DNA of 64,000 bases from Bremia lactucae (lineage: Eukaryota; Oomycota; Peronosporomycetes; Peronosporales; Peronosporaceae), in the NCBI RefSeq assembly GCF_004359215.1, contig NC_090619.1:6424870-6488869 (forward strand). Reading direction: 5' to 3'. Every line of letters starts with the position of its first letter. Within the stretch, counting starts at the first letter, position 1. Shown piece after piece: positions 1-64,000 of the stretch. The position numbers were made by a program, and so were the translations under genes. The notes beneath the pieces were generated by a model. It was not told the DNA's origin and ran no database searches. It saw only the letters and a program-made list of their open reading frames with translations.

Positions 1-55
1 GTCAAGAGATTTGCAAATTCTCTTGAGGTTGCTGGATCAGTAGGGCGTTGCGCCC

Positions 56-1157
56 CTACTGACCCCGTCCATTTTTTGGCGGTCCGCCTCGCTGTTGCGA
101 TTTCGCAACAACGTCGGACCCGCGACCGTTGCCCTTTTTGGCATACGGTCCAAAATTACGTTCAGTACCTTTCGGTGCTGGGCGTGGGGCACTACACTCA
201 TGAGCGTAGTGTCCTAATTTTTGGCAGCGATGGCATTTCTGCAATCGCTTATTGCTCGAAAAGCGAGGTCTCTCGCTTTCGGCGTAAGAGAGGTCCATGG
301 GTTCTGGACCTCCTAATTCGTGTCGTCTTGGAGGACGATATGATGACGAACTAGCTTGAGCCTGTCTCAAGCTAAAGTCCTCCTGTTCCGCAAAGGATAT
401 TGCTTCTTCAATCGTATCCAGTCCCAAGCGGAACAGGTGGGTCTTTACGGGACCATCCGTAAGACCTTGCATGAACACCGTAATCAACGTGTGTCCATGA
501 ACTGGGTTATTTGTAATACAACTCGCTAAGAGTCGTATGAGCTGGGCATATGCATAAACATCACGCTTGCCTTGCTTAAGTTTCAGAAGCTCTGAACGAG
601 CTCTGAACTCAGCCCTTAACGGTTCAAACGTCTGTTTGAGCCGGGCTTTGAAAGCCTCTAGCGACCCAAAGACGTATAGTTCACGCAACTTAAGACCCAA
701 TGCCCAAGTTTTGGCACGACCTGCCAAATTTGATTGAGCGAATGCGACTTGCATTTGCTCGTCGACGATGTGACGTGCCCTTATGGCATCGTCCAATTCG
801 ACAAATCATCTCAAGAAGGAGTCTTCTTCGATTCCCCTATACTTAGAGATGTCAATCTTTAAAGTTCGGGACGACGCGTTTGCGTCATCCCAGGTACAGG
901 GGTCTGTACCTGTTGTAACCTCAACAGTTGTGCCTGTTTAGAGCCTTGCTGATTCAGCAAGGCTACCTTTTCCTTCATCTCGTCAAGTTCATGTTGTATG
1001 AACTTGGCGATGGTTGAATGGAGAGCATTGCCAAGATTGCATCATTCCCTACGGTCGAACTCAATCGTTCGACCGCACTCCTTTCTATGTCACTTAGAAA
1101 GGAGTAGCTTTCACGAAAAACGTGATGCGTACTCCCACTATCATCTAACATGTCCAT
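56..1157 (-). pseudogene. gag: Gypsy gag, broken (element A)
   Basis: Capsid/nucleocapsid polyprotein that would package the element RNA. The N-terminal piece (1157-975) starts MDMLDD and matches the copy at 30596-30354. A frameshift follows near 1030, and an in-frame TGA near 806 replaces the Trp seen in related copies (WFVEFDD). The C-terminal piece (796-56, 246 codons) is open. It holds the retrotransposon-gag core (GRAKTWALGLKL, LLKLKQGKRD) and a perfect CCHC zinc knuckle, CHRCQKLGHYAHEC, followed by an Arg/Gly-rich tail. Gag is therefore in a separate frame or terminates before the protease. The domain call is secure; functionality is excluded by the breaks. Confidence 0.88.
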
Positions 1158-1190
1158 GTTAAGTGAGAGAAATGTGGCCTTGGACGGACT

Positions 1191-1204
1191 ACAAAGTGCT
1201 ACCA
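1191..1204 (-). other. primer-binding site, element A
   Basis: On the minus strand the 5' LTR ends ...CCCCGTTACA. It is followed after CC by TGGTAGCACTTTGT, beginning with the TGG that pairs with a tRNA CCA end. The same site sits next to the 5' LTRs of elements C (30631-30644), D (near 16260-16273) and K (44653-44666). That makes it a conserved minus-strand primer site. The donor tRNA cannot be named from sequence alone. Confidence 0.7.
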
Positions 1205-1206
1205 GG

Positions 1207-1659
1207 TGTAACGGGGCACTACGACTTGTACTGCTTCAGTACAAGTCCACTTCGCACTGCTTCAGTTGCGAGTGGTGCCTTACGTTATTTCAAGTACACT
1301 AGTACGTGCAGGGGGAGACTTCTCATTAAGACAACTAGCTTAAAGAGGGTAAAATGAAATTGTATTAATATAATTAAGTATCTCTTCTATCTATCTTATA
1401 AATGCTAACTTAATTCTAAACTAATACTAAACATGCAATTGAATTCTTATCTTATCTTATCTGTCTCTCTCTTTTGTTTATATCTACAGCTGATTAGTCT
1501 GCGAAATAAATAGATATAATGGTCTACACCTATTTATGGATAAGAATTCCATGCATTAATATTTAAAGTAATATCCTCCAAATATTATCTACCTTTTAGA
1601 TAATATATTAATTAACAACCTTTAAGTGTTAATTTCATGTAACGATACACCCCGTTACA
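1207..1659 (-). repeat. 5' LTR of element A (family 1), 453 bp
   Basis: Begins (plus orientation) TGTAACGGGGCAC and ends GATACACCCCGTTACA, giving 10-bp inverted termini TGTAACGGGG/CCCCGTTACA. Near its U5 end it has two hairpins, ACTTGTACTG-CTT-CAGTACAAGT type and CGCACTG type, also seen in the other family-1 LTRs. Confidence 0.88.
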
Positions 1660-1757
1660 GTTGTAGTGACGCTAGCACGCTGATATTGGTTATCCTTTTT
1701 AATTTATCGTACCCGACCGGAGTTTCCCCTCGGTCATTCTCAAATGCTACCATATTT

Positions 1758-1880
1758 TGTATTGAAAAAGCGTACCCATAGATACAAACAAAAAGAACAA
1801 GCAGGTTCCAAAGCTTGAGTCACGCTTTGGAACCTGCTTGTTCTTTTTGTTTGTATCTATGGGTACGCTTTTTCAGTACA
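1758..1880. repeat. fold-back inverted repeat, 57-bp arms
   Basis: Arms 1758-1814 and 1824-1880 are reverse complements with one mismatch (T1762 against G1876), separated by a 9-nt loop TTGAGTCAC. The innermost 52 bp are perfect. It lies just beyond the element A LTR and before a Gypsy linker fragment, and is not a terminal repeat of any element I can define. Confidence 0.92.
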
Positions 1881-1899
1881 GCTGTATAAATTCTTACAT

Positions 1900-2280
1900 G
1901 TCGCATAGGTCACTTGGGTGTGGCTGTGCATGGACGCGAAAGGTCGTTCCTAGCGTCCAGCAAATGGGTACTTGCTGTATGAATCGTAGCAGGCAATGGG
2001 TAAAGGCAGTGCACGTTCTTGGTGATGAGCTGTCGTCAGCTCATCGCGGTTTCGAGGATCTTCGGACCCGACATGAGAATCTCCAAATTCAGCATGAGAA
2101 TCTGGTTCGTGACCACAAGAATCTTTTAGGGATTCTTGAAAAGGGTGGTCAGATCCGTCCTCGGAAGAAAATGCGCACTGATTGGTACGGGGCGGAGCCG
2201 ACCAACGTAAGACGTAGGATGCGTTCGCATCCTACGTGGCAATTCTATTGTAAATGCATTGCCTCTGAGTTTTATTAAAC
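1900..2280 (-). mobile_element. Gypsy fragment: end of integrase module and linker
   Basis: On the minus strand, 2270-2200 carries the tail of the GPY/F module (degenerate match to RRMRTHPTFYVGRLRPY). On the plus strand the same DNA encodes the coiled-coil end of the antisense frame (1838-2278: DELSSAHRGFEDLRTRHEN, then a basic PRKK patch). It is a short scrap of a family-1 element, matching 19690-19930 and 26640-26850. Confidence 0.7.
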
Positions 2281-2584
2281 GCTATTAATCTTAATACTAA
2301 CTTGTTTTCCGCGTCTTTCAAGAGCAAATTGCGCCTGCACTTTATTGAGATAGGCGGTCGTGCCGCAGATTGCTACATCCTAACTAGGATGTTTAGCTGT
2401 CACTTTAAACGAGATTGCTGACGATCCAGCATCTAAAAACTGTTTTGAACTGCCCCAAAAGAGCTCTTAACCCGAGCAAGGCTCTCACGAAGAAGTTGCA
2501 CCTCGTGGGGAAGACCAAGTAGCCCCTCAATTACCGCCCACTTACGGATTACAAGATATTCACGGTGTGGCTATTCCGGCTCCC
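2281..2584 (-). mobile_element. DNA-transposon remnant with TIR at 2566-2584
   Basis: Read on the minus strand the right end is GGGAGCCGGAATAGCCACA. It matches the termini of the 1,018-bp TIR element at 32927-33944 (GGGAATCGGTATAGGCACA). Inward from it, a minus-strand frame reads REYLVIRKWAVIEGLLGLP and continues for about 75 codons with three stops, so it may be a relic coding segment. The other end is not identified. The transposon assignment rests on the TIR match only. Confidence 0.4.
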
Positions 2585-2838
2585 TAATTATATAATACTT
2601 AGTGATAAAATAGACCGCTTTACTTACTATTTTAATACAAATTTATAAATTTTACGAATTAATTTAATTTAAATTTATTTTACAATTAGAGCATTTTTAA
2701 ATAAGTTTTATATTTCTTATGTTCTTAATAATAGTTCTTAGAGTTAATTTTCTAGGCATAATATCGGGAGCTTTGGCTTCAACTCTACTTTCTAACTTAC
2801 TATTAATTTGACCTTTTCCGTCAATTCGTTGTATTCTC
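2585..2838. other. AT-rich gap, nothing recognised
   Basis: About 250 bp of AT-rich sequence between the TIR remnant and the LINE fragment. I see no gene, LTR or structured RNA in it. Confidence 0.5.
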
Positions 2839-3411
2839 TTGACGACGCTGCGACTGACTTTAGCGAACAGAAAACATCCCAATCAGTCAGGGTTCATTCC
2901 GGGGCGAGCAATCCATGAGACATTACATTTCTACGAAGTGGTGCAAGCTATAGTAAGGGGAGATGTCACGAAACCGGACGCGACCGCATTACTTGACTTC
3001 CAGATGGCGTATGATTCGCTAGACAGAAACTTTTTAGTAATCGCCTTACGACAACATGAATATCTATCCCAATTGATTGACTCTGTGGCCAAGCTTCATG
3101 AGGGAACTCGTGTGCAATCTATTGCTGACGGAGGAACCTCAAGAACGGTGGCTGTGAGCAGCGGAATTCGCCAAGAGTGCCCCATGGCACCAATATCCTT
3201 CATTTTGGCTTTGAATGCGCTAGTTACGCAGATTAGACTGTGGAAGAGGCATCCGAGGGATTCTTATATGCTCGAAAGGTGGAGCACTAAAGCTCAGGGT
3301 GGCGGGCTATGCAGATATTAAGCATCTGTATTTGAGGGCTCCGCACTATGCGGAAATCGTTATGGGGATCACTCAGCAGTTAGTGAGGCTTCTGGAATTT
3401 AAATTAGCGCC
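2839..3411 (+). pseudogene. LINE (non-LTR) reverse transcriptase fragment
   Basis: The 160-codon frame at 2839-3321 reads as the middle of a non-LTR RT: NQSGFIPGRAIHETL, then LLDFQMAYDSLDR (fingers/palm Asp), then SSGIRQECPMAPISFILAL. Two features of the non-LTR RT family support this: the SGIRQGCPxxP block and its spacing from LDFxKAYD. A frameshift near 3300 moves the palm motif into another frame. There the expected YADD reads YADI at about 3307-3320, followed by YLRAPHYAEIVMG. No endonuclease, poly(A) tail or 5' part is visible. The fragment is cut by the family-3 LTR at 3426. Confidence 0.8.
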
Positions 3412-3425
3412 AAGAACACCACACT

Positions 3426-3951
3426 TGTAGGCGGGCACGTCGAAATGCGGCCACACTCTACTTAGACACACACCGTAGCACAGCGAGGAAGCGGTTAAAT
3501 TCGCTTCTCTTGCGTGCAGTGAGGAAGTTGTGGTGAGCGCATTAGCGACCTTGTCCAACGCACTAAGTACTCTAGTTAAGTGTCGTCACGGGAGCGGACT
3601 CCTCGTGCGCACTTACCAAGTAGGTAGTAGTTTTCAGACTGATATATATTTAATCGTACTATATATAAATACCTATTTTTACCAATCAAAATGTCATCTC
3701 TATAGATAACACTTAATATGTATTGCGAGCGCATCTTTCAAGATACCTCGCGAAACGGATGACGCTAGGCGTTATCTTTCCTAATGTGAATGCACCCATG
3801 TGCATCACGTATACAAGGTTTGGTCACAAATGTGCACCACACCCGAGTGCTGGGTCTAATTACTTTAATTTAGTAATTGACCATCCCCTTAAGTACACCA
3901 AGTGTACTTAACGAGGACTGTGTAACATTAAGGCAACTTTAGCCCGTTACA
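3426..3951 (-). repeat. 3' LTR of element U (family 3), 526 bp
   Basis: Plus orientation starts TGTAGGCGGGCAC and ends CCCGTTACA; it aligns along its length with 45065-45586. In sense (minus) orientation it begins TGTAACGGGCTAAAG directly after the purine tract. Confidence 0.82.
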
Positions 3952-3966
3952 CCACTCCCCCTTTTA
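3952..3966 (-). other. polypurine tract, element U
   Basis: Minus strand TAAAAGGGGGAGTGG immediately upstream of the 3' LTR, the expected plus-strand primer of an LTR element. The equivalent in element M is at 45587-45603. Confidence 0.7.
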
Positions 3967-4082
3967 GAGCGAATTTACATTTTAAATTCGTCAAAGAGTA
4001 GCGAGAAACTGCGGGCTGCTTAACGCGCCGCTAGTTCACTCAATCACTCTAGCGACCTGTGTTTCCATACACGGCGCCAAAG

Positions 4083-5238
4083 ATGCCACCTAAAAGGGCC
4101 ATTGTTGGTGGGTCGTGCGAAGACGCCCACTCAACCTCGCATCAAACGCACGCGTCGCGTTGTCGTGCTGGCCGCGTCCAATGCCTATGTCGAAACGCCG
4201 ACAGCTATTGCTGCTGTCGCATTAACGGGGCTAAAGGATCCATCCCACTTTGTCAGTGAGAATGCTGATCCGTCGCTCGTTCTCGACTACAAGAAGTCGA
4301 CACCGTTGCCGTCACCTCATAGTAGTGATGCGAACAACGAGCTCATGAGGAAGAATGATGGCGCATTACTGCCCATCGAAACTTCTCTCATGGCTCACAA
4401 CATGGAGACAGCAACATTAACGAATGCTGTATCGTCGTCTGTGCTGGATAGCGCAGCGACAGGTAATCAGAGCGCTGCCTAAAAGGCGCAGCCGCTTCTT
4501 CGTTGGGTAACACCACAACACCTTATGTTCAGACTGTTATCCATAGTGGTTCTGACATAGAGGATTCTGAGTCTAAAGCTCCGCCGACGACACGTGAACG
4601 TGCTCAGTCGGTGTCACAAGCCGATTGTTTAGAACGTGGCTATGTGAGGGGTGGCATATCACTGATGCCCCCTCCATCTAAATGGCCTCGTTTAAACGGG
4701 CCAAGAGCGTCGCTCCTAGAGCGCGCTCTTCTAGACGCACAAAGTTATTATGGCGTCTTTAAGTCATGGAGAGCTCAGGGAAAATCGCTTGAGCGTATTT
4801 TACCGATCCCGATCGTGTTGCATTCAGATGAAACGTCCGACCAATACGAGACGAAATTCTTGCGCCGCATTCATCCGCATTCCGATGCGATGAAACAGCG
4901 GTTGCAGCGAATTAATTTCGCCCGCTTGCGTGTGAAAGAAATCATGGGCGGTACTGTACCCCCTTTTCTTCTCACCAAACTGTTTCTGCTAGTCCATTTG
5001 AGACTAGCGAAGAGGCCACAGCTGGTGCTCCTTTTCATAGGCAGCCACCAAGCCGGGCACATCAATACGAAGGGTATCGATCGGTTCCCAAGAGTCGAAA
5101 CTCTTCGGGTAACCTTTCCATTGGACGAGGATCTAATACATTTGCCTCACGGAGCGGTGGGCAAGCAACCTTCCAACACGAAAGCGTTGATTCCCACCCG
5201 CATCCATCAGTGCAGGCGGCGCCCGATAGGAGTGGCGA
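4083..5238 (+). pseudogene. antisense ORF of Gypsy family 3 (element U), broken and gap-truncated
   Basis: Runs opposite to pol. Start ATG at 4083 (MPPKR), the same start as in element M (45721). Compared with M it has a 2-nt loss near 4115 and a 1-nt loss near 4483. Where M is shifted (near 46675), U keeps the correct frame. The predicted protein is rich in Ser/Thr/Pro and acidic stretches (HSGSDIEDSESKAPPTTRER), then has a basic amphipathic segment (LRRIHPHSDAMKQRLQRINF). Few long minus-strand frames compete over 4083-4870, so the open frame is not a mirror of a sense gene there. The right part overlaps the sense chromodomain and then enters the gap. The function is unknown. Confidence 0.6.
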
Positions 5239-5338
5239 NNNNNNNNNNNNNNNNNNNNNNNNNNNNNNNNNNNNNNNNNNNNNNNNNNNNNNNNNNNNNN
5301 NNNNNNNNNNNNNNNNNNNNNNNNNNNNNNNNNNNNNN
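5239..5338. other. assembly gap, exactly 100 N
   Basis: One hundred consecutive N, the usual placeholder for a scaffold gap of unknown size. It separates element U from a family-1 LTR fragment, so the two sides should not be read as adjacent. Confidence 0.98.
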
Positions 5339-5494
5339 CGGAATAAATAGACATAATGGTCTATACCTATTTATGGATAAGAATTCTGAACATTACTATA
5401 TAAAGTAATATCCTTCAAATGTTATCTACCTTTTGGATAATATTAATTAACAATCTTTTATTGTTAATTTCATGTAACGATACACCCCGTTACA
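5339..5494 (-). repeat. family-1 LTR fragment
   Basis: Matches the last third of the family-1 LTR (compare 1505-1659) and ends with the intact terminus GATACACCCCGTTACA. The left part is missing at the gap. Confidence 0.82.
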
Positions 5495-6337
5495 AATTAC
5501 TTCTAATACCTACTACGGCAGCTCCCCTTCGATATCTCTGCCATCCATGCCTCCAATGCTGCTGCCTGCACCATTGGCATCCCTGCTGTTGTTGAATATG
5601 GAATCTTAATTAGCAGCTTCCTCTGATTGACGAACTGCCCCACGTGAATACGCCGTAATAATCGGTGATGGTGAGGCGATGGCCTCTACGTTCATCAGGT
5701 TCATTATTTGGCTTGTGCCAGAGGCATTGTTAGAGGTCGAGGCGGCCGTGGACAGGGTACTCCGGAAGTGGAAGAGGAGGCAGACATGGTGAAGTGAAGA
5801 GAAAAGGGGGGAAGTATTTGATATATTTGTTAGGCGGACCAAATTAGATCAACAAAAAAGGAGTTGGAGGCAGCAGCCAGCAGGGGATTTGGGGCCAGGG
5901 GGCCAGGGGGAGGGGTTGTGGAGGGGGGAGGATTTAGTTACTGGAAGCTCGACGGAGCTAATAGCGCGCACGAAGACTGCCTTAAAAGGACGCTTTGAGA
6001 TGACCGACAACTGAGAACGACAACTGAGAACGCGATGCCACATCCAACGCGTTGACTGCCCTCAACGATTACAGTAGCTATGATTTCTTGTATATCACAT
6101 TGCAGACTCGAAGCGCAGGTTGTCACAAAGACATATCACACTAATTCTGAATCCATACTTATTACACCAGGCAATCCATGGTGACACACCAGTATTCGTA
6201 TGTACCACACTAATTTGAAATCAACACGATTAGCCTATCCACACTAATTAAGGTCAACGGTGAAGTGATCAAAACAAACATATTCTGCTTGTTATTGGTA
6301 AGGAATGAGCGCTAACAATTAAAAAAGAGACGTTGAA
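5495..6337. other. unassigned 0.84 kb
   Basis: No gene identified. It contains a purine-rich tract around 5780-5935, a direct duplication GACAACTGAGAAC (6001-6030), and three spaced copies of CACACTAATT (near 6138, 6204 and 6240). A short plus frame near 5730 reads GRGGRGQGTPEVEEEAD. None of this is enough for a call. Confidence 0.4.
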
Positions 6338-6818
6338 TGTAACGGGGCACCTTTTGCTAGTACTGACACCAATACTAGTCAACCTGCACTGTTTACAATG
6401 AAGGTGGGAGTGCCTTGATTACTTCACGTACACGACGTACAGAGGAAGCTCCTAAGTTGCTTAGAAGTGTTAGCTTTAAAGGTTCATACTAAGGTTTTAG
6501 TATTGGGAAAAAGTAAAACTGTAAATTCTTTCATAACGATTTTTTATCTGCTGGTTTTAATATTTAATAACTGACTATGAAATGCGCACCGCCTAATCGT
6601 GTCTTGTAACGATTGGCGGGGTTGATTAAAACTTAAATTAACAATCAATAGAACTAATGTATTATTGTGTCAATATTACAGAATTGGTAATAATGGAGCT
6701 CTTAAGTCAAAATTAATAATTATAATTACTTTGTACTTCTTTATTTTCGCTTATAGAAAATAATATTATTATTACTCTTGAAGGAAATATTATTTATGAA
6801 ACAGGACACCCCGGTACA
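6338..6818 (-). repeat. 3' LTR of element D (family 2), 481 bp
   Basis: Plus orientation starts TGTAACGGGGCACC and ends CACCCCGGTACA. It aligns in reverse with the S LTR (63456-63966) and with K (36809-37303). Confidence 0.85.
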
Positions 6819-6829
6819 CCCTCCCTAAA
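6819..6829 (-). other. polypurine tract, element D
   Basis: Minus strand TTTAGGGAGGG directly upstream of the 3' LTR, in the expected position for plus-strand priming. Confidence 0.65.
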
Positions 6830-6935
6830 CTACAGTCACTATAGTGACTAATGTAGAGTGACAGAGAGCACAATTATGTTCCTTTTTGTAAATTAGCACT
6901 TGTTGGTATTATTTCAATTCCAAATTTAATTGCGC

Positions 6936-8214
6936 ATGGAATCGTAACCCGTGCGCGTAGCCTGTGAAGCCGCAAATCTGGCAGCTACACGGCTCAGTAT
7001 AGCTGCCGCAGATGTGAATGTTTCAGTGGACGCTAATGCGTCTACTGTGGGGAGTTTGTCCTCTCCTACTACAATTGGAGGTTACTGGCACGCGTGCGCA
7101 TCATCGTCCGACTCGGTGGCAATGTTAAGGCCTCCGGTTCACCCGGGGCCAGTCCGTCGAACCTACGGGTTTTAACTTGACAGCGAAAGAGGTCATATCG
7201 ACGTTGTTTAACTTCTCGTCATACCCTTTTGGTGCGGAGTCATCTTATGATGACTCCATGGACGATGATAACCCTGGTGTTGCCAGAGTTTATCACCAGA
7301 AACGAAGTGATCGTAAAGTTACTTCGGTGAGAATACTACTACTGGTTCTAGTATGCACATTCAGGGACGGAAGATGCTAAGGATCACTCCGAGAGTAACG
7401 TTAGCATGATCGCTAACATGAACAAACGGGAGAGGGACCGCAATTATTTGCGGTTCGTTCCCAAAAAGAAACCCTGGTTGCCATTTTCGAGCAACATAAC
7501 TAGTTGGTCTGGTATGACCAACGACCGCTACAAAATTTCGTAATTCGACTTATCGAGGCTTCTCAAATCAGGTGACGACGAAACGGTATTCTTCATCAAT
7601 GCCTTTTTTTCTAACATCGAAGGTACACATGCAAGCAGGCAAAGGATGTAACTCCTTTGTTCAAGCTTAGGAAGCATTCGTTGCGCAAAGCCTAGGCCAC
7701 GAGGCCTCGCTTGACAAACTGGAAAATTTCCGCGACCGGCTTGTAAAACGGACCGTACTTGGTGCACGTTACAAGCTGCATCATCTCTCGAAAAAGGAAG
7801 GGTTACCTTGCCTCTCGTCGGGTGACCCATGTAACTGCTATTTTAAGGAAGCAGGCCATGCTCCAAAGGAGGTATATTTTCTTAAAGGTTACTTTTTGAA
7901 GGACGTGCGTCTCTTGTGAGACGCGCTATGGGATTGAGAACATTTAATCCTTTTACGAGCGCTTCCCACGCTCGTTCTCTGATGGCCCTCTGTGCAAGAG
8001 GATGGTTCTCGATTTACTGTCTTCACGAGACCCGTAACGTCCATCATCAGCTGAATTCAAGGTTCCCAGCTATCATGCGAGGGTGGATACCCTCGCCAAA
8101 GATTGAGGTAACTCTTTAGACCCCCCTTCACCCACGATGGTTCAAGAAGCGATCAACTCGGAAACACTTCTCACCACTCAAATCCGCCACAGGATGTGGA
8201 GGAGAAATAAAATC
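6936..8214 (+). pseudogene. antisense ORF, family 2 (element D), broken
   Basis: Start region ATG at 6936 is followed by a stop within four codons, but the family-2 N-terminus is recognisable (VRVAREAAKLAAARLSAA pattern). Across frames it continues with acidic SSYDDSMDDDN, MTNDRYK, a block TDRTxxGARYKLHHLSRK followed by LPCLSSGDPCNC, then AGHAPKE. This matches K (37460-39141) and S (minus strand from 63309), and in the KLHRLSR...LPCL block also family 1. Its right end overlaps the sense chromodomain and stops at the inversion joint at 8214/8215. It is dead in this copy; the conserved pattern is the reason to annotate it. Confidence 0.55.
8028..8122 (-). pseudogene. chromodomain of element D pol, one stop
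   Basis: The minus strand reads SYLNLWRGYPPSHDSWEP, stop, IQLMMDV, the core of a chromodomain of the kind found at the C-terminus of chromoviral integrases. It sits between the linker (now inverted away) and the 3' LTR. A single stop replaces the Arg codon of the EPRSQL motif. Confidence 0.7.
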
Positions 8215-10352
8215 GGGTTCGCCTACTGGCCTATGCCAGTCGATGTAAAGGGAGTTCGAAAGTTCCTCGGCTTAGCGGTGCACTTACATAAATACAAGAA
8301 TTGCGAGATGGTTGTATTTCGCGGAGTAAATTTCTTCGAGGTATAGAAGCCAGGCCGACTTAATGTCGTCGCTGATACCCTTTAGCGCAGTATGAATTTG
8401 AGCCGGCCGCGTAAATCGACTGTTAGGATATGCGCACTGTTGCACCTCCGAAGTAAGCATAAGCCCACTGTTGCACCAATAAGTGTTCCATCGTCAATAT
8501 TACTTAGCAGCGTTAGAAGAGCCTATCAAAATTATGAGGCTCTTAAAGAGTTTATGGATTTTCTCAAAAATCCATCACAACAATTCTTAAAGGATTATCG
8601 AAATTATATCGATCCTCAACGGATCGATACACAACACACATCGGCTTAATGCATATTAATGACCATTGCCGGCGACACGCCTCGTGTCGTCACCCCCACT
8701 AATAATAACTTGCGTTTACGCATCATTTATGAGTACCAGGATGAGCCAATTAAGCGGGCATCGTGGACGTGAGAAAACTTATCTCACAATAATCCACGAA
8801 TTCTACTAGCCATACGAGTATGAGTTCGCCCGCAAGTGCATACGTGTTTGCGAAGCTCATCAAACGGGCTAAGACTAGTGCTTCATCCCGTGCTCCGTAA
8901 CAACCTTCTCATATTCCTGTGGAGTGTTGGGAGTCCGTTTCGATGGACTTCGTCTTCAGATTTCCCGAAGCCGATCACAAGAAAAATTGTATTCTTGTAT
9001 TTTTTGACCGTTTCAGCAAGATAGTTTATTTTACTGCAGTCCATTAGTCGATTTCAGCCAAAGGCTGTGCTCGTGTGCTCGTGTACGATAATTCGACTCC
9101 ATGGGTTACCCCGTGAACTAGTCTCAGATCGAGATCCTTGGTGCACGGCGTAACTTTAGCAATCTGTGGTCAAATCAAGTGAAAATGGCAACTTCTGACC
9201 TTCATGAAAAGATGTCAGACAGAATGTGCAAATCTTATCCTCGAAGAGATACTTCGCGAATGTGTCCACTTACTAACAAGTTGGAGCGAGTTTTTGCCGA
9301 TGGTAGAATTTGCCCTCCAGATAAAACTTGAGGGAATCACATCAACAATTCAGTGCATGCTTCTACAAAGCATACACCGTTTCTCATGAACGGCACACTT
9401 ATTCACGTATACCCACCTTGTTTAAGAGTATCTTTTATGGGGGGCTCGCTCGAGCAAAGAACAATCTAGCTCTTGCTCATCAGTCATTAACTCCACAGTC
9501 AATCCGAAGGACACCAATATTGATTCAATCAAAATTGAAGTGGACAAACTCAGTAGTAGCGACAAGGCTATTGCTGACTTTGATAACGATGCTGAAATAT
9601 TCAGTATCGAAATCAATAATATAAGTGAGAACAATAATGCTCTCACTAAGAGGAGATGGTACATCCGCAGTGCGCACCGAGCGCAAATCAAAACCCAGTC
9701 AGCAGGATATTTCCTGCTGAATTGATTCGTTACATACAGGATTCCATTGCTGATGCGGCAGACCGAAAGAAACGGAACTCTGACAAAAACGGAAGAGAAA
9801 TATACCTTTATTTAAGGTTAGTGTTCTAGTCCTATTGTCTATAATAATCTACAAAACATGTCGTGACGAATATGAGCAGTAAAAAATTACTGGTCAGTAT
9901 ATTGGTCCGTGTCGTGTACCAGGCAATGCGTACATGCTCAAGCTGCCTCATAGGACGTGTTACCATCCTACGTTTCATGTCGAACGTATACGCTCGTACC
10001 ATCAGTATAAGGCTTCTTTCCGGCTCTGAATCAAACCTGCACAGTCTAAGGTATCTCCCAAAGCCTGATGGCCCCGAGCCAAAACCTGACAGTCTCGGGA
10101 CAGAGTCCAGTTTTCACGAACCAGACGTTCCACTACATCTTCCAAGGATGAAACTTCTTGACGAGCTATCACCAGCTCGTTTTCAAGGAACTGATGTGAC
10201 CGTTCATCCGCGAGTTGATCAACCACAACTTGCGCATTGTTTTGCAACTGTTCACGAAAATACTCGCGACGACGGGATTTTGTGATCAACGTCCTCCCGT
10301 AAATACCGAAGACGTGATCCAAGTCACGGTGATGATACTGAATGCGGTGGTA
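8215..10352 (+). pseudogene. pol: inverted pol segment of element D (RT end, H2C2, integrase, GPY/F, linker)
   Basis: Plus-strand order is: RT thumb (YWPMPVDVKGVRKFLGL, 8215-8290); a jump over most of RNase H to KPGRLNVVADTL (8350); a tether (8400-8640); degenerate H2C2/integrase (8690-9400), where YSYxCGVLGVRFDGL and VEFALQIK can be aligned to the canonical sequence; an acidic Asp/Asn-rich stretch (9540-9650); a remnant GPY/F; and a Pro-rich linker (9863-10285, KPDGPEPKPDSLG). Stops and frameshifts are frequent. It is in the wrong orientation relative to the rest of the element. The opposite strand of its end (10285-10002) is open as the antisense coiled coil. Confidence 0.7.
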
Positions 10353-11242
10353 GCCCTGATCTTTTCCGATCAGGGCGTACACCATGTTTACCCGCGATGT
10401 ACCCAAGAAGTGGTATTTCGCTTGCAGCGAATACACACTTCTAGAAATTTGCATAAAGTTACGCATAATGTAAGAGCCTTTCGGACGAGTTTACGATGTA
10501 CTTCAACGTCCGACTTTCCGTTCTTGGCTCTGCTATGAACGAAGACGCATTAAAATAACTCGGTGCGATATCCCGCACCGATCTCAACAGATTGGTAACA
10601 CATCTGTTGAATGTTGCAGGGGTATTTTTAAGCCTCTGTGGCATAACTAGCCATTCTTATAGCATTTCGCTTCGGGTGCTTACTGATGTAAACGGGATAT
10701 CTTGTTCACGCATTAGTATCTGATAGAATCCATCCATCATATCTTTTGATGAAAGATGTTACTCTTTGACATACCATCAATGATTACATCTTTTTGTTGT
10801 ATCGGCGTTTGAGCCTGTACCGTTGCACTGTTCAATTGTGAAAGCCGCCACTCACCTGTTGTTTTACGCACACAGAAGGTCGGAGAGCTATGTGGGGAAG
10901 TTAACTCCCTCATATGGCCCGCTTCCAAACGACGGGCAAAGAATTTGTCGATCGCTATTACTTGTTAACAAGGAAATCGCCACTGCTTATGACACTGTAT
11001 TCAAACCTGTGTCAGGTCGATTTCTTGTCCAGTGCCATTATCCTTAGGCAATTCGAACGGCTCGGATTCAGAAAAGACATCATCTAATTCTATTAAATCT
11101 TTATAGAGAGTGGTTATCTTTAAAGAATCCCAGGATTGAGACGTGAAACGTTCCATCCGAGTCTTCTCTTCGAGGACACAATTCGTCCATCGATGAGCTG
11201 CTGAGAACCCGTTCGTTCTCAGGAAATACTATTGCCGACCTA
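10353..11242 (-). pseudogene. pol: Gypsy reverse transcriptase, element D (first copy)
   Basis: Minus strand: EAGHMRELTSPHSSPTFCV, DVIIDGMSKSNIF, then MPQRLKNTPATFNRCVTNL, then DIAPSYFNASSF at about 10520-10560. The catalytic YFDD of the family reads YFNA, so the polymerase site is lost. Frameshifts separate the blocks. It ends at the inversion joint. Confidence 0.8.
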
Positions 11243-12894
11243 NATAATAACTTGCGTTTACGCATCATTTATGAGTACCAGGATGAGCCAATTAAGCGGG
11301 CATCGTGGACGTGAGAAAACTTATCTCACAATAATCCACGAATTCTACTAGCCATACGAGTATGAGTTCGCCCGCAAGTGCATACGTGTTTGCGAAGCTC
11401 ATCAAACGGGCTAAGACTAGTGCTTCATCCCGTGCTCCGTAACAACCTTCTCATATTCCTGTGGAGTGTTGGGAGTCCGTTTCGATGGACTTCGTCTTCA
11501 GATTTCCCGAAGCCGATCACAAGAAAAATTGTATTCTTGTATTTTTTGACCGTTTCAGCAAGATAGTTTATTTTACTGCAGTCCATTAGTCGATTTCAGC
11601 CAAAGGCTGTGCTCGTGTGCTCGTGTACGATAATTCGACTCCATGGGTTACCCCGTGAACTAGTCTCAGATCGAGATCCTTGGTGCACGGCGTAACTTTA
11701 GCAATCTGTGGTCAAATCAAGTGAAAATGGCAACTTCTGACCTTCATGAAAAGATGTCAGACAGAATGTGCAAATCTTATCCTCGAAGAGATACTTCGCG
11801 AATGTGTCCACTTACTAACAAGTTGGAGCGAGTTTTTGCCGATGGTAGAATTTGCCCTCCAGATAAAACTTGAGGGAATCACATCAACAATTCAGTGCAT
11901 GCTTCTACAAAGCATACACCGTTTCTCATGAACGGCACACTTATTCACGTATACCCACCTTGTTTAAGAGTATCTTTTATGGGGGGCTCGCTCGAGCAAA
12001 GAACAATCTAGCTCTTGCTCATCAGTCATTAACTCCACAGTCAATCCGAAGGACACCAATATTGATTCAATCAAAATTGAAGTGGACAAACTCAGTAGTA
12101 GCGACAAGGCTATTGCTGACTTTGATAACGATGCTGAAATATTCAGTATCGAAATCAATAATATAAGTGAGAACAATAATGCTCTCACTAAGAGGAGATG
12201 GTACATCCGCAGTGCGCACCGAGCGCAAATCAAAACCCAGTCAGCAGGATATTTCCTGCTGAATTGATTCGTTACATACAGGATTCCATTGCTGATGCGG
12301 CAGACCGAAAGAAACGGAACTCTGACAAAAACGGAAGAGAAATATACCTTTATTTAAGGTTAGTGTTCTAGTCCTATTGTCTATAATAATCTACAAAACA
12401 TGTCGTGACGAATATGAGCAGTAAAAAATTACTGGTCAGTATATTGGTCCGTGTCGTGTACCAGGCAATGCGTACATGCTCAAGCTGCCTCATAGGACGT
12501 GTTACCATCCTACGTTTCATGTCGAACGTATACGCTCGTACCATCAGTATAAGGCTTCTTTCCGGCTCTGAATCAAACCTGCACAGTCTAAGGTATCTCC
12601 CAAAGCCTGATGGCCCCGAGCCAAAACCTGACAGTCTCGGGACAGAGTCCAGTTTTCACGAACCAGACGTTCCACTACATCTTCCAAGGATGAAACTTCT
12701 TGACGAGCTATCACCAGCTCGTTTTCAAGGAACTGATGTGACCGTTCATCCGCGAGTTGATCAACCACAACTTGCGCATTGTTTTGCAACTGTTCACGAA
12801 AATACTCGCGACGACGGGATTTTGTGATCAACGTCCTCCCGTAAATACCGAAGACGTGATCCAAGTCACGGTGATGATACTGAATGCGGTGGTA

Positions 12895-13640
12895 GCCCTG
12901 ATCTTTTCCGATCAGGGCGTACACCATGTTTACCCGCGATGTACCCAAGAAGTGGTATTTCGCTTGCAGCGAATACACACTTCTAGAAATTTGCATAAAG
13001 TTACGCATAATGTAAGAGCCTTTCGGACGAGTTTACGATGTACTTCAACGTCCGACTTTCCGTTCTTGGCTCTGCTATGAACGAAGACGCATTAAAATAA
13101 CTCGGTGCGATATCCCGCACCGATCTCAACAGATTGGTAACACATCTGTTGAATGTTGCAGGGGTATTTTTAAGCCTCTGTGGCATAACTAGCCATTCTT
13201 ATAGCATTTCGCTTCGGGTGCTTACTGATGTAAACGGGATATCTTGTTCACGCATTAGTATCTGATAGAATCCATCCATCATATCTTTTGATGAAAGATG
13301 TTACTCTTTGACATACCATCAATGATTACATCTTTTTGTTGTATCGGCGTTTGAGCCTGTACCGTTGCACTGTTCAATTGTGAAAGCCGCCACTCACCTG
13401 TTGTTTTACGCACACAGAAGGTCGGAGAGCTATGTGGGGAAGTTAACTCCCTCATATGGCCCGCTTCCAAACGACGGGCAAAGAATTTGTCGATCGCTAT
13501 TACTTGTTAACAAGGAAATCGCCACTGCTTATGACACTGTATTCAAACCTGTGTCAGGTCGATTTCTTGTCCAGTGCCATTATCCTTAGGCAATTCGAAC
13601 GGCTCGGATTCAGAAAAGACATCATCTAATTCTATTAAAT
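12895..13640 (-). pseudogene. pol: Gypsy reverse transcriptase, element D (second copy)
   Basis: Same sequence as 10353-11098, displaced by 2,542 bp, with the same YFNA lesion. Only this copy continues rightwards into the protease-RT linker and gag. If the duplication is an assembly artefact, this and the previous entry are one gene. Confidence 0.8.
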
Positions 13641-13642
13641 CT

Positions 13643-14240
13643 TTATAGAGAGTGGTTATCTTTAAAGAATCCCAGGATTGAGACGTGAAACGTTCCATCC
13701 GAGTCTTCTCTTCGAGGACACAATTCGTCCATCGATGAGCTGCTGAGAACCCGTTCGTTCTCAGGAAATACTATTGCCGACCTAGTATCGGCCACGTACT
13801 TGTCATTGGTGACAAGTACGCAGATCGGTTTGACTTTGCTACTACGCAGATCACGCAAGGACCAATTCGGATCTAGTGTTGGCAATTGAGTGTTTCCGAA
13901 GTTAACGTCGGAGACGCTATCAGATCAAGTGTATAAGCGGCTACACTCTATCCGTTGTTACTAAGACATTTAATGTCTCAGTTTTCTCTTTGCAACTGAT
14001 TTTCCAAAGGTACCTGGGAACCTTTGACCACAGGTTTCTGGGGACTTATTCGGACAGATTCTTGGGATTATTCCCTCAAGTTTTATCTGGGGTGTATCCT
14101 CCCCAACTGCCTCATGCTGTGGTTGCGCTACCACAGCGAGATCCTTTACGATCGACTCTCCAGTCGATCTAGGACTTTCGCACTGCCTCTTATAGACAGG
14201 CGCTTCAAAGTTTCTTGGATGTTGCTTTTCAAGCAAGCAC
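13643..14240 (-). pseudogene. pol: protease-RT connecting region, element D
   Basis: Minus strand 13885-13643 reads LRSSKVKPICVLVTNDKY...SAIVFPENERVLSSSSMDE, the conserved stretch before RT in this family. 14236-13970 reads a connector with VAVVAQPQHEAVGEDTPQ-like sequence. Both recur in K (42166-42719) and S (58100-58680). There is no catalytic motif; it is part of the pol polyprotein. Confidence 0.7.
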
Positions 14241-14419
14241 CCTTGTTTTGTACCATTTAATTTATTCGAGTGGTCAAACTTGGACGCTGCCTGTTCTTGT
14301 GCACACCTTCAGTAGCTACATACAGGTCTCAATAGTGGACCTTCGACGCTGCATTCTCTTGTGCACAGCCTTCGGGGTGTATCTCCACAGTTTGATTGGT
14401 TGTCAGACTGAGCTCTTGT

Positions 14420-14850
14420 GCATTGGTGCGAACGACCGAACCACAACTGTGTCCATCGCACTCACTCGTAGGACAGCCACATGCTTAACGACGCTTTAGG
14501 ACCCTCCAAGTTGTTTGTTAATGACCCATCTGATAAACGAGAGGCAGGCATCGTCACGACTTGCTGCTGCCGCTTAATGCATGGCTCGTACTGTTTTTTT
14601 CTGAGCCATGGTAATCCAAAGATGACATCGATTTTGTCATCCAAATCCAGTACGATGAAATCGATTTCGTACTGTTTACCCTTAACGTGTATTGGATACC
14701 AACTACACATTTCTTTATTGTTACAGATACGCCTGATGCTAGGTGCATTGTCATCCTCGTTAGAGGTATATCGCTTAATGAATCTGTGATATTCAAGCGA
14801 TTGACGCCCAACGATCGACTAGGGACTTAAGTGGCATTTTTTTTGCCACT
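14420..14850 (-). pseudogene. pol: Gypsy aspartic protease, element D, active site deleted
   Basis: The C-terminal half is clear on the minus strand (IDFIVLDLDDKIDVIFGLPWLRK at 14690-14580). So is the flap region (DIPLTRMTMHLASGVSVTIK, frame 14811-14554). At the N-terminus about 25 nt that encode the DxGSSNNFIRR active-site loop in S (57507-57530) are missing, near 14815. Confidence 0.75.
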
Positions 14851-14989
14851 ATAATATTCGAGCTGGTGAAATTAACCTAATCACCTGGGACATTTACAGA
14901 CAATATCTGTGTGTGAGGAGCAATTTCCGGTAGAAGGCCTGCAAATTCTTTTGACGTTGCTGGATCAGTATGGCGCTCAGCACCAACTG

Positions 14990-15960
14990 ACCCCGACCGT
15001 TTTGTTACGATCCGCGTTGCCGTTGCAAATTTACAACAGCTCCGGATGCGCGTCTTCTGCAGATCCTAGCTGGAGGTCCACCTTTTGCTCAGTGTTATTA
15101 GGCACTGGGCGTGGAGCACTTCACTCATAGGCGTAGTGGCTCGGCTTTGCAAAAAATGCAATCGTGACAACGATCGGATTTTTGCAATTATTTGTAGCTT
15201 GAAGAGCGAGGTTACTCGGTCTCCACATACGAGGCGTCCATAGACTCTGGACCTCCGTTTTCTTGTCGACTATTTAGACGATAAGCACCAGAATAGACGA
15301 AGCCTGTTTCAGGCTGAAGTCCTTCTGTCTCGCTATAGAAATCGCTTGGTCGAGCGACTCTTGTTCAAGCCGGAACAAGTGAGTCTTAACAGGACCGTCT
15401 GCAAGACCTTTAATAAACGCAGTCACCTGTGTTGTTCATCTATTGGTTGACTCACGATACAACTTACAAAGTATCGTGTATGCTGGGCGTAAGCGTGAAG
15501 ATCACGCTTTCCCTGCTTCAAATCAAGGAGCTTTGCTCGAGCCCTGTATTCGGCACGTGATGGCTCAAAGGATTGCCTAAGCCGAATCTTAAAGACCTCA
15601 TACGACCCGTAACCAATGGGTCGTGAAGCTTGAGCCACAAAACACAAGATTTGGCACATCCGGCAGATTTGGACATGCCAAATATTGCTTTCGCCACATG
15701 GCATTAATGCGGCGAGCTTTAACCGGCGTCGTCGAATTCAACGAACCATTTTAATAAAGAGTCGACGTCGACTGCCTTAAACTTTAAAATGTCGTCGTCG
15801 AATTCGACGAACCATTTTGATAAAGAGTCGACGTCGACTGCCTTAAACTTTAAAATGTCGAGCTTTAAACTTTCAGGTCGACGCGAAAGCGTCGGCCAGC
15901 TAGTAGCATGTAAATGCTGCTGTCTCCACAATTCCGGCTATTGAGCAACCAGTTCTCTTC
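14990..15960 (-). pseudogene. gag: Gypsy gag, element D, broken
   Basis: 15704-15423 is the gag core (RLRQSFEPSRAEYRARAKL, LLDLKQGKRDLHAYAQHTR). 15931-15719 is an upstream segment with the repeated block DILKFKAVDVDSL. The zinc-knuckle region (15190-15050) is too degenerate to read. A 63-bp in-frame tandem duplication at 15728-15853 repeats 21 codons. Confidence 0.75.
15728..15853 (-). repeat. 63-bp tandem duplication inside gag
   Basis: Two adjacent copies (15728-15790, 15791-15853) differ at a few positions, for example AATTC AACG against AATTC GACG. The unit equals 21 codons and preserves frame. Confidence 0.9.
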
Positions 15961-16259
15961 ATTCCCCACCTATACCTCTGCGTGTTGAGAGCCGTATTGG
16001 TACCCTTCGAGTACTGGTTGTGTGAATTCGGCTATAGTCGCATGTTGCTCATCGCTTTGTTGAGTGAACAACATGGTGCTAACAGCTGACCCGCCTACGG
16101 CAGAACTCATGCGTCCGACCGCTCTCCATTTAAGGTCACTTAAATGGCTGAACCTATTATACGTTACGTGACAGCCTCCTTAAGGGTCTTAAGAACTTCT
16201 TCTTATTTCTTCCAACATTTCAATGTTGGATGAAACGTGCGTAGGCCGCTCATCGGACT

Positions 16260-16398
16260 ATGAAGTGTTACCAGGTGTAGCGGGGCACCTTTTGTATCCT
16301 ACACAGATTACAGATGAGGTGAGGTGCCTCGATTTTTTCACGTGCACGATGTGCAAAAAAAGGTTTTGAGTAGCGTATAAGTCTTAGTTACTACGGGC
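16260..16398 (-). repeat. primer site and truncated 5' LTR of element D
   Basis: ATGAAGTGTTACCA (16260-16273; minus TGGTAACACTTCAT) is the primer site. The LTR starts at 16276 (TGTAGCGGGGCACC), follows family 2 for about 120 bp and stops near 16398, where element G pol sequence begins. Confidence 0.75.
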
Positions 16399-16429
16399 AA
16401 TGCACAACCATAAGTTGTATGCAAATCTC

Positions 16430-17779
16430 AAGAAATGTATATTCGCTGCAAGCGAAATAAACACTTCATGGGTGCATGTTGGTAACCACGGCGTGCGCCC
16501 TGATGCGGGAAAGATCAAGGCGATCACCGACTGGCCTGTGCCTTGATCCGGAAAAGATCAAGGTACTCCCGCAATGATGCCGAGATGACAGTTCATCTCT
16601 CTCGTCTCTTGAAAAAAACAAGAAATGGTTATGGAACGCTGATTGTCAGCGTTCCTTTGAGGGCATCAAGCAAAACTTGATGCAATCACCCATCTTGGCG
16701 ATTGCAGATCAAGAAAGACCATTCCATGTGGTCTGTGATGCCAGCGATTTCGCAGTCGGCTGCGCGTTAACGCAATACGATACAGACGGCGCGGAGCGCG
16801 TCGTCTGTTACCAATCGCGTCAGCTGCAACCAGCTGAACGCAATTACCCAGTGCTTGGCAAGGAACTCCTCGCCTTGGAATATGCACTCGCTAAGTTTAG
16901 GGTCAATCTCCTCGGAGATAGACCGTTCATCGTATATACGGACACTGCGTCATTACGCACGGCCGTAAATAGCCCACACCTCTCGCAAAGAATGGCGAGG
17001 TGGCTATCCTTCTTCTCCGTAGAATATAAACCAGGACGGCTTAATGACGTCGCTGACGCGTTATCTCGCCGACACGATTTCAAGCCAGCTGCGCACTCGA
17101 ACAGTGAGAAAATCCCACTGTTGCAACACTCATTTCAAGTGTTCGTCATCAACCTTGTTTGATGACATAAAGAAAGCCAACGCAGAAGATAAGGACCTTC
17201 TGCATTTATTGGATCATCTGATGAATCTATCCTATAAATCTCTCAAAGATTTGCCGGCTTTATATCGATCGTCATCCGATCGATACACAACACGCAACGG
17301 CTTACTGTACTACACAGCCGTTGACGGAGACACTCCACGTGTCGTCGTCCAACTCACAATGATTTGCGCTTGCGCATCATGTATGAGTGTAACGATGCAC
17401 CAACAAGTGGGCATCGTGGACGCGAGAAAACTTATCTCACAATAAGTCGTGACTTTTACTGGCCCCGCCAGTATCAGTTCGTGCGCAAGTACATTCGTGC
17501 TTGCGAGTTAGGTCAACGAGTGAAGTCTAGTTCTTAATCCCGTGCACCTCTTCAACCTCTACCACTTCCGGCAGAATGTTGGCGGTCCGTTTCTATGGAC
17601 TTCGTTTTCGGATATCCCGAAGACGATCATAAACACAATGGAATTCTTGTTTTTGTAGACCGATTCAGCAAGATGGTACATCTTGATACAGCACCCAGAG
17701 TCAATCACGGCTCCGGGCTGTGCCCGTGTTTTTATCGAGAAGATATTCAGACTCCACGGTTTACCCCGAGAATTAGTCT
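16430..17779 (+). pseudogene. pol: Gypsy pol of element G: RT thumb, RNase H, H2C2, integrase N-part
   Basis: The RT thumb (KLYANLKKCIFAASE) is followed by a deletion with a 20-odd bp duplication of the GGAAAAGATCAAGG segment (16505-16575). RNase H is a continuous 161-codon frame at 16677-17162 and keeps VCDASDF, GKELLALEYAL, IVYTD and ADALSRR, that is the DEDD residues. The H2C2 zinc region follows (17360-17530, LRIMYECNDAP, CELGQR). The integrase core begins at 17595 (SMDFVFGYPEDDH, FVDRFSKMVH). The nested block interrupts after RELVS. This RNase H is among the best preserved domains in the window. Confidence 0.85.
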
Positions 17780-18216
17780 TGTAACGGGGCACAACTGATT
17801 TGTACTGCTTCAGTGCAAGTCCACTTCGCACTGCCTCTGTGCGAGTGGTGCCTTACGTCACTTCACGTACACTAGTATCTGCAGAGGAAGACTCTCTTCA
17901 AACACTGGCTTTAAAGAGGGTTAACTAAAATCTGTATTAACATAATTAAGTTTCTCTGTTCTATCTAATTAATACTAACTTAATTATAAGGTAATACAAA
18001 ACATGTAATTAAGTCTCATCTGTCTTTCTCTTTGAGTGCATCCAAAGCTGACTGGACTGCGGATAAAGTAGATATAATGGTCTATATCTACCAATGGATA
18101 AGCTTTTAGAATATTATTATGTAAAGTAATATTCTCCAAATGTTATCTACCTTTTAGATAATATATTAATTAACAACCCTTAAGTGTTAATTACATGTAA
18201 CGATACACACCGTTAC
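17780..18216 (-). repeat. 3' LTR of element B (family 1), about 437 bp
   Basis: Starts TGTAACGGGGCAC; the far end reads GATACACACCGTTAC, slightly decayed. It is preceded by AGTCT (17775-17779), which reappears at 31087-31091. The purine tract AAGGGAGGGG (minus strand, 18221-18234) adjoins it. Confidence 0.85.
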
Positions 18217-18336
18217 TTCACCCCTCCCTTAAACGACAATCACTCTGACTGTCATTGGGAAGAGTGGTCACTATGTGACCACTTAATTTAAAAATGATGT
18301 TGATTGTTCAGAACCATCATTTTTAATTCCATCGCA

Positions 18337-19893
18337 TGAAAAATCAATTCATGCGGGGTCTTGGTAGTGCGTCGCCCGCGGCTGCGTGAACTGCAGCCGC
18401 GGGCGACGCATTATTGTCTCGTGCGGCAGACATTTCGTCTGCCGTAGTGTCATCTTCTTCCGCAACTCTAAATATTGCGGGTGCACGTGGTGATACACCA
18501 CGTGAATACGACCCCTCTTTGGAGGTCGACTACGAATGCGAGTCGGACGAAATGGCCGTATCGAGGAGAAGAGAACAGTCGGCTGATCATCGTCAGGCGG
18601 CTGACTATGAGCCTTCAAATGAGCTGGCTCATTCGAGTAGACGTGCTGGTAGCATTCGCTACAGCATGTTCGGTTTCTCATCACCAGCACCGTCTCCCGT
18701 GCCGTCACCCGCACATATTTCTGCGTTTGGTGATGACGATGGCGTAAGCCATCGTGATAAAAGTTCATGTGGTACCCCTGCTTCAGTGGGTACCAATCAG
18801 GGAGTCGTAGACACTAAAATGTCTCGTTTTGCCACCGAGAAGAAGCCGTGGCTTTTGCCCAAACAGCTCATGAATAGCTTGTCTGGAGAGACGATTCCTC
18901 ACACTAAATATCTTTATCTGTTGCGAGAAAGCTACATGGCCTTGATCCCAGCGCGAAGAACTTTCGCGCTGATAAAGATTTTTATATTGATGTTTTTTAA
19001 GCTTCGACGGTATAGTGGCCACAATAAGCGAATTGAAGTCTCGCTTATGCAAGCCTGGAGCGCGTTCATTCGCAATGTCGAAGACATTTGGACGCGAAGC
19101 CTGGCTCTAAATACTAAACGCGATTCGCGTTAGGTTTGAGAAACGAACTCCAACCGGTGCAAGGTATAAACTGCATCAGTTGTCACGTGAGGCAGGACTT
19201 ACATGCCTCACGTGGCGTAACTATCGTCCGTGTTGTGTTGACAATAAGAAACAAGTAAAAGGGGATGTCTATTCCATTTCTTCGTCCTGGGGAAGGGCTC
19301 GCATCTCTATCGAGATGCGCGATGCGATTGACATTTTCCGATCGATTTACATGCGCCAGGGGCGCGTGTTTTCGGATGGGTCTCGTCATACTGACAGAAT
19401 AGGTCCTCAACGTCAACAATCAGCTGGGAACGAGGCTTCCAACTGTCATGTGAAGGTGGATAACCGCGCCAGCGAACAAGATAACTCGTTTGCTGCCCCT
19501 TCACATCACGGTGGTTTTGAATACGTCCCACAAGGCGAAAACTAGATCCGACCCATGTGTCGGATCTATCAACAAACTCCATCGCTTCCTCCATGATTTG
19601 GAGAAGCAGACGGTGAGGCTCACCATATCGAACGGTTGAAAGACCGTTCGAAGAGTGCGTACTCCATGTTGGAGTACGAACGGAAATATCACGCTCTACG
19701 TGATGAGCTGTTTTCCGCTCATCGCGGTTTCGAGGATCTTCGGACCCGACATGAGGATCTCCAGATTAAACATGAGAATCTGGTTCGTGACCACAAGAAT
19801 CTTTTCGGGATTCTTGAAAAGGGTGGTCAGATTCGTCCTCGGAAGAAACCGCGTACTAATGGTACGGGCGGAGCCGACCAACGTAAAATGTAG
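18337..19893 (+). pseudogene. antisense ORF, family 1 (element B), broken
   Basis: Family start ATG at 18337. A fold-back (18368-18410) puts a stop soon after. The long frame 18414-19133 (239 codons) is open: Ser-rich SSAVVSSSSAT, acidic DYECESDEM, Arg-rich RRREQSADHRQ, then SIRYSMFG and a Pro/Ser repeat SPAPSPVPSPAH. It next has LMQAWSAFIRN, shifts frame, then LHQLSREAGLTCLTW and CC (19165-19235), then RDAIDIFRSIYMRQGRVFSD. The last part (19636-19893) is a coiled coil with a basic patch RPRKKPR and ends QRKM at a TAG. It overlaps the sense chromodomain at 19400-19560. Confidence 0.6.
18368..18410. repeat. fold-back inverted repeat, 18-bp arms
   Basis: TGCGTCGCCCGCGGCTGC (18368-18385) is the exact reverse complement of 18393-18410 with a 7-nt loop. 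Element C, at the same site (25375-25420), has only the right arm; the left arm replaces unrelated sequence there. Confidence 0.9.
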
Positions 19894-21542
19894 GACGCGT
19901 TCGCATCCTACGTGGCAGTTCTATTGCCTCTGCGAAGCAGTTCACGTAAACGCCCAATGAACTGGATAGTAGTCTACTGCTACCCACCAGTGACTACACG
20001 CTTAGGTAAGTTTACCGTAGAGAGTAGTACTAGGTCATTAATGTTAAAAAAAAACGTTTGCTCTTCCATGTTTGTCTGCGTTCCGTTTCTGACGGTCCAC
20101 TGCGTTAGCAATGTCAGCAGGAATTCCTCTGCTGACTCATTTGTTTTGTCTTTTTCAGTGCGCTTTGTGCGCACTGCCATGAGATTTTTCTCATCTTCGA
20201 TGTCGATTTCTTCGACATCGACATCACTCGCGTCGTTGATAACTTCGACGCGTGACAAGCATGAGCCAGAATTGGTTTTGCTCGTGCGAGTCCACCTCCC
20301 CCTTAAACTAGAGGATCCCTCTAATTGGGTGGGTATGCGTTGTAGACGCATGCACCGAATTTTTGATGGCGAATTAGACCATCGGTAAAAACTCGCTCCA
20401 ATTCGGATACGATTGGACGAAACCTCGAAGTATCTCTTCGAGGACGCGATTTACGCGTTCTGTTTGACCATCCGTTTCTGGGTGATCGGATGTTGACATA
20501 GTTAGCCGTGTTCCGATCTCTCGGAACACGGATTGCCAGAACTCTGCCGTGAATATTGGATCTCTATCCAAGACCAATTCACGGGGTAACCCATGGAGTT
20601 TAAATACCGTGTCGATAAAGACACGGGCACAACCCGGAGCCGTAATCGACTCTGGTACCGCAGCAAGATGGTACCATCTTGCTGAATCTGTCTACGAAAA
20701 CAAGGAATTTATTGTTTTTGTGGTCGTCTTCGGGAAATCCGAAGACGAAGTCTATGGATACGGACAACACTCTGCCGGAGGTGGTAGATGTTGGAGAGGT
20801 GCACGGGATGAAGGGCTAGGGTTCACCCGTTGACATACCTCGCAAGCACGAACGTACTTGCGCAGTAACTGATACTGGCGGGGCCAGTAAAAGTCGCGAC
20901 TTGCCTTGAGGTAAGTCTTCTCACGTCCACGATGTCCACTTGCGTAGTGACGCATGGTCCGTATATACGATGAACGAATTTTCTCCTAGGAGGTAGACCC
21001 TAAAATTAGCCAATGCATATTTATGGCAAGGAGTTCCTTGTCATGCACTGGGTAATTGCGTTCAGCTGGTTGCAGCTGACGCGATTGGTAACAGACGACG
21101 CGCTCCGCGCCGTCTGTATCGTATTGCGTTAACGCGCAGCCGACTGCGAAATCGCTGGCGTCATAGACCACATGGAATGGTCTGCCTTGATCTGCAATCG
21201 CCAAGATGGACGATTGCATCAAGCTTTGCTTGATACCTTCAAACGAACTCTGACAATCACCGTTCCATAACTATTTCTGGTCATTCTTTTTAGACGAGAG
21301 AGATGAACTGTCATCTCTGCATAATTGCGGGAGTACTTGTGCAAGTACGCCGCTAAACCAAGGAACTTTCTAAGTCCCTTTACGTCGACTGGCACAGGCC
21401 AATCGGTGATCGCCTTGATCTTTTCTTGATTTTGCCGTCACCCAAGAAGTGGTAATTACCTTGCAGCGAATATACACTTTTGAGATTTGCATACAACTTG
21501 TGCTCACGCATAAGTGTAAGAGCCTTTCGGACGTGGGTACGA
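19307..21542 (-). pseudogene. pol: Gypsy pol of element B: RT thumb to chromodomain
   Basis: Minus order: RT thumb fragment (21530-21300); RNase H start (21222-20986, SILAIADQGRPFHVV, YDASDFAVGCAL); a deletion that fuses IVYTDHASLR to the H2C2 region GHRGREKTYLKASRDFYWP (20955-20752, CEVCQRVNPSPSS). The integrase core (20577-20374) keeps LDRDPIFTAEFWQS and TDGQTERVNRVLEE, so the second Asp and the Glu of the DDE set are present. The GPY/F part is in 20351-19980 (INDLVLLSTVNLPK). The chromodomain is at 19594-19307 (YLVRWRGYPPSHDSWKPRSQL). It is broken by several frameshifts. Confidence 0.82.
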
Positions 21543-21740
21543 TGGGGCGCCATACATCGATTGATATTAATAAGTTAAAGTCATTGCATAGAGATCGCTA
21601 CTTAGGAACTTGATATATTAATAATTTCTACTTTATCCCTATACTAAAGACTTAAGTATTAACCTTTAGTAGCTAAGACTTCTTATCTACTTATAACCTT
21701 CCACTACATGTCTATGTACGTAAAGTATTTAGGCACCTCG
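21543..21740 (+). repeat. family-2 LTR fragment (U5 side)
   Basis: Aligns with the part of the S LTR around 63690-63900 (GCCATAC...AACCTTTAGTAGCTAAG...AGGCACC). It is truncated on both sides and sits between element B and the next LTR. Confidence 0.6.
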
Positions 21741-23020
21741 TGTAACGGGGTACACTGTTACATAAATATCATTTCCTATAATGAGAGCCATTATCATACG
21801 CTCACCCTCTTGATAGTATTCACTCACCCCCCACCCTAATTCATTGGCTAAAATTCATCAGGATTATTTTTCATCACTCACCGTACCACTCACCCATTAA
21901 GCGCGGTGACTCAATTTTAACACCTCGGCAACAACACACTTAAATTTGAGCTTAACTTATTAACCACCACAAACTGCGCAATAATACAGATAAGTAGGGC
22001 ATTCATTTCGCAAACACAGATTCAATGGATTGAATATGGATTGAATAGTTCACACACAGAAGAGTCGATAGAATGGTACTACATATCATGTGGTGACGTT
22101 GGGTGTATAATCTGGGGTGGAGCAGTCCAAGCGCGACCTTCAAGGCAAGTACGCGCATTATGGCTCTTTCTATTGCAGTTCCTATATCAACGTCGGAGAG
22201 GAGCCTTTAAGTGATTTCCAACGCGGAAAAACTGGGAAAAATTACGTCGCGTAGATCCTGTTGGCCTTACTCTTGTCCAGATCATTACTGGGCATGCATG
22301 ATACTATCCGAACCCTGCAGTACATGGTCAAGCAATGCACTTTTTCGATGATTATTAGCAATTTAGAAAGCTAATCTGACTTTTTTTACCTTTTGAGTGG
22401 ATTGAGTGGTAGTGAGTTGAGTGGACTGTTTGATAGTTAGTTGAGTTGTAGTAGTTGTTAAAAGTGAGTGAATATTGATTTCCGTCTAACGTCAACTGAT
22501 GTGAATATAAGTCAATGGTCTTAAGGAGTGAGCGAATACTATCAAGAGGATGAGTGAATACTATTGTCTCCCATTACAAATTTATTTTCTAAAAAAGAAA
22601 ATAAATAAAGAAGTACAAAATTATTATCTTATATTAATTTTGACTTGAAGTTCCAACGTAACTCAATTCAAATATACTGACGCAATAAGACATTAGTTAA
22701 TTGATTGATTTATTTAAGTTTAAATCAACCCGGCAATCGTTACAAGACACGATAAGGCGGTGGGCAAAGAGGCACTTACAAAATTAGTTATTTATATATA
22801 AGAGCCGATAGATAGAAGATCGTTACAAGAGAACGCAATGTATAAACAAATTACTTTTTCTTTATACTTAAGCCTTAGTATCGACCTTTAGTAGCTAAAA
22901 TTCCTTAGCTACTTGTATCCTTCCTCTGCACGTGAAGTAATCGAGGCACCCCACCTTCACTGTAATAAGTCTAGGTTGACTAGTACGGTTGTTAGTATTA
23001 GCAAAAGGTACCTGTTAGCA
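21741..23020 (+). repeat. solo family-2 LTR, split by a TIR element
   Basis: Begins TGTAACGGGGTACACTGTTACA-like and ends AAAAGGTACCTGTTAGCA. LTR sequence stops near 21790 and resumes near 22571 (AAATTTATTTTC...AAGAAGTACAAAATT). With the insertion removed it is about 500 bp, the normal family-2 length. No internal region follows, so it looks like a solo LTR. Confidence 0.72.
21794..22570. mobile_element. non-autonomous TIR DNA element, about 0.78 kb
   Basis: Inverted ends contain CTCACCCTCTTGATAGTATTC on the left (21801 on) and its near reverse complement on the right (GAATACTATCAAGAGGATGAG, 22526-22546); the similarity spans about 40 bp with mismatches. CCATTA occurs at 21788-21793 and 22571-22576, a possible target duplication. 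I see no transposase frame, so it is MITE-like. The superfamily is undetermined. Confidence 0.65.
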
Positions 23021-24816
23021 CTTCATGTTACGTTGAACGGCCTGCGCACGTCCCATTTAATAGGAAAACCTGAAATTACGGCAAATAAAAGGTATGTTCT
23101 GACAAGCCTTTTGATCGGAAGGATAAGCAGACTAGTGCTTTTGAGCAAAGTAAGAATCACCAAAGTTAAATGCTTATCAACATATTGAAAGGTATAATTC
23201 GAATGGTGCAGACACTGCGGCGCAAGCGTCTCGAGCTTTCACATCGTAATTGTATCGAGGTCTTTACAAGCAACAAATGCAGCCTCCTCCACACCAGGTC
23301 CTGCATTGAGCCCTTAATATCTCGTCCAGTCCCTTGTGTCCCACAGTATGACTGCGTCTTGCAAAGCCGCAAGAGCCAACTGTTCCGAATTTAAAAGGGC
23401 ACACGCTGAGCTAGCATTCGATGACCTCGAAGCGTACTGATAAGCGTCTGTCACTACCCGTCGACACAGCGAGCATTCTCGTCCTCGCAAGTCACAAGCA
23501 ATTATGTCTTCCACTTGGAATTAAAACAGCAGCTAATGACAATAATAATAAAGATAGGCACACCTACGTGCTGCACTAATGAGAAGCGATTCATTGTTAA
23601 GAAAAGAAAAGACGCGGCCATATTCGTCAGCAGCCCCATTCGACCCTTCTAATAAGTTAATAAGCATTTCATGACAAAACCCACCCCAGCTTCAAACGGG
23701 GTTATTTTAGCCAAGCAGAATGCCTAAAACTTTGGTGGGGCGAGTTGCTTTCGTAAAATTGCATTGTGTGGTATATCGTGCAATGTTTAAGTAATTTAAA
23801 AAAGAATGCCGGTATATGTACCTCAGCTTTTTGGTAAATGTACCTCACCCCAAATAATCGTTACAACTACAGCCCAATGAGGAAGACCTTGAAAATGCCC
23901 GCCTGGCTTCGCGGGAGCTTTCTTCCGCAACAGCTTCGTAAGTTCTATATTTGCATTTTTAAATTGAAGTTGAAGACACCTTAAAGTTAGAAAAAATGTT
24001 TATTGTCTATTGTGGTTACTTAAGGTGCTTATTAGTTAGATCTTAAAAGGGTTTTAGATTGTTTATGTTCTGGATTGAGGACAAGTGCGTGAATTGTGAC
24101 CAATTTCTTTGCACGTACTACAATGATGCCTTGCTAGCATTGGTTCTTGAAGTGACCTTTCCACATATTCAAAGGCAGAAGGATTCTGGCGAGTGGATCA
24201 TGTAGGTCTGCCAAGCGGTGAACTAATGCCAGGGTTTGAACTATCAAATCTTCATCTAAAACACTTTGAAGGGCACGCAAAAATTGAGGTTGCTGATGCT
24301 ACAACAGCATCTCATACCTTCTTCTAATAAGTATCAGCAAATCGTAAAATGTTCTCTTCTACTTGCTGCAAGAAGTGGCTGGTTGAGCCACTAATGCTGA
24401 CCAAATCCCCAAATGGCGTCAAAACACCACCAGACAATAGCATTGTTCGAATGAGATAAATGCAGGGAATGCCTATAGTTAGTGTTAAAATGTTGCTGCA
24501 GGGCTCACAAGATTTTTCAGTAGAGGGGTACTAAAGCCAATTTAAACAGGCAAAATTAGTATGGAGATTTAAACTTCATCTACAGGGATTAAAGCTATGT
24601 ATACTGTTTCGATGTCAATTTTAATGCATGCTCGAAATTTTCTTTTCGACATTTGTCCATAAAAGATTCTTGTGCTCAAAAAGGTTGTGCGTTGACTGAT
24701 AATTAATGCTTTGGCTGAGGTTGACTTCTGCTCATCACATGCTTTCTCAAGCAGTACACAGACACGAAGCATGTCACCTGTTGGGACCCGTATGCATCGC
24801 TTCAAGACAGCATGGG
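23021..24816. other. non-retroelement stretch with possible host-gene relics
   Basis: There is no LTR-element signature over 1.8 kb. A minus-strand frame 23514-23314 reads ACDLRGRECSLCRRVVTDAY and later LALAALQDAVILWDTRDW; after its stop, the same frame goes on as GLNAGPGVEEAAFVACKDLD. On the minus strand 24810-24569 (AVLKRCIRVPTGDMLRVCVL) and about 24290-24130 (FLRALQSVLDEDLIVQTLAL) also look protein-like. These may be decayed exons of ordinary genes. I cannot name the families. Confidence 0.35.
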
Positions 24817-25232
24817 TGTAACGGGACACTGCCGACTCGTACTGCTTCAGTGCAAGTGGTGCCATGTCACTTCACGTACACTAATACGTACAAAGAAAGA
24901 CTCTCTTTAAAACACTTGCGTTAAAGAGGGTTATCAGTAAACTGCATTTAATATAATTAAGCTCTTCTGTTTCTATCTATTTAATATTAGCTTAGTTATA
25001 TACTAATACAAAACATGTAATGAAGTCTTATTTAACTCTCTCTTCGCACGCGTCCAGTGCTGACTGGACAGCGGAGCAAGTGAATATAATGGCCTATAAT
25101 ATTTGCCAATGGATAAGCTTTCCGAATATTACTATGTAAAGTAATATTCTCCAAATATTATCTATCTTGAAGATAATATATTAACTAACAACTTTTAAGT
25201 GTTATTATCATGAAACGATACACCCCGTTACA
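24817..25232 (-). repeat. 3' LTR of element C, 416 bp
   Basis: TGTAACGGGACAC to CACCCCGTTACA. It is followed (plus) by CACCCCTCCCTTAAACG, whose minus strand is the purine tract. It lacks the first of the two U5 hairpins present in the other family-1 LTRs, and is diverged from the 5' LTR, so the insertion is old. Confidence 0.85.
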
Positions 25233-25349
25233 TCACCCCTCCCTTAAACGACAATCACTCAGACTGTCATTGAATAGAGTGGTCACTATGAGACCACTTA
25301 ATTAAAAACAATGTTGATTGGTCAGAACCATCATTTTCAATTCTATCGC

Positions 25350-26860
25350 ATGGTAAGCGAGTCCATGCGGTCAGCGAATCGTGCGGAATCTTCGACTGCG
25401 GTACATGCAGCCGCGGGCGCCGCATTATTGTCTCTTGCGGCAGACATTTCGCCTGGTAGTATCATCTTCTGCCGCAACAATATATGTTGCGGGTTCACGT
25501 GGTGAATCACCACGTGAGTTCGCCCCTCTTTGGCGGTCGACTATGATTGCGAGTCGGACGAGATGACCGACTCGGGAAGAGCGAAACAGTCGCCTTTGTG
25601 GTACACCTGCTCCAGTGAGTACCACGCAGGGGAGTGCAGACGACAATATATCTCGTCTTGCCCCTGAGTTGAAGCCGAGGCTTTTCCCGAACGGCTAGTC
25701 AGTAGCTTGTCTGGAGAGACTTGTCCTCACAATAAATCACTCCTTTTTATTGCGATAAAGCTACATGGCCTTGATCCCAGCGCGATCCCAGCGCGAAGAA
25801 CTTTCGCGCTGAGAAAGATTTTATCTCGATGCTTTTCTTAAGCATCGATGGTACAGTGGCAACAACAAACGGGCTAAAATCTCGTTGATGCAAGCCTGGA
25901 GCGCGTTCATTCGCAATGTCAAAGACATTGGACGCGAAGCCTGGCTTCAAAGACTTAACGCGATTCTCGTTAAGTTTGAGGAACGAACTTCAACCGGTGC
26001 AAGATGTAAATTGCATCGGCTGTCTCGTGAGGCAAGACTTCCATGTCTCACGTGGGGTGATCCCTATCCGTGTTGTGTAGACAACACGAAACGAGTGAAA
26101 GGGGATGAGTATTCCCTCTCTTCGCCCTGGGGAAGGGCTCGCATCTCTATCGAGATGCGCGATGCGATTGACGTCTTGCAATGGATTTACATGTGCCAGG
26201 GGCGCGTGTTTTCCGATAAACCTTCTGATTAATCGGATGGGACTCGACATACTGACGGACGAGGCCTTCAACATTAACAATCAGCTGGGAACGAGGCTCC
26301 CAGCTGTCATGTGAAGGTGGATAACCGCGCCAGCGAACAAGATAACACATTCGCTGCCCCTTCACATTACGGTGGTTTTGGATACGTTCCGCAAGGAAAC
26401 GTTGACCACCGTGGGAACCCAACAATGGTTGTGGCGGAGCAGGGAAAATTAGATCTGACCCATGTGTCGGATCTAGAGTCGAAGATCGACAAATTCGATC
26501 GCTTCTTCCATGTATTGGAGGAGGGTCTTGATCACGAGCGCAGTAAGCGTCACTCGTTGGGACAGACGGTGCAGGCTCACCGTATCGAACGGTTGGAAGA
26601 CCGTTCGAAAAGTGCGTACTCAATGTTGGAGTACGAACGGAGTGTCACGCTCTCCGTGATGACCTGTCGTCAGCTCATCGCGGATTCGAGGCTCTTCGGA
26701 CCCGACATAAGAATCTCCAGATTCAGGATGAGAATCTGATTCTTTTAGGGTTTCCTAAAAAGGGTAGTCAGATCCGTCCTCTGAAGAAACCGCGTTCTGA
26801 TGGTACGGGCCGAGTCGACCAACGAAAAACGTAGGATGCTTTCGCATCCTTCGTGGTAAT
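25350..26860 (+). pseudogene. antisense ORF, family 1 (element C), broken
   Basis: Start ATG at 25350 (MVSESMRSANRAESS). It is open until a small deletion near 25455, and lacks about 200 bp near 25595 relative to element B. The 115-codon frame 25885-26232 contains the conserved core GREAWLQRLNA, CKLHRLSREARLPCLTWGDP, then CC, then RARISIEMRDAI. After a frame change, 26311-26739 gives NRASEQDN, then a coiled-coil segment (LESKIDKFDRFFHVLEE, ERSKRHSLGQTVQAHRIERL). It overlaps the sense chromodomain (26236-26440) antisense. The region 25350-26230 lies beyond the sense stop at 26147 or nearly so. No database family is assigned. Confidence 0.6.
26147..26623 (-). pseudogene. pol: C-terminal chromodomain of element C pol
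   Basis: A 158-codon open frame. After a linker it reads FLAERIQNHRNVKG, then YLVRWRGYPPSHDSWEPRSQL, then IVNVEGLVRQY: a full chromodomain with the conserved aromatic positions (Y, W, W). In chromoviruses this tail is known to guide integration to chromatin marks. It overlaps the plus-strand antisense frame for its whole length. Confidence 0.85.
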
Positions 26861-26879
26861 TCTATTGTGTACGCACTGC

Positions 26880-27830
26880 CTCTGCGGTGTAGTTCGCGGA
26901 ATGGCCCAATAAACTTGATAGTAGTTTACTACTACCCACATTAGTGACTACACGCTTAGGTAAGTTTACCGTAGAGAGTAGTACTCGAGGTCATTAATTT
27001 TAAATGAAAGAACGTTTTTTTTATGTTTGTCTGCGTTCCGTTTCTGACGGTCCACTGCGTTAGCAATGGAATCCTGTACGAAACGGATTACTGATTCTCG
27101 AGCCAGCAGAAATTCCTGTGCTGACTCAATTGTTTTGTTTTTTTCAGTGCGCTTTGTGCGCACTGCCATGAGAATTTTCTCATCTTCGATGTCGATTGTT
27201 TCGACATCGACATCATTTGCGTCTTTGGAAACTTCGACGCGTGATGAGCATGAGCTAGAATTGGATTTGCTCGTGCGAGTCCACCCTACCTTAAATTAAA
27301 GGATCCCTTTGATTAGGTGGGTATGCGTGGATGGCGTAAGCCATTCACGAAGAACGGTGTATGCGTTGTAGACGCATGCACCGAATTATTGTTGGCGAAT
27401 TCGACCATCGGTAAAAACTCGCTCCAATTCTGATACGATTGGGCCTTTTCTCGAAGTATCACTTCGAGGACGCGATTTTTGCGTTTCATCTGACCATCTG
27501 TCTCTGGGTGATCAGAAGTTAACATAGTTAGCCGTGTATCGAGATATCGAGACACGGATTGCCAGAACTCTGCCGTGAATATTGGATCTCTATCCAAGAC
27601 CAATTCACGGGGTAACCCATGGAGTTTAAATACCGTGTCGATAAAGACACGGGCACAACCCGGAGCCGTAATCGACTCTGGTACCGCAGCAAGATGGTAC
27701 ATCTTGCTGAATCTGTCTACGAAAACAAGGAATTTATTGTTTTTGTGGTCGTCTTCGGGAAATCCGAAGACGAAGTCTATGGATACGGACAACACTCTGC
27801 CGGAGGTGGTAGATGTTGGAGAGGTGCACG
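26880..27830 (-). pseudogene. pol: integrase core and GPY/F of element C, catalytic Glu lost
   Basis: Frame 27795-27313 (160 codons) is continuous: SIDFVFGFPEDDH (first Asp), FVDRFSKM, LDRDPIFTAEFWQS (second Asp), then TSDHPETDGQMKRKNRVLE. The family sequence has QTERVNR here, so the catalytic Glu is Lys. Downstream 27169-26966 reads VRTKRTEKNKTIES and ADRQKRNADKHKKNV, the approach to the GPY/F module, which is frameshifted after INDL. Confidence 0.85.
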
Positions 27831-28260
27831 GGATGAAGGGCTAGGGTTCACCCGTTGACATACCTCGCAAGCACGAACGTACTTGCGCAGTAACTGATAC
27901 TGGCGGGGCCAGTAAAAGTCGCGACTTGCCTTGAGGTAAGTCTTCTCACGTCCACGATGTCCACTTGCGTAGTGACGCATGGTCCGTATATACGATGAAC
28001 GAATTTTCTCCTAGGAGGTAGACCCTAAATTTAGCCAATGAATATTTCATGGCAAGGAGTTCCTTGTCATGCACTGGATAATTGCGTTCAGCTGGTTGCA
28101 GCTGACGCGATTGGTAACAGACGACGCGCTCCGCGCCATCTGTATCGTATTGCATTAACGCACAGCCGATTGCGAAATCGCTGGCGTCACAGACCACATG
28201 GAATGGTCTGTCTTGATCCGCAATCGCCAATATGGGCGATTGCATCAAGCTTTGCTTGAT
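27777..28260 (-). pseudogene. pol: RNase H and H2C2 of element C, internally deleted
   Basis: 28248-27946 holds SPILAIADQDRPFHVVCDASDFAIGCALMQ, HDKELLAMKYSLAKF and FIVYTDHASLR. The sequence then jumps to the H2C2 region (27980-27777, HYASGHRGREKTYL, CEVCQRVNPSPSS). The rest of RNase H and the tether are missing. The same junction occurs in element B near 20950. Confidence 0.82.
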
Positions 28261-29340
28261 TCCTTCAAACGAACTCTGACAATCAGCGTTCCATAACTAT
28301 TTCTGGTCATTCTTTTTAGACGAGAGAGATGAACTGTCATCTCTGCATAATTGCGTGAGTACTTGTGTAAGTACGCGGCTAAACCAAGGAACTTTCTAAG
28401 TCCCTTGACATCGACTGGAACTGGCCAGTCGGTGATTGCTTTGATCTTTTCGGGATCGGGGCGTACGCCGCGTTTACCGACGATGCATCCAAGAAGTGGT
28501 ATTTCGCTTGCAGCGAATATACACTTCTTGAGATTTGCGTACAACTTATGCTTTCGCATAAGTGTAAGAACCTGACGAACGTGAGTTTTATGAACTTCCA
28601 CGTCCGTCTAACCGTCCATGGCCCGGCTATGGACGAATACATCGTCGAAATAACTCGGTGCGAATTCTCGCACTGGTCTCAACTGATTTGTTACGCATCT
28701 ATTGAATGTCGCAGGGGCGTTACCAAGCCCCTGAGGCATAACTAGCCATTCCCAGAGCATCCCACTGGAAGTGCTCACTGCTGTGTACGGGATGTCAACG
28801 TTCACGCATAAGGATTTGATAGAACCCATCTATCAGATCCATAGACGAAAAGATCGTACTATTAGACATACCATCCATGATTACGTCTTTTCTAGGTATC
28901 GGCGTTTGTGCCGGTACCGTTGCAGCATTCAGTTTGTTGAATGCGTACACTATCCGCCACCCTCCTGTGGCATTTTGCACACAGAAGGTCGGAGAGCTAT
29001 GTTGGGAGATTGACTCCCTTTTATGGCCCGCTTCTAATCGATCGATAAAGAATTTATCGATCGCAAGTACTTGTTCACGAGGCAGTGGCCACTGCTTCAT
29101 GACACAGTACTTAGAGCCCGGTTTGAGCTCGATCTCATGTCGAGTGCCTTTCTCCTTGGGCAACTCGCATGGAACTGTTTCAGGGAATACATTCTTGAGT
29201 TCAATAAAATCCTCGTATATAAGATATGTCTTGAGTGACTCCCAGAATTGAGTAGCATATCTCTCAATCCGAGTCTTCACATCGAGGATACTTTCGACCA
29301 TCGATCTCTCAGGTGCTGAGAACTCGTTCGTTCTCTGCAA
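28245..29340 (-). pseudogene. pol: reverse transcriptase of element C, YFDD intact
   Basis: 29340-28795 (181 codons): ERYATQFWESLKTYLIYEDF, KQWPLPREQVLAIDKFF, HSSPTFCVQNATGGWRIVYA, SSMDLIDGFYQILMRER. After a frameshift, 28829-28608 gives MPQGLGNAPATFNRC and FAPSYFDDVFVHSRAMDG with the catalytic YFDD. After another, 28601-28245 gives the thumb (KKCIFAASEIPLLGC, PEKIKAITDWPVPVDVKGLR). This is the best-preserved RT in the window, disabled by two frameshifts. Confidence 0.88.
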
Positions 29341-29579
29341 AAAGTACCGCTTACCGAATATCGGTTACGTATTCGTCCTCTGTGACGAGTACGCAGATCT
29401 GCTTGATTCTACCACTATGCAGATCTCTCAAGAACCGCTTGGTAACTAGGGTTGGTAATTGAGTTATCTCCGAAGTTAACTTCGTAGGCGATCAAGAGTA
29501 TAAGCGCCTACTCTTGATCCGTCATTAACCAAGACATTTAATGTTTCGATTTCTTTCTGGGATTTATTCGCAAGCTGCC

Positions 29580-30596
29580 GAGGGATCAATCCCTCCGGAT
29601 GCTCTCGGTACTGGGCGTGGAGCACTGCACTCATAAGCGTAGTGTCCTAATTTTTCACAGCGATTTCATTTCTGCAATCGCTTATTATTGCAAAAAGCGA
29701 GATTCTCGCTTTTGACATAAGAGAGGTCCATATGCTTTGGACCTCCTAGCTCGTGTCGTCTTGGAGGACGATACGATGACGGACTAGCTTGAGCCTGTCT
29801 CAAGCTAAAGTCCTATTTTTTCGCAACGGATATTGCTTCTTCAATCGTATCCAGTTTCAAGCGGAACGGATGGGTCTTTACGGGGCCATCCGTAAGAGCT
29901 TGCATGAATACCGTAACTAACGTGTGTTCGTGAACTGGGTTGTTCGTGTACAACTCGCTAAGAGTCGTATGTGCTGGTAATAAAAACGTGAACATCACGC
30001 TTGCCTTGCTTGAGTTTTAGAAGCTATGATCGAGCTCTGAACTCAGCACTAGGCGGTTCACACGTCTGTTTGAGCCGGGCTTTAAAAGCCTCTAGCGACC
30101 CAAAGACATATGGGTCGTGCAACTTAAGGCCTAGTGCCCAAATTTTGGCACGACCGCCAACTTTGACTGAGCAAATGCGACTTGCATTTACTCGTCGACG
30201 ATGTGACGAGCCCTTCTGGCGTCGTATTAAGAGGGAGTCTTCTTCGACTACCCTATACTTAGAGATATCAATCTTCAAGGTTTCGAGACGACGCGTATGC
30301 GTCATCCGAGGTACCGGGGTCTGTACCGGTTGAAACCTCAACAGATCTGCCTGTTAAGAGCCTTGATGATTAAGCAAGGCTAGCTTTTCCTTCGGCTGGT
30401 CAAGTTCATGTTGTATGAATTTGGCGATGGCTGAATGGAGGGCATCTCTGTCCAAACCGGACAGCATGGCCAAGATGGCATCATTTCCTACGGTCGAACT
30501 CATCTGTTCGACCGCACTCCTTTCGATATCACTTAGAAAGGAGTAACTATCACGCGAAACGTGATGCGTATTTCCATTATCATCTAACATGTCCAT
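29580..30596 (-). pseudogene. gag: Gypsy gag of element C, broken
   Basis: The N-terminus 30596-30354 (MDMLDDNGNTHHVSRDSY, coiled segment LHSAIAKFIQHELDQPKE) is complete and shows the true start. 30341-30024 and 29998-29813 carry the core (GRAKIWALGLKLHDPYVFGS; FMQALTDGPVKTHPFRLKL). The knuckle region (29700-29600) is degenerate and then fuses to the protease-RT connector (protease deleted). Confidence 0.78.
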
Positions 30597-30630
30597 GTTA
30601 GATGATGAAACTGTGGTCCTTGGACGGACA

Positions 30631-31086
30631 ACAAAGTGCTACCAGGTGTAACGGGGCACTACTGACTTGTACTGCTTCAGTACAAGTCCACTTCGCACTG
30701 CCTCAGTGCGAGTGGTGCCTCACGTCACTTCACGTACACTAGTTCTGCAGAGGAAGACTCTCTTTAAAACAATTGTTTTAAAGAGGATTAAAACTTAACT
30801 GTATTTAACATGATTAAGTTCTTTTGTTTCTTTGTATTTTCTACTAACTTAATTATATACTTATGCAAAACATGTAATAAAGTCTTATCTGTCTTTCGCT
30901 TTACGCGCGTCCAGCGCTGACTGGACCGCGGCGAAAGTAGATATAATGGTCTATATCTCCCAATGGATAAGCTTCTAGAATACTACCATGTAAAGTAATA
31001 TTCTCCAAATATTATCTATATTTTAGATAATTTATTAATTAACAACCCTTAAGTTTTAACTTCATGTAACGATATACCCCGCTACA
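30631..31086 (-). repeat. 5' LTR of element C with primer site
   Basis: LTR 30647-31086 (440 bp; TGTAACGGGGCAC ... CCCCGCTACA). Primer site 30631-30644 (minus TGGTAGCACTTTGT). It is followed at 31087 by AGTCT, a duplicate of 17775-17779. Confidence 0.85.
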
Positions 31087-31700
31087 AGTCTCCGATAGAG
31101 ATCCACGATTCACGGCGAAGTTTTGGCAATCCGTGTTCCGATCTCTCGGTACACGGCTGAATATGTCAACTTTTGATCATCCGAAGACAGATGGTCAGAC
31201 GGAACGCGTCAATCGCGTCCTCGAAGAGATAGTTCAAGGTTACGTCCAATCGTATCCGAATTGGAGCGAATTTTTACGGATGGTCGAATTCGCCATCAAC
31301 AATTCGGTGCATGCGTCTTCAGCGCATACCCTTCCAGTTAGAGGAACCGACGACGCGGATGATGTCGATGTCGAAGTTATCGACATCGAAAGAGAGAAAG
31401 TCAGCAAAAGTGATGACACTATTGTTTCCAAAAAACAATGTAGCGAGGAATCCCTCGCTGAAGAAGAGAAAGATCTCATGGCGGTGCGCACAAATCGCAC
31501 TGAAAAAGACAAAACAAATGAGTCAGCAGAGGAATTTCTGCTGGCTCAAAAATCAGTAGTACTTTTGTGCAGGATCTCATTGCTAACGCATTGGACCGGC
31601 AGAGACGGAACGCAGACAAACATGGAAGAGCAACCGTTCTTACATTAAAAATTATTGATCTAGTACTACTGTCTACGGTAAATTTACCGAAGCATGTAGT
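31087..31700 (+). pseudogene. pol: integrase of element G, continued
   Basis: Resumes after the nested block with SDRDPRFTAKFWQSVFRSLG, then the 171-codon frame 31133-31648: TDGQTERVNRVLEE (catalytic Glu present), SYPNWSEFLRMVEFAINNSVH. It next has an acidic stretch rich in Asp/Glu (DDADDVDVEVIDIERE) and VRTNRTEKDKTNESAEE. After a shift it has VLLSTVNLPKHVVTN, the start of GPY/F. Confidence 0.83.
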
Positions 31701-31857
31701 CACTAACGTGAGTAGTAGCTAACTACTACCCAAGTTCATCAGGTCATTCCGTGTACTGCATTGCATAGGCAATGGGTTCACAATAGAATTTCCACGAAGG
31801 ATGCGAACGCGTCCTACGTTTTACGTTAGTCGGCTCCGCCCGTACCATCAGTACGGG

Positions 31858-31968
31858 CATGAGAATCTCCAGACTCAATATGAGGGTCTATTTCGTGATC
31901 ACAAGAAACCCTAAAAGATTCTTGTGATCACGAACTAGACCCTCATGTTGAATCTGGATATTCTCATG
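31858..31968. repeat. fold-back inverted repeat, 48-bp arms
   Basis: Arms 31858-31905 and 31921-31968 are reverse complements at 44 of 48 positions with a 15-nt loop AAACCCTAAAAGATT. In related elements (19740-19860) only the right-arm sequence exists; the left arm replaces the normal GAGGACGGATCTGACC segment. Confidence 0.88.
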
Positions 31969-32745
31969 CTGGATCCGAAGATCCTCGAAATCGCGATGAG
32001 CTGACGACAGCTCGTCACGAAGAGCGTGATACTTCCGTTTGTACTCCAACATTGAGTAAGCACTTTTCGAACAGTCTTCCAACCGTTTCATACCGTGAGT
32101 CTGCACCGTCTGTTCCAACGAGTGACGCTTGCCGCGCTCGCGATCAAGACCCTCCTCCAATACAGTGAGGAAGTGGTCGAGCTTGTCGATCTTCGACTCT
32201 AGATTCGACACATAAGCCGGAACTTTTTTCCCTCTTCCACCACAACCATTGGTGGATTCCCGCGGTGGTCAACGTTTCCTTGTGGAACGCATCGTAAGCT
32301 ACTGTTATGTGAAGGGGCAGCGAACGAATTGTCTTGTTTGCTGGCGCGGTTATCCACCTTTGCGAAGGCACGGGAGACGGTGCTGGCGATGGGTAATCAT
32401 CCTCATCATCGGAACCAAACATGCTATAGCGAACGCTGTCAGCACGACTATCCGATTGAGCCCTATCATACGAAGGCTTATAGTCAGTCGCCTGACGACG
32501 TTCAGGCGACTGTTTCACTCTCCCCGAGTCGGCCATTTCGTCCGCATTCATAGTCGACCGCTAAAGAGGGGTCGGACTCACGTGGTGACTCACTACGTGC
32601 CCCGCAACATTTAGTGTTGCGGGAGAAGATGATACTACGGCAGATGAAATGTCGGCCGCAAGAGACAATAATGCGTCACCCGTGTTTGCATGTACCACAG
32701 CCGAAGGTTCCGCACTATTCGCATACCGCATGAACTTGTTAACAA
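31888..32745 (-). pseudogene. antisense ORF, family 1 (element G), broken
   Basis: Mirror of B and C, here on the minus strand because G is on the plus strand. The family start codon is ATT (near 32752) instead of ATG. 32551-32144 reads MADSGRVKQSPERRQATDY, DSRADSVRYSMFGSDDEDDY and SPAPSPVPS, then jumps by deletion to the coiled-coil part. 32211-31888 reads NLESKIDKLDHFLTVLEEG, KRHSLEQTVQTHGMKRLED, HALRDELSSAHRDFEDL. The middle Cys block is deleted. Confidence 0.6.
32240..32345 (+). pseudogene. pol: chromodomain of element G, truncated
   Basis: GGQRFLVERIVSYCYVKGQRTN is followed by CLVCWRGYPP, then the frame leaves the domain because of a deletion. Linker sequence precedes it. Confidence 0.65.
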
Positions 32746-32862
32746 TGCGATAAAATTGAAAATGATGGTTTTAATTAATCACCATCGTTTTCACTTAAGT
32801 GATCGTATAGTGACCACTCTATTCAATGACAGTCAGAGTGATTGTCGTTTACGAGGGGGCGA

Positions 32863-34372
32863 TGTAACGGGTGTATCTGTACATCAAATTAATACTTAGA
32901 GGTTGTTAAATTATATATTATCTAAAGGGAATCGGTATAGGCACACCCACCTTCCCCTCCCGTCTGTATTAAATAAGAAAGTCATATATAATATTTCCAC
33001 TGTATGGCCATTTCACTGCATCTAAAAATCAACAATTTATTCTTTACATTCGTCTTTAGAACGCCCTTTTGGCCTTTGGAACATGACACCCCCTGAGTTA
33101 AGTTAGGGAATCGCTTTAGCCCTACACCTTTATTATCTACAGGATAGTATGTTGACTATCCCTGGGCACATTAGAAACCGTGTTTTCGTTTGGCGATGTT
33201 AGACGTACCGTTTTAACAGGTGAGAAAAAGCCAAGAGCGCCCGTACTTGATTGGCAAGTCATAAAAAGAGTGAAAAGAAAGAGCAGCAAATTGAGTACAA
33301 GGGAGAAGTTGAGATGAAAATAAGCGACAAGGGTCAGAGGTGCGCTCTTGCGCATGCATGTTAGTTAGTCTTTGGCGGTCAAGCTAAGGATGAATTAATT
33401 TTACTTTACTTCAATCAACTTTTGCGGAAGTGCATACTTACCTTTGAAAAAGGCGGATCTTAGTGCTCTTTTTGTACCCACCATGAGCGCAAGCAAGCCA
33501 CAATTTTCTAATGTTTCAGTTTTTGTCGGCTATCGCTCGTAATTTCTTTGTTGAAAAAGCATCTTGCTATTGAACAAAGCAATGACGCAAATATGGAGAA
33601 GTCTTTTTGCAGGCCTTTGAGCTACTGAAGCTGGAAAGGCCTGGATAAAGGTTTCGTAACAGGAATTCTAGTTATCAACAAGTTGCTATTATTACGCTCC
33701 TCTCATAAATAAAGAAATAGATATTATAGGGGTTTTGCTATATCAGTTCGCAAATTTAATTTCGGGGGAGCCAAATCCAAAAAGGGATCTAACAACGACT
33801 CTAAAGGAATAACTGTTTATTTTGCAATTTAGCGGAATTGCAAATCTGTTTTATGTTGTCATCTACAAACAGACGGGGAGGGAGGGTGTGTGGCTATACC
33901 AAAAGGGGTCTGTGCCTATTCCGGCTGTGCCTATTCCGGCTGCCTATCTAAAAGTTAGATAATATTTTGGGAATGTAATTTTACATAGTAATAATTGAAA
34001 AGCTTATTCATTGGTAGATATAGGCCTTATCTACTTGATCCGCGGTCCAGTCAGCACTGGATGCGCGCAAAGAGAGAGACAGATAAGACTTTATTACACG
34101 TTTTGTATAAGTACATAATTAAGTTAGTAGAAAATAGGAAGAAACAAAAGAACCTAATCATATTAACTACAGTTTAGTTTTAATCCTCTTAAAGTGTTTT
34201 AACGAGAGTGTTCCTCTGCAGATACTAGTGTACGTGAAGTGACGTGTGGTACCACTTGCACTGAAGCAGTGCAAAGTGGACTTGTACTGAAGCAGTGCAA
34301 AGTGGACTTGTACTGAAGCAGTGCAAAGTGGACTTGTACTGAAGCAGTACGAGTCGGCTGTGCCCCGTTACA
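32863..34372 (+). repeat. 3' LTR of element G, split by a TIR transposon
   Basis: LTR parts 32863-32926 (TGTAACGGGTGTATC start) and 33945-34372 (ends TGTGCCCCGTTACA). Preceded by the purine tract ACGAGGGGGCGA. Near its U5 end a 26-bp unit (AGTGGACTTGTACTGAAGC-containing) is repeated three times at about 34257-34345, multiplying the hairpin present once in other copies. Confidence 0.82.
32927..33944. mobile_element. TIR DNA transposon, 1,018 bp, with 8-bp target duplication
   Basis: TATCTAAA occurs at 32919-32926 and again at 33945-33952, which restores a continuous LTR when the insert is removed. Ends: left GGGAATCGGTATAGGCACA; right, read inward, GGCAGCCGGAATAGGCACA (12 or more matches of 19, the terminal 11 bp nearly all). 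A second inner inverted repeat GGTATAG...CCGTCTGT (32934-32967 with 33869-33900) lies just inside. The right end is duplicated (GTGCCTATTCCGGCT twice). There is no transposase frame; the largest minus frame, 33355-33137, is unremarkable. The 8-bp duplication fits hAT, P or Merlin type elements; I cannot choose. Confidence 0.75.
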
Positions 34373-34859
34373 TTTTGGGGATAGCTGAAGACGAAGTCCA
34401 TCAATAAACTCAGTAATGGCGGTAAGGCTATTGCTGACTTCGATGCTGATGAACTCAGCATCGATAACAACAATACTTGTGATAACAATAATGCTTCTAC
34501 TGAAGAGGAGAATGATATATCCGCAGTGCAAATCGGGCGGACTGAAAAAAAAGCGAGATGGTCCGCTTTGCGCAAGATACCAGCGCTGATGCGGTGGACC
34601 GAAAAAACAGAACGGTGACCAAAATGGAAAAGCAAACGTTCTTTTGCTTAAAGTTGACGATTTGTTCATACTTCTGATGGTAGATTAAAACAAACATGTA
34701 GTGACAAATGGGGGCAGTAATATTTTTTTGCCTAGGTATTTTCGCCGGTATTATGAATCGCACCGCTAAGGCAATGTATGCATGCATGATCCAGCTGCCT
34801 TGTAAATTGTGCACGCATTCTACATTTGATGTCGCAGTACAACCAGTACGAGGCTACTT

Positions 34860-36200
34860 CTGGTTGCAGAATACATCGGAATGGTCCAAAGCATCTGCCA
34901 GAGACTGATGGTCTCGAATATGAGATTGAACATCTCGGGCAAGACGTCCTACAAGGGCACGTTTTCTTGACGAGCTGTCGCCCGCTCGTTGCGAAGAGCT
35001 TAAATTGCCCATTCCGTTGCCAATTGCTTGACAGCCATCTTTGCTTGGTCTTACGAACGATCGAAGCAAAGACCATCCACTGTCGTTTGTAAGTCATGAC
35101 GATAGTAGCGCTCATGATCCACGTCCTTTCGCAATCGCTGGAGGTCGCAACTCTGATCATGTCGGCGAACGGTCTGGCCCGTCGAGTTCTGGTAAATAAT
35201 CCTCCTCCTCATCCATTGATGGACCCAAACGGTCAGGAGCGCTTCCTAACGATTTTTGAATCTCTGTGAGGTGAGGAAGGGTCGACTGAGTTATCTTGTT
35301 CGATGGCGGGGGTATCCCACTCACATGATATTTAGGAGCCTCGATCCCAACTTTGGTAAAAATGTTTAGGTCTTGTCGAAAAGTATATCAAGAGCCATCC
35401 AATGACCTATCAAGAACCTTCGGAAATGAGTGTTTCGCGCGCCCATAAAAGGGATTGCAAATTATCAATCCCACGCGCATCTCAGACGAGATGCACATTT
35501 CCCAATGAGGATCTTTATAGGAAGTACGCGCCCTTGACGCAGCAAGGACAGAGGTCTCCCCAGGAGAGGCAAGGTATCCCTGCCTCTCTAGTAAATCGGT
35601 GTGCACCGATTATAGATCTATTTTCAATCGGTCACGTATCGTATACAGTTTGTCTACTGAATTTCGCGGCCAACGCTTTTTATCTGTATGAATTTTTCAT
35701 AAGCTTGAAACAAAGGATTCACATCCTTGGCACACTTGTCAGTGTATTAACGATGTCGAACAAGGCATCGATGAAGAATTTGCGTTCATCCTCATCAGGC
35801 CTGTATTTGTCGAACAACAAGATTTCAGCGAATTTTGTTGCTCTAAGTGGGCTTCCAAGGATTCCTTTAAGGAGCGAAACGCAACGTATTGCAGTCCCTC
35901 TCCATTCAGCATGTCAGCATTTGAGCTAACATTCCTTTCGAAGGGATCTTGACGAGCACTTCGCCAGCTCATCACAGGATGACTCCGCAACAAGAGGTCA
36001 GACGACTTAAATAATCTCGAGAACGAATCGTTGGTTGTTACGTCAGAACCCACTGGTTTAGGGTACTCGTTCCCGAGCGAATGGAGAAATTTGCCGATGA
36101 TTTTGAGTCGGATATTTTATCTGACTTGTCAACTTGCCTCGAATCGGAGTTGGAGGCAAGTTTTTCCCCGTAGTAGACACCGGAGCGTCTACTGTTGTGT
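34860..36200 (-). pseudogene. antisense ORF, family 2 (element J), broken
   Basis: 36053-35739 reads GSDVTTNDSFSRLFKSSDLL, matching SGSNVTTRGVMTRLFDSSNLF in element S. 35606-35388 covers the region of the Cys block (degenerate). 35160-34860 corresponds to the coiled-coil end (SSRKRALVGRLARDVQSH). Stops are many; homology to S and K defines it. Confidence 0.5.
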
Positions 36201-36398
36201 TAACTTCATAAGTAGCTATACTTAGTCGGGTAGCTCCCAGTTTACTACTATAAAGGCAACGTGCACAGACTTAGGTACCATGCGCAAGAGTTGGAATTAG
36301 ATATAAATTTAAAAGTGCCCGCTTACAGAAAGAAACACAATAGTACTCTCTGTCACTTTACATCATGCAATATAGTAACTATTGGTTAGAGGGGGAGT

Positions 36399-36808
36399 GG
36401 CTTAAGATGGGTCCCGATGCATAAATATTATTTCCTGTAAGAGGAGTAATAAAGGATGTTCAAGTTATTTCTTTAAGCAGTTTTACTCATACTACCGCAC
36501 ATGGCTTTGTAGCAGCAACGCGAAAATTCTATCCATTGGTTGATGTACGTTTAAATCAACCCCGCTGATCGCAGCTCGACGCGCGAAAAGGCGGGAAGCA
36601 ATGAGTCGAATGCATTGCAGATTACTATATAAAGTCAGTTAATGAAGATTGTAATACGTAGGAAGTTAATTATGCTGATACAGTTTACTTTATCTCTGTA
36701 ATAAGCCTTCTTAGTATCGACCTTCACTTGCTAAGCCAAGCTTAGCAATTTATAAACCTTCCTCTGCACGTTGCGAACGTGAAGTACTCGGAGGCACCTT
36801 ACACTGTT
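36399..36808 (+). repeat. 3' LTR of element J, truncated
   Basis: Follows the family-2 LTR in plus orientation from just after its degenerate start (GATGGGTCCCGATGCATAAATA) to GGAGGCACCTTACACTGTT, then runs into the K LTR. Confidence 0.7.
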
Positions 36809-37303
36809 TGCAACGGGACACCCATCGCTTGTACTGCTTCACTTCTAGCCGACCTGCACTAATAACAGTGAAGTTGAGGTGCTTCCGAGTCCTTCGCGTT
36901 ATAAGTAGCTAAGAAGTCTTAGCTACTTATAACCTTCCTCTATTCCATCTATTTACAATAGATTAAAAGTTAAACTGTATTAATAAATATTGTTTCAACG
37001 ATACGATCATATCTACTACTGTATTTATTAAATTGATAACTAACTATGTATGGCACCTACTTGCGCACCGCACAATCGTGTCTTGGGAAGTTTGACGGGG
37101 TAGATTCAAATCTATATCAATCATCAACAAAACTGATGTCTTTTTGCGTCAATATTACCAAATCTGGTAATATTGAAACTATTAAGGCAAATCTAATATC
37201 GATAACTATTTCTTACGTATTAAATTATTTACTCTCATAGAAAACAATATTCATTATTCCTCTTACAGGAAACAATACTTATGTAACGGGACACCCCGTT
37301 ACG
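36809..37303 (-). repeat. 3' LTR of element K (family 2), 495 bp
   Basis: TGCAACGGGACACC to the palindromic end TGTAACGGG-acac-CCCGTTAC(G). Purine tract on the minus strand at 37304-37320 (GTTAGAGAGTGA). It abuts the truncated J LTR on the left. Confidence 0.83.
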
Positions 37304-37459
37304 TCACTCTCTAACTAATAGTCACAATAGTGACTGATGTAGAGTGCTAGAGAAATACTATTATGTGCTTCCTGTATTTTTTTGCATTATTGGTTTCTTA
37401 TTTAAAAACTCCAATTGTATTGCACTATTGATTTTGTTTCATAATCAATTTGTTTGCGC

Positions 37460-39141
37460 ATGGTAACGAAACCCGTGCGCGTCGCCTGAGAGGCAGCAAA
37501 GCTGGCAGCTGCACGGCTCAGTGCAGCTGCCAACGATGCAAATGTTTCAGTAAACGCAAATGCGTCTTAATACGGGGAAAGTCACATCCTACTCCAATTT
37601 GAGGTGATTGGCTGCTACTCCCATTGCAGGTGACAGTGACAAGTCACCTGCTACTCCTATTTTAGGTGACTGGGCCGAGCCGGTGTCATCGTCCGACTCG
37701 GTGGCAGCTGTCATGGCTGTCGGATGAACCGGAGCCATGTTTGGTGAACCTACGGGTTCTAACGTGGCAACTAAACAGGTGATGACGAGGTTGTTTGATG
37801 CCCTTTTGGTGCGGAGTCATCTTGTGGTGACTCCATGGACGATGCTAATTCTGGTGATGTTAGAATGCATTACCAGGAACGAAGTGATCGTAAAGGTCAC
37901 TTCGGTAAGCTTGCTGCTGCTAATGCTAGTATGCATCACCCGGGATGGACTAATTCCAAGGATCACTCCGAGAGTAATGTTAGCGTTATGCTAACATGAG
38001 CCAACGCGAGAGGGACCGCAATTTTTTGGCAGCTTGTTCCCGAAAAGAAGCCTAAGTTGCCATCTAAGGGTAACTTAACTCGTTGTTCTGGAATGACCAA
38101 CGACCAATACCATATCCTGCTATTCGACTCATTCAGGCTTCCCAAGCTTGGTGAGGATGAAACGGAATTCTTCGTCGATGCCTTTTTCCGGCATCGTTGA
38201 TACGCATGTAAGCGAGCAAAGGATGTCACCCCTTTGCTCCAAGCTTAGGATGCATTTGTACAAAATGTGCAAAGCACAGGACGCAAGATCTAGCTTGACA
38301 AACTGGATGATTTTCGTGAACGGTTCGATAAACGGGCCGTAGTCGGTGCACGCTTCAAGCTGCACCGTTTGTCTAGAACTGCACAGTTACGTTGCATCTC
38401 GTGGGGGTCTCATGTCCATGCTGTTGTAATGGTGCAGCTCATGCCCTAAAAAGGCATACTCCCTTAAAGACCCTCATTGGAGGACGCTCATCCTTGTGAA
38501 ATGCAGGAATTGAGGACCTCCATCCTTTAACGACCGCGGGAGTGCTCGTTCGTTGATGGATCCTGCTTCGAGGAGAGGATGGGTGTTGTCGTACTGTCGT
38601 AGGAGATCCGGCACGTCCATCATCAGTTAAGAACGAGGTTTCGAACTATCATGAGAGGGTGGATACCCTCGCCACCGAATGAGATAACTCGTTTAAACCC
38701 TTTTGCCTTACGATGGTTCGAGAAGCGTTCAACAAGAAAACGCTTTTTACCACCCGAATCCGTCAATGGATGTGGAGGTGGAAAGAATATCAGTTCGCCT
38801 TGTTCGCCACGTCCGAGTCAACAATCGTGACTTAGGTAACACCCTCCATTATTTAAGGGAGGACATTGATCACGAGCGATCCCGTCGTTGGGAGTTTGCA
38901 GTGACGATCGATAATGTTTCTCGTGACCAATTGAATCCGTGCGCAAGTTGCAACTGATTAACTGGCGAACGAACGGAGACATTGGTCACTTCAAAACAAG
39001 TTGATGGCAGCTCGTAAAACGATCTCATTCTTGGATGATGTAGTGGAACGTCTAGTTCGTGAGAGCCAGACTCTGTTTCGAGACTATCATGCTTTAGCTC
39101 GGGACCATCAGGCTTTGGCAGACGCCTTACATCGTTCCTAG
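37460..39141 (+). pseudogene. antisense ORF, family 2 (element K), broken
   Basis: Start ATG 37460 (MVTKPVRVA, stop, AAKLAAARLSAAA). Pieces in all three frames follow: acidic/Ser-rich (AESSCGDSMDDANSGD, ANASMHHPG), FGMTNDQYHILLFDSFRLPK, DETEFFVDAFF, then LDKLDDFRERFDKRAVVGAR followed by FKLHRLSRTAQL and W (38290-38410). Next come HRDLGNTLHYLREDIDHERSRR-like sequence and a coiled coil ending VRESQTLFRDYHALARDHQ. It overlaps the minus-strand chromodomain at 38580-38760. Breaks are numerous; the order of blocks equals S and D. Confidence 0.58.
38580..38760 (-). pseudogene. pol: chromodomain of element K pol
   Basis: Minus strand: SYLIRWRGYPPSHDSSKPRS, stop, LMMDVPDLLRQYD. A clear chromodomain with a Trp-to-Ser change in the DSWEP motif and one stop. 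Confidence 0.72.
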
Positions 39142-39189
39142 TAATTTGGAATCGGAAGAAGACTCGAAATGATGGTACGGGCGGAGACG

Positions 39190-40560
39190 TCCGACATAAA
39201 CCGTTGGATGCAAACGCACCCTACGAGGCAGATGGATTGTGTAACGCATTGCCTTGACGATGTAGCACACGAATAGGGCCGATATACCTGGGCAGTAATT
39301 TATTACTGCCCATATTCGTCACTACATGTTTGGCTAGGTTTACCGTAGACAAAAGAACTAGATCATTACCATTAAATGAAAGGATGTTTGCTCTTTCATT
39401 TTTGTCAGAATTCCGTTTCTGTCAGTCCACGCATCAGCGATGGAATTCTGTAAGAAACGGATCACTGCTTCTCTAGCGAGCTGGAAATCACCTGCTAACT
39501 AAATTTAGTATTTGTTTTCAGTGCGACGGGTTTGCACTGCGAAATTGTCAATCTCCTTTTCGGTGAGAGCATTTATTGCTCTTACTAATATCATTGTTTT
39601 CGATGCCGAGTATCTTAGCATGGTTATCAAATTTGGTAATAGCATTATTGATGTTACTGAGTTTGTTCACTTCGACGTTGATCAAATCAACATTAATAGC
39701 CTTCGCATTGACCTTAGGGCCAATGTGAGATTAGCAAGAGCTTGATTCTTCTTTGCTTGAGCGAGTCTGCCCCCTGAAAAAGAGTTATTCCTAAACAAAA
39801 TGGGTATACGTGGATGGCATAAGCCGTTCACTAAAAGCGGTGTATGCTTTGTAGAAGCATGTACTGAATTGTTGATGGCACATTCTTCCATCGTTGAGAA
39901 ATTGCTCAAACTCGTAAACGAATCGACGTATCCTCGAAGTGATACTTTGCGGATACGATTCGCACGTTCTTTCTAATCATCTGATTCAGGATGGTCAGAA
40001 GTTGACATTTTCAACAGTGTTCCAAGTGATTCGACATAGATGCCAAAACTCCGCCGTGAATCCGGGGTCTCGATCGAGACCAGGGATAACCCATGGAGTC
40101 GAAATTCCGTGTCAACAAAGGCACGAGCACAGATTCAGCTGTGATCGACTCAGGGGTTGCAGCAGAAAAATGAACCATCTTGCTGGATCAATTTACAAAA
40201 ACAAGAGTATTATTATTCTCGTGATCGTCTTCGGGAAATCTGAAGATGAAGTCCATATACACGGACTGTCAACACTCTGCCAGAACAGGCAAAGTTTGTA
40301 AAGGAGCACGGGATGAAGTACTGAGCTCCACCCGTTGGCAAACTTCCAAACACGATTGTACTTGCGGACGAACTAATACTGGCATGGCCAGTAGATGTCG
40401 CGACTTATCGTGAGATATATCTTTTCACGTTCACGATGACCACTTATTGGTGCATCGTGGCACTCATACATGATGCGTAAACGCAAATCATTATGGTGAG
40501 GATGACGACACGAGGAGTGTCGCCAGCAATAGCTGTGTAATGCAGTAAACATTGCGTATT
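39190..40560 (-). pseudogene. pol: integrase and GPY/F of element K, degenerate
   Basis: Minus strand: H2C2 region (40530-40330), core fragments around 40260-40000, 39909-39682 (EECAINNSVHASTKHTPLLVNGLCHPRIPILF, here cited in part), then the acidic tract and GPY/F remnant (39360-39260). The DDE residues cannot all be placed in one frame. Confidence 0.65.
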
Positions 40561-40708
40561 GGGTATCGATACGTTGAGGGTCAATACAATTTCGACAATC
40601 CTTGAAAGGATTGTCGTGATGGATTTTTTTGATAATTCATCTACTTTAAAGCCTAATCTTCTTGATAGGCTCTTCTAACGTCGCCAAGTAAGCTTTACGC
40701 TTGAATTG

Positions 40709-41161
40709 TTATTGTTGCGATAGTGGGCCCAGGTTCTGTGTTGGTTGTTGCATCAGTGAGCTTATCTCCACTGTTGTTTGCGCATCCGGCTCAATATGAT
40801 GCCGGCGCGGAAGCGAATCAGCGACGACATTAAGACGTCTTGGTTTGTATTCCACAGAGAAGCTGTACTCCGCGGAGAAAGACGACGAACTTGCCATTCT
40901 TTGCGAGAGGTGTGGACTGCTTACGGCCGTGAGTAAAGACGCATGGTTCGTACAAACAATGGAAGGTCTATCTCCCAAGAGATAGACCCTTAGCTTAGCC
41001 AGTGAATTAAACATGGCAAGGAGTTCTTTGTCATGAACTGGACAATTGCGTTCAGCTGGCTGAAGCTGACGTGACTGATAGCAGATGACGCGCTCTTTGC
41101 CGTCTCTGTCATGTTGCATTAACGCACAGCCGAATGCAAAATCGCTGGCGTCACAGACCAC
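40709..41161 (-). pseudogene. pol: RNase H of element K
   Basis: An open 150-codon frame: VCDASDFAFGCALMQ (Asp), HDKELLAMFNSLAKLR (Glu), IVCTNHASLL (the third acidic residue, normally YTD, reads CTN), VVADSLPRRHH (Asp). A member of the retroelement RNase H family with one catalytic Asp lost. Confidence 0.83.
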
Positions 41162-41169
41162 ATGAATCG

Positions 41170-42300
41170 ATTTATTTTGATCTAAAATCGCCAGGATTGG
41201 CGGTTACATCAATCTTTGCTTTATACCCTCAAAGGAAAGCTGCCAATCATCGTTCCATGACCATTTTACAACTTCTTCAACAAACGAAAAATGTCCGCAG
41301 TAATTTCGGCATAATTGCGCGAGTACTTATGTGAGTACGTTGCTAAGCTGAGGAGCTTAAGCAGTCCCTTCACATCGACTGGCACAGGCCAGTCGGTGGT
41401 GGCCTTGTTTTTTTCCGGATCAGGGTGTAATTTGTGTTTACTTACGATGCAATCAAGAAATGTTTATTTCGGTTCCAGCGAATTTACATTTATTGAGATT
41501 TGAATACAACTTATGCTTACGCATAAGTGTAAGAACCTTTCGGACGTGGGTACGTTGTGCTTCAACGTCCGACTTTCCGTTCATGGCTCTGATATATACA
41601 AAGACATCTTCAACGCACGGATCTCAACAGATTGGTTACACATCAGTTAAATGTCGCAGGGGTCTCACTAAGCCCCTGTGGCATAGCTAGCCACCCCCAC
41701 AGCATTCTGCTTGGGGTGCTTACTGCTGTGGACGGGATGTCCCGTTCACGAACAAGGATCTGATAGAACCTATCTATCAGATCCATTGACGAAAAGATAG
41801 TACTTTGACATACCATTAATGATTACGTCTTTTCGTGGTATCGGCGCTTGAGTCGGTATCGCTGCAGCGATTAATTTATTCGCATGCACATAACGCCACC
41901 CTCCTGTTGCTTTACGCACACAGAATGTTGGAGAGCTATGTGGAAAAGTTGACTCCCTCACATGGCCCGCTGCCAACCGGTCGGAAAAGAATTTGTCGAT
42001 CGCTAATATTGTTCGCGGGGCAATGGCCACTGCTTCATCACACAGTAGTTGAACCTGGTACAAGGTCGACTTCGCGTCGAGTGCCTTTATCCAAAAAAGT
42101 AGCTCGCACGGTAACGATTCTGAGAATACATCCATGCATTCGATACTGACCCTTATATGGAGAATTTATCTTAAACAAATCCCAGGATTGGGACGTATAA
42201 ACGTTCCATCCGAGTCTTCTCTTCGAAGACACAATTCGTCTATCGATGAGCTGCTGAGAACCCATTCGTTCTCATGAAATACTATCGCCGACCGAACATC
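41170..42300 (-). pseudogene. pol: reverse transcriptase of element K
   Basis: 42135-41770 holds ILAIDKFFSDRLAAGHVRES, HSSPTFCVRKATGGW, IPRKDVIINGMSK. The middle (41770-41600) is frameshifted, and the YFDD region (about 41590-41615) has lost the FAPSYFD codons, leaving EDVFVYIRA. The thumb lies at 41540-41300. Confidence 0.78.
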
Positions 42301-43330
42301 GGCCATGTACTTGTCATTGGTGACAAGTACGCAGATCGGTTTGACTTTGCCACTACGCAGATCACGGAAGAACCGTTTTGGTTGTAGCGTTGGCAATTGA
42401 GTTATCTCCGAAGTAAACGTCGGAGACGCTATCAGATCAAGTGTATAAGCGGCTACACTCTATCCAGTTTTCTCTTTGCAACTGATTTTCCAAAGGTACC
42501 TGGGAACCTTTGACCACAGGTTTCTGGGGACTTATTCGGACAGATTCTTGAAATTATTCCCTCAAGTTTTATCTGGGGTGTATCCTCCCCAACTGCCTCA
42601 TGCTGTGGTTGCGCTACCACAGCGAGATCTCTACGATCGACTCTCCAGTCGATTAAGGACATTATCGCACTGCCTTTTATAGATCGGCATTTTAATTTTT
42701 CTTGGATGTTGCTTTCCAAGCAAGCATCCTTGTTTCGTCACTCAACTTATTCTTGTGGTCGAAATTCGACGCTGCCTGTGCTTATGCATAGCCGTTGGTC
42801 ATTTGTCCATGTCACAATGGTGGACATTCGACGCTGCATAAGCTGGGTGCTCAGCCGTCGGGTTTAACTCCACAGAGTGATGGGTTGTCACACTGAGCTC
42901 TTGTGCAGTCGCGCAAACGATCGAACAAAAAGTGGGGCCATTGCATTCACTCGTAGGACATCCACACGCGTATAAAAGCTCCAAGACGTTCATCAGATGG
43001 CCATCTGATGAACGTGACGCAGGCATCGTCACGGCTTAATGCTGTTAGTTTCTTATGACTCGTTCATTCTGAGCCATGGTAATCCTAATATAAATTCAAA
43101 TTAGTCATTTAACTCTAGTACGACGGAATCGTTTTTCTTTAACGTGCATTGGATACCAGCTGCACGTTTCATTACTGTTACAGATGCGCTGGTTGCTAGG
43201 CGCACTGTCATCCTAGCTTGAGGGATATCGCGCTCAATAAATTTGAGTCTGCATCTTCTAGCGATTTGCGTCGAATAAAATTGTTCGACGCCCCATAATT
43301 GACTAGGGACTCTAGTGGCAATTTTTTGCC
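42301..43330 (-). pseudogene. pol: protease and connector of element K
   Basis: Connector 42396-42166 and 42719-42453 (LRSGKVKPICVLVTNDKY; QPQHEAVGEDTPQIKLEG). The protease tail is at 43032-42799. The active-site loop is readable near 43285-43310 as VNYGASNNFIRR. The family has DCGASNNF or DCGSSNNF, so the catalytic Asp is Asn. Confidence 0.72.
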
Positions 43331-43447
43331 ACTATAATTTTCAAGGTGATGAGGTTTATCTCATCACCTTGGGTAGTTACACAAAATGTATGGGTGTGAG
43401 GAGCATCTTTCGTCAGAAGACCTGCAAATCTTTTAAACGTTGATGGA

Positions 43448-44519
43448 TCAGTAGGACACTCCGCACCTACTGACCCCTACCGTTATTTGACGATTCGCCT
43501 CGCCGTTGTTGCGATTTCGCAACAGCGTTGGATCCGTGTCCTCCGATGTTCTTAGCGGGAATTGATCGATTCGCTTAGTGGTTCTAGGCACTGAGCGTGG
43601 AGCACTACACTCATAGGCGTAGTGGACCGTCTTTTTACAACGATTGCGTTTTTGCAACCGTTTGTGACATCAAGAGCGGGGTTTCTCGCTCTCCACATAC
43701 GGGAGGTCCATGGATTCTGAACCTCCGTTTTCTTGTTGTCACGGAGGACAATTAGCTTCAGAATGGACGAAAGACTGTTTTAGACTGAAATCCTCCTTTC
43801 CGCAATAGAGATCGCTTGATCGAACAACTTTAGTTTAAGCCGGAACAGGTGAATCTTAACAGGATCGTCTGTAAGGCCTTTAAAAAGCACAATTACCTGT
43901 GTTTGTTCATCAATTGGACGATTCAGGTTACAACTATCCAGGTATCGTGTATGCCGAGCATAAGCGTCAAGTTCACGCTTGCCCTGCTTCAAATCCAGGA
44001 GCTCGGTTCGAGCCCTGAATTCGGCATGTGGCGGCTCAAAAGTTTGCCTGAGCCGGGTCTTAAAGACCTTATAAAATCCAAAAACCAATGGGTCGTGAAG
44101 CTTGAATCCTAAAGCCCAGGATTTGGCACGTCCGGCTACGTTGGACATGCCAAATTTCACTTTTGTCGCATGATCATTGATACGACGAGCTTCAGTGGCG
44201 TCGTCTAATCCGACGAACCAACTTGAAAGGAGTCGCCCTTAACTGCCTTAAATTCCGAGATTTCGATCTTAAAGCTTTCGGGTCTACGCGGAAGCGTCGG
44301 CCCGCTAGCAGCATCTAAATGCTGCTGTACCAACAGTTCCAACTGTTGAGCACACTGTTTCTCAACGGTTTCCGTGAGTTGAGAGCCTTGCTGGTTAAGC
44401 AAGGCTACTCTTTCCTGCGCCCTGCCAAGTTTATGCTGTATGAACTCGGCTATGGCCGCATGTTGCTCATCTGTGTTCGCCCGCCTACGTTCGAACTCAT
44501 GCGTGAGATCGTTCTCCAT
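43448..44519 (-). pseudogene. gag: Gypsy gag of element K, broken
   Basis: 44519-44205: N-terminal coiled region (AAIAEFIQHKLGRAQERVAL, LNQQGSQLTETVEKQCAQQL in part). 44160-43780: core (GRAKSWALGFKLHDPLVFGF, LLDLKQGKRELDAYARHTR, VLFKGLTDDPVKIHLFRLKL). 43657-43448: knuckle remnant NRCKKTVHYAYEC, which lacks the first Cys. At least two frame changes. Confidence 0.8.
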
Positions 44520-44652
44520 TCAAGGTCACTTAAATGAGTTCACCTTCTACGCGTTGCCTGATAGCCTTCTTGAAGGGCTTAAAGCTCCTCCTTCTTCATC
44601 CAACAAGTCCATGTTGAGATGGAACGTGTGGAGGCAGTTAGTTAAGCGGACT

Positions 44653-44800
44653 ACAACGTGCTACCAGGTGTAATGGGGCACCCTTTGCTAGCACTGATAA
44701 CAGTACGCGTCAATCTAGTGAAGGTGGGGCGCCTCGACTACTTCACGTACACGACGTGTAAAGGAAGGTTCTAAGTAGCTTAGTAGTCTTTTATACAAAA
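44653..44800 (-). repeat. primer site and partial 5' LTR of element K
   Basis: Primer site 44653-44666 (minus TGGTAGCACGTTGT). The LTR starts at 44669 (TGTAATGGGGCACC) and fades near 44800. Confidence 0.75.
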
Positions 44801-44814
44801 CATATTAGCAGCGG

Positions 44815-45064
44815 TGTAAAGGGGTGTCCCGTACAAACATATTTTTTCTTACAAGAGGATTAATAAATATTATTTCCTTTGAGAGAAAATAAATAAAGAA
44901 GTACAAAATTATTGTCGTTTCTTAATTTGACCAAATAGTTCCAATATTACCAAATTTTGTAATATTGACGCAATAAAACATTAGTTCCATTTATTGGTTG
45001 ATTCAAATTTAAATCGGTCTCGCTAATGGTTACAAGACACGATTAGGCGTCGCGCAAGGAGGCG
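44815..45064 (+). repeat. family-2 LTR fragment L
   Basis: TGTAAAGGGGTGTCCCGTAC, then AAATATTATTTCC and GAAAATAAATAAAGAAG, as in the S LTR. It is truncated at 45064 by the family-3 LTR of element M. No internal region is attached. Confidence 0.75.
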
Positions 45065-45603
45065 TGTAAGCGGGCACGTCTTAATCCGGCCACGCTCTAC
45101 TTAGACACACCATCTAGCACAGCGAGGATACGGTTAGACCGTCATCTTTTGCGTGCAGTTTGTGGGTGCCTTAGCGACCTCACCCAACGCACCAAGAAGT
45201 TTGGATAAGTCTCGTCACGGGAGCGGTACTCCGGCTTCTCGTGCGCACTTACCAAATAGGAAGTAGTTTTCAGACTGATTTATATTTAATCACATTAAAG
45301 ATCAATACCTATTTTAACCAATCAAAATGTCATCTCTGTAGATAACACTTATATTTATTGCAAGCGTATCTTTCTAGATACCTCGCGTAACGGATGACGC
45401 TAGCCGTCATACCTCCTAATGTGAATGCACATATGTGCATTACATACACAAGGGTTGGTCACAAATGTGAACCACACCCGAGTGGTGGGTCTAATTACTT
45501 TATATAAGTAATTGACCATCCCCTTAAGTACACCAATTGTACTTAATGGGGACTGTGTTACATTAGGGCAACTTTAGCCCGTTGCACCACCCCCCCCCTT
45601 TAA
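45065..45603 (-). repeat. 3' LTR and purine tract of element M
   Basis: LTR 45065-45586 (522 bp; plus TGTAAGCGGGCAC ... GCCCGTTGCA). The adjoining C-run 45587-45603 is, on the minus strand, a 9- to 10-G polypurine tract. Confidence 0.82.
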
Positions 45604-45720
45604 GAACAAATTTACATTTTAAAATTCGTCAAAGAGGAAGGAGGAACTGCGGGTTGCTTAACGTGCCGCTAGTTCTCTCATTCACTCTAGCGACCTGAGT
45701 TTCCATACACGGCGCCAAAG

Positions 45721-47225
45721 ATGCCACCTTAAAGGGGTAATGTTGGTGGGTCGTCTGCGAAGACGCCCACTCAACCTCGCACTAAGCGCACACGCCGCGT
45801 TAACACGCCGGCAGCGTCCAATGCCTTAGTCGAAACGCCGACGGCTACTGCTGCTGCCGCCTTTACGGAGCTTAAGGATCCATCCCACTTTCACAGTGAG
45901 GATGTTGATCCGTCGCTCATTGTCGACTACAATGAGTCAACACCGTTGCCGTCACCTCATAGTAGTGATGCGGACAACGAGCTCACGAGGAAGGACGATG
46001 GCGCATTATTGCGCATCCAAACTTCTCTCATGGCTCACAACATAGAGACAGCAACATTTACGAATGCTGTCTCGTCGTCTGCGCTAGATAACGCAGCGAC
46101 GATTAATGAGAGCGCTGCCCATAAAGGCGCAGCCGCTTTTTGGTTGGGTAAAACGACAACGCCTTATGATCAGACCATTATCCATAGTGGTTCTGACATA
46201 GAGGATTCGGAGTCTGAAGCTCCGCCGACGACACGTGAACGTGCTCAGTCGGTGTCACAAGCCGATTGTTTAGAACGTGGGTATGTGAGGGGTGGCATAT
46301 CACTGCTGCCCCCTCCATCTATATGGCCTCGTTTAAACGGGCCAAGAGCGTCGCTCCTAGAGCGCGCTCTTCTAGACGCACATAATTATTATGGCGTCTT
46401 TCAATCATGGAGGGCTCAGGGAAAAATGCTTGGGCGTATTTTTCCGATCCCGGTCGTGTTGCATTCAAATGAAACGCCCGACCAATACGAGGTGAAATTC
46501 TTGCGCCGTCTTCATCCGCATTCCGATGCCATAAAGCAGCGGTTGCAACGGATTAATTTCGCTCGCTTGCGCGTGAAAAAAATTATGGGCGGTATTGTAC
46601 CCCCTGTTTCTTTTCACAACGCTGCTTCTGCTAGTCCATTTGAGACTAGCGAAGAGGCCTCAGCTGGTGCTCCTTTCATATGCAGCCACCAAGCCGGGCA
46701 CATCAATACGTACGGTATCGATCGGTTCCCAAGAGTCCAAACGCTTCGGGTAACCTTTTACATTGGACGAGATCTGATAACAATGCCTCACGGAGCGGTG
46801 GGCAATCAACCTTCCAACACGAAAGCGTTGATTCCCACCCGCATCCATCAAGGCAGGCGGCGCCCGATAGGAGTGGCGATCTCGCCCAATTACTTGCGGC
46901 TTCTATACCTTCGTCCGTTCAGTCACAGGCGTTAAGGGTTGCTGCACGACGTATTGCGGATCTTGAGAGTCAAGTCTCACGACTGACCTCGGATCTCGTT
47001 GATGTCCGAGCGAAGGCTCGTCAGGGTTATGAACGCCTGAAGACTCGCTTGGACCTTTTCGAGAGGATAATGCTGAGGGATCCGCGTTATTCGCGTGATG
47101 TCCCTCGTTCTCCGAGTCCTCTTCGTGGTAAGAGGAGTCTATCGGTTGAAAGTTTTTCACCTTCACCGTCCCCCTCATTCGGACGACGCTCGACTCAGAG
47201 TCGGCGTCCCCATCGGTCTCCTTAG
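45721..47225 (+). pseudogene. antisense ORF, family 3 (element M), best-preserved copy
   Basis: From ATG 45721 the frame is open to 46935 except for one TAA at codon 4 (AAA in element U). One frameshift near 46675 then leads to 46680-47225, ending at TAG. This gives about 500 codons in all. Regions: basic N-terminus with RTKRTRRV; Thr/Ala-rich; SPHSSDADNELTRKDDGALL; SGSDIEDSESEAPPTTRERA; LERALLDAHNYYGVFQSWRA; KFLRRLHPHSDAIKQRLQRI; a part opposite the chromodomain; coiled coil RVAARRIADLESQVSRLTSD to LKTRLDLFERIM (46935-47075); and a tail rich in RSPSP and SRRPHRS. No minus-strand frame of note competes over 45721-46660. It looks nuclear by composition (inference). No known family recognised. 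Confidence 0.68.
46660..46851 (-). pseudogene. pol: chromodomain of element M pol
   Basis: FRVGRLIAHRSVRHCYQIS, then VKGYPKRLDSWEPIDTVRID, then VPGLVAAYERST: a chromodomain with W and aromatic positions retained. It overlaps the antisense frame completely. Confidence 0.75.
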
Positions 47226-47534
47226 CCGGATGGGGGTATGTGACCTCATTTGGGTCTACATGCCGTTTCAGACGACCCACGTAAAATACGGGGTGCGTCT
47301 TCATATACGGGGAAGGGTGAGCCTATAGCTAAGGTCTCCAACCTCTTCTACCACCGTAAAGAGCCCTATTAAACGCGGCAACAACTTCGTAGTACCTCCA
47401 GGTAGTACAGAAATTGCATTCTTAGGTAGGGTAGCAGTACCTAATAGTACTTTTTCACCCACTCTAAAGCGTTCATTGTTTTTGCGACCATTTCGGTCCG
47501 CATATTCTTTTTGCTTGTCCTGTGCGCTTGCCAT
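46903..47534 (-). pseudogene. pol: GPY/F module and linker of element M
   Basis: 47534-47301: QDKQKEYADRNGRKNNERF, VGEKVLLGTATLPKNAI, LLPRLIGLFTVVEEVGDLSY. This is the GPY/F motif with PRLIGLF in place of PRFIGPF. 47304-46903 continues HPVFYVGRLKRHVDP and an acidic/Ser linker. On the opposite strand the linker is the antisense coiled coil. Confidence 0.8.
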
Positions 47535-47619
47535 TGCGTCACGGAGTTTTTGTGTGATAATCGCTCATCCACAAAGCGTTAAGCCTCGCTCACGCTTTTA
47601 ACTCGCCTATGACACCGCC

Positions 47620-48248
47620 GAGACGTCGGTCATAGGACGTTATTTTCTTGACCACTGCTAAACTGGCAGGGTCACTCGGGTAAGTTTCAGTCGTTGAGAT
47701 GATACCCTAGCGGGTCATCGTCATATTGACAAACCTATGTCCCTCTTTCGCACCGAGCATAGTGAGGAGCCCTCCCCCACTAAGACTCGGGCTGCGCACA
47801 AACGAGACTGGCGTCCGAGAATGGCGCAGTCCGTTAATATAAAACGGTGTCACACCCGTACTGGCGTGGCCACTGTTATTTATAGCAAACTCCACAAAGG
47901 GCAATCGCTTGCTCCATTCTTTTGGAGTTGCTATAGTGCGTAAAGACATCCGCCACGACCCGATTGGCACGTTCTGTTTGGCCATCGGTCTAAGGATCAT
48001 CTGTGGAGCTTGCTACTTAGCAGCTCGAACACATGTCGCCAAAAACCAGACGTAAAACGTGGATCTCGGTCCGGTACTATGGACTCGTGCATCCCGTGAA
48101 GTCGGTAAACATGATCCAGAAACAAGAGAGCTGCCTCCTTGCCTGTGATCGATATTTTACATGGTGCTAAATGCACCATTTTGCTCAGTCTGTCTACAAA
48201 GACGTCTAGCCCCGTCCGATTCTTATGATCGGGCGGTATGCGAAACAT
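47620..48248 (-). pseudogene. pol: integrase core of element M
   Basis: 48248-47997: MFRIPPDHKNRTGLDVFVDR, LSKMVHLAPCKISITGKEAA, VPDRDPRFTSGFWRHVFELL (Asp). After shifts come TDGQTERANRVVADV (Glu, about 47970-47940) and LPFVEFAINNSGHASTGVTP. The DDE residues are visible but in different frames. Confidence 0.8.
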
Positions 48249-48279
48249 AAAGATCAGACTTTCTGACTTCTAACAGTTG

Positions 48280-48540
48280 GTTGAAATCGGTAGCGGCTTC
48301 AGTGGCGCACATGGCCTGTTATGGCATCAGCTGTCACCTTGTGATCCCTTGAGAATCTATGTGCCTCATGACACAGATCTCAAGCTGATGATCCTTCACG
48401 GGATCTATGATGCGCCATCTAGTGGGCATCTGGGCCGTGAAAAGACATTCTTACGAGTGTCAGAGGAACTTTGGTGGCCAACTATATACGCTATTGCGAA
48501 AAGTGTCAGCCAATTAAGCCTGCACCGTCCAGCAGTGCTG
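48280..48540 (+). pseudogene. pol: inverted H2C2 zinc segment of element M
   Basis: On the plus strand, HGLLWHQLSPCDPLRIYVPH, ILHGIYDAPSSGHLGREKTF and LWWPTIYAIAKSVSQ are the H2C2 region of integrase. The flanking DNA on both sides is on the minus strand: KLNRFSYS at the right (48580) and PLKPLPIS at the left (48285). In canonical order the segment belongs exactly between those flanks, so it has been flipped in place. Confidence 0.8.
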
Positions 48541-48544
48541 TAGC

Positions 48545-49159
48545 TAAAGCGGTTTAGCTTAGTTTTCAGGTGCGACGGAAGGGAAACCTTTCGTCCACCG
48601 AAGTGATCCAACAGCAGACGACAGTGGTCGTCCTGACTGTAGCTCTCTTTTATCTCAAAGGCCAATGAGCTCGTCACGTGGCATGCCTTCATGGCTGCCA
48701 ACGTTGACGGCTAAAATTGTGTTTTCGCACTAGACACACTTTCCTGGTGTCTAACCTCGAAGTCTGGTCTGCGCGATAAAGCGTCAGCCAAGACATTCGA
48801 CTTACCCGGCTTATATTCAACTTTGAAATTAAATTCAGAGAAGAATGTGAGCCATCTTGCCATTCTAGGCGAGAGGTGCGGTGAGTTTATTGCGGTCCGC
48901 AGTGATGCGTGATCCGTATAAACCACAAATGGTTCGGTGCCCAATAGGTGCACACGAAACTTGACAAGAGCATACTTTATTGAAAGCAGCTCTTTGTCAT
49001 GCACAGGTAATTCAGTTCCGCGGCTTTTAATAGCCGGGACTGATAAGAGATGACACGGTCAACGCCGTCGTCATCCTTCTGCATGAGCGCGCTGCCGATT
49101 GCAAAATTACTTGCATCGCAGACGACGCTAAAGGGCTTATCCGCGTCTGGCAATGCCAA
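48545..49159 (-). pseudogene. pol: RNase H of element M and following tether
   Basis: 49159-48977: LPDADKPFSVVCDASNFAIG (DASNF; the first Asp of the DxSxF motif is present). 49004-48711: MHDKELLSIKYALVKF (Glu), VVYTDHASLR (Asp), SNVLADALSRRPDFEV (Asp). 48701-48545: MKACHVTSSLAFEIKESYSQ, LLDHFGGRKVSLPSHLKTKL. One frameshift separates the first two blocks; otherwise the domain is well kept. Confidence 0.85.
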
Positions 49160-49467
49160 GACCGGTGCCTCTACAAAATATTGCCATACTGATGTGAACG
49201 CATCTTCTTGTTCTTTTAACCAAACCCATTCTGTATCTTTTTAAGGAGATCAGATAATGGTTTAGTTTGCTCCGCATATTTCTTGCTATACTTATGCAAG
49301 TTATTAGCGAGCCCTAGGAATTGGCGCGAATCCTTCACATGCCGTGGGATCGGCCATTCCTTTACCAATTTTACTCGTCTAGGTCTGCTCGTACACCATG
49401 TGTACCAACGATGCAGCCCAGTACAGGTATCTCAGGGACCCCTATGACGCACTTTTGCAAGTTGACG
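49160..49467 (-). pseudogene. pol: RT thumb of element M
   Basis: Minus strand: NLQKCVIGVPEIPVLGCIVG, THGVRADLDE, WPIPRHVKDSRQFLGLANNL, HKYSKKYAEQTKPLSDLL. It ends where Copia sequence begins at about 49467. Confidence 0.75.
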
Positions 49468-50269
49468 TATCAATGTGCTTGATGCGTTTGTAGAATGTCG
49501 GATTCTCGGCCAATGCTATTGAGCCTTGGTTGTCCTCATAGATCTTGACCGCATCGCTTCTCGACATCTCAACGAGCTCACACAGAAATGCCTTTAGCCA
49601 CACCGCTTCTTGTGCTACTTCTGGCAACGCCATGTGTTCGACTTCCGTAGACGAAGTGCCACAGTGCGCTGCTTCTTGCTTTTCCAGCTGATACATCCGC
49701 CGCTCATCAAAAATGCCACTGGTGCTTCTTCTTGACTCTGTGTCTCCAGCCCAGTCTGCATCCGTGTAGCCTTGAAGTCCCTTGTCACTTGATGCTTGAA
49801 ACTTGATACCATGCAATTTGTGCCTTGTATATACCTGAATACTCTCGTGAGTGCTTGCTAGTGTGTCGGACATAAAACTGTAGCAAATTGGCTGATCACT
49901 GCTACTACCGCAGCGAGATCGGGGCGTGTATCGACCGTAAAGTACATCAGGTAGCCGACAGCATTTCTATATGGTACCCCAGCCATGGACTCGTTGTGTT
50001 TGCAACCTCCTTCGCACATAAGCTTTTTTTTGTCAGCTTGAGTCCCGGATCCTGTGTATTCGTGCATAGTAGGGCCCGAGAACGGGCTGAGCAATAGAGT
50101 CGCACAAGCGTCATTTAGACGCTGTGTTGTAGAGTGATATTGGAGTATGTCTCCACTCTGGACAAGTTAGCTGATATCATGACGAAGCCTATTCCAGCGA
50201 CGCAGTTTTGTGTGCTTCGGAGCAAACTTGGTATTCAAGCGTCTCCCTAATCGTCGAGTCGAGTGAGAG

Positions 50270-50516
50270 TGTTAGCTAGGAAGCGACTCGACTACATCAA
50301 GATAGTACCCATAATTACCATTATATACCGGTAATGACGTCACAGTGTGACGTCATGGGGATGACGTTAGTAGATGACGTCAGTAGTTTCTAGAAGGTTC
50401 TATGAGCTATGATTGGAGAATCAATGATTGGCTTCGAGGTAGCTATAGGTTGCGAACTAAGGACCTTAATATATTCACTTTGCATTTCGCCAAGTAGTGC
50501 TCACTTGACCTTAGCA
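50270..50516 (+). repeat. Copia LTR, 247 bp, with TGACGTCA cluster
   Basis: Preceded by GTCGAGTCGAGTGAGAG (purine-rich, 50253-50269). Starts TGTTAGCTAGG, ends near TTAGCA. It aligns in reverse with 52226-52452 and 55554-55728. TGACGTCA occurs at 50335-50342, 50348-50355 and 50375-50382, plus a near match at 50361. Confidence 0.7.
50335..50382. promoter_or_regulatory. cluster of CRE-like palindromes in the Copia LTR
   Basis: Three perfect TGACGTCA octamers and one ATGACGTT within 48 bp. TGACGTCA is the classical site for CREB/ATF-type bZIP proteins. Copies of the cluster persist in the other Copia LTRs (52356-52376, 55637-55684). A role as promoter or enhancer is inferred. Confidence 0.55.
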
Positions 50517-52225
50517 TAAGTCAAACAGTGGGAGCTGTGCGATGGTTGCGCACCTGGCAAATAAACGCGAGTGAGCTTCATGCAAAAGTCGCCTCATCAC
50601 GCAAATAAGCTGCTAGAAGTCATTCAGAGTGACGTGAGCGGTCCTATGCAGTCAGCGACTTTTAGCGGTAAGTGGTACTTCGTCACATTTACAGATGAGT
50701 ACTCGCACTTTACCAGTGTTCTTGTTACGAAGCAAGTCGGAGGTCTCAAACAAGCTCGCCAAGTTTGTTGCGTTCACTGAGACTTAGACCGGCGGAGTTG
50801 TCAAAACTCTTCGTTGAGACAACGGTGGTGAAAACACTTCGAGCGTATTGGCCAAGTTCTGCAAGCGTCGTGGTATTGAGCAAAAATTCACGCTACCCTA
50901 CGCTCGCAACTGAATAGGGGGGGGGGGCGAACGCATGAATCGTACACTCGTGAATTGCGCAAGATGTATGCTTGAGCTCGCTGGACTGCCGAAATCGTAT
51001 TGGGGCGAAGCATTCATGACCGCTACCTTCCTTCGCTACCGCTGTCCAACGCGAGGTATTGTATGGAAAAGTCACTATATCAGGTTTGGACCGGGAGGAA
51101 ACCAGCGCTGGCAAATCTAAAGGTGTTTGGCTGCCATGCATTTGTAACAGTTCCAAAGGAAAAACGTCGCAAGATTGACTCTCGAACGGTACGCTGTCCA
51201 TTTCTCGGCTACTCGAAGCATGAAAAAGCATATCGTTTCGAAGAAAGATTGAGAATGGCCGTGTACTAGTGAGTTTGATGCAAAATTTATGGAAGACATG
51301 TTTGACAGTGAGAGATGCGTCCGCCAGAATAGCGCGATTGTTGTTCAAGAGGCTGATGAATTGGCCGATGACGACTCTCCACAACTCGAAGAAACTGATC
51401 AAGAGAATGAAGAATGTGAGCAGAGCGAAGAAATGGAGCCTGGCACCAAGCGGCACGAAAGGACTCAATCGCTCGAAAAAGCAGCTGAAATTCCAACGTC
51501 TAAGCGACACAGTAGATACCAATCAGTAAAAGAAATGTCTGCTACGGCACACGATTTTGAGGCTGCGTACGTTGTGGATTCAGTGGGAGAAATGCCGACC
51601 ACGTTCAAGTCGGCGATGGAATCCAGCGACGCAGCCAAGTGGCAAGAAGTATGCAACTCGGAAATGGAATCGCTTCAAAAGAACAAGACATGGACGCTTG
51701 TGCCGCTACCAAAAGGGCGCAAGCCAATAGGCAATCGGTAAGTGTTTCGCGTCAAAGAAAATCAAGACGGTATAGTGGAGCGACACAAGGCGCGTCTAGT
51801 GGCTAAAGGCTTTGCACAGAAGTTTGGCATTGACTACGAAGAAACGTTTGCGCCTGTGGCCAAGTTTACATCTATTCGGATTCTGCTCAGTTTGGCTGCC
51901 AAGTACGGACTTACTGTCCATCGGATAGACGTAAAGACAGCGTACCTCAACGGCCAGCTCGACGAGGACATCAACATGGCGCAGCCAGATGGCTTCAATG
52001 ATGCAATCAATCCGGACTATGTGTGCAAACTAGAACGGTCAGTGTACGTGCTGAAGCAGTCGCCTCGCATGTGGAAGAAGCCCCTCGATGATTTTATGCT
52101 AGGGCTCGAGTTCAAGAAATGCGAATCTGGCCACTGCGTCTAAATGAAGCGTGGTAGGCAAGATATGATCTTTGTTGCGCTTTACGTCGATGACTTAATT
52201 TTGGCTAGCAGTAATGAAAAGGTCA
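50517..52225 (+). pseudogene. pol: Ty1/Copia pol fragment P: integrase and reverse transcriptase
   Basis: 50520-50790: LCDGCAPGK and MQKSPHHANKLLEVIQSDVS, VTFTDEYSHF (pre-integrase CxxC and the first integrase Asp). 50800-51290: DNGGENTS, an 11-G run at 50917 that disrupts ERMNRTLVNCARCMLELAGL, then LANLKVFGCHAFVTVPKEKR. 51289-51741: acidic linker, AMESSDAAKWQEVCNSEMES, NKTWTLVPLPKGRKPIGNR, then TAA in place of Trp. 51742-52143: [62 protein letters not shown] (RT catalytic) follows at 52180-52215 after a TAA. Gag and protease are missing. Confidence 0.85.
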
Positions 52226-52452
52226 AGTGAGCACTAGTTGGCAAAATGCAAAGTAAATATATTAAAGGACTTAGTTCGCAAACCTATTGCTTGTTACCTC
52301 TAAGCCAACCATTACTTCTAGCCAATTAGCGCTTCTGAAATATTCTAGAAGCTTCTGACGTCATCAACTGACGTCATTACCGGTATCTGCCGGTACCCGC
52401 CTTTGGCCTGCTTGCTGCATGAGACGCCTTTTTCACAGCGTCCTTAAGAACA
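52226..52452 (-). repeat. 3' LTR of Copia element Q
   Basis: Sense start TGTTCTTAAGG just after the purine-rich GTCGAGTCGAGTGGGAG. TGACGTCA at 52356-52363 and 52369-52376. Ends in the GGTCAAGTGAGCAC complement near 52226. Confidence 0.7.
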
Positions 52453-52459
52453 CTCCCAC

Positions 52460-53476
52460 TCGACTCGACAGCTCTTGGGCCTTGTATCCCGAGCTTGCCA
52501 CGAAGTACGCAAAACTGTGTCGCTGGAATTGGCTTGGTCATATCGGCCAGCATGTCGAGAGAAGAAATATATTCGAGAATCACTTGACCGTCTTTAACCT
52601 TGTCGTATACAAAATAATATCGAATGTCGATGTGCTTGTTTTGCTTGTGATACTCTGGATTCTTTGCCATTGCAATTGAGCCTTGGTTATATTCATAAAT
52701 CTTGACCGCTCTATCCGTGGACATCTCACCGAGCTCGCACAGAAATGTTTTAAGCCATACTGCCTCTTGTGTCGCCTCTGACAGTGCCATGTACTCAGCT
52801 TCTGTAGATGATAGAGTCACCGTATGCTGTTTCTTGATCTTCCAGCTGACACACCCGCCACTCATCATAAAAGCGTAGCCGCTTGTGCTTCTTCGTGACA
52901 TCGTCTCTCCGGCCCAGTCCGCATCCGAAAACCCTTGCAGTCCATTATGAGTTGCTGCTTGAAACTCGATGCCACGGCATCGAGTTTCGTGAGTCCTTGT
53001 ACCTTATATATACCTGAAAACCCTTTTGAGTGCTTGCCAGTGTGTTGGGCATGGGTCTGCAACAAATTGGCCAAGTACTCCAACTGCCGCAGCGAGATCC
53101 TGGCGTGTGCCAACCATAATGTATCAGGCAACCGACAGCATTTCGATACGGCACACCGACCATAGTTTCACTGTGCTTGCATCCGCCTTCGCACATGGAC
53201 TTGGTCAGCTTGAGTCCTGGACCCTGGGGCGTCCTAACGGCCTTACTGTTGTCCATGTTGAACTTCGCTAAAATATTACATGCAAACTTGGTCTGCCGCA
53301 TCGTGAGTGCCCCAATCTCAAAGTCTTGCTCAATTTCAATTTCAGGAAATTACTTGAGCTGGCCCATATCCGTCATCTCAAATATGTGGCTCAGGGCTAA
53401 CTTAGTTTCTTGTAGCATCTTGCTGGTACTGCTAGCCAATATAAGTCATCGACGTATCATGCAACAAAAATCAGGT
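52460..53476 (-). pseudogene. pol: RT second half and RNase H of Copia element Q
   Basis: After the fold-back (53477-53576) the sense strand gives a degenerate YVDD region (about 53440, readable as TSMTYIG), LTMRQTKFACNILAKFNMDN (53301), then VPYRNAVGCLIHYGWHTPG. The RNase H frame 52901-52377 runs SRRSTSGYAFMMSGGCVSWK, VTLSSTEAEYMALSEATQEA, VKIYEYNQGSIAMAKNP, HIDIRYYFVYDKVKDGQVIL. It is a Copia RNase H with the E of STEAEY and the D of the DNQG motif changed (YEYNQG). Confidence 0.82.
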
Positions 53477-53576
53477 TATGCTAGGACTGGAATTTAAGAA
53501 GTGTGAATCCGATCACTGCATCTAAATGTAGATGCAGTGATCGGATTCACACTTCTTGAATTCCAGTCCCAGCATA
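53477..53576. repeat. fold-back inverted repeat, 47-bp arms, inside Copia RT
   Basis: Left arm 53478-53524 and right arm 53529-53575 are near-perfect reverse complements (two mismatches) with a 4-nt loop. Both arms encode MLGLEFKKCESDHCI, one on each strand. Copia P (52100-52170) has a single copy and different sequence where Q has the extra arm. Confidence 0.93.
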
Positions 53577-53970
53577 AAGTCGTCAATTGTCTTGTTCCAC
53601 ATGAGAGGTGATTGCTTCAGACCGTACAGCGACCGTTGTAACTTGCACACGTAACCTGGATTGGCTGTATCACTGAAGCCATCAGGCTGCGTCATGTAAA
53701 TATCTCCGTCGAGCTGACCATTAAGAAATGCTGTTATCACATCCATTCGATGGACCGTAAGTCCGTACTTGGCAGCCAGAACTTAGCAAAATCCGGATCG
53801 ATTAAAACTTCGCCACCGACGCAAACGTTTCTTATAGTCGATGCCGAATTTTGTGCGAAACCTTTCGCCACAAGGCGCGCCTTGTATCGCTCAACTTCAC
53901 CAGCTTGGTTTTCCTTAACTCGAAATACCCATCGGTTGCCGATTGCCTTACATCCTAACGGCAGGGGCAC
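53522..53970 (-). pseudogene. pol: RT first half of Copia element Q
   Basis: [36 protein letters not shown], then after a shift [60 protein letters not shown]. This is the standard Copia RT (RVT_2) order. One frameshift lies near 53830. Confidence 0.85.
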
Positions 53971-53976
53971 AAGTGT

Positions 53977-55432
53977 CTAAGTCTTGTTCTTTTGTAGCGA
54001 GTCCATTTCCAAGCTGCACGCTTCCTTCCATTTTTTTAGCTGCGTCATTGGATACCGTCGCCAACTTGAACGTGGTTGGCATTTCTCGCACTGAAAATCC
54101 ACAACGTACGCAGCCTCGAAGTCTTGAGCTGTAGCTGACATTTCTTCAAGCGATTGATATTGACTGTGTCGTTTGGGCCTTGGCGCTTCAGTCGCTTTTT
54201 CGAGCGATTGGGTCCTTTGGTGTCGCTTTCTGCCAGGCTCAAATTCTTCATTCTGCGCAGATTCTTCATTTTCGTGATCGGTTTGGTCGTGTTGTGGGGA
54301 GTCCTGTTCAGTCGCTTCATCATCATCTTGAATAACGACCTCATTATAGCGCCGGTCGCGCTTCCCACTATCAAACGTATTTTCCATAAACTTTGCGTCG
54401 CGACTGACAAGCACACGACCACTCTCAACTTTTATGCTCTGAGTAGCCAAGAAACCGACAGCGTACCGACCAAGCTTCAAATTTGCTTCGCTTTTCCTTA
54501 AGTACTGTAAGCTATGCATGGCATCCAAAAACCTTCAGATTCGTTTCGCAGCAGAGATACCGTGGTAAAGTGCGAGTACTCATCCGTGAAAGTGAGAAGT
54601 ACCGCTTGCCGCTAAAAGTTGTTGACTGCATAGGTCTACACACATCACTGTGAATAACTTCCAACAGTTTCTTTGCATGATGTGGTGACTTTTGCATCAA
54701 ACTCACTCGCGTTTGTTTGCCAATCGCACAACGATCGCACAGCTCCCACTGATTGACCGACGCAAGATCAATGTCAACACCATAGTTCCTTTTGACGATA
54801 GTGTCTAGACCACTATATCTAATGTGTCTAAGTCGAAGATGCCAGAGGTACGAAGTGGTGTCCCCATGGCATCCCGACGAGCTTGTCACATTGGCTTCGT
54901 CAGTGCCGACGAGCGTCGTGCATAGCCTAAACAGCCCTTTACCCTCACGGGATCCAAGTTTTCACTGCAATCCTTTTGCTTTAGCAAAGCATCCGTCACT
55001 TTCAAACGTGACTGGACCCACGTCCTTCGTAAAGCGTCCAACGGAGAAGAGATTGCGCGATAATTTCGGAATATGCCATACTCCTCAAAGCACTTCCTTC
55101 TTGGTTCCATGCGGAGTCTTCATATACATCACGATGTTACCAGTCCCGACTGCCTGGACAACACCATCGTCTGCTAAGTGAACGTCCACCGGAGAAATAC
55201 CCTTGAAATTCTTCATGAACTGTTTCGAGTACGTCATGTGCTGTGTCGTACCTAAATCGACCAGCCATATGCAACTTGACTTGGTAGTCTTCAAATGTCC
55301 ACCAACCGAAAAAAAGATAATCGTCAGAGTCGTCTTCACTCTGCGCGACGTTTGCACGCTGTAGCCGCTGTCGTTCTGTGTTCTCGCGAATTCGCACGGG
55401 GCACTTAGCGATCCAATGCCCATGCTACCCAA
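53977..55432 (-). pseudogene. gag-pol: Copia Q: CCHC, protease, pre-integrase, linker
   Basis: A CCHC-like knuckle near 55440-55385 (GHWIAKCP). Protease 55432-55085: LVDLGTTQHMTYSKQFMKNF and VVQAVGTGNIVMYMKTPHGT; the catalytic DSGA reads DLGT, so one residue of the triad context changed. Pre-integrase 54889-54512: YLWHLRLRHIRYSGLDTIVK, LCDRCAIGKQTRVSLMQKSP. The integrase catalytic core is deleted (jump to NLKVFGCHA). Linker 54528-53977 (FLATQSIKVESGRVLVSRDA, acidic DDDEATEQDSPQHDQ). Confidence 0.8.
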
Positions 55433-55553
55433 AGTAGTTACAGGTGCTGTTGGCCTTGACCGGTTTTTGGCGTCCCTTACGCCGACCGTTGTCCGTTGTC
55501 ATAAACGCTTGTCCTTGCCCGTGGCGGCTCCATCGAAGCCGCCACCTTGTTCC

Positions 55554-55728
55554 TTCGCAAACCTATTGCTTCTTACCCTTAAGCCAACCATTACACTTGT
55601 AGCCAATCATCGCTTCTGGAATCTTCTAGAAGCTTTTGACGTCATCAACTGACGTCATCTCAATGACTTCACCGCATGACGTCATTCCCGGTATCTACCG
55701 GTATACACCGGTACCCGCCTTTGGCCCG
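55554..55728 (-). repeat. 5' LTR remnant of Copia element Q
   Basis: Matches 52230-52410 in order and orientation. TGACGTCA at 55637-55644, 55650-55657 and 55677-55684, and repeated CCGGTA steps at 55690-55715. Confidence 0.72.
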
Positions 55729-56948
55729 TCAAACGTTTCATTCCATACGCGCGACGCTTGTTTGAGTCCGTACATAGCCTTGACCAGTTCCAAACAATTA
55801 AAATTGTCATCAAACTGTACTCCTTCAGAGATCTCGCAATAAACTTGTTCTTTTATGATTCCATACAGAAATGGAGTGTCACATACTTGACAACCGGCGA
55901 AAAGGTTTCGGTGTAATCAATGCCGTACTTTTGTTTGAAGCCATTCGCGACGTGGCGAGCCTTGTATTTGTCGATAGATCCATCCGCTCTGCGGTTGATC
56001 TTAAACACCCATTTGGTACCAATGGCACGTTGAGCGTGTGGCAGCTCGGCAGCACAAAATACCACGCAGAGCATGATTTCGAGCTCCATACGAATTGCCT
56101 CGCGCCAATGAACTTGCTGCGGTCCATTCATTGCCTCTTAGAAAGACTTAGGCTCTGATAAGTCGATCGATCTTTCAACGGCATTAGCACTTGCACGCCA
56201 AAACAGAGGAGAAGCAGCTTCGTCATCTTGGTCATCATTCTTTTCTGCATCGTCTTCCATACGCGATTCAATGGGCGCGCTTGCTTCTTCAAGACCATTT
56301 TGTTGTCGAGCAGCAGGTAATTTCCTGGGTAGGTTTCTCTTTTCACTTTAGCGACCTTTTCGCTTTCCTGTCTGCTTGTACTCCATTTTTGGGGAAGCAA
56401 TTTCGAGATCTTCAAATTCCGAATCATCGACATCTTCGTCCAAGCTTATCGGCAGAAACTCGAGAACAGACTCATCGAAGTTAACATCGCGACTAATAAT
56501 AACTTGCCCTGCATCGACGAAAAGACTCGATAAGCTTAAGATGTTTCTTCGTAACCGAGAAAAATTCCGACGCGAGCCTTAGGGTCCCATTTAAGTCGTT
56601 TTTCCTTTGGAGTTAGAATGTACGTCCGGCAGCCAAATACACGCATGTGTTTTACACTGGGCTTCGACTCTTAGACAATCTCATAAAGAGTCTTATGCTC
56701 AAACTTTGGGTGACGGCAGTCAATTCTTGACGTATATGGCTGTCATTGCTGCCTCAGCCCAGAAACACTTGTCGAGCTTGGCGTGATGCAGCAAACTGCG
56801 TCCAATTGTAACAGTTGTCCGAATAGCACGCTCTGCCGTCCCATTAGTCTGTTGGGCGTACGGAACTGTAATTTGATGCTCAATTCCTTCATCTTCGTAG
56901 AAAGTCTTGATCGAGCTTGTCGCGAACTCACGAGCTCCATCGTGCACC
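55729..56948 (-). pseudogene. pol: second Copia family, fragment R: integrase end and RT
   Basis: 56948-56720: WVHDGAREFATSSIKTFYED, ITVPYAQQTNGTAERAIRTT, LLHHAKLDKCFWAEAAMTAI (integrase C-half, Glu in TAERAIR). 56660-56500: the KVFGC-type region and a linker. 56131-55853: MNGPQQVHWREAIRMELEIM, GTKWVFKINRRADGSIDKYK, KYGIDYTETFSPVVKYVTL (RT start). 55850-55729: EISEGVQFDDNF, LELVKAMYGLKQASRVW. Its sequence is distinct from P and Q, so it is a separate Copia lineage. No LTR is found. Confidence 0.8.
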
Positions 56949-57330
56949 CACCTGTTCTGGCTAGAATTAGAGTCGCTCAACCAAGCGATCTCTATAGCAA
57001 AACAGGAGGGCTTTAGCCTGAAACAGGCTTCGTCACTCGGGGTCATATCGTCCACCGAGACGACACGAAACCATAGGTCTAGAACTGATGGATGTCTCGT
57101 ATACAGAGAGCGAGAAACCTTGCTCTTCGAGTTACTAACGGTTACAAAATTAAATCGTTGTCAAAAGATAGGCCACTAACTACCCTATAAGTGTAGTGCC
57201 CCACGGCCAGTGCCTAAAATCACTGAGCAAAAGAACCGACCTCTCGCTAGGAACAGCGGAAGACGCATATCTGACGCTGTTGCGAAATCGCATCGGCGAG
57301 GCGGCTCGTCCATAAACGGTCGGGGTCAGT
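56949..57330 (+). pseudogene. gag: gag C-terminal part of element S
   Basis: HLFWLELESLNQAISIAKQE, GFSLKQA, then VYRERETLLF. The knuckle remnant LNRCQKIGH is followed by a stop and then YKCSAPRPVPK; the first Cys is missing. It ends INGRGQ, as in element A. Confidence 0.75.
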
Positions 57331-57477
57331 AGGTGCGGAGCGCCCTACTGTTCCAGCAACGTCAAAAGAATTTGCAGGCCTTTTGACGAAAGTTGCTCCG
57401 TACACACATAAATTGTGTGAAACTGCCACACGGGATGAGGTTAACCTCATCACCCTGAAAATAAAAATGTAAAATAA

Positions 57478-57810
57478 ATGCCACTTAAGTCCCTAGCCGA
57501 TTGTGGGTCGTCGAATAATTTTATTAGACGCCAATCGCGAGAAGATCGTAGACTCAAACTTATTGAGCGCAATACCCCTTTAACGAGGATGACAGTGCGC
57601 CTAGCAACAGGCGTATCTGTAACGGTAAAGAAACGTGTGGTTGGTATACAAAACACATGAAGGGCTAAACAGTACGATGATGATTATATCGTACCAGATT
57701 TGGATGACAAATTTGATGTCATCCTTAAATTACCATGGCTCAGAAAGTACAGGCCATGTTTAAATTGGCAGCATCAAGCCGTGACGATGCCTGTCTCTTG
57801 TTCCTGAGAT
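57478..57810 (+). pseudogene. pol: aspartic protease of element S
   Basis: ADCGSSNNFIRRQSREDRRL carries the active-site D-x-G (Asp present), then NTPLTRMTVRLATGVSVTVK and KKRVVGIQNT. A stop comes before the second half (LDDKFDVILKLPWLRK, 57700-57750). In this lineage the loop reads DCG instead of DTG/DSG. Confidence 0.8.
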
Positions 57811-58439
57811 GGCCAAATGATGAACATCTTGGAGCGTCCACAAGCTTGTGAATGTCCTACGAGTGAGTGCGGTGGCCTCACCTGTGGTTCAGGCGTTTAC
57901 CTGACTCCACACGACCTCAGTGTAAATACCCAACTCACTGTGGAGTTAGATCCTGACGGATGTGCACAAGCACATGCAGCGTTGAAGGTCCTCCATTGTG
58001 ATGTGGTCATAGTTACCGACGGCTACAGGCGGCGTCGAAGGTCCACAATTGTGACGCGGATATAGTTACCGACGGCTGTGCACAGCACAGGCAGCGTCAA
58101 AGTTCGATCACTCAAATAAGTTGAGTTGTACAAAACAAGGATATTTGCTTGAAAAGCAACATCCAAGAAAGTTTAAAACGCCTTCCTATAAGAGGCAGTG
58201 CAAAAGTCCTAGGTCGACTGGGGAGTCGATCGTTGAGGATCTCGCTGTGGTAACCAACCACAGCTAGAGGCAGTTGAGGAGGATACTCCCCAAATAAATT
58301 CTTGTCCCCGAAACCTGTGGTCAAAGGTTCACAGGTACCTTTGGAAATAAATTCCAGAGAGGAAACTGAGACAATAAGTGTCTTAATAAACAATGATTCA
58401 AGTGTAGACGCTTAAACACTTGATCTAATAGCAGTTCTA

Positions 58440-59570
58440 AAGTCAATTTCGGAGATAACTCAGTTGTCAACGAAAAAATTGAAACGGTTCTTGCGTAATC
58501 TGCGTAGTGAAAAAGTCAAGCAGATCTGCGTACTTGTCACAGTTGATAACTACGTGGCCGACATTCGGTCGGCGATAGTATTTACTGAGAACGAACTGTT
58601 TCTTAGCAGCTCATCGATGGACGAAAGTAACCTCGATGAGAAGACTCGGAGGAACGTTTATCTACCAATCTTATGAGTATTTGAAGACAAAATCCGTTGT
58701 ATAAGGGTCTGATCGAATTAAAGGAGTGCGAGTTATGTGTGTTGCATAAGGATAAGGGTACTCGACACGAATTCGACCTTATTTTGAGTTCGAAATCCTG
58801 TGTCATGAAGCAGTGATCATTGCCTCGTGAACAAAAATTAGCAATCGACAATGTTCTTGCCGACCGCATAGCAGCGGCTCATCCGAGGGAGTCAACCTGC
58901 CCACAATAGCTCTACGACCTTATGTGTACGTAATGTAACAGGAGGATGACGGATTGTGAATGCATTTAATAAATTGAACGCTGCAACGGTACCGGCTCAA
59001 ACGCCGATACCACGAAAAGACGTAATCATTGATGGTATGTCGAAGAGTACTATCGTTTCGCCAATGGATCTGATGGATGGATTCTATCCGATCCTTATGC
59101 GTGAACAATATATCCCGTTCATAGCAGTAAGCACCCCAAGCGGAATGGCTACTTATGCCACAGGGGCTTTGTAATTCCCCTGCGACATTGAACAGATGTG
59201 TAACCGATCTGTTGAGATCGGTGCGGGATTTCGCAAAAAGTTATTTGTACGATGCATTCGTCCATAGCCGGGCCATGGACGGATAGACGGACGTGCAAGC
59301 TCATAAAACTCACGTTCGTCAGGTTCTTACATTTATGCGCACGCACGAGTTGTATGCAAATCTCAAGAAGTGAATATTCGCTGCAAGCGAAATACCACTT
59401 CTTGGGTGCAATGTGGAAAAACATGGTACACGCCCGGATCCGGAAAAGATTAAGGCGATCACCGATTGGCCTGAGCCAGTCGATGAAAAGGGACTTCAAA
59501 AGTTCCTCGGCTTAGCGTTGTACCTGCACAAGTACTCAAGCAATTACGCCGAAACGACAGTACATCTTTC
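58440..59570 (+). pseudogene. pol: connector and reverse transcriptase of element S
   Basis: Connector 58464-58676 (KLKRFLRNLRSEKVKQICVL, FTENELFLSSSSMDES). RT blocks: LPREQKLAIDNVLADR-like (58815-58870), NAFNKLNAATVPAQTPIPRK, DVIIDGMSKSTI, MDLMDGFYPILMREQ (58956-59110). The YFDD site near 59245 reads SYLYDAFVHS, so the second Asp context is lost. Thumb 59300-59530 (ELYANLKK, SEIPLLGC, PEKIKAITDWPEPV). Confidence 0.8.
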
Positions 59571-59599
59571 TTGAAGGAAAAAATAGTGGTCACGGAACG

Positions 59600-60217
59600 T
59601 TGATCGCCAGACTTCCTTTAAGGGTATTAAGCAAAGAGTGATGCAATTGCCAATCCTGGCGATTGCGGACCAAGACCGACCATTTCATGTGGTCTGTGAC
59701 GCCAGTGATTTTGCAATCGGCTGTGTGTTAATGCAATATGACACAGACGGCGCAGAGCGCGTCGTTCGCGTCAGCTTCAACCAGCTGAACGCAACTAACC
59801 AGTGCATGACAAAGAATTCCTTGCCATGTTATACGCACTAGCTAGGTTTAGGGTCTATCGCTTGGGAGGTAGACCGCTCATTGCGTATACGGACCATGCG
59901 TCTTTACGCTCGGCCGTAAACGGTCCAAACCGCTCTCAAAGAATGGCGAGAGGGTTGTCTTTCTTCACGGACTATAACTTCCCCGTGAAAATAAACAGGA
60001 TGACTTAACGTCGTCGCTGATGCTCTTTCGCGCCAACCCGACTTTGAGCCGGGGTGCGCAAGCGGACAGTGAGCATACGGCCACTGTTGCAACAATAAGT
60101 GTTTCGTCGTCAACATTATTTTCCGACATTAGAAAAGCTTTTCAAGAAGATAAGGCTCTTAAAGGGTTGATGGATTGCCTTAGAAATCCATCCCAACAAT
60201 CCTTAAAAGGATTTTAA
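59600..60217 (+). pseudogene. pol: RNase H and tether of element S
   Basis: 59638-59841: LPILAIADQDRPFHVVCDAS, DFAIGCVLMQYDTDGAERVV. 59802-60008: MHDKEFLAMLYALARFRVYR, IAYTDHASLRSAVNG, RMARGLSFFTDYNF. 60020-60217: VATISVSSSTLFSDIRKAFQ, MDCLRNPSQQSLK. Catalytic acidic residues are mostly kept, but two frame changes break it. Confidence 0.8.
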
Positions 60218-60249
60218 ATAGTTTCTCAACAGATCAAAAGACAACTCGC

Positions 60250-61660
60250 AATGGGTTACTGTATTACACAGCCATTACTGGCGACACACCTCGTGTCGTC
60301 ATCCCAACCCGTAATGATTTGCGTTTACGCATCATGTATGAGTGTCACGATACACCAATTAGTGGTCATCGTGGACATGAGAAGACCTATCTCACGATAA
60401 GTTGCGAGTATTACAAGCCGCGCCAGTATGATTTCATCCGCAAGTAGATGCGGAGTTTATTTACCAATGAAGCCCAGTGCTTCATCCCGTGATCCATTAC
60501 AACTTCTGCCTGTTCCCGCAGTGTTGCAGTCTTAATCCATGGACCTCGTCTTCGGATTTCCTGACGACGAACATAAGAACAATGGTGTTCTTGCTTTTGT
60601 TGATCGTTTTAGCAAAATGGTACATCTTGCTGAAGTACCGGAGTCGATCACAGCCAAAGGCTGTGCACGTGTCTTTGTTGACACGATATTTTGACTCTAT
60701 GGGTGACCCCGCGAACTGGTCTCAGATCGAGAGCCTAGAACCACGGCGGAATTGGCAAACTGTGTTTAAATCAATTGGAACACTGTTGAAATGTTAACTT
60801 TTGATCATCCTTAAGAAGATGGTCAGACGGAGTGGGCAAACCGTATTCTCGAAGAGATTTCTCGCGGATACGTCTATTCTTTTAAGAGTTGGAACGAGCT
60901 CTTGCCGATAATAGAATTTACCATCAACGATTCAGTGCATGCTTCTTCAAGCATACCCCATTTTTGGTAAATGTCTTACGCCACCCACCTTGTTTGGAGG
61001 GAATTCTATTTACGTGGGAAAGAACTCACTCGAGTAAGGACATTTTAGCTCTTGCCGTCACGCATTAGCGGTAAGGTCAATGCGAGGATACGAATGTTGA
61101 TTTAATCAACATTGAAGTTGACAAACTCAGTAATACAATAATGATATTACAGACTTTGACAACGATGCTAAAAGACTCAGCACCGAAAACAATAATATTA
61201 ATGAGAACGATAATACCCTCAATAATGAGGAGATTAATATCTCCGCAGTGCGAGCCGGTCGCACTGAAACAGAAATAAAACCCAGTCAGCAGGTGATTTC
61301 CTGTTGGATAGAAAAGCAGTGGCCCGTTTTGTACAGGATTCCATTGCTGATGCGGTAGACCGATAGAAATAGAACTCTCACAAAAATGGAAGAGCAAAAA
61401 TACTTTCATTTAATGTTAATGACCTAGTGGTACTGTCTACTGTAAACCTAAAAAACATGTAGTGACGAATGTAGGCAGTAATAAATTACTACCCAGGTCT
61501 ATCGGCCCGTTTCGTGTACTACATCGCCAAGGCAATGTGTACACGATCGAGCTGCCTCTTAGTATGCGTACGCATCCTACGTCTTATGTTCAGCGTCTCC
61601 GCCGTACCATCAGTACGAGACTTCTTCCGGTTCCGGATTTCACCGGAACAGTCTAGGGCA
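60250..61660 (+). pseudogene. pol: H2C2, integrase and GPY/F of element S
   Basis: 60260-60470: YYTAITGDTPRVVIPTRNDL-like, LRIMYECHDTPISGHRGHEK, LTISCEYYKPRQYDF. Integrase: MDLVFGFPDDEHKNNGVLAF (60540), VDRFSKMVHLAEVPESITAK. Degenerate TDGQTE region (60810-60900). Acidic Asp/Asn tract (61130-61230). GPY/F 61462-61656: VGSNKLLPRSIGPFRVLHRQ, GNVYTIELPLSMRTHPTSYV. The GPY/F piece is the best preserved. Confidence 0.78.
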
Positions 61661-63309
61661 TTCACCAAAGCTTCATGGTTCCGAGCCAAAGCCGTATCTT
61701 CTCGGTACCGACTCTGATTGTCTTGAATCAGACGATCCACTCATTTTTTCTCCAAGGGAATGATCTTCTGACGAGCTGTCACCATCTCGTTTTGAAGGAA
61801 CTGATGTGTCCTCTCGTTCGCCAGTTGATCCGTCGCAACCTGCACACAATTTTAATCTACCAACTGGTCACGAGAAACATTATTAGCCATCACCGCTAAC
61901 TCGCGGCGACGGGATCGCTCGTGATCAGAATCCTTTCTCAAAAAATAAAGGGCGTGATCCGAATCATGATGTTGATTCGGGTTCGTCAAACGAGGCGAAC
62001 CCGACCCCCCCCCTCCACATCCATTGACGGATTCGAGTGGTGAGAAGCATTTTCTTGTTGAAAGCTTTTCGAACCACCCAGAGGTAAATAGAGTTCGAAC
62101 GAGATATCTCGTTCGTTGGCGAGGGTATCCACCCTCACATGATAGCTAGGAGCCTCGTTCCCAATTGATGTTGGACGTTCCAGGTTTCGTCTTGCAGTAC
62201 GAACAGCCCCATCCTCCTTGACAGAAGGTCCATCGGAGAACGAGCGCTTTCCGCGCTCGTAATAGGATTGGAGGTTCTCAATCCCTTCACGCATCTCGTA
62301 AGAGATGAGCGTTCTCCAATGAAGATCTTTAAGAAATATGCTTTCTTTTGGGGCATGACCTGCACCCTTAAAACAGCAGGAGCATGGGTCCCCCCACGAG
62401 AGGCAAGGAATCCCTGTCTCCTAAGACAAACAGTACAGCTTATATCATGCACCGACTACGGTCTGTTTCTCGAACCGCTCACGGAAAGCATTTAGCTTGT
62501 CAAGCCAGACCTCACGGCCTATTTTTGTACATGCTGTATAAAAGCTGTCGAAGTTTAGCGCAAAGGTTTGACATCCTTTGTCAGCTTAGAGGAGTACCAC
62601 CGATGCCGGAAAAGGCATCGGTGAGGAATTTCGTCTCATCCTCACCGGGCATGTGAAACCTGGATGAGTTGAATAGCGGAATATGACATCGATCGTTGTT
62701 CATACAGACCAACGAATGAGGTTTCTCCTAGAGGGCAACCAAGGCCGATTTTCAGGAGCGAACCGCAACGTATTGCGATCCCTCTCGTGTTGGCTCATGT
62801 TAACGTCAACGTTAACTTAGCCCTTGGAGCGATCTCTAGAATCACTCCCTTCCTGGTGATGCAAACTATCACCACCAGCAGCACTCTTCCCCTCGCGACC
62901 ACTTAATTTTCTGGGTGACGCATGCTAACGTTACCAGAGTGGTCATCGCTCACGGAGTCATCGGATGATGACTCCTCACCAAAGAGGTTCGACGAGTCGA
63001 ATAACCTCGTCATCACCCCTCTAGTTGTCACGTTAGAACCTGAAGGCTTAACGGACTCGGCCCCGGGTGATCCAGCGGCCTTTACAGTAGACACTGAGTC
63101 CGGCGATGCCGGTGACTTGGTCCACTCACCTACAGTCGGTGTAGCAGATGACTTGTCATCGTCACCTCCAATGGGAGTAGGTGACGTATTCCCCGCAGTA
63201 GACGTATTAGCGTCCATTGATAAATTTCATTACCAACAGCTGCACTGTACCGTGCAGCTGTCAGCTTTGCGGCCTCACGGGCCACGCGCACAGACTTATT
63301 AGTCGCCAT
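61519..63309 (-). pseudogene. antisense ORF, family 2 (element S)
   Basis: Start ATG at 63309 (MATNKSVRVAREAAKLTAAR). A shift near 63220 leads to 63217-62903: TSTAGNTSPTPIGGDDDKSS, SGSNVTTRGVMTRLFDSSNL, FGEESSSDDSVSDDHS (acidic). The middle holds KLYxLSxxAQLPCLSWGDPC-type sequence (about 62480-62380). 62294-61986: REGIENLQSYYERGKRSFSD, ERPTSIGNEAPSYHVRVDTL, ANERDISFELYLPLGGSKSF. Coiled coil and basic end 62000-61519 (SDHERSRRRELAVMANNVSR; CSGEIRNRKKSRTDGTAE). It overlaps the plus-strand chromodomain. This is one of the least damaged family-2 copies. Confidence 0.62.
62036..62195 (+). pseudogene. pol: chromodomain of element S pol
   Basis: VESFSNHPEVNRVRTRYLVR, then WRGYPPSHDSWEPRSQL and MLDVPGFVLQYEQ: an intact chromodomain frame. 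The opposite strand of the same bases is the open antisense frame (62294-61986). Confidence 0.8.
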
Positions 63310-63440
63310 GTTGATTTCGGTCAAAATCAATTTATGAAAATAAAATCGGAATTATTGTTAAAATCAACATACAAAAATTAAAGGGAAAGACATAATAGTA
63401 TATCGTTTCACCCTACATCAGTCACTATGGTGACTGTTGG

Positions 63441-63966
63441 TTAAGTGGTGGTGAGTGTAACGGGGTCCCGTTACACAAGTATTATATCCTATAGGAGGAA
63501 TAGGAAATAATATTTCCTATGAGAGGAAATAAATGAAGAAGTTTAAAATTATTATCTTTATTAATTTTGACTTCAATAGTTCCATTAATACCAAATTTGG
63601 TAATATTGATGCAATTAGACATTAGTTCTATTGATTGGTTGATTTAAGTTTAAATCAACCCCGCCAATCGGTTTAAGACACGATTGTGCGGTGCGCAAGA
63701 AGGTGCCATACCTTGTTACTTATTAATATAATAGGTTCAGTAGTAAGTAGAAGATCGTTTCGTAGGAATGTGAATAGATTAATACAGTCTTACCTTTTCT
63801 CTATTCTAAGGCCTTAGTCTAGACCTTTACTCTGAAGACCCTTAGCTTCTTAAGAAATCGTCCTCGGTACCTTTGTGTACGTGAAGCTTCGAGGCACCTA
63901 TCCTACACTGTAATCAGTGTATGATTAACTAGTACTGGTCAGCACTAGTGAAATGTGCCTTGTTAC
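63441..63966 (+). repeat. purine tract and 3' LTR of element S
   Basis: Purine-rich TTAAGTGGTGGTGAG (63441-63455), then LTR 63456-63966 (511 bp; TGTAACGGGGTCCCGTTACA start, CCTTGTTACA end). The last 34 bases of the window are flank. Confidence 0.83.
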
Positions 63967-64000
63967 ACAAAAAAACCTTGGGAAAACGAGCGCTTCGTGA

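What the first reader, a model, noticed from the sequence alone, without database searches (positions are those of the whole stretch)
45721..47225. Conserved antisense gene in three families of chromodomain Gypsy elements
Seen: in seven elements (U 4083, D 6936, B 18337, C 25350, G minus 32745, K 37460, M 45721, S minus 63309, and weakly J) a long open frame starts close to the 3' LTR on the strand opposite to pol and ends in the linker after GPY/F. Element M is open for about 400 codons apart from one stop, with no notable competing frame on the pol strand over 45721-46660. Order of protein features is similar: acidic/Ser-rich N-part, middle block, coiled coil, basic or RS-rich tail. Known: antisense genes exist in some retroviruses (for example HTLV-1 HBZ) and additional antisense ORFs are reported in some plant LTR elements. 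Inference: these elements carry a real antisense gene, transcribed from or near the 3' LTR. I know of no description for this group.
Basis: partly seen in the sequence, partly recalled or inferred. Interest (0 to 1): 0.88.

Follow-up and report, generated by a model that had tools for sequence, protein, structure and literature searches.

The report
Antisense gene in oomycete Gypsy retrotransposons
A family of jumping genes in an oomycete (water mould) genome carries a second gene on the opposite DNA strand next to its 3' end, and the pattern of mutations in many copies indicates that this backwards gene really encodes a protein, of unknown function.

Summary
In element M the + strand, antisense to pol, is open from ATG 45721 to 47225, broken by a stop at codon 4 and a frameshift near 46,675. 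Region 45721-46641 has no open sense frame; over 70 copies only the antisense frame is open (1.33 stops per copy against 11.8-24.9). Variants shared by at least 10 copies are depleted of amino-acid changes relative to singletons (28N:26S against 536N:167S, p=2.6e-4). Opposite the pol linker (46911-47222) shared variants are mostly silent for the antisense protein (7N:12S) but not for pol (17N:3S). Homologues of 480-559 aa occur in public data, one from Peronospora effusa. The protein has a basic N-terminus, an acidic disordered part, a helical block, a coiled coil and an Arg/Ser-rich tail, and no Pfam match above cut-off. [quoted passage not shown] I found none described in oomycetes. So this is very probably a real gene, a new variant of a known kind. 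Transcription and function are untested; a nuclear regulator of the element is my best guess.

The parts
45065..45589 (-). 3' LTR of element M (525 bp, TG...CA)
   Evidence: Ends read from sequence; aligns to U 3426-3954 at 84%; an LTR hit within 1.1 kb upstream of the antisense frame in 66 of 70 fetched loci, near full length in 39
45590..45601 (-). polypurine tract (AAAGGGGGGGGG on the pol strand) next to the 3' LTR, consistent with the element's orientation
   Evidence: read from sequence; function inferred
45677..45687 (+). initiator-like motif (YTCANTY) 40-44 nt before the antisense ATG; weak
   Evidence: match in 62 of 67 copies; before the starts I used none within 150 nt in B, C, K, S, one at -23 in D and at -14 in G
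45721..46675 (+). antisense gene, first part (basic N-terminus, acidic/Ser-rich part, helical middle block); stop at codon 4, frameshift near the end
46676..47225 (+). antisense gene, second part (linker, coiled coil, RS/SP-rich tail), overlapping pol on the other strand
46660..46902 (-). sense pol: chromodomain-like C-terminus
   Evidence: by eye; Pfam gave no hit for this piece; the chromodomain of element C within 26147-26623 minus is hit with E=1.9e-12
46903..47322 (-). sense pol: linker between GPY/F and chromodomain, opposite the antisense coiled coil and tail
   Evidence: open; no Pfam hit; shared variants unconstrained in this frame
47301..47564 (-). sense pol: integrase C-terminal SH3/GPY-F domain
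   Evidence: Pfam SH3_Tf2-1 E=7.7e-7, 29.6 bits against cut-off 30
48711..49240 (-). sense pol: RNase H
   Evidence: Pfam RT_RNaseH, RT_RNaseH_2
4083..5236 (+). M-type antisense frame of element U (frames change along it; cut by an N run at 5239-5338)
18336..19237 (+). B-type antisense frame of element B (decayed)
   Evidence: tblastn with proteins
25178..26077 (+). B-type antisense frame of element C (decayed)
   Evidence: its pol is on minus (chromodomain E=1.9e-12; integrase core E=2.5e-6, below cut-off)
32393..32746 (-). B-type antisense N-terminal part of element G
   Evidence: pol strand not shown
7650..7817 (+). middle block of the antisense frame of element D
   Evidence: P0015 tblastn E=1.5e-15; pol strand not shown
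38030..38401 (+). middle block of the antisense frame of element K
   Evidence: P0015 tblastn E=3.1e-23; an RNase H on minus at 40709-41161
62397..62552 (-). middle block of the antisense frame of element S
   Evidence: P0015 tblastn E=5.3e-12; pol domains on plus at 59799-61656

Best explanation
The elements carry a genuine protein-coding antisense gene (about 480-500 codons in the M type) that starts about 130 nt inside the 3' LTR and runs back into pol, ending in the linker between the integrase GPY/F domain and the chromodomain. Supported by sequence: the open frame, purifying selection on it, and conserved full-length homologues. Inferred: it is read from a short antisense transcript that starts in or beside the 3' LTR, and its product is a nuclear, self-associating protein (basic N-terminus, disordered acidic part, helical block, coiled coil, Arg/Ser-rich tail) that acts on the element's own RNA or chromatin to regulate expression or counter host silencing. 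My confidence is about 0.9 for the coding gene and about 0.4 for the regulatory role; the score below is for the gene claim.
For: Only the antisense frame is open where pol does not code: 1.33 stops per copy against 11.8-24.9, 70 copies; few stops against shuffles in M. N/S by number of copies sharing a variant: 3.21 (1), 2.60 (2), 2.65 (3-4), 2.10 (5-9), 1.08 (10 or more), with codon positions 13/11/30 in the last class. Both halves of the region show it at >=10 (p=0.0056 and 0.011); region A plus overlap together p=2.8e-6. In 46911-47222 the antisense frame is constrained (7N:12S, p=0.0026) and the sense frame is not (17N:3S, p=0.42). In sense-only pol, 47301-47564, the method finds the pol frame (0N:5S, p=8e-4, threshold 8). 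Homologues of 480-559 aa, 41-74% identical to P0005 in the seven of alignment A3; the middle block is 120 residues in each of five compared, mean identity 0.60. LTR upstream and GPY/F downstream in 50 of 70 loci.
Against: No transcript, peptide or phenotype was examined. M is broken; 49 of 70 copies have at least one stop in region A and 3 of 70 loci hold an ATG-to-stop frame of 450 aa or more, though dead copies are expected. A wrong frame (-2) shows the same N/S shift because it shares third positions, but has 14.5 stops per copy in region A. Mirror openness does occur in pol: in 47301-47564 and 47707-47996 a plus-strand frame is about as open as pol (1.19 against 1.27 and 0.32 against 0.32 stops), and in the former it also shows 1N:4S, p=0.022; so openness opposite pol alone proves nothing, and the argument rests on region A and on the linker. 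Transitions only: p=0.066 at >=5, 0.0063 at >=10. At >=15 the second half of region A gives p=0.32 (13 variants). Several thresholds were looked at, and shared variants are treated as independent. Indels shared by 2-4 copies are mostly not multiples of three (0 of 3 in A, 2 of 15 in the overlap are). 46680-46910 is uninformative (12 shared variants). Public proteins are selected for being open. The regulatory role rests on composition; AlphaFold confidence is low (pLDDT 50).
Confidence: 0.9

Rival explanations
1. The open antisense frame is a by-product of codon usage or constraint in pol on the other strand.
For: The second part (46676-47225) overlaps an open pol frame, and mirror-open plus-strand frames do occur opposite the integrase (47301-47564, 47707-47996).
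Against: 45721-46641 has no open sense frame (11.8-15.8 stops per copy in the three minus frames), yet the antisense frame is open and constrained there. In the linker overlap the constraint follows the antisense frame, not pol.
Confidence: 0.03
2. The antisense product is a structural or particle-associated protein (Gag-helper or chaperone-like) rather than a regulator.
For: A predicted coiled coil and charged regions would also suit an assembly protein.
Against: No Gag or nucleocapsid family among the Pfam matches and no zinc knuckle seen by eye; on the opposite strand it would need its own transcript. Not strong evidence.
Confidence: 0.2
3. What matters is the antisense RNA (dsRNA and small-RNA control), and the open frame is incidental.
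For: Antisense transcripts of LTR elements may feed small-RNA silencing (review passages, PMC7264820); sense and antisense small RNAs map along abundant Phytophthora infestans Gypsy-type elements (passages, PMC3522703).
Against: Frame-specific codon constraint and conserved protein length. An RNA role may exist in addition.
Confidence: 0.04
4. The gene is a separate element or captured host gene nested next to the 3' LTR in some copies, not part of the element.
Against: LTR upstream and GPY/F downstream in 50 of 70 loci; the frames interlock with pol over about 560 bp; an antisense frame at the 3' side of pol also occurs in C, K and S. Ancient capture remains possible as an origin.
Confidence: 0.05

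Closest known systems
Antisense additional ORFs between pol and 3' LTR (aORF-3R) of plant elements: Grande gene23, RIRE2, Retand, PvRetro13 (PMC7264820, passages read)
   Same: Antisense ORF next to the 3' LTR, present in many copies, conserved between related elements, unknown function, suspected regulator
   Different: Plants; in PMC11963269 (passages) 97% of clusters of recently active Retand elements carry a TRP28 domain, not found here; here the gene overlaps the chromodomain/linker end of pol by about 560 bp
brtn of Boty-like (BcGypsy1) elements of Botrytis cinerea (named in passages of PMC7264820 and PMC8365987; the original paper was not read)
   Same: Antisense gene in a Gypsy element of a filamentous plant-associated eukaryote
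   Different: Sequence of brtn was not on hand, so homology is untested; fungus, not oomycete
HBZ of HTLV-1 (recalled; an HTLV antisense promoter inside the 3' LTR is mentioned in PMC7264820)
   Same: Antisense gene starting near the 3' LTR; acidic part plus coiled coil (HBZ domains recalled)
   Different: No bZIP match in Pfam; no antisense transcript shown
Chronos, oomycete Gypsy elements with chromodomain (PMC5348765, passages and section 5 read)
   Same: Oomycete Gypsy elements with a chromodomain after integrase
   Different: Chronos is defined by a dual RNase H with an aRNH, not identified here; the word antisense has 0 occurrences in that paper's main text

Membership tests
Antisense aORF-3R elements (Grande, RIRE2, Retand, PvRetro13, Boty) | long ORF antisense to gag-pol between pol and the 3' LTR | tested here: met
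   M: ORF starts about 130 nt from the 3' LTR; LTR upstream and GPY/F downstream in 50 of 70 loci; it also extends into pol
Antisense aORF-3R elements (Grande, RIRE2, Retand, PvRetro13, Boty) | present in many copies, not a one-off transduction | tested here: met
   109 protein matches in the genome, a lower bound; 70 copies aligned
Retand lineage | TRP28 (PF04195) domain in the antisense ORF | tested here: not met
   no such match among the Pfam results
HBZ-type antisense genes | bZIP domain | tested here: not met
   the antisense proteins have only Pfam matches below the curated cut-off, none bZIP
HBZ-type antisense genes | antisense transcript from the 3' LTR | not testable with these tools
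   no RNA data
Chronos | chromodomain at the 3' end of pol | tested here: met
   Chromo E=1.9e-12 in element C; in M by eye only, no Pfam hit
Chronos | dual RNase H (aRNH next to gRH) | tested here: inconclusive
   Pfam scan of selected pol pieces shows only RT_RNaseH types; pol was not scanned whole and no RT tree was built
Boty brtn | sequence similarity to brtn | not tested
   no brtn sequence on hand

The most novel reading that the evidence does not exclude
Oomycete chromodomain Gypsy elements evolved, independently of retroviruses and of plant Tat-type elements, an antisense nuclear regulator whose coding needs dictate the sense strand: the C-terminal linker of pol is largely a passenger of the antisense coiled coil and RS tail, so one retroelement carries two interlocked genes in which the backwards one holds priority.
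Probability: 0.35. Interest if true: 0.78.

Novelty: new variant of a known kind. Interest (0 to 1): 0.62.

Why it matters
If right, it extends antisense genes of LTR retrotransposons to oomycetes and to elements whose pol ends in a chromodomain, with codon-level evidence of selection. Because the gene overlaps pol in a phase where its third positions are pol's second positions, the two readings can be separated, and in the linker the antisense protein is the constrained one. A protein family found in Peronospora and Hyaloperonospora gives a testable entry to how these abundant elements regulate themselves or escape silencing.

Tried and rejected
Structure prediction: M-type P0005 on alignment A4 gave pLDDT 50 (helices 196-272, coiled coil 382-437), B-type P0015 gave 45; no fold search was run because such models give meaningless matches. 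PDB sequence search: one match at E=0.98. IMG/VR scan: 101 pattern matches, none confirmed. Profile comparison of M-type and B-type proteins: probability 25%, E=0.00075, 21 columns at a DPSL-VDY motif, so homology is not claimed. Promoter motif: an initiator-like match 40-44 nt before the ATG in 62 of 67 copies, but the copies are close kin, and before the starts I used B, C, K and S have none, D and G have one at -23 and -14; kept as a hint only. Indel lengths: 18 of 70 unique indels in region A are multiples of three, 0 of 3 at 2-4 copies, 1 of 1 at >=5; in the overlap 7 of 66, 2 of 15, 1 of 1: no support for coding, as expected for mostly dead copies. The leader 45602-45718 as a non-coding control had only 4-5 shared variants per frame and decides nothing. 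Weak Pfam matches such as RXLR (E=0.17, below cut-off) were taken as chance. The rows labelled 'A+B2' repeat region A and were not used.

Full report
WHAT IS THERE. The window lies in a 115.9-Mb genome in 220 contigs, unnamed; the named protein relatives point to an oomycete of the downy mildew group. Element M is a Gypsy element on the minus strand: 3' LTR 45065-45589 (TG...CA, 525 bp), polypurine tract 45590-45601, then, going up, a chromodomain-like end (by eye), linker, integrase C-terminal SH3/GPY-F (47301-47564, just below the Pfam cut-off) and RNase H (48711-49240). Above about 49,466 the pol reading gives way to Copia-like sequence (identified by eye). On the plus strand an ATG at 45721, about 130 nt from the LTR, opens a frame with a stop at codon 4 and a frameshift near 46,675; the continuation ends at 47225. 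The overlap with pol is about 560 bp.

MORE THAN CHANCE. In M, region A (45721-46641) has 1 stop in the antisense frame and 12-24 in the other five; 5000 dinucleotide shuffles average 11.3 (minimum 1), and the longest open run (303 codons) exceeds all of 2000 shuffles (maximum 258). I aligned M with 69 further copies (loci L010-L078, none of these dropped); pairwise distance in region A has median 0.10, maximum 0.19. In region A the antisense frame has 1.33 stops per copy (21 of 70 with none); the other five have 11.8-24.9 and no copy has none. In the overlap (46680-47222) two frames are open, antisense (0.98 stops, 22 of 65 copies with none) and pol (1.32, 17 of 65); the others have 6.0-9.5.

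SELECTION. Most copies look dead, so singletons approximate mutation without selection, while variants shared by many copies arose mainly in active ancestors. In region A, N/S in the antisense frame is 3.21 for singletons, 2.60 (2 copies), 2.65 (3-4), 2.10 (5-9) and 1.08 (10 or more; 28N:26S; codon positions 13/11/30), Fisher p=2.6e-4. The first cut I tried (5 or more) gave p=5.6e-4. Frames +1, +2, -0 and -1 show no shift at >=10; -2 shows one (p=2.9e-4) because its third positions coincide, but it carries 14.5 stops per copy. Transitions only: p=0.066 at >=5, p=0.0063 at >=10. Both halves of region A hold on their own at >=10 (p=0.0056, 0.011); at >=15 the first gives 0.014 and the second 0.32. 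In the linker overlap 46911-47222 the antisense frame has 7N:12S against 179:65 (p=0.0026), while pol's frame has 17N:3S against 176:60 (p=0.42), no constraint; here too -2 follows the antisense frame (p=5e-4) with 6.7 stops per copy. Over the whole overlap the antisense frame gives p=0.006, pol's p=1, and one wrong frame (+1) shifts the other way (p=0.034). The chromodomain stretch 46680-46910 has 12 shared variants and decides nothing. As positive control, sense-only 47301-47564 gives 0N:5S for pol (p=8e-4, threshold 8 copies); there a plus-strand frame that shares third positions is also nearly open (1.19 stops against 1.27) and shows 1N:4S (p=0.022), and at 47707-47996 a plus frame is as open as pol (0.32 each). 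So mirror openness opposite pol does occur, and the case rests on region A, where no sense frame is open, and on the linker, where the two readings are out of phase. Two further integrase pieces had 2 and 0 shared variants and are uninformative. Region A plus the whole overlap: p=2.8e-6. Shared variants are treated as independent events, which is an approximation.

RELATIVES. The M protein finds 14 proteins at E<=1e-3 (of 5938 candidates), one from Hyaloperonospora arabidopsidis (P0013). A profile of seven finds 24 (of 7994 scored): seven from Peronospora effusa (P0028, P0030-P0035), one from P. farinosa (P0029), the other 16 without organism; P0013 is not in that list. The five full-length ones I compared have 480-559 aa; in alignment A3 of seven, identity to P0005 is 41-74%. 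Among the five (P0003, P0005, P0007, P0008, P0028) the middle block (161-280) has 120 residues in each, mean identity 0.60; the coiled coil 0.64; the acidic part 0.41 with net charge -9 to -18; the tail is basic, 36-45% Ser+Pro. The middle block lies in the part without sense coding. B-type query 18414-19130 finds 13 proteins (of 477 candidates). P0015 of that set also matches D, K and S in the window and gives 133 matches in the genome (132 of 6836 candidates scored), among them eight rows with the same score (414.7 bits) and no stop. M-type and B-type share only a DPSL-VDY motif by profile comparison. The antisense proteins have no Pfam match above cut-off.

ONE UNIT. Of 70 loci, 66 have an LTR hit upstream of the antisense frame (39 near full length), 53 have GPY/F and 44 integrase DNA downstream within the fetched stretch, 50 have both LTR and GPY/F. 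Fetched stretches differ in length, so these are lower bounds. Of 70 loci 3 hold an ATG-to-stop frame of at least 450 aa and 16 of at least 300.

HOW IT MAY WORK. Supported: a protein-coding gene antisense to pol, under purifying selection. Inferred: expression from an antisense promoter near the 3' LTR. A weak initiator-like match lies 40-44 nt before the ATG; in P. infestans the high-confidence transcription start sites lie 32-144 nt (median 50) from the start codon and TCATTCT is called the most frequent INR form (PMC3599244, passages). Inferred from composition: nuclear (basic N-terminus), self-associating (coiled coil), nucleic-acid or splicing/export related (RS-rich tail). I favour a regulator of the element's own expression or an anti-silencing factor, about 0.4 together.

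KNOWN OR NEW. [quoted passage not shown] PMC11963269 (passages) reports TRP28 antisense ORFs in 97% of its Retand clusters. PMC6317226 (passages) counts extra ORFs in plant elements and distinguishes orientation. PMC8365987 (passages) mentions brtn. PMC5348765 (passages and section 5) describes oomycete Chronos with chromodomain, with 0 occurrences of 'antisense'. PMC3522703 (passages) concerns small RNAs. PMC6570648 (passages) was looked at for genome and repeat figures only, not for antisense genes. My ten searches were made; several listings were capped (for example 15 of 98 papers, 25 of 32, 12 of 14). Among the papers listed I recognised none, from title and abstract start, that describes an antisense gene of an oomycete element; the library lacks most subscription journals. 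So: a new variant of a known kind, with oomycete host, chromodomain elements, interlocked overlap with pol, and antisense priority in the linker as the new points.

Noticed in passing
window 8702-13891: Direct repeats at a constant spacing of 2542 bp, two pairs 100% identical (8702-9001 / 11244-11543; 10845-10988 / 13387-13530) and one at 63% (11146-11349 / 13688-13891); possibly a recent tandem duplication inside a Gypsy region.
   Followed up: no
window 20675-20974 and 27700-27999: Elements B and C are identical over 300 bp here but 86-96% identical in other repeat pairs nearby, which may reflect gene conversion or recombination between copies.
   Followed up: no
window about 49466-55900: Copia-like fragments (identified by eye) in both orientations and repeats between 49.5 and 55.7 kb; element M loses its pol reading at RT there.
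   Followed up: partly
window 47301-47564 and 47707-47996, + strand: Plus-strand frames opposite the integrase are about as open as pol itself over the copies; mirror effect of pol codons or a further antisense frame was not decided.
   Followed up: partly
genome rows: B-type antisense frames include eight rows with the same score and no stop over query residues 9-283, suggesting recent amplification; good material for a selection test.
   Followed up: no
P0029, P0031: Peronospora gene models of this family lack internal stretches that other members have, which may be mispredicted introns.
   Followed up: no
window 5239-5338: Run of 100 N cuts the antisense frame of element U.
   Followed up: no
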